Positions 1 to 64,000 of a DNA stretch of 64,000 nucleotides are shown piece after piece. A model generated the notes under the pieces. It saw only the letters and a list, made by a program, of their open reading frames with translations. It did no database searches and was not told where the DNA came from. Numbering within the stretch: the stretch's first letter is position 1; each line of letters begins with the position of its first letter. This DNA is from Arbacia lixula (taxonomy: Eukaryota; Echinodermata; Echinoidea; Arbacioida; Arbaciidae), in NCBI GenBank assembly GCA_963669155.1, contig OZ022591.1, positions 4,122,356 through 4,186,355 of the forward strand, written 5' to 3'. Position numbers and translations under genes: made by a program.

Positions 1-111
1 GAAATGAGAGATTTTATTCAAGAACTGCGGAAACGCGACTTGGACGCGCACCGCGCTGCGAGTTTTGGAGTAAGACGAGTTCTGAAAACTCGGGACAGCG
101 AGAAGTAAGTA
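1..111 (+). CDS. Possible 3' part of a plus-strand coding exon, gene unknown
   Basis: The window opens in an open frame (GAA ATG AGA GAT...) of 37 codons rich in Arg, Lys and Glu (for example QELRKRDLDAH), in CpG-rich DNA. It stops at a TAA that overlaps a good splice donor, GAGAA|GTAAGT, so the frame could be spliced out in phase 2 after position 111. An ATG at 4-6 could be a start. A second CpG-rich open stretch follows at 259-438 on the same strand (it contains MQRSLGDYVQTV) and might be a later exon, but I found no convincing splice acceptor. I recognise no family; this may be chance. Confidence 0.25.
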
Positions 112-986
112 GTCATGCGGGAACGTTGACGGTTGAGGTATGACCCACCAAAAAAAGGGTTCCCTCGGGAGAGAGAAGTGACAAGACCGAGTGCATCATT
201 TGATGAAGACAACACAAACGATGAAAACAAGCGAAGGGTGCAGTAAACCCAAGTCTAAAGGCATTACCTTCATAGACTTATCACGCAGGCACAGGGGGAG
301 GGACTACAGGAAAGATTTTTCACGAATTCATTTTGCCGCCAAAAAATGCAACGCTCTCTGGGGGACTACGTGCAGACGGTGGCGCAGGGGTTCGGGGACT
401 TGTGTTTAGGCGGGAAAGGCGGCGAGGGACGGCGGTAGATTCGCGGTGTCGATGTACTATCATTGTGATATCGGCTGGCTGGAGTGTGGATATATACTCG
501 CTCTGTATTCATGGTATCCTTGGTAGAAATGGTTGTCTTTCCCCGATGAAATAACACCTTTAAATAACAGGGATGGTATTCTAAAAGAAAGACAAGTAAA
601 AAAACTGTCTTACCTAAGTCAGTTGGTATTTCGAAAAATATCTTAAGTCACAAAATTGTGCCAGTAAGTCTATCGCAGTGATCGTGGTTATGAGTCGAAG
701 GGGACTTAAATCCCAAGTATAAAGTCAAAACTTAAGTTTGTATTCGGAACATCCACATGTATTTTGATGTAGGACTACATAGGTCATAGTTAGACCACTA
801 AAATACTTCAATGCTTTGATATGTCAATTGTAATAATCCGTGCTGTCTGTGCAGCATGGTAGACATGCGGAAAGTCATGTAGTTGATCAAAAAGAGAACG
901 AGATAAAAACAAAGAAGAACACAATTAACCACAAGCAAAAGGTCAATATTTTGCTGGGTTCAAGATCTACCCCCCCCCCCCCTCCC

Positions 987-1020
<34 letters not shown>

Positions 1021-1284
1021 GCAAGACTAGTAAAAGCAAGGTTGAAGGAATAGGACAGATGAGAAAATATTGCAAATGGACGATAAAAATAATTCATTAC
1101 ATTGTCAATTCAAATCACATTGATGAGGTATGCAAAGTGCACGAGTCATTTAGAAGAAAAGTAGCTACAACGAGTCTCCAAATGACAGGTAAAACGTGAC
1201 AAAAAGGACATTAAAATTCTTGGATGTCATTTTTTTGTGATGTCATCCCCCTCCCATACACAAATAGTCACATTACATGATGCA
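112..1284. other. Intergenic, nothing firm
   Basis: CpG-rich to about 450, then AT-rich. A C-run followed by an A-run (about 971-1015) is low complexity. If both flanking calls are right, two genes converge here and both 3' ends fall in this stretch. Confidence 0.4.
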
Positions 1285-2737
1285 TCACTTTTTCTTCGCT
1301 CTCAGAAGGTTGAAGACGGCAAAAAACAGAAAGAAGGCCACGAAAATGAAGACATTCATCGCAGCCTTCAAGCCCAATTTCTCAAGAAGGGGCGTGAGAG
1401 CTCCCGCCAAATGTTTGTGGATGATCTTGAATTTGTGATATAATGTAATCACTTTGCGAATTTCCCGTAATCGTGTTAGTATTAAGTCCTCCTAACGAGA
1501 GGGGTATTTTGATCCGCCTTTACCCGGCAGCCAAAAAAAGGGGGTACGGTTACCATGGTGACGGGAGATAAAAATGTATTTCACACCCGCGTGTGTCTCA
1601 CCTTGTTTAGATGTCTCTGAGGAGTTGGAGATGTGGCGGGAGTTGAAGGATGCACGATGCACGTGTCACCTAGGGGAGCCCCATGGTTTCCTTTCCTATT
1701 CTACGCGCTTAAACTGTTGTTACCATGGCGTTGTAACCGTCATGATCGATAATGGGGCGATTACAATCATTATCGCCACGATTGTTCTCCTCGCATATTT
1801 CTTTTTCGTCATCATGCTTTTGTGTTTCCTTTTCCCCCACTTTTCTTGTCTTTCTGTTCATCTTTATCTATTATCCGCCTGTGTTCCATTTGTCTTCCTT
1901 CTGCTATATTTTATTTAATGTTAAGTATCGTTGTTAATACCTTCTTTCTTTCTTGTATAACTGTCAGCGATCGATCTCTGACTCCCGTTGTCGTATGTAC
2001 TAAATATCGTTGTTTCTCGTCAATCTGGTGTTGTGTGCGGACTGCATGACGATATAGTTAAATGCTACAATATGGGTGAATGATCTAGTGGCAAAGGTAT
2101 GATTTATAAAACATCAATTTGACAGTAATTGTGATTGCTCTTCTCTTGATATATCAGCACCTTTGTCGTTATCATTAGAACTGCCGTTATTATCATTATA
2201 AATTGTACTTTTGAAGTAAAACAAATCAAATATCACTCCTCCTTTGACACAATCCCTGTCCTAACCCATTGTTGTTCAAATCTTACACCAATCATCCACC
2301 CCCCCCCCCCCCAGTGCTCTCCTATTCTTGTCTCGTTTTGTCCCGCCCCTCTAACCACACATACATACTTCATTTTCTCCCTAGAACCCCCCCCCCCCCC
2401 CCCCCCCTTGGCAAGCACAATTGACTGACGACCCTTAATGCGTAATTTCTCGTTACAAAACCCTCCAAGCACTGCCATTTGGGGGTTAGGGAATCCCTTA
2501 TTCATCTATCATATTCATTAGATTAATGCGTGACAAATTAGATTACGCCCAAGTCAAAACTATTTTTGCAACGCTCTCCTAAGACATTATTCAGCAAAAG
2601 AAGAACGGCTCAAGCAACGGCATCGCACGTGTTCAAGGGGTGACTGTCGAGTCGCCCCACGTACAGCACGGGTATTCGGTGATCTCGTCATCGACATCTT
2701 CATCGTCATCGGCATCGGCATTGCCACCATCCGTCAT
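1285..2737 (-). CDS. Small tail-anchored membrane protein, 115 aa, three exons, family not recognised
   Basis: Three minus-strand exons join in phase. Exon 1 is 2665-2737 (ATG at 2737-2735, donor T|GTACGT). Exon 2 is 1602-1669 (acceptor CTCCCCTAG, donor AAG|GTGAGA). Exon 3 is 1285-1491 (acceptor CCCCTCTCGTTAG, stop TGA at 1287-1285). An in-frame TGA lies 5' of the ATG, and a pyrimidine-rich acceptor just upstream (CCCCCACCCCCTAG, exon edge 2766) suggests a spliced 5' UTR. The protein has an acidic start (residues 8-18, DADDDEDVDDE), a Thr/Pro-rich linker, a basic helix (EIRKVITLYHKFKIIHKH), then a hydrophobic segment (about residues 91-108, MNVFIFVAFFLFFAVFNL) ending RAKKK. This is the plan of a tail-anchored ER or mitochondrial protein; the terminal lysines could be an ER-retrieval signal. 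Its 3' end lies about 3 kb beyond the presumed eIF4G 3' end, both on the minus strand. I do not recognise the family; the gene structure is the stronger part of the call. Confidence 0.68.
2290..2410. repeat. Two poly-C runs
   Basis: Homopolymer C tracts at about 2298-2312 and 2390-2407, inside the presumed first coding intron of the small membrane-protein gene. Low complexity only. Confidence 0.8.
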
Positions 2738-3199
2738 TGTTTTCAACGATTTTCATCTACCAATACCTAGGGGGTGGGGGAAGAAAGTCAACATTTTTCT
2801 CACGATTTAAATTTGACTTCAATAATTAACGACCTTTGTAGTCAGTTATGGAGGTATGTAGCACAGGCTTCACATCAGCTTCACATTTTCCTACAAAATA
2901 CAATTCATGTATATCTCTCAATATCAATATTGCTCTTCGAATTATTGCTTTGCAAGTATTTCGAAGTATTTTTTTTTTCGCAACCCGGTGTTCACGAATT
3001 GTAGCCAGATTACTGTGCCCCACTTGCTTGCATGACACAGGACAAATCGACGATCGGGACGAGTTTTCACCGTCTCTGTCGGTCTAGCAATTACGCATGT
3101 TGACGGTTCGATGCGTCGTGTACAGGAAAAGGGTCCTTTAATCATTTAAGTTAATAACATGATGTCTTAATCGGGTGCCTACACATCACGGCCGCGAGC

Positions 3200-3500
3200 G
3201 CGAAGCAGACATCTTAATGATGGGTGATGGAGAGCGAGGGTGACAGCGGGACTGATACGGGCAGGGAACCCGGCCAAGGGGTGTAGGCTTGGGGAGGCCG
3301 GCAGTTGGAGTGAAGAGGGCGGGTTGGAGAGGAGGGGGGGGGGGGGGGGGTAGAGAGGGAGGGAAAGATGAAAGAGGTGGAGAGGTGAGTAGAAGAGGGG
3401 AGAAAGGGCGGAGGGAGAGGATATAGGGGAAAGGAGAGGGTAAGTGGGAGAGGAAATGGTGGAAGAGTAGAGAAAGGGGGTCATCAGGAGGGTAGAGGGG
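3200..3500. repeat. Purine-rich low-complexity tract
   Basis: About 300 bases of G/A-rich DNA with a G18-like run near 3340-3358. The Pro/Ser/Leu-rich open frame on the minus strand here is a by-product of this composition. Confidence 0.8.
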
Positions 3501-4734
3501 GTTTACGGGGGTCCTAGATCAACATGAATTTCGATGTCAGGGGGCATTTTAAGATGTGAAAGTCTAAGGGGCGACCGCAATGGGCACTGCACGATTTCTG
3601 AACGCTCTTAAATACTGTTCCAATCAGTCTCAACCCTCACTATTGTCAGCTTGTCCAACCTCAAGCCTCTTGTTGGGATTTTGCTTCTAACGAGGTACAC
3701 AAACACGCATTCGTTTCCCTTTCAACTTTCTGCACACGTTACATACCTCTCAAAAAGTCGTACAAAACACAAAACACTACGATTCTCTCAAGACACATAA
3801 ATCTAGCACCAAATCAGAACAGAGTACACGGGCAGACATGTCAACGTGTGTTTCTCCCAATTATTATTTTATCTGTCTCTTTGACATAATCATGGAAATT
3901 CAAGTCACTTCCGTAAGTCACGTGTGTGTGTTGTCGGACAACTGCCGTTTGATAGCGTTATTCTTGTCATCTCTTAAGCCATGGACTACACCATGTATTT
4001 GTGCCTTCCATGTGTTATGTACATAGGCATATACAGTTTATCACGTATCCTCTCGTTTCCATGCAGTGTCCGCGTAATCCATCACTTTTTAACTTTCATT
4101 ACTCTGAATTAAAATGATAAATTATCAAATATGTAATCTATTTTTCAATATTGACATTTTCAGCAGATTCCTTCTTTGAACCATTTCTCACCTTTCTCTT
4201 TCGTTCATAATTGTTTTCTTCTTGTATCAATATAGACTATAGTTTGCAAGTTAGTTCCACACCTCCATACATCACCAATCTCTTCCAATAAAAATGTTTC
4301 CTTTCTATGACAGTTTGATTACTTTCCTTTTAATTACATTACTATTATAAATTGGTATTGTAGCCCAAGAATTTAGAAAAAAATTTATGATTAATGATTA
4401 ACAGTTCTAAGTCTCCAGACAAAACTTATTGTCTACACTAGTTTGACAAGGAAATTCTTGAACAGATTGTGTTTAAACTCTGTAACAACTTGCGGTTTAC
4501 ATGTGCAAAAAGTACATTATAATGCTGAATATACCTATGAATGAGATTATGCATATTCATAAAACCTATCAATATGAATATGCATTGGTACAACTAAGTT
4601 GTATGGTGTCCGATTTGATCTTACTTTCGTAATGTAATGAGATGAAAGTATAACATCGCCCAGTAAGAATAAGTGTTTACTTTCACACAGGCGACAGATC
4701 CTTCATCTTTCGTATACAAAGCCAATTCTGCCAA
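3501..4734. other. Intergenic, nothing recognised
   Basis: AT-rich DNA without coding signal or clear repeat structure. It separates the small membrane-protein gene from the presumed 3' end of eIF4G. Confidence 0.4.
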
Positions 4735-6582
4735 TGTTCAATCCACATAGATTTATTCACCCTGTGGAGAAAAAATGAAAAGCAATGCGCACAAGCATAA
4801 ATAACCATCAAATTATTTAAATTTGAAACAAAACTGCTTTAAATTCCTGTTGAATTATTGGGCAAGAGCACATGATCTTTTTCATGTCTTTTCACATAAA
4901 CATTTGCAGAAATAAAGTGGAGAGCACTGACTCTTTCTCAGTCTTATGAGCTCCACACAGTACCCAACGACTGTTAACATTGTCAACAGACAGTCCATAC
5001 TCCACAGTTGGGAATTCAATCACTATCAATTCATATTGTCTTTCCCATCTGATCAAGAAGTCACTTATACCTTAACAAGCAACTTCAAAATTAGCCACGT
5101 TTCTTTGAAGTAAAAAAGAAAAGAAAAAGAGAATGAAATGTCATTTACATGTTACATGGCTTCATCAATACTTTGTGAAAAGCTTTGAATCAAGCTTTTC
5201 ACAAATAAGCTGGCCGACCAGAATGACAGCTCTCAATGTGATCGAATGAGGTGGTGTCAATAATATATATCCATACATATTACTCATGCATAGCAATCTG
5301 CAAATGCTTCTTGTCAAAAGTGACAGACACATTTCAATATAATATTTACAAATACTTGATCATAAGTTAGAGACATGAATTGCAATACAGATTATTTCTT
5401 TGCTCAACCACCCCATCCCTCTTTGAAGTCATCATTTCTTTTCGTCTTTAGAAGAAGCATTTGTTTGATGACTTACATTATTCGTTTAACGCATAAGATG
5501 TATACATGTATCAAGACATCGTGGACTAACATTCTCACTGTGTAAAATGTTTGAAAGTACAAAAGAGTGTAAATATAAGAGATGTGCAATGCACGGTGTT
5601 TTAAACTGACTACGTTCTAGGTGAAAATATACCATTACACTAGTCAAGGAAACAGAAAGAAATGGGATTTTCAATCTACAAGAGTTTTGGCATAAGGAAC
5701 ACACACTTTCATAAATCATGAAAATCTGGTGATGTTTAATCAGAATACGAAGACAAAAGAAAGAAATGACTACAGTAACCCAGCCTGAACTAAATTCTAC
5801 CTTTTTCTAGATATACAAAATCTAAAATGGAAGCACTTTTCGAAATTATATAAAAAACAGGATTAACAGAAAAGGCAGACTTGAAAGGCAGGGTGTGTCA
5901 ATGGTATTCCAGGTATAGTCTTTTGACTCTTTTCCAGTTTTTCACTTGAAGCAGAGTGAAAAAATTGCTACCAATTCTCATGAAACATATAAGAGAAATT
6001 AACTTGTTGACATTTCATGAAAAAAGAGAAAATCTAAACACATATCACATGACCATTGGCACAGGACAAGCATTCGATGTGAAGTTTAAAGAAATATTGA
6101 AACGTTCCACAGAATTGGGCAGAATTCATTCAGTCATATAACCGAAGTCACTCGGATAGGGAGAGCATTCAGTACCACCATGGCAAAGGAGAAACTTATA
6201 CAAATACTTAATCTTTACTGTCTTGGTTACCTACAACATAAGCCATCACAACATGTATGTGAGGACAAATCAAACATGTACTTTTTCTGTTTCCACCTTG
6301 GAAAAAAAAGTAAAACAAAACAAACAAAACATAAATTCTTTGCATTTTCATCATAATAAATCGTATACCTATATATCATATATATCAATAGTCATATAGC
6401 AATAAACGGAAAATATCACTTTCCAAATTTATGTCGTTTCCGAATTGGGAGAAAACATTTTTTTAATCCAGCTCAGGGAGTGTTCATAGTCCATTATTTC
6501 TTTTTTTCGCTTGCGACTCCCGAAGCGGGCTCACATTGACGTCCTAGGGCATGTTAGCGTCTTGCACAGTCCTTGTCTGGTT
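4735..6582 (-). other. EIF4G: Presumed 3' untranslated region of eIF4G
   Basis: AT-rich sequence directly downstream of the eIF4G stop codon with no long open frame. AATAAA signals occur on the minus strand; the one at 4757-4752 is a plausible distal end, but closer ones exist, so the boundary is a guess. A 13-bp perfect hairpin lies within it (5173-5204). Confidence 0.4.
5173..5204. other. Perfect 13-bp hairpin in the presumed eIF4G 3' UTR
   Basis: TTGTGAAAAGCTT, six-base loop TGAATC, then AAGCTTTTCACAA. It would form a stable stem-loop in the transcript. Function unknown. Confidence 0.7.
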
Positions 6583-6746
6583 CTACTCGCTCTCGGCTAG
6601 CCATGTGAAGAAGCTGGTGACAGACTTGAGGGCAACACCCTTGCCTGCGCTCTCCCTTGGGTCCTCGCTCTTCTTCCATTCGTAGAAGGCATTCTCTGTG
6701 ATCACGTCCTCGTCATACAGCAAATCAAAGATGATCCTTAGAAGAC
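6583..6746 (-). CDS. EIF4G: eIF4G last coding exon: end of W2 domain and stop
   Basis: Encodes [14 protein letters not shown]...[13 protein letters not shown] and stops at TAG (6585-6583). Acceptor ATTTCCACAG. The conserved GVALKSVT block of the W2 (eIF5C-like) fold is intact. Vertebrate proteins continue with several acidic residues after the aromatic cluster; here the chain ends AESE. Confidence 0.95.
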
Positions 6747-9700
6747 CTGTGGAAATGTGATATGGTTTCATTAACAAACTATATGTACTAGGTTAAATTT
6801 CGGTGAAAGGGCTTAATTTTGAAAGGAAATTCAAGCATACACCCAGTAGTAGTAAGGATAGTGTGCTACATTCTGTATGAAAACCAAGTCAGAAAAAAGG
6901 TCTTCGAACCAGATGGATTTAAACGTAGCCCGTCCCTTTTGCAGACATTATTCTTAAAGTTCCCTGACTTTGTCATCATTTGAGAGAGAGTGGCTACAGT
7001 ATATAACCTTTCCCTGGAATCGACAAAGAATAATATTTGGTTTTGAGGAGATAATCGTCTACACTTCGTCGAGCTTTCTTTTTTCGTACCACGAAAATAG
7101 TAAAATCTCAGTGAAAACTAGTTAGATTTAATTCATTCTAAGGGAGTTATAGTACCTCTAACCTTAAAATTGCACAGTTAGTATCCCAAAGATATGTGCT
7201 AAATATGTGCAAACTTTCATGAAGTTTGCAGATGTTTGCAAAAGGGACGGGCCATCTTTCAACCTGCTATCCATTGCTTATCGGGCAGCGACTGGGAGTA
7301 TCAGTGTGCCTAAAATTCATTTTCAAAAGACGCAAGTATTTGTACAACAATATTAATACTTTACAATATCAATACAATCAAATGTCATAACTATCACATT
7401 TAGCCATTGCTAATAAAGACAAAAAAATAGCACAAGTGCTAGTCGAGTCTGGCCCTCATAGTAAACATTTTTGGCAAGATACAATTCTCAGCATCTACGT
7501 TGGTAAGAATGTAAGGTAGTCTAGAGAGTATATCATGACATGCAATTGTTATTTCAGGGTAGAGAACTATCAAGACTATGAATCAAAATGTGTTGGGAAA
7601 TTCATTGATTCATGTGAATCCTTACGCAAAGTTAAAAAATGGGAATTCTTATGTATTGCATATTAATAAATATAAGTGATAAGATAGCAGACACAATCAG
7701 AAGAGTTTTCGAGCTAAATAATAAGTTTCAACATAAAAACACAAGTTTGAGGTGATGTTTGATTGTATGTTTTCCACAAAAAAAAGTGCTAAAAGCTGTG
7801 AAAGCAGAGGGATGATTACATTTGCCTCTGCGAAACAATTGCATGAAACGTGGTGGAAGATGGTCATTGGGCAGTATAATAATAATAATAATAGAGCACA
7901 TTTATAACGTGCCTAATACTATGTTTCTAGGCGCTGTGTTGCTGCTGTCCCCGCAGTCATTAAGTGAAGTTCTATCCTTATACCAAATGGAAAGCTGGGA
8001 CAGCAGCACCACGATTAAATTATCCCTTTGAGGATATTATTGAAAGCATACGGGTGAAGCGCTTGCTCACCTGGAGGGTTCTGCAATGAGTTATTGAGGG
8101 CCTGGACAGCAAACAGTGCTTGCAGCTCACGTTCAGGAACGCTGTCGATGTACCGCATTAAGACAGGACTCAGACTCTTCAGGTTAGCAGGGTCTATCCT
8201 ACAGTTCTGTCCTTCACCTAAGGGTAAGGTGGAGAGAAATCATCATATGAAGCAGTTGATATTTCCAGTGCATTACCACTTACTGCCTACTGCACTGATT
8301 ATTACCTGGTATACTTTTCACACCATCAAATTGTCCAAAGCCCACAGTGTCTTCACACCATTTTTTTTTTATTTACCAAAGTTAGTGAGAGAAATCAAAG
8401 CATTAAAAGATGCAGTCATAATCTAGTGCATTCCCATGAACACCTTAAGGCCTTCATTTAAACTCCAGAATGTTTTTTAAGCTCACTTCATTTTCAATTG
8501 GGTTTTTACCACAGTGTGTTAGCCCCAATATCGACAAGACAGGAACGTCACTAAATACAAAACTGTTGCCAATGAAAAGAGGAAAGGGCGGGTAAAAAGG
8601 AGCAAAATAGAAAATCAAAACAACAAGAATGAAAGTGACAGAAAAAGAGATAGCTTTAGAAGAAACACTAAACTGGAAGACAGGGGAAGAAAAAAGATAG
8701 GTGGACAATACACACGCTCTGCAAGAGTGTAAATGACAGAAATACCAGGCAAAGAGGGGAAAGATGGAGAGCCCGATCAATCTTGAGTACGAATAAGTAT
8801 AAGTACTCCCGATGGAAAGAAAAAGGAGAAAATATTAATACATGATAAAGAAGTTGCATTGCTTTACCTTCTGCTGTATGCTGGCAGATTATAGTAACTA
8901 AGGCACGGATGAATTCATTGTGCTTCCTTTGTGGTTCTGTCACATTGTGCTGAAATAAGAAGATGAAATAATAAATTATCTTGCAATACTGTATGTACAA
9001 AACATCATTAAAAGTGGAGGTTACAAATAAAACATGCCACTTTTCTACAAATATGGCTTTACCTTTAGAAGAGGCAAAATAACTCATCCAAGAAATAATT
9101 AATATTTCTGAATTCTATAATAATTGTTCCTTGTGTGACAGTAGAGCAAATTCTTTTTCAGGATACGTCCAATATCTCATGATTTTACTTCTGTCAATTT
9201 TGACTCAGCGTCACTGAAAATGGTCACGTTTCCACACACAAAACACCCTGAAATTTGGGCAAAAGAAAATATGACAGAGCCTGAAGTATGCTTTTGCTTG
9301 AATACTAGCACTCTAACATACGATACTTTCTTAATGTATTCATAACTTTACCCCTAAAGTGCATTTCAATGTTTCAATATTTTCAAAGTTTCAATGGATG
9401 GAATGCACTCTGAATCTAGGAGCTTGTCAGAAAAACCTTTGACAAGTTTTAGGGTTACCGTTAGTAACATAGTTTTAACGATGTATACAATTTGCATACA
9501 CAACAAATTTGATCTATTGGTCCATCTCATCTATGTTCTTACCTGAATCCAGTCAAGTATAGCGTTCACGTCTGGCTTCTCTCTAAGTAGATTTGTGAGC
9601 CCTCTGTTGATGACCTTGAGCCAGTCGCCCTGCGAGTCTGCCTCCACACTGTTGAGGCCGTTGTCAGCGGTGCTTGCCCTGTCTAACGTGAACTCCACAC

Positions 9701-12700
9701 CCTGCAGAGAACAAGGAGAGAGGCAACACCATGAGATACCAATCCAACTCATAAATGTCAATGAGCAATCTTGGCCCAGTGTCAAAAAGCTGCTTTTGAT
9801 TGCAACTCACAGTATCACAAGCCATCAACTGCTTTCTATTGCAAGTCCTAACCTACCCATAATTGTGCAATCAATCAAATAGTTACGATAGATCCACACA
9901 AGCTACCATCAAAATCAATTGCAATTTAAGATATTCTATTGAAGCTTCATTGTGATACAGATTTACCCCGTTATAATGAGAAAGTCGGGACCCACACTTT
10001 TTCCTTGCTATAAGCCGATTACTCCCTATACCAGTACATGATCAAAACATACAGAAACAAATGCATCTATAGGACTACACAAACAATAACATATTTACCG
10101 CTAGGACTGTAATATTTACATGGCTTTGCAAGCATTCTAAACTGAATTCACTAGTAATGAATTTGTTTTATTTTTGGTATTATATTGTCTTATTACATCT
10201 ATTGTTGAGAATTTATCTGATATGTTTATAGAATCTACTGCACATTTTCGTGGTTGAATCGTATTGGGACTACATGTATTAGCCATGTACGTGAAAGTAC
10301 ATTGGTGGGAGGTGCACTGAATGTATTTATTCTGGTTAATTACATTTGTGTGTTGTATGTTTGGAATTTACACATGGCGGCTATTGTACTATTTTCGGTT
10401 TTGGGAGTCATAGGAGTGGTTAAAGATATGGGGGAAGTCATCTGGATGTGATTGAAAGGGTGTATGGAGTGGTTTACAGTATGTTTGAGAGTATATTTTT
10501 GTTCAATTTTTGGCAATAATGTTTTGTTATCTAGGTATTATCTTGAAATCAGCGTTGTGGATTTGTTGGTTTGAAGTATGATTTTAACCATAATAGTAAA
10601 GGATAAGTAGATTTGGTGTGATAGATTAATATACACTGTATTTTTTTATATGTTAGTGGTAAAGATTGATAGAGTTGTTGGTATGAGTGATTGAATTATA
10701 TTATTTTGAAGTCAAATTTGTATTACTTGTACTTTGGTGGTAAAGGGCCATTTTCAGTCATATGGGGGATCTGTTTTGTTTATTTTTAGATACTATAGGT
10801 AACTTATAATTTGTTTGGTAATTTGGTTACATGGTAGTGTAGTTGTGATGACCACCTTAACAGAAGTAGTGGACATGATTTTGGTGTGGATTAGTATCAA
10901 GTTGAAGTGAATGTTATTCATTTATTTAGCATTGAAGGTTTTGAGATAGTTATGTGAATTAATTGAACCTATATTCATCTCTCTGTTTCATAATTCATGT
11001 TTTTTTTTTCTATTTATTGTGTGTGCCATTTTTCAGAAAAGCAAGTTCTGGACTGTCACCGTCGAAGGGGCTACAGATCCAACTATGTGAGTATAATATT
11101 GTTAAGGTGTATCTTTTTATGATATCATACATGTAATCACGGTTCATGCATGGTGCATGCCTTAAACAGAAAAGTGATATAGGTCTTTTGTACATTTAGA
11201 GTGTAATTTGTTTGAAGAGTGACCTTTTAGGATGGGGCATAATATGTTATATAAAGGTAGTCATATTTCCTGTTAGATTGTAATTGAAATTTTGGGAAAT
11301 TAGACAAGTTAGCTGTTACTCAGCATGAATATAATTCCTGCTATTGTAGAGCACAGAAATACATTAAGGCAGCAGTGAATCATATCACTTTAAGTCTTGA
11401 AACAATTGTAAGAAATTATTATGTTACAATTAAGTTATTAAGATCATAAAGGTTCAGTTAAATAATGGTATCTTTGCAATTATTACTTAGTTAAGTAAAT
11501 GGACGGAAATGAAGTATATGCATTTTAAGTGTTAAACTGTATTGTTTTACCTTTTGTTGGTGAGTTGAAAAGAGCGAGTAGAGGTAGTATTTTGTTACAT
11601 TTACTTGGTAATACATATGTGTTATATATTTGGCTTGAGTACATAAAGGAAATATACTTTTATGGAGGACACAAACTTTAAAACGTGATTGTGAGCAATG
11701 CTTTAATAATAGTCTGAAAGTCATGTAGTGTCCTTTTGAGAAACTTGTTGAAAGTTATTTGCTGTCAATTGGTCCACATTTAGAGTGATTAGTGATCAAA
11801 CCACAAATCCTAAATTGTTTATTGTAAATTGTAAATTTATGATTTATTTGTTAATTTCTACAAAAGTTTTCATTAAAGAGCATTTAATTTCAACTAGGTT
11901 TTAAAATGAGATTCACTAATTTACAAGTGTGGATCATTTGAAGGTTAATGACTTTGAGCAAGTTTTTAAAATGAACTAAACATGAATTTAAGACCATTGG
12001 TAAAAAGTTTGTTCATTAACCCTTGTTGAGAGCGTTTTATCTTCTTTATTCTGACTGGGGGTGGGGGTTATTTTGACTGTCTAGCTTTGCTTTCACCTTC
12101 CCACTTCCCCTCCCCCCCACCACATACGAATATTCGTTTGACGTGCACACGGTAAACATCACGGTAGCATTTTCTTTACTTTATTTTTTAAAGTGCTTTC
12201 AGCCCATGATAGCAAACAGACGTGAGCAACATATTGTAAATAAATGTCAGATAAATGTCAACATTTCATCAAAGTGACCCCATTACACCCCTCCCCCCCC
12301 CCTACAGTCTAAACCTGCTGTCAAAGAAATACTTAGAGTAGGGTTTAGATTTAGTTTAGACTTAGGGTTAGATTTATTTGTGAAGTGGTCAGTAGTTTTT
12401 ACTACGATAATTGTAAAAATATATCAGTACTGCAGCTTGACTATCATATGAAGTTCCTATGCTTTGAAAAGTTTAAAATTACTCAGTACAATTGGTACTG
12501 TGAGTGTCATTGTTTTTGATGATGTAGTTTTTTTTTTCAGCTGAAAATTTGATTATGTAAATACAATATAGCTGTGGTATTTTATTTACAATATTTGTGA
12601 ACAGGATGTTTACATGAACATGTGCTTTTGATTTAAATTGCAGATTTCCTGTAGAATTGATGCTTTCTGGAGGGGATTGCTTAACTGTTGATAAAGGCTT

Positions 12701-15700
12701 CGGTCTCAACTTCTCAGAACTGCCCATGGTGATAGTCGTTAAAAGAGAGGGTGGGGTGATTACCAACATGGAGAAATTCATTGGTACGTATTAATGTGTT
12801 AGGATTAGTTGCTAGGAGACTGTTTTAATACTTTTGATAAGTGGTTAAAAAGTATTACCTTGAAGTGAAGTTGAAATAAAGATAATTTATCAATGTAATT
12901 TAAAGAACTTTAATTTTTACAGAAGCATGTTACGTGACGTTATCTAGATTACCAAACATGCAGTATTTGGAAAATTTTATTGTGATTTATTCATGTGGGC
13001 TACATTGAATCTCAAAGTGTTTGTATCAGAAATTATTTTAAATTCAGTATTGACTAGTATTCACCTGCATCCACTAGCATTTCCACTACAGTTTGTTAGT
13101 GCAATATATTCTTATGGTCAAAATGACCTGTGACTGGGCCTAAATTATATACTGAACATTGGGCATTGTGCTGTAAGTGAAATATTAGTTAGAATGTTGT
13201 TTAAATTATAAAGTTCACTCATTTTCAAAGTTGAAGTCACATTGAACTGTACACAGAATGTTAATAATAAGAGATAAAGTAATGTAAAACCTGTTTATAG
13301 TGAATTTGTGATTAGGCTGTTTTTATTTTGTGTTTTTACCACTACATTGGACTGTAAATTTATTTTTGATTATATATTATTTTTAAGTTTAAGGAGTATT
13401 TATATTTGTCAACCAGTATGGAGGTTTTGGTATATTGCTTGTAGTGTAAAGTAACTACATATATGTGGTATTTATGGTAAATTTTCTGCTCATGAGTTAT
13501 AATTTGTTATTTGTCAATGCCCAGTTTATTTGCTAGAAAGTGTGATGTAATTTGTACAATTTTGGTTTGATTGATTTGTTGTAGTGAGTTGTTATAATTG
13601 TTGTGTACTTTTCCAGAAGCAGTAGTTGGGTCATTGTTAATTACTGGTGCGTAGTTACATTAGTTTTACTTTCTATATATTTTATAGGTGTATATTACAT
13701 CATCATTGTTCAAATTGATAGCTTTTAAAGTATTGTTAACTTGTTGTGGACATATTTTGGCTGTTTGTTTTGGCTGAATTCATTACATTAATAGAGATAC
13801 GGCTCTAGCAGTACCGCACGAATGTAATGTGGACATATGGGAGGCCGTGCGTTTAACGGCGTAAAGAAAATTCCCTGGCTGGGCGGCTTGGCTGAAGTGA
13901 GTGCTAGTAATAGCGGGGCCAATTTCCTTGCTTTTTCTTTATTCTTGGGCTGGGAATTTGCCTCGCTATAGCAGAAATTTCGCTATAGCCGATCTCGTTA
14001 AATGAAAACAGAATACACGGAGGTCTATGGAAGAAAAATCGGGACCCAAGAAATGTCCTCGTAATAACAGGGTTCTCGCTATACCCATGCTCGTTATAAC
14101 GAGGTTTGCCTGTATTTTATTTCATTTATTTTCTACATACAACATACAAATAAATACACATTAAAAACAAATAAAATAACAAACTTATTCACCATAAAAA
14201 CGGATCATAATTATGACTGATGGATATATCAAACAAATAATCATTCAATTAATTGAATGTTTGATATTTTCAGAAGTCAGAAAAATATCAAATCAATCTA
14301 ATGTAAATATACAAAAAATGTGTATGTAGTACCATATTTAAACTTTTTAGGGTCTTGCTTTTTTTATCTTGCCTGAGAAATTTTCTGCCTGATTATTCAA
14401 TTTGAGTTACCATCAGGGTTTCATTCACTAATACCATTTCAAGGAAAAGAAAGACGCAACTTACTTTTCGTTTCACAAACTCTTGCACATCATCTCCTGA
14501 GGGTAGAAAGTCCTCCCATCGAAGACTTGACTGCTGCCATATATGGCATGCTTTACTAGCACCCTGCAAAGGACAAACAACAAAGCACAATTACTATCTA
14601 TCACTCATATCAAAAAACAAAAATGTCAGCTCAGTACACAAAATATATTAAAGAGAATATGCGTGAAAAATAGTGGCCATAATAGGCAAAAGAACGTAAC
14701 ACGAAATATGTTCTGAGAAAAACGAGATTGAAAATTTAATCCTTTCTCATTTTTTGTCTTTTAATTATGATTTTTTCAAAACATTCCTTTAATATATTTT
14801 CACAAAATTTCAGTAAAATTGGATTCGATGTTTCAGAGCAAATTACATTTTTAAAATAGATGCAGCTCTTTGCCATACGAAGGCACTCTCCGGAGGAGAG
14901 TTTCTAATTCTAATGTTCTAACGCAAGTCAAGATACGATCTTTAGCCGAATTGATATGTCACCACAGGAGAATACTTTTGTTGGGATACGTTCTTTTGCC
15001 AAATTCATAAGTCTCTGCAGGAGAAAGAGCACATCTTATTTACCAAAATTACCTTCTCAATTAAAAAGCCAAAATTTGGGGTTACGCTCTTTTGCCTTAT
15101 TACTTACGTCGCACAAGTATTCTCCCACGGAGATGCATCAATTTGGCTGAAGAACGTACAATGTATTTGATTGATTAATAATATATATTTCCTGGAACAT
15201 CAGCACCCCAGCCTCCTCTAGGAGTGGGTTGATGGCTGTACCCTCATGCCCACCCCCAACCACCATCCTCTGCCAACACCCACTACCATAACCAAGCAGC
15301 CAACTCACATTTCTCCTTGTAGTCTCATGCCCACCCCCAACCACCATCCTCTGATCAACACCCACTACCATAACCCAAGCAGCCAACTCACATTTCTCCT
15401 TGCAGTCTCATGCCAACCCCCAACCACCATCCTCTGATCAACACCAACTACCACAACCCAAGCAGCCAACTCACATTTCTCCTGGCAGCCTCATGCCCAC
15501 CCCCAACCACCATCCTCTGATCAACACCCACTACCACAACCAAGCAGCCAACTCACATTTCTCCAATGCCCACCCCCAACCACCATCCTCTGATCAACAC
15601 CCACTACCACAACCAAGCAGCCAACTCACATTTCTCCTTGCAGTCTCATGCCCACCCCCAACCACCATCCTATGATCAACATCCACTACCACAACCAAGC

Positions 15701-18700
15701 AGCCAACTCACATTTCTCCTTGCAGTCTCATGCCCACCCCCAACCACCATCCTCTGATCAACACCCACTACCACAACCCAAGCAGCCAACTCACATTTCT
15801 CCTTGCAGCGGTCCTGAGAATCTCTGCCAGCAGCACCCCAGCCTTTTCATGCTCCAGGAGTGGTTTGATGGCTGTCGCCTGCAGCTGGAGGGCCTCTCCC
15901 CCAGCAGTAGCCCCTGCGACCATGCCTCCCTGGATCTCCCCCAGGTACTCGTAGATCTTGGGGATGTCAATGGCCATGTCCTCTGCAAACTCAATCATGC
16001 CTGTGAACCTGTGAGGGTAATCAGTGGTAAGAAGTTAAAGTTATACAACATATCACATACCAAACCTCACAACAGAGGTCAAAATTAAGATTGGGGTTAA
16101 AATCATGTAATTTCAAGATAGCATATTCATTTTGCAGACAACATAAAATTTTGTAAAGCATTGCGTAAAGTACAAGTACAACTAAAAATGTTAAAAGAAA
16201 AAGGGCTGAGTATTGCTCTTAGTGAAAAGCTTTTTTTTTTAATGATTTAATTAGATCAAGGTATTGACTTGATCTTGACTTTGATAAACTCATTCACATT
16301 TCCTAAAGCTACGGTTAAGACATGACCAAGAAGATTCAAGTTAAGTTGAGTGTTGAGTGTTAGCTGTGACATTTTACATGAAGACATCTGTGGAATGTCT
16401 AATTTATAACATAAGATTTACTAACAAAACATAGAAAGGAGTTAAAACTCTTATTCAGACAATGCCCCTGACTTAGGAGAATGCGCAAGCTCACACTTAA
16501 AATGAGAGAACGTGGTAAGCTTACCCAGCTAAGTATTGCTCTTTGGTGAGAAGCTTCTTTTCAATGAGCGCCTGGAAGAGGACGCCTGTTGCCTCCCTCA
16601 TGTCCTGCTTCTTCTCGATGACGTGCTCCACTGTGGCTGACACAAACAACTCCCTCTGCCTGCTCGGCAGCTCAGACACACACGTTGTGGCCTCCTAAAA
16701 GCACAAGCATTGGTACAAAACACAGATTTAATGACCCTTGACAACAAGACCCAATCCTAGCTCAAACACATGCATTGTGACCAGAAAGCACACGGATTTA
16801 TGAAGTACGGACGGACAGACGGAAACCCGAATAGATAATGCCTACGGCCACTTCGTGGCAGAGGCATAAAAATAATGGCTTAGTTATAAGATTATACAGA
16901 GTGATAATGACACAGACAATTAGATCTCATTATAATTCTTGCACACACTGGCCCCTCTAGACAAACAAGCATCAGTTTGATAATACACAGATTTCATGGC
17001 ATTGACGATACCCATTTCTGCAGAACTGCATAAATTTGAATAAAGCACCTCCACAAAATGGTCTCTGAATCCCTGTCTTACAACTATCCCAAGACTGACA
17101 TTGTGAGTACAGCAGAAAAGAAATGATTGGTATGCACTTACATTCAGGTCCCTGAGGTTGATGAACTCTTCCACTATTGCAATGGCCTTCTGCTTGAATT
17201 TCTCCACTGGCATGTCAGGCTCCTCCTTCTTCTCTGGCCTCGAGATCTTCTCTTGGGATCCTGCGCACAAGCACAAACACAAAAATAATCATGAATATGC
17301 TTTGAAATAGCTCTTTTCTCATACATAGTACCACTCAAAGAAGTTTGATTTTTACCCTGGCTTTAGCCAAGAAGCGTTATTCAGCGCTACAAGCTAATTG
17401 ACTTACTTAAATCAGGAATAAATCCTGCCAGAGTACCAGTTTAGTACAACTGGATCAGAGGAACAAACATGAGCAAAACGCCACTCCAAAGGCTCAGTTT
17501 CATTCCTGAATTTGAATGTATTGCTTCCAACATGTAAGCCACTTTTGATGTGTTTAATCTCTCTGGAAATTCGAAGACAGCGTTATCCAATCAGAGGTCA
17601 TCTATATCCTTAACTCAATGCTCCAACCAATGGGGACCAGATGTCTTTTTAGGGTTTGTGTTTAGGGCCTGTTTTACTTAAGGTGTCCACTTGTCCTGGC
17701 TGCCCTGCTAGTGTGGAGCTCTTCTTTCCTCATTTGATACGTACCCCTACCCACAGAGCTGGACTGCTCTGACCTTGATGGCCTCCCTCTGCTCAGCTTG
17801 TGCACCTCGGCAATGGCAGCTTCCTTTTCCCTTTCCCTCTCTCTTGAGGACCGCTTGCTGATTGGTGACTGGCCCCTTCCTCTCGAGTCCCTTGACCCGA
17901 ACCCTGATGAGCCTCGGCTGGTGGTGTGGATAACATGGCAAAAAGAGGCAATTATGCAAAGAACTGTTGTTGGTATAGTGAGATAAAATAAACCCAACCC
18001 TTATTTGTTGTGTGTTGTGTTCTTGAATGTATTGTGTGAACCCGTGTTGTTCATTGCACTGTATGTGCTGCCAGTAGTCAGAGGCAGTACAGTTAGGAGA
18101 AGTGACATGTTTTATTTCAAAATGCTTTACCTTGCTTATAGTAATATCAAAATCAAACTTTTCATGGGCAGAGAGATAGGATTATTAAAAGTCTTTTTTT
18201 TTTTTGCATTGCCATGTCATTTTCCAGTTTCTACTCTAATCCACATACCAGGAATATTCTGGAACCTTCCTGGTTCCAGCCTTATCATGGAACAGAAACC
18301 CAAATTTGTACGTTAACACAACACAACTAAACTGTCCTAGGCCGGGATTCAGGCTTTCCCTTCAAAGCTGGCATCCCCATATTTAGTCCTAGACCTGAAA
18401 ATTACAAAAAATGTGTTGGTTTACGCACAGCAAAGCTTGAAACACAGCCAAACCTCCCAGAGCCTGACTGAATACAGGCTTTCACTTTAACGCTCTCAGT
18501 CCTGTGGAAGTGTGTAGGAACTGAATGTGATTTTCATGGCTTGACATCGAGACGAGTTAAAACAAGACTCCCAGAGTTTACAGCAGCAGCACCCCTCCTC
18601 TTACCTGATGGGCCTTTTGGCATCTTCACTGAGCATGGAGAAGCGGTTTGCCTGCTGTGGCGTCGAGTCCTCTTGGGACGAGGCAGAGGCAGAGTCTGCA

Positions 18701-21700
18701 GACTCCTTCTGGTTCTTGTTGGTGCCTCCGCTGCTGCCTCTCGTCCACATGTTGAAGCTGCGCCCGCCTGGTCCCAGCTGGATGTTGTCGTCCGCTGCAA
18801 TCTGCATGGATAAGGTCAGGAGAGTTACTTCCAAGTTTCAAGTTCATTTCTCTGATAGCTCTCTATTGTAAATATTCATACAATTGGGTTAGAATAATAA
18901 TGGCTTCCTATATAGTGTAGGGCTCAAAGCTTGTACATTTTAACCTGGCTTTAGCCACACAGCTGCATTCACCCTTGGCTCTATAATCATCCGTTTATCC
19001 CATAATACCTCAGGTAGTTTGAATGTAGGATTTTCTGTGCAACAGACAAGTGCTCTCACCACTACACCACAAGGGTCGATATATTGTGCCATAACACTAG
19101 AGGTTTGAACGCAGGATGTTGTATACAATAGGCAAGGACTCTCATCACTTTATCACAATTTAGGTCCTCACCACAGTTGAGGAAGTTTGAACCCAGGGAC
19201 ACTTGTTAGCAAAACTTTGCAAATCACGGGCCCTCACCACTACACCAAAGCAGCCAAGATCTTGAATCATAAGCACTGGCGTAGTTGGAATTCATAATCC
19301 TGGGCCCTCACAATAGCTGGAGTCTGATGAGAGGAAAGGACACTCAGCACTACACCAAAGCGGTCAAATTCTTGAGCGTACTCACCCTGGTGAGCTTGAG
19401 CTTAGAGGGGTCGTAGACCGTCCTGGTCTTGTTGGAGGTCGGCACCGTGTTCCAGCCGTCGTCAGCCTGAGGGGGCCCCGTCCTGGGAGGGGGCATCAGC
19501 TGCTGTTCCCGGCTACGCCCCTTGTAGGCCTTGAGCTCCTCTGCCTTCTTGGCCTCCTTGATATGCCAGTCCCTATGGATGGCATCAATGGTCTGTGGCT
19601 TGTTCTCCTGTCTCCTCGGCACCCAGTTGTTCTGTCAACAACAAAAATAAAGAAGTCAAATATCCTGATAGAATACAACCATAAGGTATTACTAAACGTT
19701 GTATTTTTTTTCCAAACAGTATTAATCAATATCCTTATATATCGTTATACATACAATTAACACTTTTTTGATGATTGGACTTTTAGAGAGCAATCTTGGA
19801 AAAGCACAAACCTATGCGAAATCTCACTTTTTGGTCTGACATGCGATTACGTAATGTTACGCAACCTCTAAATGCAGTGCCCCCCCCCCCCCCCCCAGTC
19901 AGAATTGGTTGAAAGCACCATCTTTTTAATTTATATGAATATCTCATTAAATGCTTGATTAATGATAGAATATGAGTGTAAAATAACACAGATGACGAGC
20001 AAAATAGAAAAAAAATAATTTTGCAACTGCAGGTCATATCAATTATGTTCTCCAATTTGTTAAGATTTGTGGGGAAACTTCCGAGAGAATTTAGTTTAAA
20101 TGGACATCAGTATGGGCTTTCATGGGGATCAACACAACACAAGTTACAAGGGCGATTGATTTAAAAAAAAAAGATTCTTTGCATACAAAAAAAATAGACG
20201 CTACACACCTTTCTAAGATCTAGGAGATCAGCCATCAGAAATCTAATCCTCGGTGGGTTCTTCTTGGACTGAATGATCTTCTCGACCTTGACGAAGTACT
20301 GGTCCATCCGATTCTACAGCAGGCAAGAGGAAAGAACAGATATCTATCAACAGTGTGAATGAACATACATAGCATACAACTCTGTTACAACATTCAGAAG
20401 AGATAACGATGTTCACCATAACAAATTGTATCATATCATATTGTATTGTACGGGGAAAAAATGGCTGCCTTCACGGTCGATCCAAAATTCCAGCTTCTCT
20501 CGGACCAAGATATTGAGGAATTAACCAATAGAAATACTTCAAAAAGTTATGATGGCATGTCGTGTTCAAATCAAAATTTAGGACTTCTAGGCCTAAGACG
20601 TTCCACCGTTGTTGGAGTGTCACATCATACGAACTAGTGTTTTTCTGTTGCTGTTGGTGTTTAGAGGTTCGTGGAAGCAGCCACTTGATTTCTTCATAGT
20701 GTAAACTCTTGTAATATGGGAAATGCATCAAAATCTCCAAAGTACCGGTAGACCTAAGTGAAATAACCTTTAAATTCCGACCTGTCTTATAAAATAAATA
20801 ATGCACAGTTAACGTTCGATACGTTGAGGCGGTGCAGCGCACGGTAAACACCCTCATCCCGTGCGCTGCACAGCCCCAATGCACTCACAAGTGTGCATTA
20901 TTTGTATAATATGCCTACCTTGGCCTTTTCATGATCCAGGTCCTTGCCGATGGTGGCCATGAGATTGCAGAGGCACTCGAGGGAGTCGTCATCCTTGGCC
21001 TTGAGCAGCTTCATCACGCACTCGTGCATGATGTTCTCCGTCAGGATGCGCAGCTTGTACAGCTCCCCAATGAAGCGCATGTTGCCCATGGTGCGCCGCT
21101 TCTCCTTGCCCAGCTTCTCCTCCAGGAGCTCCAGCTGGGCTGCACGCTGGTCAGCCTGTGAGGGCAGCAGACAAGATTGTGAGAAGATGTCACGGCAGTG
21201 AAAAGAAATATGTGGGTGCGACGGGGTGCTCAGAATAATTCAGCACCCAAATTGCAAAAAACAAAGCTCCTTACAAGTATCACAGCGTATAAGGCACAGC
21301 ATGATCAATTTATGAAGTTAGGCTTGAGAAGTAGTCCCCATATACGCTTTTCCTTTCTCCCTGAAAATGGATCAAGAACTACACAGATTGATGGTAACGA
21401 GACTTGACGGCCAAGGTTGAGCAAAACAAAGTTTAGTCTGTGCAGGAATAATGATTTCAATATGGGTCTCAACACCACTATTCTACTAACTGGTGGTACA
21501 CACTGAAGAGTGCTTCTTCGCCTATTTTTAATAAATTTGGGATCGTATCATGAATACATTATCTATCTTCCTTATTATTTCCAGCACCAAATAAAATTGA
21601 AGTGTTTTTTTCATCCATCCATCATTTACATATTGGGCAACTCAAAGAGGCATGTTTCCAAGCCTCGTCGACGGTTGATCATATTACCAACACCTACCAA

Positions 21701-24700
21701 TAGGACAGCGATCTCTCCTCCTTTCTTCTCTTGTCAATTGCTCTCTGCAATTCCTTCTTAAACTTTCAATAGATAGATCAGTAGAACACACACAATGAAT
21801 AAGAAAACAAATAGCCAGAACTGTGCTTCCAAAACACATACCGGTAGTGCAGCGATCTCTTTCCTCTTGTTCTTCTCATCTATCTCTGTCTGCATCTCCT
21901 TCTCAAACTCCCGCTGGCAGTTCTGGACCAGGATAGGTCTGAAGAGGACGTCCTGATTTGGGTTGCTGGTGGACGGCACCTTCAGCTGGGACAGGCGCTG
22001 GCACATGTGGGCGTAGGCTGTGCTGAAGCTGGGCTCACTGATAGCCTAGAGGAGAGGACAGGTGGAGACACGAGTTAGATGGTGTGTGGGTATATATCGT
22101 TATACTGATGGCCTTAAGGGAGGGAGGGGGGATACAGAATAACATAATGTGCAAATCAGCACATGAAGGCTTCGTCTGTGCTGAAACTTGGTTCACAGAT
22201 GGCCTCAAGGGGTATTAACAAATTGTGAAAAAGATGGGGGGGGGGGGCAGTATATTTCCTTGTTTATAAGTTACTTTCAGAGAGCCAGAAAAACAGAAAG
22301 AAAAGTGTTTTCAGCAATTTCTGACAAGTAAAAATGAAGTTTTAAACGTTTTGCATTCGATCTTCTGGCATACATGGCATCTCGATTCTGCTTATGTTTT
22401 ATCATATCTTGTATACAGTTCAGCAATTTCTGACATGTAAAAACAAAGTTTTAAACGTTTGCATTCTATCTTCTGGCATACATTGCATCTTGATTCTGCT
22501 TCTGTTTTATCACATCTTGCATACAGTTCGGCAATTCGCATATAGCCGATATCAAGCGATATCACCTCACGATACCGATATCTGATCGATTGCTCTTGGG
22601 ACGTATACTTCCGGTAAGATCTGGTTGTCGGCAGAAAGTGACCAAGAAATCACTTTTTTTTTAATGAATTAAGCAGTGAACATTTTGTGTAGGGTTGTTG
22701 TTAGGGTTAGGGTTAGGTTTAGAATAAGGTTTAGGGTTAGTGTTAAGGTCAGGGTTAGGTTTAGGGTTAAAATTCATAAAATTAGTTGGATATCCTGGTC
22801 CCTTATTGTACGGGATTGCCGAATGTTCCTGGACCGGAAGTTCATCTCCCAAGAATTAAAGGTAAAAAAATTAGAGCGCCACACACGTTCAGATTCGGAG
22901 AGCTATATGCGATAGGGAGAATTTCACATGGAGAGAGGACACTCTCTTACCTTCTCGAAGACGAGTTGCGTGACTCCTTTGAGCCTCTCCTCGTTGTCGA
23001 TGGGCAGCTGTTGTGCCTGCTCCACCAGCTTCTGAAACCTGGTTGGTGTCAGCTTGTTGAGAATACCGGTGAAATTACGGAATAACTCCTAAAAGGGTTA
23101 GAACAAAGAGAGCAAAGTAAACTACAATTGAATTTCAGGTAAAAAGAGCGCTAAAAACAAAACATTCCTTTTTTCTCTGCGCAAGTGATCTTGGATGTCT
23201 ACAAAGCATACAGTACTTTTACACCCAGTAGTTTTGTCATTATAGAGGTGTCAAAAAGGACAGGTGAAGGCTATAGGTAGCCTGAGCATTAGAGTTTACA
23301 AACATGTATGCACTTGTTCAGATACATTTTCTACTAGGCGAGAGCCTGAAACATGCTTTAGCTACTCCCCCTCTAGAAAGGCTACACATTGTATCCCTTG
23401 AACAATATCACTGAAAACTGTATAAATACCTGTTCACAAATACCACCTGCATATAAAGACTGTATTGAGAAGCTTTTCTATACAGGTTTTACTTGTCCAA
23501 GCCAAGGCCTGAATTGAGACCTGAAAACTAACGAGCTATTTTACATGCTTAATATTCATTTCCTCATGAAAAATACACACAAATCCCATAAAGCTACATT
23601 TTTCCTAGCACAGGTAGAGGTAATATAGAAATGATAGACTTACTTCAGTCTTGGCAGTTGCCTCATCCTTGCCCTCCTGCGACCGTTTGTGTCCTGGTTT
23701 CCAGGCTTTCTCTGACGTGTTCAGCTTGGTCTCCATGGATGAAGCTGCTCGGTGGATCACCTTTTGTTCCCGAGATGCCCGCCGGCCCTGGCCTGTTGGG
23801 TAGTTGGGCTGCTTGCCCTGTAGCCAAGAGAAATGCAAGTCTCATTTACCCAGGTTAACCCCATCCATCACACAGGGATTCAAGGTGAATAAGCACTCAC
23901 AAGGCCAAAATTATCCCCCATGAATAGCAAAAGCCCGTGGGATGTTTTCCCCTCCCACAGGGTATAATGGACGGCAGTCTGTTGACATCAGACTTGGATA
24001 AGCTGCCGCAAAGACATTTCGCATTTTATCCCTTGTGTGAAAACTGCTTTCCATAAGGGCCCTGCAATATGATTACAAGGTGGAGAGGAAGAACAAACTG
24101 TTCTGTGCTTGGACTTTCAAGTTTCTAATTGAGGTAGGATGCCGATAGTTCCCTCCAATGTTAGGGAAGGTAATACAGATAAGGACCAGGCAAACAAGAA
24201 AAATGTAATACCTTCGTTACTGCCACTGGTGCATGACATGTAACAGTGCATTGTACTGTTTTAAAAGCTTTACTGAATCTGCTATTCACTTCTTTCTGGT
24301 GGATTGCTTAGCATAATTATAATGATTACATAATTCAGTGTAAGCTTTGAATATCTTCATATAATTCATTTATATTTTACATTCTTATCTTAACTAGCTA
24401 AAACAAGATCTTTGTATTATATCTCATTGCAAATGTATGTATTGTATTTCTCATCTAGGTTTACAAAATGTACACATGTGAAATTCAGCCTTTGGCCATC
24501 ATCAACCTTGAATTGAAATGTATAATAAGTCAATGAGGTTTTCCTGGTTTGGAACAAAGGGGGATAGAGGGGAAAGGGCAATGTCTGAGAGTTCTTACCT
24601 GTACCCTGGGTGATTTCATGAAAGCTGGCATGAAGTCAGATTGCTTCTGGTTCACATTTGAGCCTAGATTCAGGCTCAAGGTTTGTGTAACAACGGCCTA

Positions 24701-27700
24701 GAAACAAATAAACAAAAAGTTCCGTAAACATTGCAATGAAACAACCATCTCAAAAACAGGAAAATTCCTGCCACACAGAGAAAATCAATCAGTAGTTTAG
24801 TGGTAATGCTAAATCAACTGGAAATCTATTACCGTTACTTGTGAAATTTTTCACTAATGAGAAGGTGAATTATAAAAACAAAAGTCTAAGAATCAACAAG
24901 AAATATAAATCCATAGGAGATGAAAGAAGAACCATGGAAAAGAAAGATACTGAGAGAGAGAGAGAGAGAGAGAAGGGGAGGAGACAGGATGAAGGACTCC
25001 AGATAAGGACATGAGATGAATGATAATATAAGACAAGACAAGGAAAGAAAAGAGAAAAGAGGCAAATAAAAGAAAGTCACTCACTACATCCATGACAATG
25101 AAACACAAGGTCAAGAGAATTGCAAGAAAAAAAACAATGATGGAAGTATCCATATAGGAAGACTAGACAACAGGAATGAGATGCTATGAGAAGCAAGTAC
25201 AATAAAACTGAAAAATCACTTACTTTGTCCAGAACAATGTCAGGAATGTTTGGAAGCCCATCAGGTTTGTCTGTGCATCCCTTCTGGAACTGCAGAAGGA
25301 AGTCACGGTCGTATTGTTTCTTGCCCTCTAGATTCGCCGGGCTCCATTGGCCTGAAAGGGGAAGCAATCAAGAATTCATGGCTACCTTCAACCCTTTAAA
25401 ATAAATGAACACACCACCTTCAAAATTAGATTAGGTCCGTGAGGTCACTAATCAATACAAGTCATCATATTTCCCACATTTCCTCTTTCTCATGAGTGGG
25501 AGGAAAGCAAGGTCTGCTGCACAAAATTATCAATGACACCTTCACTAAAGTATCACGCACTTTATAAATTGATACATTGGTACCATTAGTAGTACAGTTT
25601 ATTGAGTAAACTCAAAATCTGAGCACTTAAATTAAGGACTCAGTTTGAAAATGTCCAAGGTTTTTATTTGCCCCGAGGCGTTCCTACAGCATGCCCCAAT
25701 ATGGGGCTTTGTGATGCCAAGCAACATATGCAATAACAACACAGTCATATGAAGAATGCTGGTTCATAACTGTATGTGTAGGTGTTTGGTCATATTTACA
25801 GCTCACCAAATAAATATAAGGGAAGAACTAGCTGGAACAAAAGAGGAAAAACTAACTAAGATACCTGAATTTGGGGGCATTTGTGTCTACTGATAACAGA
25901 AGCTTTACAGTGAAAAAAGTCACATGGGGACTTTTAGCTGCAGCAATTCCAATAAGAGCCCCTGATAATTACATAAGAGCCCTAGTAAACACATTTTTTT
26001 AATCTCAAAAGGGTGTAATGCTTTCTGTGGTTCAGGGTGTCCATTTTATTATATCAGTCTTAAAAAGAAGCCCTCACAAAACACTGTTTTGAGAACACAC
26101 ATTTAAGTCTTGAAGCTTTATACAGCTTTCATCTTCAGCATTCAACCTTACAGGGGGTGCTTAAATGGCCCCTTGTTACATAATGTTAATCACTGGTCCC
26201 CATTAAACTGATGCTTAATCATTTAATCCCTTGTGCCTCTTTGTTGGGGCACAATGTTGTACAAGTACAAGTACTGTACAGGTACTGTGCAAATACAGGA
26301 TTTTGCCTGGCATACAAAGTGTTCACCTCTTCTTTACACAATTGTTCTCTGCCATAACAAGGCATTAGCAATATTGTGTCTCGCCCACTTGCGAAAATAA
26401 CCAGAAATATCGCGATCTCCGTTGCTACGCAAAAGAAAACTGAAACAAACAAATAAGCAACTTTAAACAGACAACATCAAAATCAGGTGCAAAATAGTGA
26501 CTTTGAATAAATTTGCATAAATGTGCATGAGTAATGTTTGCCTAAATCTACATCAGTAATGCTCACACATGCTCGCACAATTCTGTGCACAAGTTAGGAA
26601 GCCTTCACCAAGAGTCTTGCAAGTAAACTTTAATGTATGACCTCAAATGACCTTTGACCTTATCATGTGACCTCTTACAGCACAATAACATGCAGGTGCC
26701 CCCAGTGCATCCATCATCCAAGTTTGATTGCCATTGTAGCAACATGTGATGAGTTATGTGTGATAAGAGAGTCTTGCAAGTAAACTTTAACGTATGACCT
26801 CAAATGACCTTTGACCTTATCCTGTGACCTCCAACAGCACCATAACATGAAGGTACCCCCAGTGCATCTATGACCCAAGTTAGGTTGTAATCCAAGCAAC
26901 CTATGTGAAGTTATTTGTCAAAAGAGAGTCTTGCAGGTAAACTTTAACGTATGACCTCAAATGACCTTTGACCTTATCCTGTGACCTCCAACAGCACCAT
27001 AACATGTAGGTACCCCCAGTGCATCTATGACCCAAGTTAGGTTGTAATCCAAGCAACCCATGTGAAGTTATTTGTCAAAAGAGAGTCTTGCAGGTAAACT
27101 TTAACGTATGACCTCAAATGACCTTTGACCTTATCCTGTGACCTCCAACGGTACCATAACATGAAGGTACCCCCAGTGCATCTATGACCCAAGTTAGGTT
27201 GTAATCCAAGCAACCCATGTGAAGTTATTTGTCAAAAGAGAGTCTTGCAGGTAAACTTTAACGTATGACCTCAAATGACCTTTGACCTTATCCTGTGACC
27301 TCCAACAGCACCATAACATGAAGGTTCCCCCAGTGCATCTATGACCCAAGTTAGGTTGTAATCCAAGCAACCTATGTGAAGTTATTTGTCAAAAGACAGT
27401 CTTGCAGGTAAACTTTAACGTATGACCTCAAATGACCTTTGACCTTATCCTGTGACCTCCAACGCCACCATAACATGAAGGTACCCCCAGTGCATCTATG
27501 ACCCAAGTTAGGTTGTAATCCAAGCAACCCATGTGAAGTTATGGATGATGGATCATAAGAGAGTCTTGCAGGTAAACTTTAATATTTGTGACGGACGACG
27601 GACGACGGACGGACGACGGACGGACGACGGACGACGGACGGACGACGGACGGACGGACGACGGACGGACGACGGACGGACGACGGACGAACGCCATTTGG

Positions 27701-30700
27701 ATCCCTTAGTCTCGCCTTCACCTCCGGTGGGCGAGACAATAAAAGGGGGAAGGGGGGGGGGGGGGGACTTCCTGCTAGCTCCACATTGTCTATTATCTGA
27801 TGCCCTATCTAAAAGAGTTTCAGTACACACACAACTTTCTTGAATCAACTTTGTAACTTGGAAGGGGGGGGGGATGCAGTATTTGTGGTAAGGTATACAT
27901 TCGAGCACAAGTTGTCAAACTAGTGTTATAACATGAAAATTGAAACTTTTTTTTTTGGGGGGGGGGGGGGGGATATGCAGTATCTGTGGAAAGGTACACA
28001 TACTTTCGCACACAAGTTGTCAAACTAGTGTTATAACATGAAACTTTATAAATTTGGCTTGATACCTTTGGAGCATGACTGAAAACACCTGGCTAGTCAT
28101 GCTAAGATTAGGCAATTCACAGTTTGTCTAATAGTTCTAAAAACATCTCTGCTGTTCTATCCTTTTATGTTTATGATTTATTTGCTTTCATCTAAGATCA
28201 CTTTCTTTTCAAAATATGCCTTTGAAATCCCTCAAAACCAGAAATTTAGATTCATGAAAAGGAGATTTTGGTAGCACAGAAAAGACAGAGATTTATGGGC
28301 TGACAATACATTCTTTGTGGTAGAGCCATCCAGCCATACATACAAGATATGAAACAAAACAAAAAATACACCAAACTCTTTTACCCATTGTACATGCATT
28401 GATTTCATTTTAGGAAACATGTCAAACTTGTCATGGTACCGCCTATTAACTCATTTAAATCGGTTCATACTTTCGTAATATTTCTTGACAGGAAATGGAA
28501 ATTCAATTTTTTTATTGGTGCTCTCTCTACAAAACCTGATGCATTAGTAGCATGAAAATAGCACATCAATGTATCTAACAACCTATAGTAAGTCCCTACT
28601 TGTATATCAACTAGACCGTAGTCATCTGTGATACACTAATCAATCAACAGTATGACTAATATGCATTAAATTTTGTTCATTCATTTGAAATTAAATGCTT
28701 TCATATGTTAGGCAACCGCCTCGAGTGTTTCAACTAATTTAGAGCAGAAATCTGTGAAAAAAATGTGACCTTTCTACATTTTCACTTGAAAGAAATCCTT
28801 AGTTTAACAAGACCCTCCTTCTTGGAGGCAGATGCCCGATAGAGACCCTGCATTTCTCTCTTTAATGTTGACACAGAAGTGTAAATAAACTTCACTATTT
28901 GTCTTTATTCAAGTGAAAAATACGTCACTTATTTTCTCTCTCCCTGCCACCCACCAAAAAAACAACAAAAATCCATTCAGATCTCCGATGTGGTCAATTT
29001 AGCACAACTCACATCCCAGACCTCTAGTAAGCACACTTCACACAAAAGTGATACACCATCTGACCATTGTGCTCGTTTGAATCAGTGTGTGTTGAGGGTT
29101 CGATTAGCACCAGGATGTGCACGTTCAATAGCTAGTTGACCCACATTGGCTTGCTTTGTATAGCATGTGGACACATTGGCTGGCGCGCACATCCTAGTGC
29201 CAATTCAGTCGTAACAAATACTGGACATGCCACATCTGAAAAGCACAATGGTCAAACAGTGTTTAACTCACTTTTTTGAAGTGCACTGTAAAAATAATAT
29301 GTGAAACCTGTTTGCCTGGTAAAATGCTGCTCTACAGGGTATGTGTACATTAACACATTAAGCAATAAAGAGTAATAACAGCATTCCCAATAATTTCCAG
29401 TGGGCGTATGTTAAGGCCACCGAAGAAGAAAGATCCAATCAGCCTGCATTTGGAGGAATAGCAGGACCCTATCATTGAATTTGTGCTAGAAGGCAACACC
29501 ACATTCCTAATCGTAGGCCCTTGTGACTGGCAGAATCATGGCAAAATACTTTTATCTTAAGCGGCCTTAAGAAACATGAAGAACAGAACATACACTTCAT
29601 GATGATCGACATAAAGAGTGGTTTAACAATGAGCCACCCATCGCACTGTTTTTTTTTTCAACTTACCGTCCCTGTAGCTGTACTTCAATTGAATCTTATT
29701 GTCTTTGGGGTTGGGCTTGCCCTCCCTATTTTTCGAGTTCTCAGACTCCACATTGTCCATCTCGTTCACTCCCTCCCTGTCGTCCGCCTCATTGCGGTTC
29801 TCCTTCTCCTCGGACGGGTCCAGCTTTGGTGCCGTGGTTTCCGGCACCACAGCATCCACGGCCTTCTCACTCGCAACGTCCTTCTCGTTTTTCCTCTTGG
29901 CGACGTCACCCTGTGAGTCGTCTGTCTTGTTGCCGGCCTTCTTCGCCGGCTCGGCTGGCTGAGTTGTTGCTGGTTGAGGTTCTGCCTTTTGCGTTGTTGG
30001 CTTCTCTTGCACGGTTTCTTTCTGCTCCTTTGGCAATGTGTTTTCTGGAGCGGCTGGTGTGGCATCTCCCTCCTTCACAGAGTTCTCTTTGCTTGCAGCG
30101 GGTGCGGTTTCCTTTTGACATGGACAATATTGAAACCACGATAAGGCATATTCGCATATTTGAGGTCAAATTATCTAATATCACTGTATGATTTTTTTAA
30201 CATGACAAACAAGAAACAATAACAAAGTTCTGTATCTCTTGTTATTTGCTGTTCTTTGCTCTTTATTCAAGATTCATTACAGACAGCAGGAGTTGTGGGT
30301 CTCCTATTAAGCAAATTTTCTGCAAACAGTGCAATATTCTTCCTGAGCTGGTTCTGTTTACCTTGACATACAACTCTATTGAGCTTTACCTTGCCCTAAG
30401 ACCAGCTGGTCCCCAAATCTCCCAGCACTTGTGTTATCATGTATTGCTTTTGTATCAAGTCTGATCAAATATTTTTATAATCATCGCAATAACAGTAGCA
30501 CTCCAGGATTGATCTTGACCTTTTGACTCCCAAACATGTTTACATACAAGTCAAAATCCATGGAAATTGATTTAATTAAGTAGAAATGCAAGCATATGAA
30601 CATATTTCTGGTCTGTTAACTCACCTGAACCACTTCCTCTGTGCGGTATGCAGCAAACTCATCTGAATCATTGGCTCCTTTCTTGTCCAGTTCCTGCATT

Positions 30701-33700
30701 CTCTTCTTTTGACTTTTCTTCTTACTGTCTTTACCTAGGACACAAGAAAAAAACATGAGAACATGAACCTCTCTTCAAAGTGGAGTTATACAACATAGAG
30801 GATATCAACAAGTTAATAAATGAGTTCTGGAAACAGGTGCTGAAAATTACACCCACAGGCGGATAGTTCACAAGGGATAGTTCACCCTGAACTTATTTTG
30901 GTCTCGATACAAGGAGACACATGAAAGAAACAGTTTAGTGGAGGTTTGACGAAAATCGGTCAAAGCAAATGAAAATTATTTTATTTAAAAATTTGATTTT
31001 GTGACGTCACGTGCGAGGTGCTCTCCCATGTGTCACCTACAACTTTTTTGGAAAATGTCAAAAGGAAATTTACTATTTCATAAGTGCGCATGATATATCA
31101 TTAGACACAAGTTTTTACACACATATCGCAATGAAAAGAATGTATTCCTTCATCAATGAACATTAAAAAGGCAATTTATGGAAAAATTAGTACATAACAT
31201 ATGGGACAGCACCTCGCACGCGACGTCACAAAATCAAAACTTCAAATAAATTTGTTTTCCTTTTTCTTTCATGCGTCTCCTTTTATTGAAACCAAAATGG
31301 TTTTAGGGTGAACTATCCTTTTAGGCTACAATGCCCAAACTGGATTTTCTTCTCATCTCCCTAAAAATATTCATTATGCAATAGCAACTCTTCATGTCAG
31401 AGGCAAATTCCCATGGCAAATACCCACAATGTAAATTACATGTTAATGATTTTGCCCCGCAAGTTGTCACTTGCAAAGGTAGTGCGTGAAATATCTGTTC
31501 GCTTAATCTGTAAAAGTTGAGAAACAGTCTCTACATTATGTTGTCAAATCACGGAGCTGAGCCTGAGTCATGTGTAATTGTGATATACAACAATTGCAAA
31601 AACCATGGAAATGGGCAATAAGCTATGATCATTGTAAGTTAAACTATGGCAATTATAATCAATGATATAATCTATATCATGCAACATAGCACTGATAAGT
31701 GATCTGTGTATTGGCTCACTTTCTACAGGAGTTGCCGAATCCTGGCTTTCCACGGAAGGAACTGCTGGGGGCACCTCTGGTTGTGACACAGCAGGCGTAT
31801 TTGCACTTGACATGGCTTGCTTAGCGCCGCCATCTACTTGTTGCACCTTTGGTTGCGGCTTAGCTTCAGCCGTGAGCTTGGAGGCCTCCGGGGCCGCCTG
31901 CTTCTCTGGCACCGCTGCAGGCTTCACGGCAGCAGCCACGGTGGGCTGGGCAGTGTCAACAATTCCACTGACAACTGGAAGTTCTTGTTTGGCCGGTGCG
32001 CTATCCTTTGTTGGTGCAGGGGCCATTTGCTGCCTGGCTGGCGGTGCGGCCTGTGGTACGGCAGCTGGGAGGGGTTTTTGTGCCAGCTGGGCAGGGACAG
32101 GCACAGGATGTGCGCCTGGTGGTAGCTGCTGGACGGGTGGCCTTGCCTGCTGAAGCTGTGCGGGTTCCGGCGCCGCGACAACCATTGGCGGTGTAGGCTT
32201 GGGCACCGCTTGGACGTTGGGCCTCGGTGGCTGGACGGCTTCCCCCGGCGGCGTGGCAGCCACCACAGCCCCACTGGGTGCAGCTTCCGGGATGGAGGGA
32301 TCCACAGGCTGGCTGGGCAGCTGGCCCTGCGGTACAACCACGGCTGCAGTTGGCACCATGCCTGGGTTCATCATGGGGAATGCACCTCCAACACTCGGTA
32401 CCTGGCCCGGTACCACCTGGACAATCTGTGGTATCCCCACTGACGGCTGCTGCTGCATGGGTGGCGGCTGGCCCATCGGCTGCGGTGCCATCGGCTGCTG
32501 ATGTTGCTGAAGTGGGACTGGTGGCTGACCCTGCTGCTGCTGTTGCATCTGTTGCGAGGGAACAGGAGACGGTTGATGTTGTTGAGCAGGGTGGTCAGGT
32601 ATGTCACTGGCTACCATGGCAACGTTTGCTGCAAACTGGGCTTGTATCCTCTTCGCATCTTCACTTGATGTGGACTGGATAAAACAAAGGCAGAATTGCA
32701 ACCAATTACCTAAAGGGTGTTTTTCCAGGCTCAAGTTTAGATCAAGTATTATTTGGGGTAACCTAATCATTGCAAATATTGTTTCCTGAATTGAATAAGC
32801 ACTAGGTTACTTCAGCCAGGTAGGGTGATGTTGCTTGAAGGCTATTTGCAGGGTGACTAGAGTAATAAACAGCTGTTCCTCCAAGTAAAACAGCTGTTCC
32901 TCCAAGTACAAGTTATCAGGATGAGTTGTTTTTGAGTGTGATGATCAAAAATTTTCACGAGTCTAATTTTTCATGTATCAGGACTTCACACCAATTTCGC
33001 GCATGGTTAAATTTGCGATCGTGGAGTACTAGGTACTAGTAGCACATGTGCTCTAGCAGGTTGTATTCATAATTTCATGTGTTCTTAAATTTGCGAATAG
33101 TCCAGACTCGCGAAATTTGTGAAAATAAAAACACCGCAAAATATATGGCGTAAGCAGCAATTAAATAAAAATCTAACAGTCAACACATATTCAAGAACTC
33201 ATCGCGCAAAGCATTAAAGGGGGGGGGGGGCAGATTCTTAGACTGTTGCAATGACCAGCATATCCCTTAATAGTCGTGATCTGCAAATGTGATTCCTCTC
33301 CTTCAATCACTACCTACTCTTACCACCACATGGGTAAAGTTTGTGCTGGAGCAGCCAGAGTGTGGGCAGCTGAAGCCTAAGGCGTCCCTCACGATGGTGT
33401 CTGTGAGGTCCCCCCTCACAGCTCTTAAAGGGTGAAGGTTACCTTCTTCTTGTTCATACTGTTGTCATTAGCAGCATACAACTTTATACTCACAGTCTAC
33501 ATAAGTATTCCACCACTTACAATCATTAATTTCTTCCTTTGTAATTCGTAATATGTCAGAGAACAATGTTTTTTTTTTTTTACAGTTGTCTTCAAAAGTT
33601 GTTGTTTGAAAAGTTAATCATGTGTTCATGATCATGTCTTTGTAGAGTAACTCTCTCGAATAGGGATCAACATGAGTCAATGCTGCCAAATCAGGCAAGC

Positions 33701-36700
33701 CATTTGTAAAAAAGTACAAAAGTATGAACACTGAGAATAAACAAGTATGCGTCAATGCGGAGAACATTCATGGAGAAGTGTTTCGGAACATGTTCCACAA
33801 TCATCTAGCGTACAATTTGTCCGATATCGAACAGAAATGCCACATTTTCTTACCACCGGAGGTGTGACGTTCGCACTGGAGCGGCCGGAGTGTGGTGAGC
33901 TGGAGCCAGAGGCGTCCCTCATGATGGCATCTGTGAGGTCCTGGTTGGTGGTGGGGTCCACAATGCGGAGAATCTTCTTGTTCCTGGTGGTGCTGCCGTC
34001 CTGCCTGGCTGCCGGGACGGACTGGGTGTACTGCTGCCTCGACGTGGGCTGGGTGGGGGCTGTTAACCAGACTGGGTAAGAACGCATCATCAAGATTTAA
34101 TCAATTAGCTAGTATAAATGAATCAATCAACTACTTGTGTGCCAAGTGTGAATATAGTCACCAATAACGCATACAAATCACATTCAGCAGCATTAGTTGG
34201 CAAAATAATCCTGCATTTAATCATACTTATTCATGTTTTTATAGACAAAATGGAATATGTTTCTGATGACCACAGGAGTCCCCTTGCAAATTTCTTTAAA
34301 CATATTTTTGTTTTTAGTTTTTACATTTTACAAATAAAGGTATGACTCGTGTGGGGGCATGGGAAGTAGTTCAGTAGCTCAATGCTATCTGCAAAGTCAC
34401 CAGAAAAGACTCCTTTTCTTGACTTGTCTAAAACGGATTTTATAACACTTTGTTTGTTATGAAAGTCTCCTATTCACTTTGTATCTTATTAGCAGGAGTC
34501 ATCTACATGTACTCACCTGATTGTGGTGGTGAATTGTAGAATGGAGGCGTTGTTGGCTGATAAACTTGTTGATACGACTGGAAAGGACCACGTTGAAGCT
34601 GTAGTTTTCAATAAAACACAAGAGCCATGTATACATAATGACAGGTAGTTTATCAACTGTTAACTGTATCAACTAGGGAAATTGACTTTTGACTAGGCAC
34701 AGTCTGTCCATTGCTATTCCATTCTTAGGATAGAGTATGTAAGTGAGACATTATTTTAGCATTATTGTCGAGAAAACTGGTTCTAAACTATGTGGACAGA
34801 GCAAACAGCAGTGAGCAGAGCAGGGACTCCAACCAGACCAGTAAACCTCTCACTGGAAAGATTTTGATTAGAACCAGTATCTCGACAATCTCAAATGACA
34901 ACACCACTTCAGTACTCTATAGAGTACAAAGAGTAACATCATACAACCATATTGTCAAGACAACTGGTTCTAAACTATGTGGGTCGAGCAAGCTGCGATG
35001 TTTATAGCAGGAACTATAATTTGGAGTACCCGACACCAGCTAGACAGCTAGACAGCGTCAAATCCTTAAATCTCTCTGAGTGGTGCTGTTTAGAACCAGA
35101 ATCCTGCATAACAATGGATAGGACGATACCACTTTGGTACTCTATATACCATGGAGAGGCTAGTCATTTTCTGGATAGGGTGTGAGGTTTCCCTACGGCT
35201 CCCCTGTAGAACATACATGGAAGGCAAGGGCACTTACCTGTTGTACGATGGGCATGGGTCCCGTCAACATGTACTGGGGCTGCCCAGGCTGCATGTATTG
35301 GCTTGAGGCCGCAGCTGCTGCACCAGACTGCATGAGCTGGGCCTGGCTGGCCCCCTGCTGTGCCCCTGGCCCGCCGGCTTGGGGGTGATGCTGCATGCCC
35401 TGCATGGGAGGGGTCGGGTGCCGCACGTTGTACACTGGCTGCTGCACCTGGTGCTGGGGGGGGGGGGGGGGGGGAGGGGGAGGGATGCGGAAATAAAAGT
35501 AAAACCTGTCTACAAAGACCACTATGTATACACATACAATTGGAGAGAGAGAGAGATCAGGTGGTGATAATATGCAGTGAAAACCGTCTAAAGAGGCCAC
35601 TTTCTGCAAGGATCTATTGGGGAGAGAGAGATTCAGATACGAGAAAATTAAAATAAGAAATCCAACCTGCATATAAATATCATTCTGTAAGGACCATTGG
35701 GACAGAGAGAGATGCAGAAGTGAAAAAAATCAGAGTGTGATAAAATAAACACAGTTAAGGCTGTGTATAAAGACTACCGTCTGTCATAAAATAGTAGACT
35801 GCCTACAAATTGGGATTTGCCTACAAGCACTAATTGGAGAGATCAGGGGTTGATAATAAATATACAGCGAAGCCAGTCTTCAAAGACCACTCTATGTATG
35901 GACTAATTCCGGGGACCATTCAGAGATACCAACAATGAAATACCACGATCAAAAAGATTTGGAGAACTTTCATCAGAAATCAGGGAGATCAAAGTCTATG
36001 AAATGCATACCACCTAATGACAATAATCTATCAATAATCAGGAAGCTTGGGTGATGTGATGAAATTCAGTAATATTGGTCCATTTTCAGGGAGTCTCCTT
36101 CGAAATCAGGGAAATTTGGCAGTTCTGGATCATCTCATGACACGAGAGAGGATAGCTACCGGGTAACGTGGTGCCACGGCGCCTCGTGGCGGTCCGGGGT
36201 ATCTGACGTTGTTCATGTTGATCATGGCGGCGGGATTAGGGTTCGGCTGGTTGGTCAGAATGCCTTGCTGCCCAGCGGGGGACGCGGCCATGCCGGGCCG
36301 GTTCGGAGCCCCTTGCTTGTTCATGTCATGGGGGAGTGTGGTGACAGCCACGGGGCTGGCCGAGGGAGACGGAACGCGAGGGCTCTGTGACGGGACAGGG
36401 TGCTGCGGACGTGGTGCCTGCGGGATGGAACAAGGTAAAATAGAGGAACCGTTCATCTACCACATATACTCTTGCTTCAGTGCAAACTTGTTAAAAAATG
36501 CTAGTTGATGCATATTCTTTAAAAAGGTGGTCAATTTTACTGATCACTTACCTTGGTATCAGCCAAGGGGATTAGCAGGACAATGGCAAATGAGGATAAA
36601 TGTTTGTTAAAACATGATGTACATTTGCAAGAAAAGGTGCATTGGTACATGAAAGGGAATTAATATTTACTAAATTGCAATTATCATTTGGGCATTTTCA

Positions 36701-39700
36701 CGGTAACTAACGTTACACGGCACAATTTTACACATCTTTCAATGTGTGTATCTCTCTTGCTACAAATAACTGGAGTTTGTTATTGATACAGGCAATAAAG
36801 TTAACCTTGGTGTATAAACTGATATTAAGATTTTCAATGCAACTGCATTTGTTACACTTCAGTGAGCAAAAATGTGTCAGTAACTTAAGTTATACAAAAA
36901 AGGACATGTAATTTTAGGGTATTCAGTAAAATTGAAATACCTCATGTCCCTGATTGGATGTGGTTCAATGTGTAAATATACCTTTGTTACTAGGTTAAGA
37001 CAAAAGCTGGTCTCGATGTAAAGAAGTCTCTGACAGCAGAGCCCCCATATCATATGCAAGGGTTTGGATACATGAATACCACATATATGTAAACAGGGCT
37101 CTCACCAGTGTCAAATTCACCGGCATTTTGCACATTATGTGCAAACTTCAGTTCTGAACATACATTGAAGTGCAAACATCACACGAATGTGCATGCAAAT
37201 CAGCCCTTTATGTATGCCAACAAGTCTTTTCACCATGCACACATCTACTGTAATCCTAGCGATAGCCCTGCATGTTATGATACAAGACGGCGCGATACGA
37301 CATACCTGTTGTGGATTAAACCTCGGCTGACGAGGACTGATCTCTTCCTGTCGCTGCTGCTGGGGAAAGCGGAGCCTGCTGACGGACAGGTGAATTAAGG
37401 AAATCTGGAAAACAATACTCGACACAAGTACACGGATAGAACATTCAAATCAAACTGGACTTAAGTAAAAAAGGGCAACCTATGAATCTATTGTACATGT
37501 GTAGAAGAGACTTCAGGTTGGTACCTACATATTAATTTAAAAATTGGAACCTGTACGTGTATGCCGTCCAATTGATTGATGTACATGTCCCTGTCAAGTT
37601 CGACATACTGCTGTACAAGATCAGTATACATGGACATCAAGAAAATGCAATGTGAAACAAACCTTCAAATAATATGGCTTTAAAATGCATGCTGAAACTG
37701 AACAAAAGCATTTATAACAAAACTGTGTACCAGCAAATCAAAAGTTATTTGCAAATGGATTCAGTCATGTATCACACATTACACTAGCAAAAGTTTGATT
37801 TATAAACCTTTATTACACATGCTACACTTGTATCAAAAGATCATGCAGAAAGTCTTAGAAAATTAAACACTAATGTATGGCAACACATTTGATAAGGGCC
37901 ACATTTACACTTTACTACTAAAGGGTAATAGTGTCAACAGCAGATGTGTGTCTGTGTGTTGATGTGTCTGTCTGTTTGTGTGTACCCATAGAGCTTTCTT
38001 CACAACAAGTTAACAAAAGTGTGAAATTGGTATCAAAATAATATCTTCCTAACAACAAATTTTTGAAAAAAAAATTGCTGGTTCCTCTTTCCCACCACTC
38101 CCCTTCCACATGCGTACACATGTAACACAAAATAACAAAATATGACAAGCTGAAACCATCATTATACATTTCAAATTATAGCACTGGGCATACAATGTAC
38201 ATGTATGTATCCCTAGTGCATATTTCCTACATGGATTATGTAAATTATGGTACAACATGCTGCGCAATGTTCTGAAAATACGGGCCAGTGGGCACAGTGC
38301 ACTTGTGCAAACATGTAGGTGTGATTCAGGGCAGCAGGAAATAGCTGAAACCTTTTGACATCACATCCATGCAGCTTGGGTTTTCCCCACAGCATTTGAC
38401 AATTCAATGTATGTTGATGATACTGTAGCAAATACATGTAAGTTCATATTCATGCTTTTTTTCTCCACAATGATGAAAAACAAGTATCGAAAAGGGGGTT
38501 ATTTTCTGTGTTAAGTCGGAAATGTCCTCCATGTTTTAAGAGAATATTGCTTGCATTTATTTTGCCGAGCTTCTCGACTTGATACTCCTTTTTATTATCA
38601 GAACTATAGCTGAACAGACAGACTAGTGTTCAATCTCTGTTGTTCTCCATGGCACAGAAGAAAGAGTGCTGATGTGTAGTCTATGAATCTAGACTTATTG
38701 AGCATGAGGGTGACATAAATCAGACTCCACAGCCTTGAAAGAAGGCTAGAGTCAACTGAGCTTGACATCGACATGAATATCTTAGTACTATGACTAATGC
38801 TCTTCGCTTGCTCATACAATTTTAATGTCATGGGTAAAATGTGCTGAAACTATTCACAGCATGTCACTTGATACTACAGACTCAACATTCATGTACCGTA
38901 TCACTTGCACGCCTTCAAATGCTACAAAGAATGGCACAGAGAAAATGCATCGTCACTCGGCATGATACAGCTTTTATTTGCTTTACTCTTCTGTGGGCAA
39001 ACACTACTTGTATTAAACTGCGCAGAGTGCGGGACTTCATACCTAAATTTGACACAGATATGACAAGTGCCTTGAAGAACATGTGCATATGATTAATACT
39101 GGCAAGGTGATTCACATGTTCAGCATGTGAAGTATAGGGTGTATAGGGTGTAAACTTGCCAAGATTTTAAGTCTAGTTCACATCTTTAAATTCTATTGCA
39201 TCATTTTGTTTTATGAAACAGGATATTTTACTACCATTGATTGTACTTGCAGAGTATGACTACAATGCATGCATACTGCATACAGTATGATCAAGATGAG
39301 TTTTTACTCTCACAAGAAAAAGAAGGTGGTGAACGAGTCTCGCCTGATTTTGTAATCGTTAAACAGTGTAAGTTTTTTTTTCAAATATTTTTCTTTCAAA
39401 CCTTTTGACCCTTAGAAGACCTTTGATCCCATCAGCCTCGTGAAGACACACATGGTATTACCCAAGGATCATTTGTACCAATTGTGATCACAATTGATAC
39501 AGAAATAAAGAAATGAGAGCAGGTCAAACAGAAACTTTGAGAAAAATAATGCACACGGCCTTATATCATTTGACCTTTTGACCCCTAGATGACCTCTAAC
39601 CCCATCATTCTCATGAAGACACATGTGGTATTACCCAAGGATCATTTGTACCAAGTGTGATCACAACTGATGCAGAAGTAAAGAAATGAGAGCAAGTCAA

Positions 39701-42700
39701 ACGAAAACAGACTAACAGGAAAAGTGATTACTAGGTCTCTACCGAACTTTGTTCAGGTGAGACAAAAAAACATGTGTTACACATTGTTGATACTACCTGA
39801 TTCCCATCCATATTTTCAACTTTCAAATCTTTGAAGTGTACTAATCATCAGTAGCCTATTGATCTGTAGACTGTTACTAGCCTTGTTTAGCAGCTGATTC
39901 ATGTGTTAACCCCATGGTGATTAAGCCCTATTTTGTAATATGGAATTTCATTACATGATTAATCACAAGCCAGTAAATATGTAAGTCAATTAGCTTTCAA
40001 AAATGAGAAAGTTTTCGAAAGAAAAAAATAAATAGTCTGATTTTTATTTATTACCAGGCCATCCATCAATCAATTATAAGTTACTAGAAACCGTTTTAAT
40101 TCTATCCTACATTTAGAGAAACAGTCAGTCCACGTACATGGAAGAGCCATTGAAGTCTATGATACGAAACTGCACATGTTTTCCTCTAAAAGGCAGAAGC
40201 TCTGGAAATTAATTCATGCATCTGTCTGGAAGCCAGACTAGTGTAAAACCCTTGCATTTTCCCTTCAGGGATTTCCAATAAAACTGAATACTAAAGGTTA
40301 GGTCAATTCCCCCATCAGTCTATTCAGCAGGTACTGGGGATTACACCGCTACATGCACATGCAGAAGGTTCATTCATAGTTCAAGAGACCTGCACTCTGG
40401 GATTAGAATTACAATGATCGATTCCAGGGAAAAGTTGTCTAAATTGTCTTGTGTCACATCACACTGCACACAGGCATGCAGGGACCATGCAAGATTTTGG
40501 TGATAAAATTCAGGTACAATGCACTTTACAAGGTCAAAAGTAGTTTGCACTTGATTGGAATATGCTGGTTTGTACATGAACGTATGTACTAAATATATTT
40601 TTTTACTTTCTATACAAATCGCGGAAATACCTACAAATGTTGTTTGGTTGTTTGGTGAATCTTAAGTCTACATGCACAAACAGGCACTTGATATTGTACA
40701 ATCATGTTCAATAGATTTGGGTAGAACTTGTCTGAAGACTGAATATGACATCACGTACACATATGCTGTACGTGCGCCATGCGTTTGAGCGTGCACGGAC
40801 ATGAAAGAATGGTGAGTGGCGACCCTTTCCCTCATTATGGGAATGCAATTTGCATGTACTGCACACACAGGCTCCTTTATTCAGTGGCAGTGCTACAGTG
40901 ATATATCACCAGTCTCTATATGCATGGGGTGGATACAGAGGGGACAGGAAACGCATGGATTATGCAGTGCTTAGCAGAGCATCACATCACCACATGTGCT
41001 CCACGCCACGCAGCCAAGGCTTTTCCCCATATGGACAATCACAATGTTGCGCATATCATTAGCAGATGGAAGATGCACACACTTGCTAGCAGAGATTTCA
41101 CATGAGTATACCGGTACACAACAAAATTTTCCTTTTCCCTTTCTATGGAAGTCTGGATGTTGAATGGTGGTACAAGTTGTAACCGATTTGTTTTACATTA
41201 CCGGTACAGACTGATTAGTGCAGGGATTATTTCCCAACTTTTCTCTATTGACAGAGCTTGTGAGTTACATGTAGACATTGTAACAGGGAATTAAGTACAC
41301 ATGCTCAAGGTAAATTCCACCCCCACAGTGCTAACAAGTCCCTGCAAAATGCAGATTATCTGCGATGTACATGTACAATATATGAACATGTACACCAACA
41401 AAGCATTACAAATTTAGCCAGCAAATTAACAAAAAATATTATGAACACCACTCCCGGTAATTTTCTTTGGTATTTCAGCCTCAACATACTGAGCAGCCCT
41501 GGGAAATGCATTGTATTCCAATTGTGTGCTGTGGTTCTGTGGTTGCAACACCGTAATACATGTACTTTTCCATGCCAGTAAACTTTGGTACCCATTGATT
41601 CCAAACAATGACAATGTTACAGGCTTGAAAGGCTGACTTATATCACGCTTTCGTTCTTTCCTTTATATGTATTTGTATGTATCTTCTATCGATAGTAAGG
41701 AACACTGTTTCAATTATCCTATATCACTATTTTCCTCAGCTTGAAGCACGGACATTTCATACTCATGAAGTTCATATGTCCATACATGTACATGAACACA
41801 CATATATTGTACATTAACCATGATCACAAATAAATGAATAGTGAGTTGGAGTCATTTTCACAAATGTACACACTACACAGAGCTGTAATGTTTCCAAGAT
41901 ATCACAGTTCTATGGGAATTTTTTTTAAAGAGCTTTACAGGGGGTGTCTGGGGCTTCCCGGTTGACATTTAGTGGAAAACTGCCTATAAATAGCAACATA
42001 AGATTGAGTTGGAATCATTTTCGCAAATGTACACAGGGCTGGAAGTAATGTTTCCAAGATATCACAATTCTATGGGAATTTTTTTAAAGAGCTTTACAGG
42101 GGGTGTCTGGGGCTTCCCAGTTGACATTTAGTGGAAAACTGCCTATAAATAGCAACATAAGATTGAGTTGGAATCATTTTCACAAATGTACACAGGGCTG
42201 GAAGTAATGTTTCCAAGATATCACAGTTCTATGGGTATCTTTTTAAAGAGCTTTACAGGGGGTGTTTGGGACTTTGGGGCTTCCCAGTCGACATTTTGTG
42301 GAAAACAAATAAATAGCCAATAAATAGCAACATACACTGGCATCACAAGAAATTGTCAATGATCAACGTTTACATGTACCTTTACTAACACACTACAAAT
42401 CAAACAAACTAATGCAGATGATTATTGCAATGTCTATCCTCTCTTCGAAGCTCACGATATAAATATTCTATGCTGTAGTTTCCTCGGATATAAGACAATC
42501 TAGTGTAGGGTATCTTTATGGGCATTTAGAATGTTGATAACAGACACCGAAACCTAGGAGCATGTATGTACATGTAGCAGACAGAAAGGAAGTAAATGCA
42601 GTCTTACATGTGTCCTGTTTATATGCCTTTTGTTGAAGCAGGGGGTTGGAGAGAAAAGTCTACCAGCCCTCAGGCAAGAGCGTCTGTACATGTAAGATGC

Positions 42701-45700
42701 TCCTTTCCAGGACCCCTGACTCTCATTGCTTGCTCCTGTGGCATCAGACGACTTGTCACTCCTCATTTCCTTCGCCCGAGAGATTAGGCCAGGCTGGCTG
42801 ATCAATGACCCATTTAGCATCTATTAACCAAAGTCCACTGGGACCACGTTCACACCAGAGCAAGAACAAAAATACTTGGTCCTCATTCACAGTATCCTTC
42901 CAATGTGGTTAATTTCTCTCATATCATTCATAAAAAAAGAAACTTGACAGTGTTCCACTATCCTACATAGAGTATGTGGGAAACTATGAGACACAGAACA
43001 TTGCTCAAATTTCTTTTCAGGAATATCCAACTAGAAACAGTCATTTTTTTTTTAGGAATTCAGTTAAAATGTACAAGGGGGAAACATATATTTTAGATCC
43101 AAGCAACCGTCCAGTTAACTGGCAGAGCATCTTTATCTAAATCAGGACATGTTCCTTAACAAGAATTTGACTGTACATGTACTTTCCATTGTGTGCATAT
43201 CGCCTAAAGGGGAATAAGCTCAGCCTCTGATTCATGTAAAACCTAGACTTTCATATTGAATTCACCATTCAATGATTTCAAACAATGCCACTACAGCATG
43301 CCTCCCAATAGCCACAATACATGTACAGAGCTTCAAATCACATGACCTGATTTCTACATGACAGTCCAGGATTGCGTGCCAAAACATGAATTCATGAGTC
43401 ATCAAAAGACTTCTGAAGTCTGAAGTACATTCAAAATGGTAATCATCGAATTAAATCTTCAATCTACAGCCTCTGCATGTGACACTGCCAATAAGTGATA
43501 CGTAGTCCATTTCGTGCAAGCTCAACATGGGGAATAAATGTTCTGTTAGAATTGTCTAGACGATAGCTCTCTTGTCACTCTGTTCTGAAGGCCACCATTT
43601 TGACACTACCATAGGGAGATGACACATTATTTATATGTGACTAAAACAGAGCAGGGAATTTTCATTCTGTCTGAATACTAGATTTGATGGATGACGCTGG
43701 TCAATAGACCGTTTTCGTAATGTATGCAAAATGACATCATTCATAGTTATTGTTACTACCTCGGTCAAGCTTAGCACTCCTCGCCATCTTGTCGCATATC
43801 GTTGCGTGCGAAACTAGCGGGTCTCCCGAGGTTTTCGTTTTATTTTCAGTCTTATTTTACCTGAAAGAGCGTTTTTTTTTTTATGAGAGGGAATTCTGTG
43901 ATGTCGTCGTCATCGACACGAACTCTTGACGGCATGACTGTCAAGCAGCTCCAAGATTTCTTTTGAAGGATAAGGGTGTTTTTACCACCGGGTATTCGAA
44001 GGGTCAGCTTTTTCAGCTATCAGCGTGAACACTCTTGCCTCGGACCTGGACCTCGCCGGCCCGTCCCACAGCATGGAGCTTACGCTACTGGGAAGGAATA
44101 GTTTCACAAACTTACACACAACTTACATTGTTCACTCATAATAAGGTATACTGTATGAAGTTGCAGTTACATGATGGGGTATGTCACTATGTGTTCATCA
44201 AACTGATAGATTGTTCGGTATACTTTCTGTCGTTTGGGTAGCGGGTCGATTGCTATACTAGCTCTCACTCGGGGAGCTGGCCGCACGGCTTTCGCTGTCT
44301 TACTTGTTTTCGCGCTGCGAGACTGCGGTGCGGTGGCAGGAAATCGGGTTGGGTGATATCTGTTGTCGTAGCCGGCCATTCCCATAAAAAATAATGCCTC
44401 CGGCCACTTCGTGGCGGAGGCATAAAAAGTACTGGGAGCAAATTTAGCTGTTTTTCCTGATTTTGTCTGTTGTCAAGTATTTTCTTCCACATACCTTGAT
44501 CCAGAGATGGAACTTAAGAGTTTTTTGGGGGGTTTGTTTATTTGTTTCGGGAATGGAAGAAATCTTCACCGTCTTCACCGTGCTGCAAATACCGAGAGCC
44601 CCGTGCATATCCTGTGGCAGCAGTGGTATACTGAGATTATCGCCGATTATTGCTGAACTTTCTTCTAAAAAAAAAAATAACTTTCCCCTGAGAAACTGAA
44701 CTCCTGACAATCTTACTAATTGTTATATGGCAGCTGTGTAAATCTGATACCCGGTATATGTATTGTCCACAACGAGGTCTTAATTATTTCAAAGAAAAAA
44801 GTGAATCCAGTGAATTGTACCCGCGATTCATGCATTGTGGGCGATAGTTCATAAGTCAAAGCAGCGTACGCGGCTGGTCATGGTTATAGCTCGCCGCAGC
44901 AGTATCGGGGCTAGGGCGGAAACGTGCGCTAATGGAGATGTAGAAATCACTTTTTTGGACGATTTCAACGGCAAAGAAGTTGTCTAGGGTTAGAGTTAGG
45001 GTCGGAGTTAGGTTTAGAATTAGGTTTAGGGTTAGGGTCAGGGTTAGGTGGTTTAGGGTTCAAATTCATAAAATAAGTGCCAAAGTATGGATACACTTAT
45101 GAACTAGCGCCGCATTGTGTACAGAGCAAGTAAAGACTGACTAATTGAAAATATATCAAGATACCAGGAAATTACTCAAGAGGGATGTTCTCAAACAAGT
45201 TTATGTACAATTATTTTTCAGCATAATAATTGGGGCAATATAGCTACATGTACATATATACTGTCTACGCCATATATGTTGAAGGCTGAATACGACATGC
45301 ATGAGCACATACTAATAGTACTTGTACTTCACGATTGCAACTTTAAATTGACAAGTCCTGATTCGCATAAAATTCGACTCGCGAAATATATGGCGTATAC
45401 AGTGTACAGTAGTTAGTAACCCTGAGTCAAATCAATTTTTTCAGAAACCGGTGTTCGAAGGCTTTGCGCCGATTGAACATCGATGCATCGACGGCACATT
45501 GACAAATTGTGTTCAACGGGTAGCGGAGCGCAATCGCTAGCGGAGCGCAATCGCTAGCGGTCGTGTATATTTTGCTTATTACATGACGTCATCCAGCCAC
45601 TGCCAAGAGCCAATTTATGAATGAAAATATAGTAAGCATGCGCAGTGCAAGCCTTCCATCTCCCCACACAGTATTCCACCAAAACAAGCAATTCTCTATC

Positions 45701-48700
45701 ACCTTGTACCAAAATCAACCTAGAATTTCACTTTCCTATATTTTATATGAATTATGAAAGGTATTTTCAGAGAATCTATTTTCTCACCGATACCGCACAT
45801 GTAAGCGAATTTCAATTACTTCTTGCTTTTCCTCAAATCTTACGAATCAGCATCAATATGGCATCTTGTTCGTTGGAATCTGTAGAGTCTATTGCAACGT
45901 GCACAGAGTCAATCGGCTTCGGGGTTTTGAATATTAAACACGACCGGATATCGTTATCGCTATCGATACTTCCGCACGCACGTGGTTATGACGTGATCTA
46001 CGCGATGCACAAATCCGGGGTCTCCAAATCACTTGTGCGGAGACGCTATATCATGCTATCCGCATTGTACACAGTCTATGGACAATTGTTTGTTGTGGCA
46101 TTGCGTATGTAGTACAGTATGTAGTGAACAGATCGAAGACAAGTATGTAGTAGCTGCTTGATCATCGAGCGACCAGTTCGTTCTCTTGATGCGCTACCTG
46201 CAAAACTCACAAAAGAGAGTAGGAACCAAGTAAGCAAATTAAAATTGTGAAAATATGAAGATAAATTGTGTATAACATGACTATCAAACAAAAGATTTTG
46301 TGTTTCGTAGTCAATTCGGCTGCTATGATAGCTTCGGGGAACCGCGCGCAGCCGCCACAGACGGCAGCCCGTTACTCGCTAAACCCGAACTGCTCGGATC
46401 GGTGCTATATATAGCTGACCGCCATACGTGGCTTGTGCGGACACGGCGTCCCGGATACGCACTACACTAAATGTATATATCGGAACATGTATAGGCCATG
46501 CTGCGCTGTTCGCATGCGCCCACCGCACGCTCGCAGTGACATAACAATAGGCTGGCTGATCCCGTGCGGATTCAGCAACCCACCGGAATACACGCTGAGC
46601 GAGTACCGGCAGAGCGTTAATTAATATTAGCAAATATGCGAATATTGTGTACAGTGTAGCGGCATTATCTGTGACTCGGAGACGATGCTAAAATCTTGTT
46701 AAAATAAATACTTTTCTTGTTACTTTGCCAAATTTAATGACTTTGTAGTGACTCTTCACTCTTTATTTTCATGTTCAGTATTTTTCCATGTACGTTTGCC
46801 ATGTGTTCTACCAGTTATTTTCCACGTTACGTAATTCTATTGTTTATTGTTAATGTATTCTGGCCACGTGCGTTGTTTCAACCTATCGCGTATCATGGCC
46901 TACGTGCACTTCAACGCACGTGGTCCTAGCTCGCATCCAATATCCTCGCATCGCTCAGCGAATCTGATCACTCCCACATCATCTTGGTTTGAGTCAGCAT
47001 CTCCCGGAACTTCGCTCCGGTACGAGACAACACGCCTCCTGACAGGAGACTCTTCTCCTGCCGTCTCCAGCGGGCTGGCAGCCTTCCAGTCGTACGATAT
47101 GATCTACACAGACACGGCTGGATTAACCGCTGGGAGCTGCCAGTCCCGCCTTTCGGCATCACCTCACACCGAGCTCGACTCATTGCAGCTCGCCTGAACA
47201 TTGATTTCGAAGCACGGCTCATCACTGGCGTCTAGCGACTCACTGCACTACGCCAGCATCGCCGCTTCGCTTCTCATCTCTTCTCGTCCGCGATCACCCG
47301 GCTCATCATTGGCGTCTAGCGACTCACTGCACTACGCCAGCATCGCCGCTTTGTTCGCTTTCACTTCACGGCTCATCACTGGCGTCTAGCGACTCACTGC
47401 ACTACGCCAGCATCGCCGCTCCGTTCGCTTTCACTTCACTTCAACTCTTCTCGTCCGCCATCACCACCGCAAGCGTGCAGCGTCGACATCGCGATCTTCA
47501 CGGCTTTTCAGCCACGTTTACGAAGTCGCGATTTCCGCCACCAAGTCTCCGCAACATCATCATCCGCGAGAGCCCCTTCCTTCGTCATCGCCATTCATTT
47601 CACTGGACTTTACGTAAGCATTTTAGTCCATCACATTTATTCATGTACATGTTTTTAATGGCCAACTTAATATCATTCGTGCAATATCCATATTTCTCCT
47701 TAATTGGCATGACTGCACCTGCGTGTGCACAGTCATTGTTTCATTTTATATATCAATAAACCAACGAAAAGGGAATACTATTTCTCATGACTTTTATTAT
47801 CGTACAAACCTGCTTCCTTGTAAGTTAAAAATTGAGTTTAATGGCGTGTGATTAGTGTCAGTGTATCACACAACATCACAACACAACACACCACACAACA
47901 CAACACACTTTACACACCTTTTAAATTCTTCAACTTCTATGGATTATCAATAGTACAAACAAGCATATATGGTGAGCATTTGTATTTTGAAGTTGTTTTA
48001 ATATTTTGTGGGCGTCCAACAACAACAAACAAACGAACAATTGTCCATAGACTGTGTACAACGGATAGATCGTCTCCGCACAGCGATTCGGAGACCGCTG
48101 ATTGGACAATCGCGTCATGACCACGTAGTTGCCAAAGTAATTCCTTCGGACTGCGTGTGGAAATATTGATAGCGATAAAGATATCCGATCACGTTGTTTA
48201 CGCAGGAAATGGTCTTGGTTTGTGATCGGATCGCTCCGGTATTGATCGAAAATTATTGAAACTCTGCAATTTCATGCATATTCAAGCGACGCTCCAAAAC
48301 CCGGAAGCCAATTGACTTTATGCACGTTGCAATAGACTCTACAAATTCCAACGAACACGATGCCGGAGTGCAGGCTTGCGGGAGTGACGCTAGGCCTAAT
48401 TCATAAGATTTTGACGGAAAAGCAAGAAGCAATCGAAATTCGCTTACCTGTGCGGTATCGGTGGGAAAATAGATCCTCTGAGAAAACCTTTCATAATTCA
48501 TATAAAATATAGAAAAGAGAATTTCTAGCCTTCTAGGTCGATTTTGGTACATGGTGATAGAGAATTGCACACTTGTTTGGGTGGAATGCTGTGTGGGGAA
48601 ATGAAAGGCTTGGCATGTCTGCAATAGCTGAACATCTACTGATTAAACCAAACATTCGACGAAAGTGTTGAGTGTGTGTGCGGGTGTGTGCATTGCCATA

Positions 48701-51700
48701 GCCGACTCCTATATTCTCATGAACAATTCCGAACACATCATCAGCAGTCACACTACATATATCAGGCCCACGTTGTTTCATTCTTTACTGTGCAGACTGC
48801 AGTTATCAGTCATGTTTCAACCTACACCTACTGGTGTTACATGCATGCTAGAATGCAGATAATGTTAGGTAGAGTCTTGATTTCATAAACATGAACACGT
48901 CGCCGTCGGGCGTGCCAGCGAGGTAGGCTGGTTTACGCACCCTGCACCGGCAGTAACATTACCGGCATCTGTGGCATGCGTGATATTCGTAGTGTGGCCA
49001 ATCGTTACGTGGACCTGTACAGACAGTAGCTGCGTGATGTTCAATGGCGATACGAGTCACGTATGGTGAAATGAAAAAGTATAAAACCCACGATTTAAAT
49101 CATATCCCTTCTCTTTGGAACGATAATTTAGTAAACGTTCGGTACTACATGCAATGTACGATGTAGAAACATGTCTTGATCATTCAAAAAGGATACTGCT
49201 GAGGGTGTTGTTGCTGATAATAGTGCAAACCTTTCCCCTTTGCTGAAGTAGAATAGCTCATGGCAACTCACAAATAGTACGGTAGTCCCACTAGGACCAG
49301 CCGTTGTTTACCGTGTTTGGTAGAGATCTCCTGCGAATGAAAATGCAAAAATGGACAGAATCGTTAGCTGAAATATACATCTTGCTAAATCAAAGTGTAA
49401 AATGTCCTATAGTGAACGGATATGCAAGATGAAGAACGATATTTGATGACATTCCAAATATGAATTACCTTGTCACGGGTATCTGAAAGGAGACAAAAAC
49501 CCGAGGGCCCGAGCGGTTACGATGTCAATCGTGTGTTTCCGACAGAGTTCGGAGGATGGTAATTTCTTTTTGCAAATGACGTCATTGTTGGCTTAGTGCA
49601 TGTGGCGATGGGATCAGCTTGTACAAACGCAATGAGGACCTTGGAGGTACATGACTTTTAGGCTGCCCAGATTCATCCAAATACATTTTAATTCTATGAA
49701 ATCTAAAGATAATTAAGGTAACATCGTGTAGCTGTATCATTTCGCACAAAAGTGAATGAAAAGAATGGATCCAAGAGACGTTTTCATTCTTGTTTCGTGT
49801 GTGTTCAAACTTTTCTTCTTTTTTGCCCTAAAAAAAAAAGAAAAAAAAAAAATCGCCTTTATCCCCCTTTTCTTCCTTTTTCCCCTTCTTCACATTTTTA
49901 TTTTATCTTAATTTCTCTTTTTCTATACCTTATCTTATTTTAATTCCAAAATTTCTTTGATTTCGCAAGCTTTCCACACCATTATGTTCTGAATTTTTAT
50001 TTCTCTAATTTTGCTATTGTCATTGACAACAGTGTCTGGTGTGGAAACATTTTTCTTTTATATTTTAAAAAGTGCAAGGTGCCTAACCAAAATTGTAAGA
50101 ATATTAAGACCGTGAAAAAATTATTAAAGTATATTTTTCCAAAACGTGGATAAAATTCAATGTATCAGTTAGCGTTGAAATCAACATAGGCCTATTATGA
50201 CGCAATGCCTTATCTCGCACTCGATATTTTCATTTATCCATACATGTATATATATATATTTTTACAAATCCTCTACTTATCTGACAGGTAAAGTGAATGA
50301 ACCAGGCATATAAATCATTGTTAACTCAAACTTCATGTGCATTCGAAATATAAGTTGACCAAACTACAAACATATAATACTCAGTGCAGCACGCATTTCA
50401 TTTCATTCTATACAGCGTTATGTTTCAAAATTATTTTCGACACTGGACCTGTATTCTTTTCGTATGGTACATGCACTGCTTTACACAAAATAAGAGGAAT
50501 TAGTCTACTCTGATGTTGAATTTGTTTTATTGTAGCAGAAAATTGAAAGCAATATATTCGACAAATGGACTGGTTCGGCCTATGTTTGTAAAAACATGTG
50601 TCTAATGATAAATTTAATGCATAAGTAAAATAAGGTATAATTACGCACACTTTCAAAAAAATTAGTACACAACTTAAAGCAGAGTACCTCGCAAGACGTC
50701 ACAAAATTAAGAATAACTCTAATGCTTTGACGGGTTGAAATCAAACCTTTATTTATTTGTTTTCTTCATGTTTCTGCTTCAGTATTAAAACCAACTTAAC
50801 ATCAGGGTGGATTTTCCCTTTAATGTCTACAAGGGAATATGAATGGGGCGGCCGATCAATTATTTGAAGAAAAGGAAAAGGACGCCGCATAGGAGGTTAT
50901 TGGGTATAAAGGAACAAGAAATTATGCGCCAAGCTATTTCGCAGGCGCTACACATTACTACCATGACACAGACAACTTATGAAAACAACAAATTACTGTT
51001 GGCACCAGCGAATTACTGCTAGGTGCTATAAAAAAAAATTGACACTGTTAAGAAAATACATGTAAGAAGAATTAAGTTCAAATTTGAATCAAGCTGAAAT
51101 CGACGCATCTTATAGACTTTAATCAAAGGATGTCACCTTTTTTAAGTAGGTTACGTGATATTTCATCATTCTTGTAATAATCCATGGACAAGGTTTTCAC
51201 TTTTCGACAAATTTGGACGTAAACACGCGGGTGTATCAAATAATGAAATCAGAACACAACAATGACCATTGCGTTACCTGTCTATTTACTAGCAACTGTC
51301 ATGCATGATGCTTCTGGCAGATGAGAAGTTGCGGGTTGACATAATGTGATGCACAATGGTCATTGTTGTGTTTTGAATTAAAGGGTTACTAAATTAGAAA
51401 AATAAGTTCCAACAAATCTATGTAAAATTATCCCCTAAAAACAAATTTCACATTTGTTTGCCGCAATAAACTTTCATTTTGACGAAAATTTGAAGAAAAA
51501 AACGCACACCTCCAAGTGACGTCAGAGGAATCAAATACCATAAAAGACTCCGCTGTTAAACTTAGATTGTACGGATGTCAACAAATAGACCTTTTTCGCT
51601 ATGTATTGTACAAATTTTATTCACGCCGTTCAAACAATACGTTACCAATGGGAACTCCAAAGCCTGTCCGAGTAGCAAAAACTAATAGATTCAAAGTGTA

Positions 51701-54632
51701 TTTCATCCATTGAATCTGAATGTCAAGATACAGGTGAATGCAATAACGCGTTACTACGAAGTTAGGGGAGAAAGTTGTGAATACATTACGAAAATGGTCT
51801 ATTGTTGACTTCCGTACAGTCTTTTATGGCATTTGACTCCTCCGACGTCACTTGGAGGTGTGCTTTTTTTCGAATTTTCGTCAAAATGAAACTTTGTTAC
51901 TGCAAACAAATGTGAAATTCGTTTTTAGTGGTTAATTTTACATTTTACATTTTTTTTTCTAATTTAATAACCCTGATCTGATACACACTTTAATGCTGAG
52001 ATCCAGATTTGTCCAAAAGTGAAAATTGTATTAAATATTCACATGATCATTAGAAGAAAAGAAATTTGTAACATATCACAAACTCTACTTACCATTACAA
52101 AAGTTGACATCCATTGGATTTATGATGTGTCAAATTTCAGCTTGATTCGAGTTGTAATTTATTATGTTTGTAATCCTGGAATGCAGTACGCCCCCTTCCG
52201 TCCCACCATGGCCAACACGAAATATTTGGGGTAGTCTTTGCTACATACATTGGTCTTAACATTCATGTATTGTATATTTTAGAAGCTTGCTGAAAGTTAT
52301 TTGCCCTCAAATGATCTACATTTCGAGTAATGAGTGATTAAATCACAAATCCTCAAAATGTTCGGGCCGAACATTTTGAGGATTTAATCATTAATCATTA
52401 ATTACTCCATAATGTGGATCATTTGGGGGCAAACAACTTTCAGCAAGCTTCTAAAATAGACAATACATGAATTTAAGACCATTGGCAAGAAGATTGCTAA
52501 CAATTAAATTTTGAAGGCCTTTTTTGCCTTCAAAGTACAAAATATGCCCTTTAAATAATCAGTGTCAAATGTTTTTCAATCAGTTGCGTGCCAGTCAAAA
52601 ACAGGCTGTATAGGAGTTATGTGAATTCATGTTAACACAGACGGACAGACAAAATACGCACTCCATCCCCCGCAGTGCAAACGAGAATCAAGATTGAATT
52701 ATGAAGGTACTTTTATTTTTTGTTGTTGTAAAGGATTGAATAAGAAGTTTTCGAAAAGGTTAATTAATCTTTTGATTTATAATTAGACGCACTCCAAACG
52801 TGTTGTATTTGTCATAAGGACAAACATTTTTATTTTAAACTTACCATACACAGTGTATAACAAGAATACCAATGACTATACGTTTGGAATGATAATAAGT
52901 GGTGCCAGGCTTTCAAATGGTCAGCAGCGCTGGGCAAAGCTTTCTTAAATAATTGTGATACATAATAAATTATCTCTATATTTTCTTAATTTCTTCCCCA
53001 GAACAAACGTTTTTAGAAAGAAGTTCAAAAGTTTGAAGGAAACGCTCGTACAGCATAAAAAGACCAAAAGCTGTGGAGCCGCCAATGAAAAGACAGGTTA
53101 TTACTTACAGTCCGTTAATCCTCTCCAGTCTTGAGTATGTCTTTCCAATATATTTCATGCCAAATTAGAATCATAATAAACACAACAAAAAAAGTAAGTC
53201 CCCCTAAGAAAAATAACATAACTTTTTATCAAATAAATAATTTGGCAAGATTGTTCTTTAACTTATTGACTAACTTCTGTGTGAAAATCACATTAATCCA
53301 ATTCGTCATGCATAAGTGGGAAAATTTTAAAGGCAAAAATGTCACTTTTCAAAAGTTACAAGGGTAATTGTTTATGCCGTTTTAACAATACATTTTGGCG
53401 TTTCTTTTTCGATTTTTTTCACTCAAGCATGACACGAAAATGACTTCTTATGTTTACATAATATGTCATGTTTCATCTTTGTCAAAATAACCAGTTTTTT
53501 TTTTTCACCAAAATAAAGTTTTCTTTTTAAAAGTTTCAAACTCAACAGGGATGAGTATTTGTTAAACGGTGCTCACTCAACCAGAACAGTGGGTTAAGTG
53601 TCGAGATAGTTGTTAGTGCATCGAGAAGTGGATGATGAACATTGAAAGGACATAAATTATGCACCAGAAATGGAATTCATCAAAAATTCATATGACTGAA
53701 TCCCCAAATTACCCTTGTGACTTTTGAAAAGTGACATTTTTGCCTTTAAAATTTGCCCACTCATGCATGACTAATTTGATTAATGTGATTTTCCAAAATA
53801 AGTTAGTCGATAAGTTAAGAAATAATCCTGCCAAATTATTTTGCCCCAAACCTCTTCAATAAAAAGTTAGGCTCTTTTGCTTAGCCCAAGGGGGACTTAC
53901 TTTTTTGTTGTGTTTATATAAAATAAACGTCTTCCCCTAAATCAATCTTTTGTACATAAATCAAAAGGCTCATCCATGGTCAAGGATTTATAATCATTGC
54001 TTGTGCGGCAATGAATTAATGGCGCAAAAAAAAAAATACAACCCATCCTGTGCCAAATAAAGTACTTTACCATGGGACTTTCGTGCGGCTTATTGGCGGC
54101 AAAATGCACACCATTTTTGTCACACAATATTAGAGTAAATAAAATCACCTCGCCAACAACGAACAAACAAGAAGCCAACTCCTTTAATATACAGTCACCA
54201 TCATGTAAAATTGTTTGATGATGACTAAATTCAACAGTAGTGGGAATTTTATAATAACGGGATAATTAATTACATATCTGACCATGCTTACGAGTCATTG
54301 ATGAGTATCACTTCTCAACATGACAGCATAATATAAGTTGTATTATCCAATGCCCACAACTCTTTTTGTACACTGATTCTGACCATATAATATGAGGTAT
54401 TTTCCTAAAGCCAACCACTTTGAATGAGGTGCCGCAGAGCCTTCCAACATGGACCTACATTATACAGGCAAATTAATGAGAGAAGTCGTCGTTCCACCTG
54501 TATCATTCTTATTTGATTTCAGGGTAGTCACAGAAAGGAATTATCCTCAAAATTAAATCGTTTAAATGAAACGAAATCCGTACCCATGTTGACGTACCTT
54601 GTGTAGGGGTCTCCGTTCACAATCATTACCAT
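6583..54632 (-). CDS. EIF4G: eIF4G, translation initiation factor 4 gamma (EIF4G1/EIF4G3 type), 26 exons resolved plus a probable start exon
   Basis: Scaffold of the eIF4F complex: it binds eIF4E at the cap, eIF4A, eIF3 and poly(A)-binding protein, and so recruits the small ribosomal subunit to mRNA in the cytoplasm. I traced 26 minus-strand exons from 37378 to 6583; every junction keeps phase and nearly all have GT-AG sites. With the candidate start exon (54598-54641) the protein is 1748 aa, slightly longer than vertebrate eIF4G1/3 (about 1600). Order: Pro/Gln-rich N-terminus (1-295), RNP-like conserved block KKILRIVDP (exon 33854-34071), Gln/Pro/Ala-rich linker (295-612), eIF4E-binding motif YDRDFLL (about 811-817), MIF4G HEAT domain (about 932-1160), Ser/Arg-rich linker, MA3 domain (about 1366-1480), and W2 domain ending FFTWLAESE with a shorter acidic tail than vertebrates. 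One gene appears to serve both vertebrate paralogues, but I cannot exclude another copy elsewhere. Confidence 0.95.
6928..7253. mobile_element. MITE with inverted ends in the last eIF4G intron
   Basis: Terminal inverted repeats read TAGCCCGTCCCTTTTGCAGA at the left and the near-complement TTTGCAAAAGGGACGGGCCA at the right. About 325 bp, no coding capacity. Superfamily not determined. Confidence 0.6.
7820..8036. repeat. Dispersed repeat fragment with an (AAT)n tract
   Basis: Begins TTTGCCTCTGCG, resembling one arm of the hairpin repeats at 16838 and 44395, followed by (ATA)n and a block resembling AGCGCCTAATACTA-type dispersed repeats of marine invertebrates. The family assignment is from memory and weak. 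Confidence 0.35.
8071..8217 (-). CDS. EIF4G: eIF4G exon: W2 domain
   Basis: 147 nt, acceptor CTTACCCTTAG, donor CCAG|GTGAGC. Encodes the helix pair around [20 protein letters not shown], matching the YLDS-x-KELQALYALQ region of animal eIF4G. Phase 1 on both sides. Confidence 0.94.
8868..8949 (-). CDS. EIF4G: eIF4G exon: W2 domain
   Basis: 82 nt, acceptor CTTATTTCAG, donor GAAG|GTAAAG. Encodes [19 protein letters not shown], corresponding to the RALMTAVC helix of the W2 fold. Confidence 0.92.
9543..9701 (-). CDS. EIF4G: eIF4G exon: start of W2 domain
   Basis: 159 nt, phase 0 on both sides, acceptor TTCTCTGCAG, donor CAG|GTAAGA. Encodes GVEFTLD...[21 protein letters not shown], ending ILDWIQ, equivalent to FDWIEANL of vertebrates. 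Its upstream intron carries the 4.15-kb Tigger-like insertion. Confidence 0.92.
11037..13728 (+). CDS. Unrecognised intron-containing gene nested in the Tigger-like segment (at least four exons)
   Basis: Four plus-strand exons join in phase with GT-AG borders: 11037-11086 (TTTCAG | AT|GTGAGT), 12644-12783 (AAATTGCAG | ATTG|GTACGT), 13617-13646, a 30-nt microexon (TTTTCCAG | ACTG|GTGCGT), and 13688-13728 (TTTTATAG, stop TAA). They read [16 protein letters not shown], then [18 protein letters not shown] and [14 protein letters not shown], and end in a hydrophobic stretch, [17 protein letters not shown], followed by IDSF and stop, possibly a membrane anchor. The first exon may be 10848-10883 (ATG ACC ACC TTA..., donor GTGTGG, phase 0), but that is weak. 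Introns are very poor in C on this strand while exons are not, a mark of transcription in this direction. I recognise no family. It lies antisense to eIF4G. Confidence 0.5.
11740..12020. mobile_element. Decayed copy of the palindromic MITE also seen at 52245-52492
   Basis: Shares the ends (CTTG.TGAAAGTTATTTGC and AAACATGAATTTAAGACCATT) and the internal order of the 52.3-kb copy. Compared with it, this copy shows several C-to-T differences on the plus strand, for example GCAAGTTTTTAAAAT against GCAAGCTTCTAAAAT. Confidence 0.6.
14465..14563 (-). CDS. EIF4G: eIF4G exon between MA3 and W2
   Basis: 99 nt, phase 0 both sides, acceptor GTCCTTTGCAG, donor AAA|GTAAGT. Encodes the conserved [19 protein letters not shown], matching LWREA-LSW-DFLPEGEDV of vertebrate eIF4G. 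Confidence 0.93.
14566..15240. other. Intron, partly repetitive
   Basis: From about 14930 to 15135 the phrase (T)TTGGG(A/G)TACG(T/C)TCTTTTGCC recurs twice between oppositely oriented CTCC.AGGAGA-like words, suggesting a degenerate repeat. No gene. Confidence 0.35.
15243..15808 (-). repeat. Minisatellite of about 82 bp that multiplies the 5' splice site of the adjacent eIF4G exon
   Basis: Seven units, each containing the minus-strand word GGAGAAATGTGAGTTGGCTG. That word is the last bases of exon 15795-16008 plus its donor (AGAAAT|GTGAGT). The unit therefore spans the exon-intron border and has expanded into the intron. Copies lie at about 15302, 15384, 15469, 15550, 15622, 15704 and the functional 15789. 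Five to six also keep CTGCAAGGAG from the exon; the copy near 15550 is shortened. Confidence 0.88.
15795..16008 (-). CDS. EIF4G: eIF4G exon: MA3 domain
   Basis: 214 nt, acceptor CTCACAG, donor AAT|GTGAGT. Encodes [20 protein letters not shown] and [17 protein letters not shown], the hallmark of the second half of the MA3 domain that contacts eIF4A. The next upstream exon ends GG and the first base here restores Gly. The 3' border is the seed of the minisatellite. Confidence 0.95.
16525..16694 (-). CDS. EIF4G: eIF4G exon: MA3 domain
   Basis: 170 nt, acceptor GTGCTTTTAG, donor TGG|GTAAGC. Encodes [20 protein letters not shown] and [18 protein letters not shown], the first helices of MA3. Confidence 0.94.
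16803..16873 (+). mobile_element. 3' end of a HINE-like dispersed repeat with terminal hairpin
   Basis: ACGGACGGACAGACGG, then the hairpin TGCCTACGGCCAC-TTC-GTGGCAGAGGCA, then TAAAAA. The same terminal hairpin occurs at 44395-44422. The layout (ACGG-type microsatellite, 3' stem-loop, A-rich end) resembles non-autonomous Helentron-derived elements. Confidence 0.5.
17142..17260 (-). CDS. EIF4G: eIF4G exon: entry to MA3 domain
   Basis: 119 nt, acceptor GTGCGCAG, donor AAT|GTAAGT. Encodes [20 protein letters not shown], equivalent to KSKAIIEEYLHLNDMK. Confidence 0.93.
17745..17917 (-). CDS. EIF4G: eIF4G exon: Ser/Arg-rich linker
   Basis: 173 nt, acceptor CACACCACCAG. Encodes [20 protein letters not shown]. 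Two donors keep the same phase: GTACGT (exon edge 17745) and GTAGGG (edge 17751), which would drop two residues. Confidence 0.85.
18605..18801 (-). CDS. EIF4G: eIF4G exon: linker between MIF4G and MA3
   Basis: 197 nt, acceptor TTATCCATGCAG, donor CAG|GTAAGA. Encodes [20 protein letters not shown] and [17 protein letters not shown], matching the FAPGGRLSWGKGSSGG...NRFSALQ linker of vertebrates. Confidence 0.92.
18940..19385 (-). repeat. Tandem degenerate tRNA-like units (tRNA-derived SINE remnants)
   Basis: On the minus strand the A-box-like word GGTGTAGTGGTGAGAGC and close variants occur about four times. Three are followed after 30-50 bases by B-box-like words (GGGTTCAAACT, GCGTTCAAACC, ACATTCAAACT). 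The units are too diverged to fold as functional tRNA and lie in an eIF4G intron in the sense orientation. Confidence 0.5.
19386..19631 (-). CDS. EIF4G: eIF4G exon after the MIF4G domain
   Basis: 246 nt, phase 0 both sides, acceptor TGTTGACAG, donor AGG|GTGAGT. Encodes [20 protein letters not shown] and [10 protein letters not shown], two blocks conserved in animal eIF4G. Confidence 0.94.
20209..20313 (-). CDS. EIF4G: eIF4G exon: C-terminal part of MIF4G
   Basis: 105 nt, phase 0, acceptor CCTGCTGTAG, donor AAG|GTGTGT. Encodes [20 protein letters not shown] and [13 protein letters not shown], the last MIF4G helices. Confidence 0.94.
20832..20871. other. 13-bp GC-rich perfect hairpin
   Basis: GTGCAGCGCACGG, 14-base loop, CCGTGCGCTGCAC. 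It lies within an eIF4G intron near a repeat-like stretch (20450-20890); likely part of a small inverted-repeat element. Confidence 0.6.
20919..21155 (-). CDS. EIF4G: eIF4G exon: MIF4G core
   Basis: 237 nt, phase 0, acceptor CCCTCACAG, donor AAG|GTAGGC. Encodes [20 protein letters not shown] and [20 protein letters not shown], the most conserved eIF4A-binding HEAT repeats. Third positions are strongly G/C, unlike the AT-rich introns. Confidence 0.97.
21842..22045 (-). CDS. EIF4G: eIF4G exon: MIF4G
   Basis: 204 nt, phase 0, acceptor CTCCTCTAG, donor CCG|GTATGT. Encodes [20 protein letters not shown] and [12 protein letters not shown]. Confidence 0.96.
22310..22540. repeat. Tandem duplication, two copies of about 115 bp
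   Basis: Both copies contain CAGCAATTTCTGACA, TTTTAAACGTT and TCTTCTGGCATACAT in the same order. Intronic. Confidence 0.8.
22590..22858. mobile_element. MITE with a telomere-like TTAGGG core
   Basis: Imperfect inverted ends: TCTTGGGACGTATACTTCCG at the left, and TCTTGGGAGATGAACTTCCG as the complement of the right. The centre (22690-22768) is a degenerate TTAGGG array ending AAATTCATAAAAT. The same core, with different outer ends, is at 44989-45070. Confidence 0.6.
22951..23088 (-). CDS. EIF4G: eIF4G exon: start of MIF4G
   Basis: 138 nt, phase 0, acceptor ACCCTTTTAG, donor AAG|GTAAGA. Encodes [20 protein letters not shown] and [15 protein letters not shown]. Confidence 0.96.
23644..23817 (-). 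CDS. EIF4G: eIF4G exon upstream of MIF4G
   Basis: 174 nt, phase 0, acceptor TTGGCTACAG, donor GAA|GTAAGT. Encodes [15 protein letters not shown], equivalent to KLNKAEKAWKPSSKR of vertebrates. Confidence 0.93.
23818..24598 (-). other. eIF4G intron, nothing recognised
   Basis: No repeat or coding signal beyond the flanking splice sites. Confidence 0.4.
24599..24697 (-). CDS. EIF4G: eIF4G exon between the eIF4E-binding motif and MIF4G
   Basis: 99 nt, phase 0, acceptor GTTTCTAG, donor CAG|GTAAGA. Encodes a Gln/Asn/Ser-rich stretch ending [13 protein letters not shown], parallel to DFTPSFANL. Confidence 0.88.
25224..25351 (-). CDS. EIF4G: eIF4G exon carrying the eIF4E-binding motif
   Basis: 128 nt, acceptor CCCCTTTCAG, donor AAA|GTAAGT. 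Encodes [13 protein letters not shown], a perfect canonical 4E-binding motif (Y-x4-L-hydrophobic), then [12 protein letters not shown]. This is the site that docks the dorsal face of eIF4E and competes with 4E-BPs. Confidence 0.97.
25352..26372 (-). other. eIF4G intron, nothing recognised
   Basis: AT-rich; no exon-like or repeat structure identified before the HINE-like element. Confidence 0.35.
26614..27585 (+). repeat. Tandem array, six units of 154-163 bp, each with nuclear-receptor half-sites
   Basis: Units start at about 26614, 26768, 26926, 27082, 27239 and 27397, with a partial unit at 27560. Each contains TGACCTCAAATGACCT followed by TTGACCT and a further TGACCTCC: four AGGTCA-type half-sites, including a perfect DR1 (TGACCTTTGACCT) and a DR4. 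Confidence 0.9.
27590..27690 (+). repeat. GGACGAC/GGACGGAC microsatellite
   Basis: About 100 bases of alternating GACGAC and GACGGAC words at the 3' side of the tandem core. It creates spurious repetitive open frames on both strands. Confidence 0.9.
27825..28050. repeat. Tandem duplication with poly-G linkers
   Basis: Two copies share ATGCAGTAT.TGTGG.AAGGTA and CAAGTTGTCAAACTAGTGTT, separated by T and G homopolymers (about 27865, 27940-27972). Intronic. Confidence 0.75.
28051..29040 (-). other. eIF4G intron, nothing recognised
   Basis: AT-rich with no coding or repeat signal I can support. Confidence 0.35.
29048..29290. mobile_element. Imperfect inverted-repeat element (MITE-like)
   Basis: Arms pair at ACCATTGTGCT with AGCACAATGGT and at AGCACCAGGATGTGC with GCGCACATCCTAGTGC. 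About 240 bp, non-coding. Confidence 0.5.
29667..30111 (-). CDS. EIF4G: eIF4G exon: charged linker before the eIF4E-binding motif
   Basis: 445 nt, phase 0 to 1, donor GACG|GTAAGT. Encodes Glu/Lys/Thr/Pro-rich sequence ending [14 protein letters not shown], parallel to QKYEYKSDQ of vertebrates. The acceptor (CATGTCAAAAG) has a poor pyrimidine tract, so the 5' edge is less certain than elsewhere. Confidence 0.88.
30625..30734 (-). CDS. EIF4G: eIF4G exon: [15 protein letters not shown] block
   Basis: 110 nt, acceptor TGTGTCCTAG, donor CAG|GTGAGT. Encodes [15 protein letters not shown], the basic block equivalent to KRRRKIKELNKKE that precedes the eIF4E-binding region in all animal eIF4G. Confidence 0.92.
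30868..31325. mobile_element. MITE with long inverted arms
   Basis: Ends GGATAGTTCACCCTGAAC and GGTGAACTATCC. Arms of over 120 bp also pair at GACGTCAC and GAGGTGCT. A half-copy of the same family is at 50640-50830. Confidence 0.7.
31720..32674 (-). CDS. EIF4G: eIF4G exon: long Gln/Pro/Ala-rich linker
   Basis: 955 nt, acceptor TTTTATCCAG, donor GAAA|GTGAGC. Encodes about 318 residues of low complexity with poly-Gln, repeated PxP and Ala-Pro stretches. It begins [20 protein letters not shown]. Disordered linker; such long linkers vary strongly between phyla. Both the in-phase joins and GC-rich coding composition support it. Confidence 0.9.
33324..33410 (-). pseudogene. EIF4G: Duplicate of the 3' part of eIF4G exon 33854-34071, frame still open
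   Basis: 87 bases align without gaps to 33854-33940, 19 mismatches by my count. It reads [13 protein letters not shown]...PHSG against [13 protein letters not shown]...PHSG. The donor (GTAAGA) is kept and there is no stop. Upstream, the similarity stops; a CCTCACAG could serve as acceptor. Either a decaying partial duplication or an alternative exon. Confidence 0.6.
33854..34071 (-). CDS. EIF4G: eIF4G exon with the conserved KKILRIVDP block
   Basis: 218 nt, acceptor CTTACCCAG, donor GTG|GTAAGA. Encodes [20 protein letters not shown], equivalent to KTIRIRDPNQGGKDITEEI, a short motif conserved from yeast to vertebrates in the N-terminal region near the PABP-binding site. Confidence 0.94.
34517..34598 (-). 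CDS. EIF4G: eIF4G exon: Gln/Tyr/Pro-rich N-terminal region
   Basis: 82 nt, acceptor AAAACTACAG, donor TCAG|GTGAGT. Encodes [20 protein letters not shown]. Similarity is compositional; the phases fit both neighbours. Confidence 0.8.
34755..35160. repeat. Duplicated element with internal inverted repeats
   Basis: ACTGGTTCTAAACTATGTGG occurs at about 34777 and 34961 in direct orientation. AACCAGTATCTCGACAAT near 34875 is its inverted partner. Probably two copies of a small hairpin element. Confidence 0.6.
35238..35453 (-). CDS. EIF4G: eIF4G exon: Gln/Met/Pro-rich N-terminal region
   Basis: 216 nt, phase 0, donor CAG|GTAAGT. Encodes [19 protein letters not shown] and a run of five Ala. The polypyrimidine tract before the acceptor is a near-pure C homopolymer (about 35457-35474, interrupted only beyond it). 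A second AG six bases inside the exon would remove His-Gln. Confidence 0.85.
35500..35950. repeat. Degenerate tandem repeat with GAGAGA blocks
   Basis: Words such as CTACAAAGACCAC, CTTCAAAGACCACTCTATG and ATTGG(G)GAGAGAGAGA recur about every 80-110 bases. Intronic. Confidence 0.65.
36160..36417 (-). CDS. EIF4G: eIF4G exon: N-terminal Pro/Ser/Asn-rich region
   Basis: 258 nt, phase 0, acceptor CATCCCGCAG, donor CCCG|GTAGCT (weak). Encodes [14 protein letters not shown] and [20 protein letters not shown]. This is the region that binds poly(A)-binding protein in vertebrates, but no clear motif is visible. Confidence 0.82.
37306..37378 (-). CDS. EIF4G: eIF4G exon: N-terminal Gln/Arg/Pro-rich
   Basis: 73 nt, donor CAG|GTATGT. 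Encodes [20 protein letters not shown]. The acceptor is a tandem CAGCAG, so exon edges 37378 and 37375 are both possible and differ by one codon (a NAGNAG site). Preceding phase is 2. Confidence 0.8.
37400..39330 (-). other. Presumed eIF4G intron, nothing recognised
   Basis: AT-rich, rich in ACATGTAC-type words. No exon with fitting splice sites was found. Confidence 0.35.
39334..39766 (+). mobile_element. Second HINE-like element with two tandem units
   Basis: Left GAGTCTCGCCTGA mirrors right TCAGGTGAGACAA. Inside, two units of about 165 bp each contain ATTACCCAAGGATCATTTG and AAGAAATGAGAGCA. Each unit begins with TTTTGACC-type words like the array at 26.6 kb. A shorter relative of that element. 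Confidence 0.55.
39770..41830 (-). other. Presumed eIF4G intron, nothing recognised
   Basis: AT-rich, several TACATGTA palindromes, no coding signal. Confidence 0.3.
41839..42335 (+). repeat. Tandem repeat, three units of about 163 bp
   Basis: Each unit carries GAGTTGGA.TCATTTTC, AATGTTTCCAAGATATCACA and GCTTTACAGGGGGTGT. The third unit has a small internal duplication (ACTTTGGGGCTT). Confidence 0.85.
43701..44431. mobile_element. Transposon-derived block with SAP-like remnant and terminal hairpin
   Basis: Starts near CAATAGACCGTTTTCGTAATG, an end also found (inverted) at 51774-51800. It contains a broken SAP-like frame (43881-44010) and ends with the hairpin TGCCTCCGGCCAC-TTC-GTGGCGGAGGCA (44395-44422) plus AAAAA, like 16838. 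A short minus-strand frame ([13 protein letters not shown], from about 44379) may be another coding relic. Probably two nested elements. Confidence 0.45.
43881..44010 (+). pseudogene. Remnant of a SAP-domain-like frame, frameshifted
   Basis: MTVKQLQDF is followed, after a one-base frame change, by [19 protein letters not shown]. Together they match the SAP pattern (T-V-x-x-L-K-x-x-L...G...G-x-K-x-x-L-I). SAP domains bind AT-rich DNA and are common in invertebrate transposon proteins. The frameshift and lack of an extended frame mark it as dead. Confidence 0.5.
44835..45115. mobile_element. MITE with telomere-like TTAGGG core, second copy
   Basis: Ends GGCGATAGTTCATAAGT and, complemented, GGCGCTAGTTCATAAGT. 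The centre (44989-45061) is a degenerate array of TTAGGG/TTAGGT words, followed by CAAATTCATAAAAT as in the copy at 22.6 kb. Confidence 0.65.
45635..48640. mobile_element. 3-kb element with long inverted arms
   Basis: The left arm (about 45640-46095) and right arm (about 48025-48625) are inverted copies. Shared words include TTTTATATGAATTATGAAAG, TCGTTCGTTGGAAT-like sequence, and TGTACACAGTCTATGGACAA. The right arm has extra blocks of about 30 and 110 bp. The interior is GC-rich, with a TATA-like word (46405-46413) and a minisatellite. No transposase frame seen; possibly a foldback-type element. Confidence 0.65.
47213..47430. repeat. Minisatellite, three units
   Basis: CGGCTCATCACTGGCGTCTA and ACTACGCCAGCATCGCCGC recur at about 47214, 47300 and 47370 with different spacers. 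Inside the 45.6-48.6 kb element. Confidence 0.85.
48641..49270. other. Nothing recognised
   Basis: No coding signal or repeat with clear borders. Confidence 0.3.
49272..49330 (-). CDS. Candidate alternative 5' exon of eIF4G
   Basis: 59 nt with good borders (TTTTCATTCGCAG, TTT|GTGAGT). Frame [19 protein letters not shown] ends in phase 2, which fits exon 37306-37378. It has no ATG, so it would need a further exon upstream. It cannot follow exon 54598-54641 in frame. Could be chance. Confidence 0.25.
49577..49584. promoter_or_regulatory. Perfect CRE-type site TGACGTCA
   Basis: A CREB/ATF consensus in a CpG-richer stretch (49450-49640) just 5' of the minus-strand candidate exon, next to a possible donor ACAAG|GTAATT at 49470. 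It may mark an alternative eIF4G promoter. GACGTCA words also occur in MITEs of this window, so weak. Confidence 0.25.
50640..50830. mobile_element. Half-copy of the MITE family at 30868-31325
   Basis: Shares CTCGCAAGACGTCACAAAAT, the word AAACC.TTATTTATTTG and the end GG.TGGATTTTCCCTTTAA. Only one arm is present. Confidence 0.5.
51249..51378. mobile_element. MITE with 23-bp inverted ends
   Basis: Left GAACACAACAATGACCATTG; right CAATGGTCATTGTTGTGTTT. About 130 bp. Related sequence in longer copies at 55.14-55.29 and 57.41-57.60 kb. Confidence 0.7.
51390..51975. mobile_element. Inverted-repeat element with a second element nested inside
   Basis: Arms of about 150 bp pair at CCTCCAAGTGACGTCAGAGG and CCTCCGACGTCACTTGGAGG. 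Within it, 51576-51805 has its own ends (CAACAAATAGACC.TTTTCG and CGAAAATGGTCTATTGTTG), the same ends as at 43701. Confidence 0.7.
52245..52492. mobile_element. Near-perfect palindromic MITE
   Basis: The two halves mirror from TTCATGTATTGT and AGAAGCTTGCTGAAAG inward. The centre (52347-52385) is a perfect 19-bp-arm palindrome, AATGTTCGG-G-CCGAACATT. Decayed relative at 11740-12020. Confidence 0.75.
53170..53925. mobile_element. MITE with arms of about 200 bp
   Basis: Ends CAACAAAAAAGTAAGTCCCC (one A fewer than genomic) and GGGGGACTTACTTTTTTGTT. Arms also pair at GGCAAAAATGTCACTTTTCA. No coding capacity. Confidence 0.75.
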
Positions 54633-54641
54633 AGCCTTGCA
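54598..54641 (-). CDS. EIF4G: Probable first coding exon of eIF4G
   Basis: 44 nt with acceptor GTTATTCAG and donor CAAG|GTACGT. It holds ATG (54632-54630) in a good context (GCTATGG) and encodes [11 protein letters not shown], then ends in phase 2. Joined to exon 37306-37378 it reads directly into RLRFPQQQ or SRLRF. No in-frame stop in the exon. It would create a 17-kb intron filled with mobile elements. Supported by phase and splice sites only; a transcript would settle it. Confidence 0.4.
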
Positions 54642-54728
54642 CTGAATAACAATAACATTGTATTACCAAGGAGTTATAAAGCCGAATAACTCATGTAACA
54701 GGAAAGGGATGATAGTGGGATGGGGAGG

Positions 54729-54860
54729 GAAAGAGAGAGAGAGAGAGAGAGAGGGAGGTGAGGGAGGAAAAAGAATGAGAGTTGGCATGGTAGGAGGAGA
54801 GAAAGGGATGGTGCGGGGAAAGAGTGAAAGGAGGGCTGGAGGAGGGGAGGGGGGGGGTAG
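54729..54860. repeat. (GA)n and purine-rich tract
   Basis: Perfect GAGAGA run at 54731-54754 followed by G/A-rich sequence. Simple repeat. Confidence 0.9.
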
Positions 54861-56165
54861 AGTGTGGGAGGCAAAAGAGTGAGAGTTGACAGGGCGGTAG
54901 AGGAGAAGATTGAGGCAGGAGAGAAAGGGATGGATATCACTAACATTCATGGGAAACTCAATTAGATTGTAAAGATCAGCGTATTTGTTCATATTGGTTG
55001 TCATGACATACCCATATAATTTCCGTCCAAATGCATAGTTTCGTAGGATTCTTGCTCTTCATTTAAAAGAAAATGAATCGAGCAATGTAATAACATCCCA
55101 TGTTTTTCTTTTGTTCAGCCTTTTCATCACTCCATTTGGATTCAGGAATTCGTAGTGAGTGGTCGCTCGGGTCGGGATTTATATCAAATGAACACAAGAA
55201 TGACCACTATGTATCACACCTGTCAATCAGCGAGCAACTGCCATCAGAGTACCATTAATAATGCATGAAGCCGACTGGTTTACTAATGTAGTCAAATTTA
55301 TGGACGTTTTCCCCCTCGGGGCTTAGTAACGAGATATTCCATTAACCTGTACCGAAAAATAGTATTTCAGTACTTGGAATCAACTTTGCATTCATTAGTT
55401 GTTGCTATGTCGGGCAAACCTCGGGTAAGCTTTCCGGTTGTCTGGGGCAACCTTTGCTATTTCTGGTATGCATACAATTTTAATAGTAAACCGGTCTATT
55501 CATTTGGATTCTGGAAGTCGGATTGAAGAGTCAAAGTCTACTGCCTGGCACGACCCGTGCGAGCACTCAATACGAATTCCTGACTATAAATTACTTGATG
55601 AAAAGGCTTAACATGCTTAACGTCATTACATTATTTGATTCCCTTTCTTTTAAATCATCAGCCAAGAATTCTACCTGTTTCATCAAACAAGTTGTACAAT
55701 TCAGACTTGTAATTAGCATAATCATGATATTATGATAAATTATTGTTCATATAACTCTTCAAGCGTATTAAACTGAATGAAAATTACACTTTATGAAAAC
55801 GTTGTCCTGATTACCATATCAAGACTATTGTTGTTTAATCAACTACCTTAAATACAATGAGCATCAATTTTCATCATTTTCAATAAGTTCCCCCTCCTCC
55901 TCTCATTTGAATTTCCCGCTCGCTCACTCTCCCCCCCCCCCTCTCTCTCTGTCCCGTAAACATAAACCCATATAATTTCCGTCCAAATGCCTAGTTTCGT
56001 AGGATCTTGGCTGATGAAAGGTGGACAAGGGTAGATCTTTGCAGGTGTATCCTTCCCTTCCTCCATTTTGAATATCATATTGATACACATACACATACAC
56101 ACAGACACACATATACACACACAAACGTATCCCTTCCTTCGTCCTTTCTTATAATTTCCCTCTTA

Positions 56166-56169
56166 GACA

Positions 56170-56244
<75 letters not shown>
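56166..56244. repeat. (CA)n microsatellite
   Basis: About 80 bases of near-perfect CA repeat, preceded by imperfect CACATACACA blocks from 56085. Confidence 0.95.
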
Positions 56245-56246
<2 letters not shown>

Positions 56247-56974
56247 ACACACAACACATTATGTGCATCCACTGTTTTATCTGTCTGTTGCCGTTCAGTT
56301 TGCACAACTATTGGCCGCTTATGCTATATTTTACATTGAGAGAACTTATTAAAAAAATTATAGAAAATAATGCAAATCACAACACAGTATTGATATAATA
56401 TAACCAGGAAAACATTGGTATGAAGTTTAATTTTTATTCAGTTTAATTCGTTTCAAGAGAAAGCTGTATTAAAAGAATGGAGCGGGCCAACAAAAATGTA
56501 GGAACCCTATTCACCAATTCAACCAATGAGAGCAAGAAGGATTATGATGGGTAAACGATCTGGGTGATTATGTAATCAAGAATGTTCAACAAGAGAGCCA
56601 GATGTGAGGATGAAATGGATGAGCACACCTGAATAGGAAAGGAGTCAAGGTGATAAGAGAAGTAGAATAGTGACTGATAAGATGAATACGACCATTATTC
56701 CAAGCAGAACTGATCTAAATACCAAACTTAATTGAACTAAAGAGAAACTAAACAAGCGAGGATTCAAAAGAACAAAAAACCTCCCTACAGTAGGATTTTT
56801 GACTGACAATTGAACAGAATTTAAGGTGGTCTGCAAGAAATGTGTTGACGTAGTGTGGGTTAGCTTTCTTAAGAATTCGATCATTTGTATTCTCGAAGTC
56901 ACAGTGAAAGGTTGTTCTGCTGACAGCCCGGTTGAGGGTGGAGAGTAAAACTAGACTGCTCTTGAGACTGCCAG

Positions 56975-57165
56975 CCAGTCTCGACTGGCTGGCAGTCGAC
57001 TGACTGGCTGGCAGTCGACTGACTGGCTGGCAGTCGACTGACTGGCTGGCAGTCGACTGACTGGCTGGCAGTCGACTGACTGGCTGGCAGTCGACTGACT
57101 GGCTGGCAGTCGACTGACTGGCTGGCTGACTGACTGACTGGCTGGCAGTCGACTGCCAGCCGAGT
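56975..57165. repeat. 19-bp minisatellite
   Basis: CAGTCGACTGACTGGCTGG repeated about seven to eight times, with diverged ends. It contains SalI-like GTCGAC words and partial palindromes. The DCQPVSRLPASQS open frame on the minus strand is a product of the repeat. Confidence 0.95.
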
Positions 57166-57839
57166 CGCAGCTTTGGACACTGTTAGCATCCCCTTTTCCC
57201 TTCCTCCCTCTTCTCGACGATATCCTTTTTTAATTTACCTCTCGCTCATTCTCTGTCTTATTCACGTTAACACATATCCGTATAATTTCCGTTCAAATAC
57301 CTAGTTTCGTAGGATTCTTGGCTTATGATTTAAAAGAAAGGAATTAATCAAGCAATGTCATGACGTAGTCTGTTTTTGGTTAAGCTTTTTCATCAATTCA
57401 TTTACAGAAATTTGTAGTGAGTGGTCGCTCGAGTCGGGGTTTATCTGAAATGAACACAACAATGACCACTATTTTTCACACCTGTCAATCAGCGAGCAAC
57501 TGCCATCAGGGTATCATTAATGATGCATGAAGCTATTGGCAGAAAATAATTTGTGGGCTCACATATGTGAAGCAAAATGGCCATTGTTGTATTCTGAAGT
57601 AATTATCTGCCCAAATTTGTCCCAATGAGTAAATCTAATTACATATTCACATGATCACTTCAAGGAAAGTAATTGATGAAATGTCACAAAAACTGCTTCT
57701 AAGAAAAGTGACATCTCTTGACTTTATGATATGTTAATTTCAGTTTGATTCAAGCTGTAACTTATCTTTATAGTGTCATAAGCTTTATTCAACACCTACA
57801 GACATGACAGAGTATAACTCTGATGTGCTCGTTTCCATC

Positions 57840-57889
57840 CCCCCCCCCTCTCTCTCTCTCTACGATCTCTCTCTCTCTATCTCTCTCTC

Positions 57890-57942
<53 letters not shown>

Positions 57943-57945
57943 TTT
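57840..57945. repeat. (CT)n microsatellite
   Basis: About 100 bases of CTCT with few interruptions, after a C-run. Confidence 0.95.
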
Positions 57946-58072
57946 CAAGTACATTTTCCGATAAGCACAATAAAGCATGCAACCACACTTGTATAGAAAC
58001 ACAATATGTATGTGCCATATTCTACCTGAATATGCAAGTTATAAATTAAATTCCTCTTAACTAAAATAATTA

Positions 58073-58243
58073 TGGAATTGTTTTATTATCATTACTATTA
58101 TATATATTTATTATGACTAATTATACATTTATTATGACTATAGTCATAATAAATGAATATAATAATAATGAATTATATAAATTTATTATGACTATGGTCA
58201 TAATAAATGATTATAATAGTAATGATAATAAAACAATTCCATA
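58073..58243. mobile_element. AT-rich palindromic MITE
   Basis: Ends GGAATTGTTTTATTATCATT and its complement AATGATAATAAAACAATTCC. Internally ATTTATTATGACTATAGTCATAATAAAT repeats as nested hairpins. Confidence 0.75.
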
Positions 58244-59053
58244 ATACATAAAAATGAAATCTTTTCTGATACCAGGGACAAGTGCTTCCATGCCGTAGTG
58301 CGATTGATGACAAGTCATGATGCGCACGTCGGTGACGGTTAGACTCGTTCACCAGAGCACTCTTATGGATATTTTGGCGAAAGTGCATGGCTAAACAGTG
58401 GTGTAAAAAAAAAAATATTCGCGGCCCCGGCCTTCGTGATGAGCTAGAGTGGAGTCCAACTAAACCACAAGCTAGCTATTGATGAAGATATAGCTTTGTC
58501 GGTGTTCAGTCTGGTTTCTTTCTCCTTTTCCCTTGTATATGTTTTGTGTGTGGCGCCACACACGCTTGTCCAGGTGCATTTGTGTGCGTGCGGTGTTTTC
58601 GAAAAAAAGTGTGTGTGCGCGCGTGTGTGTGAGTATGCTGATTTCTTTTCTGGGGACCTACCCCCACGAGCTTCTGCTTTTCTGTAGGTTCCCTCACATA
58701 ACATATTACATGACTTCAGATGAATGAAATGTACATTCTGTAGTTTAATTTATAAGCCCGTTATTTTGTATTATCTATATACTTCGATTTTGTTTAATCT
58801 TCGATCTCCAGATGTATGTTACAAATGTTATTTTGAATGAATGAATGAATGGATTAATAGAATGAATGAATGGATGAATGAATATCATGCGACACCCATA
58901 CACGTCCATGCAATGCACAGGCTAGATATTTTGAAAGATTTAGCTGAGCTCCATTGTAAGGCAACTCATCTACAAAATGATTGCCTGAGTGTGACAGCGG
59001 TGGATGAATCAGAATTTTAGCAGACACCCCAATGGCATTGTTTGGGGTTCGGC

Positions 59054-59092
59054 CCACTGATCTCCCCACTAACTTAGTGGGGAGATCAGTGG
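59054..59092. other. Perfect 19-bp inverted repeat with a single-base centre
   Basis: CCACTGATCTCCCCACTAA, C, TTAGTGGGGAGATCAGTGG. Flanked by TTCGGCC words. The near-zero loop argues for a DNA cruciform or recent foldback event rather than a pre-miRNA. Confidence 0.8.
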
Positions 59093-59589
59093 TTCGGCCG
59101 TAGATGTCATGGTCCCGTGACTGCGATTGAAGTCATGTGATCAGTCCAGCTGATGGAAAAAATTGCAATAGTCTAAATTCAAGTCCTATTATATTTACAA
59201 TACAATATTCAAACCCATGAATATGACTGTTTTTGAAATATTATTCACTTATTTTAAATAAAATGGTAATTTTTTTTTTCAAATTTTGCTATTTTGGAAG
59301 TTTGAACACTATAACGATTAACGATTTCAAATTTGTCGCATAGTCTGGACCCAGAAGACTGGGATGAAGGTTATACCTAATTTTGTTTTCTTCGCCGTGT
59401 GTTGTTACATGTACTGTACGCGTGTGTTAGATTTGGCCGGTCGACCTGTAACGAAAGTTAAAGAAGGGCCGGTTCTTCACTTAATAATTAAATTTATATT
59501 TTATGTGATTACAGTGTGTCTACTGTTCAGTGTATTTTCAAGACATTCTGTCGGTATATCCATCATAACTGAATCAATTGTTTTGTCAC

Positions 59590-59830
59590 AGTACACGACG
59601 AGTTGAAACGCACCGGCATTATCAGCGCAACACATGCATGTACACCCGCGGCTCATGAAAACGAGAATCACCGGGCTCTGTACGAATCCGGGCAGGCGGG
59701 GCGGCTGAACTGCGGCTGTCAAAGGAGGAAACTGCTTGTCGAGACTGGTGGTAGTGAAACTGGGCCTACGCTTACACTTACACTTACAGTAGTGGACAGG
59801 ACAAAATCTCCGCAAAGCCAAGACAAGTGA
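59590..59830. promoter_or_regulatory. CpG-richer stretch upstream of the transporter gene, possible promoter
   Basis: GC and CpG content rise sharply against AT-rich flanks about 0.8 kb upstream of the first transporter coding exon, which has a splice acceptor before its ATG and so needs an upstream noncoding exon. It might also serve minus-strand eIF4G. No transcription start signal identified. Confidence 0.3.
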
Positions 59831-60475
59831 AACATCATCCAAGTACTGAAGAGTAGAGCCTGTGTCTGTTAATATTATTAATTGATGTAAGTCAAGTGCT
59901 GATTTATCATTCATGTTTATCGTTTTATTCTACCACTTTACCAGACATGTACTGATGTAGTGATGTACTTAGTACCTCGACTGCGTGAGCGGGCTGATCG
60001 CAGTAAGTCCTGCAGGCAGACCATAGTGTTTTCATGTACCACCAGCTAGACTGAAGTTGTTGAGTTTTGTCTTGGTCATATTTTATTGTCAGACCATTTT
60101 TAGTGAGGGAAATTACTCTTGCAACTTTCCTCAAAGATGTGAATGCACTGTGCTTCTTAATGTGAAATGAGCAGTGCAATATCTGCAAATATTAAACTTT
60201 GTTTTGAGTGACATTAATTAATGTTGTCATGAAATCCTAGCACAGTATCAAAATGACAGTCTATCTGAACCCCCTGAGACTGTTTCCTGTCTCCCTCCAA
60301 TTGTTCAGTTAACAGTCACATTTCTCCATAAAAAAAGCAAAGAAGGTAAGTGGTGCTTTTGCAACAACAACCCACAAGGCAAAGGAGAATGTGGGCATGG
60401 GTTGGGGTTTAGTAGGCGGTCTTCGAAGGTAAACAGCCATTGTGAATACAAATCTACATTTCTCTTCAATTTTAG

Positions 60476-60738
60476 TGGACGGTAGAAGAGGAAGACTATT
60501 CCAAGATGGCGGGCTCTCTGCATCCCCTGAAGCTGCTCTCCGTATACCTTGGAGACGACCTTGACAGGTCGTTCATCGGCCATACCACTGGTGAAAAACA
60601 CATCAACTGCACGGCCGAGCCTCACTACGTTCACTGGATCTGGGACACATTCCAGGAGTGTGTGACCAACCCGACGCAGTACACAGGCTTCATGCTGGGC
60701 CTGCTACAGATCCTCTGCTGGATCGTTGTCATGTTCCC
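60476..60738 (+). CDS. SLC66A1: PQ-loop lysosomal amino-acid transporter (PQLC2/SLC66A1-like), first coding exon
   Basis: Exporter of cationic amino acids from the lysosome in its known relatives. The acceptor CTTCAATTTTAG (60475) places a short 5' UTR before ATG at 60506-60508. 77 codons plus two bases end at donor CCC|GTGAGT. The N-terminal 55 residues include NCTAEPHYVHWIWDTFQECV, parallel to the luminal segment with SIQWIWDVLGEC of the vertebrate protein and with a possible N-glycosylation site (NCT). The first membrane helix is GFMLGLLQILCWIVVMFP, ending in the Pro of the first PQ-loop motif. Only two coding exons are in the window; the remaining helices lie downstream. Confidence 0.9.
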
Positions 60739-61282
60739 GTGAGTTTTACCGTTTCATTGCTTATTAGCAGCCATTTCCTCTGTGTCACAGGGAATAACTT
60801 GCCTAATTGAGGAATTCCAATCAGCGAACACCTATTTGTGAGAAATAAGTGTGCAGACTTGCAGGTATTACCAATGACTGCTGTACGTCTCGGACTTTGA
60901 GGACCAATCTGCCCAAAATGTGAAGCAAATTGCACTGCTACACCAGGAAAATTCTTTCTGTGAATATTCATGAGTATTCTAGGAATGTGATTGGTCAATT
61001 GGTGCTCGCAGAATACAAAATAATTTCACTATCTCTGCCTCGGTTCCGAATAGTTTTCACTACTTTTTTCTGGGGAGCACTGTGCATGCTCTATTTACTA
61101 TTTTCTTCCTTGGCACTACTGCGCATGCTCTCTACGAGGTAACAAAATTTGTTATGACTGCGAGCAGACAACCCGCTGCATGCACTGTGCACCAAAGACC
61201 ATAGAGCGCAGCGCTCTAAGGTTTTTGGTGTGCACTAATTTACGCCCGCTCAGTTAAGTTCCAACCGAGTTTGTAAACAACC

Positions 61283-61414
61283 ATGGCGACCTCCAGTGAC
61301 CGAGTTCTGTTTGACGTGCTGCAAGGGTTAAATATTGAGGACTTTAATGCATCTACACTAAAGCTCAAAGGAATTGGCATAGGGAAAGGGAAAGGGAAGG
61401 AGCCGCAGTTTTAA
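61283..61414 (+). CDS. 43-aa open frame, probable transposon gene relic
   Basis: ATG in a good context (ACCATGG), ending IGKGKGKEPQF and TAA. Upstream is a CpG-containing segment with short inverted repeats (CACCAAAGACCATAGAGCGC against GCGCTCTAAGGTTTTTGGTG). This looks like the promoter end and first codons of a DNA transposon gene cut short. Not recognised. Confidence 0.3.
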   Translation: MATSSDRVLFDVLQGLNIEDFNASTLKLKGIGIGKGKGKEPQF

Positions 61415-61431
61415 ACCGTGGTATATTTTGT

Positions 61432-61492
61432 CCAGTTCAGCATGAAACATGATGCATTTTAGGCTAAAGCATCATGTTTCATGCTGAACTGG
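61432..61492. other. Perfect 24-bp hairpin, 13-base loop
   Basis: Arms CCAGTTCAGCATGAAACATG plus ATGC, and their exact complement. The loop is ATTTTAGGCTAAA. It has the size of a miRNA precursor, but the perfect pairing and transposon surroundings fit a young foldback or MITE. Sense or antisense expression unknown. Confidence 0.8.
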
Positions 61493-63660
61493 AAGAAGGG
61501 GTCAATCATTTTGATTCCCATCAGCTTAAGTTAAAATCTGATGTTTATAAAGGAAAATTCTTGTTGTTAACAAGTGTCTGAATGAATGCAAAGCTTATGA
61601 TTTGTCAAATTTGATTAGGATTGTTGGAAATTAACTCCCAATATGTTAAACAGGAACAAAGTGTGGTAACACATTTAGCACAAGATCCATACCCTATACC
61701 ACATTTATGATGACAAGTGATGACCAGTGACATCATAGCCTTGTGACTGAGTCACCAATTGATTTGCCACCCCCAAAATGTCCATGTTTTTATCACACAA
61801 ACATTCAGAACTTTCTCAGAAGTTGTTTGATTTTCCTCAAACCAGTCGTTTGCAAAGTAGTTCGTAGCTTATGAACAGCTTGATGAACACTCCCCAGCTT
61901 TTCATTACTGGTTTTCATTCTACCGGTAGTTAGGTTTACTGATTGCTTTACAGATTTCCTGTGGTAATAGAATATGTATACCGAACAGGAAAATAATATG
62001 TTGTAGTTTATTTATAATCCTCTCATTATCATGGGTTTATTCACTGTATTATAGATCAATGGTCTCTTCATGCCTTGCCACTCGAAGTGCTCAGCTATCA
62101 TGTGCTCAAACCTTGTACTTTTAGATATTGACCTCGTCACAAGTCCTTGCCTCCTTTGTTAGATTTGAACATTGACACGAATACTACAGATAACATTGTC
62201 CTTGACATACTACATGTATAGTCACCATTGTGAATCATCTGTCATTGTCTGTTTGACATTGTACATGTATATAGCCTGCAAGAGTATGGCAAAAATCCAC
62301 CATTACGAAAACAATTTGCAACAGGGATATTAATAATTTGACCCCCTCAAAAACCCTTGAAATGTGATTTTATCTGTAGCACTAAATATTTGCTCTTCCT
62401 TTCTTCACATGTAATGCTACGTTTTACGCTAGTGGCATTTTTTTTTTACCCCAGTAGCCACAACATCATGTAGAAAACTATGATAAAAATTATTAACTCA
62501 TCAACATTAATCAAATGGACTGATACAAAGGAAGTAAGACGTGCAGTTTTTTGTTTGTTTTAGTTGATAATCAGAAATTCTACATATGGCGTGTGATTTA
62601 TGTGAATTTGAATGCATGTCACCAAAAATGTTTGCCCCTAGGAAATTAATTTTGGGGGTTTCATCACTCTGCATCTTCATGTATTTTCGTTGCTGGCGAG
62701 AATGCACACTGTATGTACTTGTATCCATCTGAAATGGAAACTGAAATGTTTTCTCCAAAAGCTCTTTGTAAATTGCAGTAATTCAAAACTTTGAAGTCAT
62801 GATATTTACACAGCAGAGTTTCATAAGGTCATAAAGTCTGCGTTATCATTGGTTTGTTAGCTTCTCATTGTATAAAGAAAAACTTGATTCAGCTTTAGAA
62901 ACTGTCATGCTTCCATTGTAGGCCCAGTATGTATAGTGCAATCATAAGCTGATAGAGCGGCACTGAACAACATACTAGCTTGACAGCCCTGAATATTGAA
63001 AAATGAAATAACCAGCGAAGAACAATACTCTCTGAATGCACTAGACAAACAAATTTTGTTGAATCATACCGTACAACTAAGGCTTCATAAAGACAACCAT
63101 GGTTTCACATGGTTTCACATGTGAACATTTCACATATTCAGGAAATAATTTTCCTGGAGTGGGAATGCAATTTGCTGCACATTCTGGGCAGATCGCTTTA
63201 TACACTCAGATTGCAGTCACTGGTGATTGGTCTCACACCACTTCCTCACAAATACGAGTCCGCTAATTGAAAGAATACTCTGAAGATGATTTCTTGTACA
63301 GGATTTTATCATTAGTATAAGAAATGTCATGAAGATTTAGAATCCTTTTCGCAAATTCTCTCTCCCCCATATTGATCATTACAGGCACTACTATACAAGA
63401 AACATGCAATTGTGCTTTAAAAACGTGTTATGTGATGACACAAAAAGTTTTATTACTATTATTTTGATGTACATGTAAGAAATCTCATGAAGTTTTTAAA
63501 ACCGCTCTATGCTCTCTGTCAGTTCTGTCTCCACCACATGTACCAATAGCCACCTTTACATACATGTACATGTGTACAAATGTACACGTGTAGAAGAAAT
63601 TTCATCAAGTTTTAAAACCGCTTTGTTGATTTTTTTCCTCTCCCACATGGAACAATACAG

Positions 63661-63790
63661 CCAGTTCTATGAAAACTTCAAGAAAGGCAAGATGGACGAG
63701 GCCATTGCTCCTGCCTTCCTCATCCTGTGGATGTTTGGAGACATTTCAAATCTAGTTGGGTGCATTCTGACCAATCAGCTGGCCACACAG
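63661..63790 (+). CDS. SLC66A1: PQ-loop transporter, second coding exon with the first PQ-loop motif
   Basis: 130 nt, acceptor GAACAATACAG, donor CACAG|GTAATA. The first base completes Pro78, giving the PQ dipeptide followed by FYENFKKGKMDEAIAPAF and LILWMFGDISNLVGCILTNQ. This matches the P-Q, GDxxNLxG signature of the first PQ-loop repeat, with the second helix and the start of the third. Proton-coupled transport uses this Pro hinge. Confidence 0.93.
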
Positions 63791-64000
63791 GTAATACATA
63801 CGGGGTAGTCTATAAACACAGACTCAACCCTCCATTATAAGGAAAAATCATCCCGTGCAATTTATGTAATCATACAGGTACCAATTTCTGGTCTCATACA
63901 CTAAGACATCAGATCGAAAGTGGATAACTGCAAAGATAATCTGAAATGTCGCTGAGTATTGCATCATGGAATGACAACTCTAGCCGTATGGAGAATTTAT

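Follow-up and report, generated by a model that had tools for sequence, protein, structure and literature searches.

Published Tigger elements, cut-and-paste transposons of the pogo branch of the IS630-Tc1-mariner group, are given in the available text of PMC9219625 as mostly about 2.8 kb long (range 1018-4525 bp), with a TA target duplication and terminal inverted repeats (TIRs) of about 20 bp (8-33). The TIRs of most pogo families reach up to 40 bp, as stated in the accessible part of PMC7386202, and Tigger elements are polyphyletic on the transposase phylogeny in the corresponding part of PMC7325037. Here we describe a segment at 9958-14112 of a 64,000-nucleotide stretch of Arbacia lixula DNA (the window) that has ends of this type. 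The reading that we favor, and consider reasonably probable, is that of an old insertion in an intron of an eIF4G gene, non-autonomous, bounded by Tigger/pogo-type ends and non-coding inside.

Inverted ends in an eIF4G intron

The segment makes up 4155 of the 4763 bp of a minus-strand intron between two consecutive C-terminal eIF4G exons (Table 1). When joined, the two flanking exons matched eIF4G chains in PDB (best 1ug3, E 2.9e-08) without a gap at the junction, over a part of the protein that we take to be the W2 region, and a MIF4G domain was detected on the minus strand at 20898-21239 (E 3.3e-18). This placement in an eIF4G intron on the opposite strand, as read from splice sites and homology, was missed in the preliminary description of the locus. 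Along the minus strand of the window, 9543-21239 holds eIF4G exons as judged by homology, and open frames rich in Q and P that continue upstream to about 36456 resemble the same gene by appearance.

Table 1. Coordinates of features in and around the segment (positions in the window)
Feature	Position	Strand	Remarks
eIF4G intron enclosing the whole segment	9702-14464	-	4763 bp; splice sites in sequence; flanking exons gapless against eIF4G chains
eIF4G exon downstream of the intron	9543-9701	-	
eIF4G exon upstream of the intron	14465-14563	-	
Left arm, Tigger/pogo-type TIR CAG...ACCCCGTTATAATGAG	9958-10140	+	directly after TA; inner limit approximate
Right arm, TIR CAGGCAAACCTCGTTATAACGAG	13795-14112	-	read inward from 14112, TA on outer side; inner limit approximate
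Degenerate motif copies, left arm	9967, 10004, 10022		
Exact motif copies, right arm	13962, 13979, 14090		
Interior, AT-rich, no Pfam domain found in any frame	10141-13794	.	T>A and G>C on plus strand; limits approximate
Nested palindromic repeat	11680-12044	.	relative at about 52214-52531, same window
Proposed exons 11037-11086, 12644-12783, 13617-13646 and 13688 to stop at 13726-13728	11037-13728	+	not established as a gene

The two boundaries carry inverted CAG...CGTTATAA ends. As in a target-site duplication, TA stands both 5´ of 9958 and 3´ of 14112, a pairing that often arises by chance in AT-rich DNA, and the short terminal inverted repeats of Tigger/pogo elements are present, though the two ends have diverged. 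Compared as an inverted pair, their first 25 bases agree at 18 positions, the top count among 15,982 TA-flanked pairs with one end at ~9000-10500 and the other at 13500-15000; since runner-up pairs reach 17 (two pairs) and 16 (three pairs), the end match alone is weak evidence. With up to three mismatches allowed, ACCYCGTTATAAYGAG has five matches in the window against 0.96 expected, four of them within the two arms, where two represent one palindromic site.

Both arms also contain copies of a motif near YTCGYTATARC, a consensus drawn by eye after both arms had been inspected. At up to two mismatches, 68 matches were counted in the whole window (right arm 10, left arm 4, interior 2, outside 52). 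All four exact matches fall in the right arm, and the four matches in the 183-bp left arm correspond to three distinct sites, one of them palindromic. Given the shared motif, the left and right arms are probably of one kind, and the Tigger/pogo-type inverted ends with TA flanks reported in the preliminary description are borne out by this motif together with the 18/25 match.

Past ~25 bp, the arms aligned no better than random pieces of the window, with local alignment scores of 13.5 (inverted) and 21.0 (direct) compared to 26.5 to 28.5 for the top three of 462 controls. Because the match is limited to 18 of 25 bases and no alignment extends further in, the ends could derive from two separate Tigger-type copies or fragments that by chance flank unrelated intronic DNA. 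We regard this arrangement as improbable: the arms are opposite in orientation, have TA outside both and share the motif, the skewed interior starts close to the inner end of the left arm, and no oppositely oriented 16-base end core (≤3 mismatches) lies between the ends to complete either arm as a separate short element, although truncated fragments could lack such a core anyway. The plus-strand core match at 14088 arises because the right end is palindromic.

We also searched for relatives of the segment. Within the window, neither the arms nor the interior was found a second time, the nested repeat aside. The 15-base end core matched 29 stretches in viral contigs, but blastn of all 29 against the arms and interior gave no alignment longer than 21 bases, and these matches were therefore taken as chance; a longer end pattern gave no matches in viral contigs or in prokaryote genome contigs, and a 14-letter end core was not found in any paper of one open-licence library. 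Elsewhere in the window, we noted a 157-bp tandem repeat of about 6 copies at 26611-27582, which contains GACCTTTGACC and precedes an array rich in GACGGAC at 27590-27692, as well as an 83-bp tandem repeat of 7 copies at 15243-15808.

Composition and content of the interior

A Pfam search of the interior in six frames, with stops masked as X and E values up to 10, returned no families, and neither a CENP-B-type nor a DDE transposase domain was detected, in agreement with the earlier statement that the interior does not encode a DDE transposase. In the absence of a transposase domain, the segment would be at most a non-autonomous Tigger/pogo derivative, and since Tigger elements are polyphyletic by transposase, the family name is provisional. 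Other candidates were also considered. A mitochondrial insertion, prompted by the strand skew, gave no Pfam matches under code 5 in six frames, and no Rfam families at gathering score and no tRNA genes were found in the whole window. The palindromic repeat at 11680-12044 is probably a separate foldback or MITE-like insertion.

The base content of 10154-13773 is A 0.293, C 0.114, G 0.199 and T 0.394. The resulting keto excess of 0.186 is greater than the absolute value in all 532 non-overlapping windows of the same size, the largest of which is 0.139, of opposite sign, at 14001. Nowhere else in the window is the excess of T+G on the plus strand as strong.

The interior is delimited by a shift in composition at about 10158 on the left and a rise in G+C near 13800 on the right. 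Such shifts are also what would be seen if a Tigger-type MITE of ~0.5 kb, comprising both arms, had been split by a later, unrelated 3.6-kb element or DNA segment, an alternative that we consider unlikely but worth weighing. In its favor, a 12-bp direct repeat (11/12 match) is present at 10142-10153 and 13774-13785, near the limits of the interior; this repeat was noticed post hoc and lends weak support, as 12 of the random window pairs drawn at these sizes (up to 400) also had one. Further points against a later insert are the position of the right keto-skew change point at 13960 (range 13936-14134), which is inside the right arm rather than at 13785, and the fact that no domain of a retrotransposon or a transposase was found in the interior.

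The proposed plus-strand gene

The preliminary description read the segment as a Tigger-type element that had captured an intron-bearing gene encoding a multi-exon protein on the plus strand. We judge this highly improbable. In line with the proposal, GT and AG are present at the junctions 11086/12644, 12783/13617 and 13646/13688, and the joined frame is open from 11037 for 86 aa to the stop. G+C content rises to 0.43 in 12644-12783 compared to 0.24 to 0.26 in 12501-12600 and 12801-12900, and the excess of T over A and G over C on the plus strand is of a kind that can arise in transcribed strands. Other features of the frame argue against a gene. Upstream of 11037, the unspliced frame is open back to a stop at 10947 with no ATG, and the earliest in-frame ATG is at 12660, within the second proposed exon, although a start codon might lie in another exon further upstream; no AATAAA or ATTAAA lies between the proposed stop and 14112. 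The joined peptide had no Pfam match in a 64-residue form, its only PDB match was at E 0.24, and a short pattern from it matched 16 stretches in viral contigs, none of which was confirmed.

Exon scores were computed with general metazoan splice matrices and a codon model built on eight regions of the minus strand (913 codons) that were taken as exons, some by appearance only; these regions are richer in G+C than the interior, such that an AT-rich gene could be under-rated. When each was held out in turn, the eight regions scored 14.8 to 81.2. In the claimed frame, the main exon, 12644-12783, scored -0.8, 13617-13646 scored 6.9 and 11037-11086 scored 18.7. The last value exceeds that of the weakest held-out exon, 14464-14560, and because this exon reached only 14.8, short true exons may be missed. 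Within the segment, the highest-scoring interval was 12085-12151, which is not a claimed exon. Its score of 23.0 compares with a 95% point of 21.75 and a maximum of 29.2 for the top intervals of 200 order-3 shuffles, and 11037-11086 in a frame that was not claimed reached 21.8, just over the 95% point. Best intervals in 13 other plus-strand windows, which take in the antisense of real exons, ranged from 11.7 to 42.1, with four above 23.0.

A chain test that uses no codon information gave the three claimed internal exons 20.3 and 11.3 at its two penalties, compared to medians of 41.5 and 17.4 for the best chains of shuffled copies. The best chain in the segment, which has 11 or 12 exons and differs from the claimed one, lies in the upper tail of the shuffles. 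At a penalty of 10 it scored 59.7, a value equaled or exceeded by 10 of 200 shuffles and by none of 25 half-overlapping plus-strand windows (highest 51.3); at a penalty of 13 it scored 25.1, and higher values were seen for 33 of the 200 shuffles and for 2 of the 25 windows. The minus strand of the segment gave 14.5 and 6.0.

By these crude tests, recognizable coding exons, as would be expected for a captured intron-bearing gene, were not found. The GT/AG dinucleotides and open frame at the proposed junctions stand, while the chain built on them falls below the shuffled median best; together with the negative score of the main exon, this leaves the multi-exon protein unsupported. Capture of an intron-bearing gene fares no better, given that no relative was found in Pfam, PDB (best E 0.24) or viral contigs, the negative main exon, the weak chain and the lack of an ATG before the second exon. 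Of the other option raised at the outset, a cellular gene nested between two copies, the cellular gene finds no support and the bracketing by two copies is retained as a slim chance. The proposed plus-strand gene is not established, and the insertion probably contains no gene. We consider it very doubtful that a Tigger-type element here harbors an orphan gene with introns, intact and transcribed from the plus strand, nested antisense in the eIF4G intron.

Origin of the segment and comparison with known systems

For the old non-autonomous insertion that we favor, another copy would have provided the cut-and-paste transposase, which would have recognized the ends and inserted the element at a TA, a step assumed from the behavior of the family. 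The interior would be non-coding filler with a plus strand rich in T and G, and the palindromic MITE-like repeat may have entered it later. Splicing of eIF4G would remove the whole segment along with the intron, and the segment would not be expected to yield a separate product. We infer from the features of the locus that both ends came in a single insertion event, that the element moved in the past and that its interior is functionless. Speaking against this reading are, besides the limited match of the ends and the lack of a second copy in the window, the strand skew of the interior, which the reading does not account for, and some exon scores near or just above the shuffle 95% point; a length of 4.2 kb is also long for a non-autonomous element.

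If true, capture of an intron-bearing gene by a Tigger-type element would mean that gene transduplication also reaches this cut-and-paste family. As it stands, the segment is most likely one more old intronic transposon insertion, and it mainly serves to illustrate that a gene can be mimicked by chance splice sites in T-rich DNA.

Transduplication by Turmoil-1 of C. elegans is similar in that an animal DNA transposon carries host coding pieces, but the pieces captured by Turmoil-1, in the available text of PMC2572040, have identified parent genes, whereas for the segment neither a parent gene nor a domain was found in Pfam, PDB or viral contigs. For Tigger/pogo elements, no case of gene capture was found among the titles and abstract openings listed from one open-licence library. 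The segment resembles non-autonomous pogo/Tigger MITEs in having ends without a recognizable transposase and differs from them in its length, 4.2 kb compared to well under 1 kb for most MITEs. The letters of its ends presumably resemble those of mammalian Tigger elements. Compared to Tigger elements overall, the segment differs in that its ends have diverged and no CENP-B-type or DDE domain was found, and is similar in its inverted ends of ~20-25 bp, its TA flanks and a length within the range given in the available text of PMC9219625.
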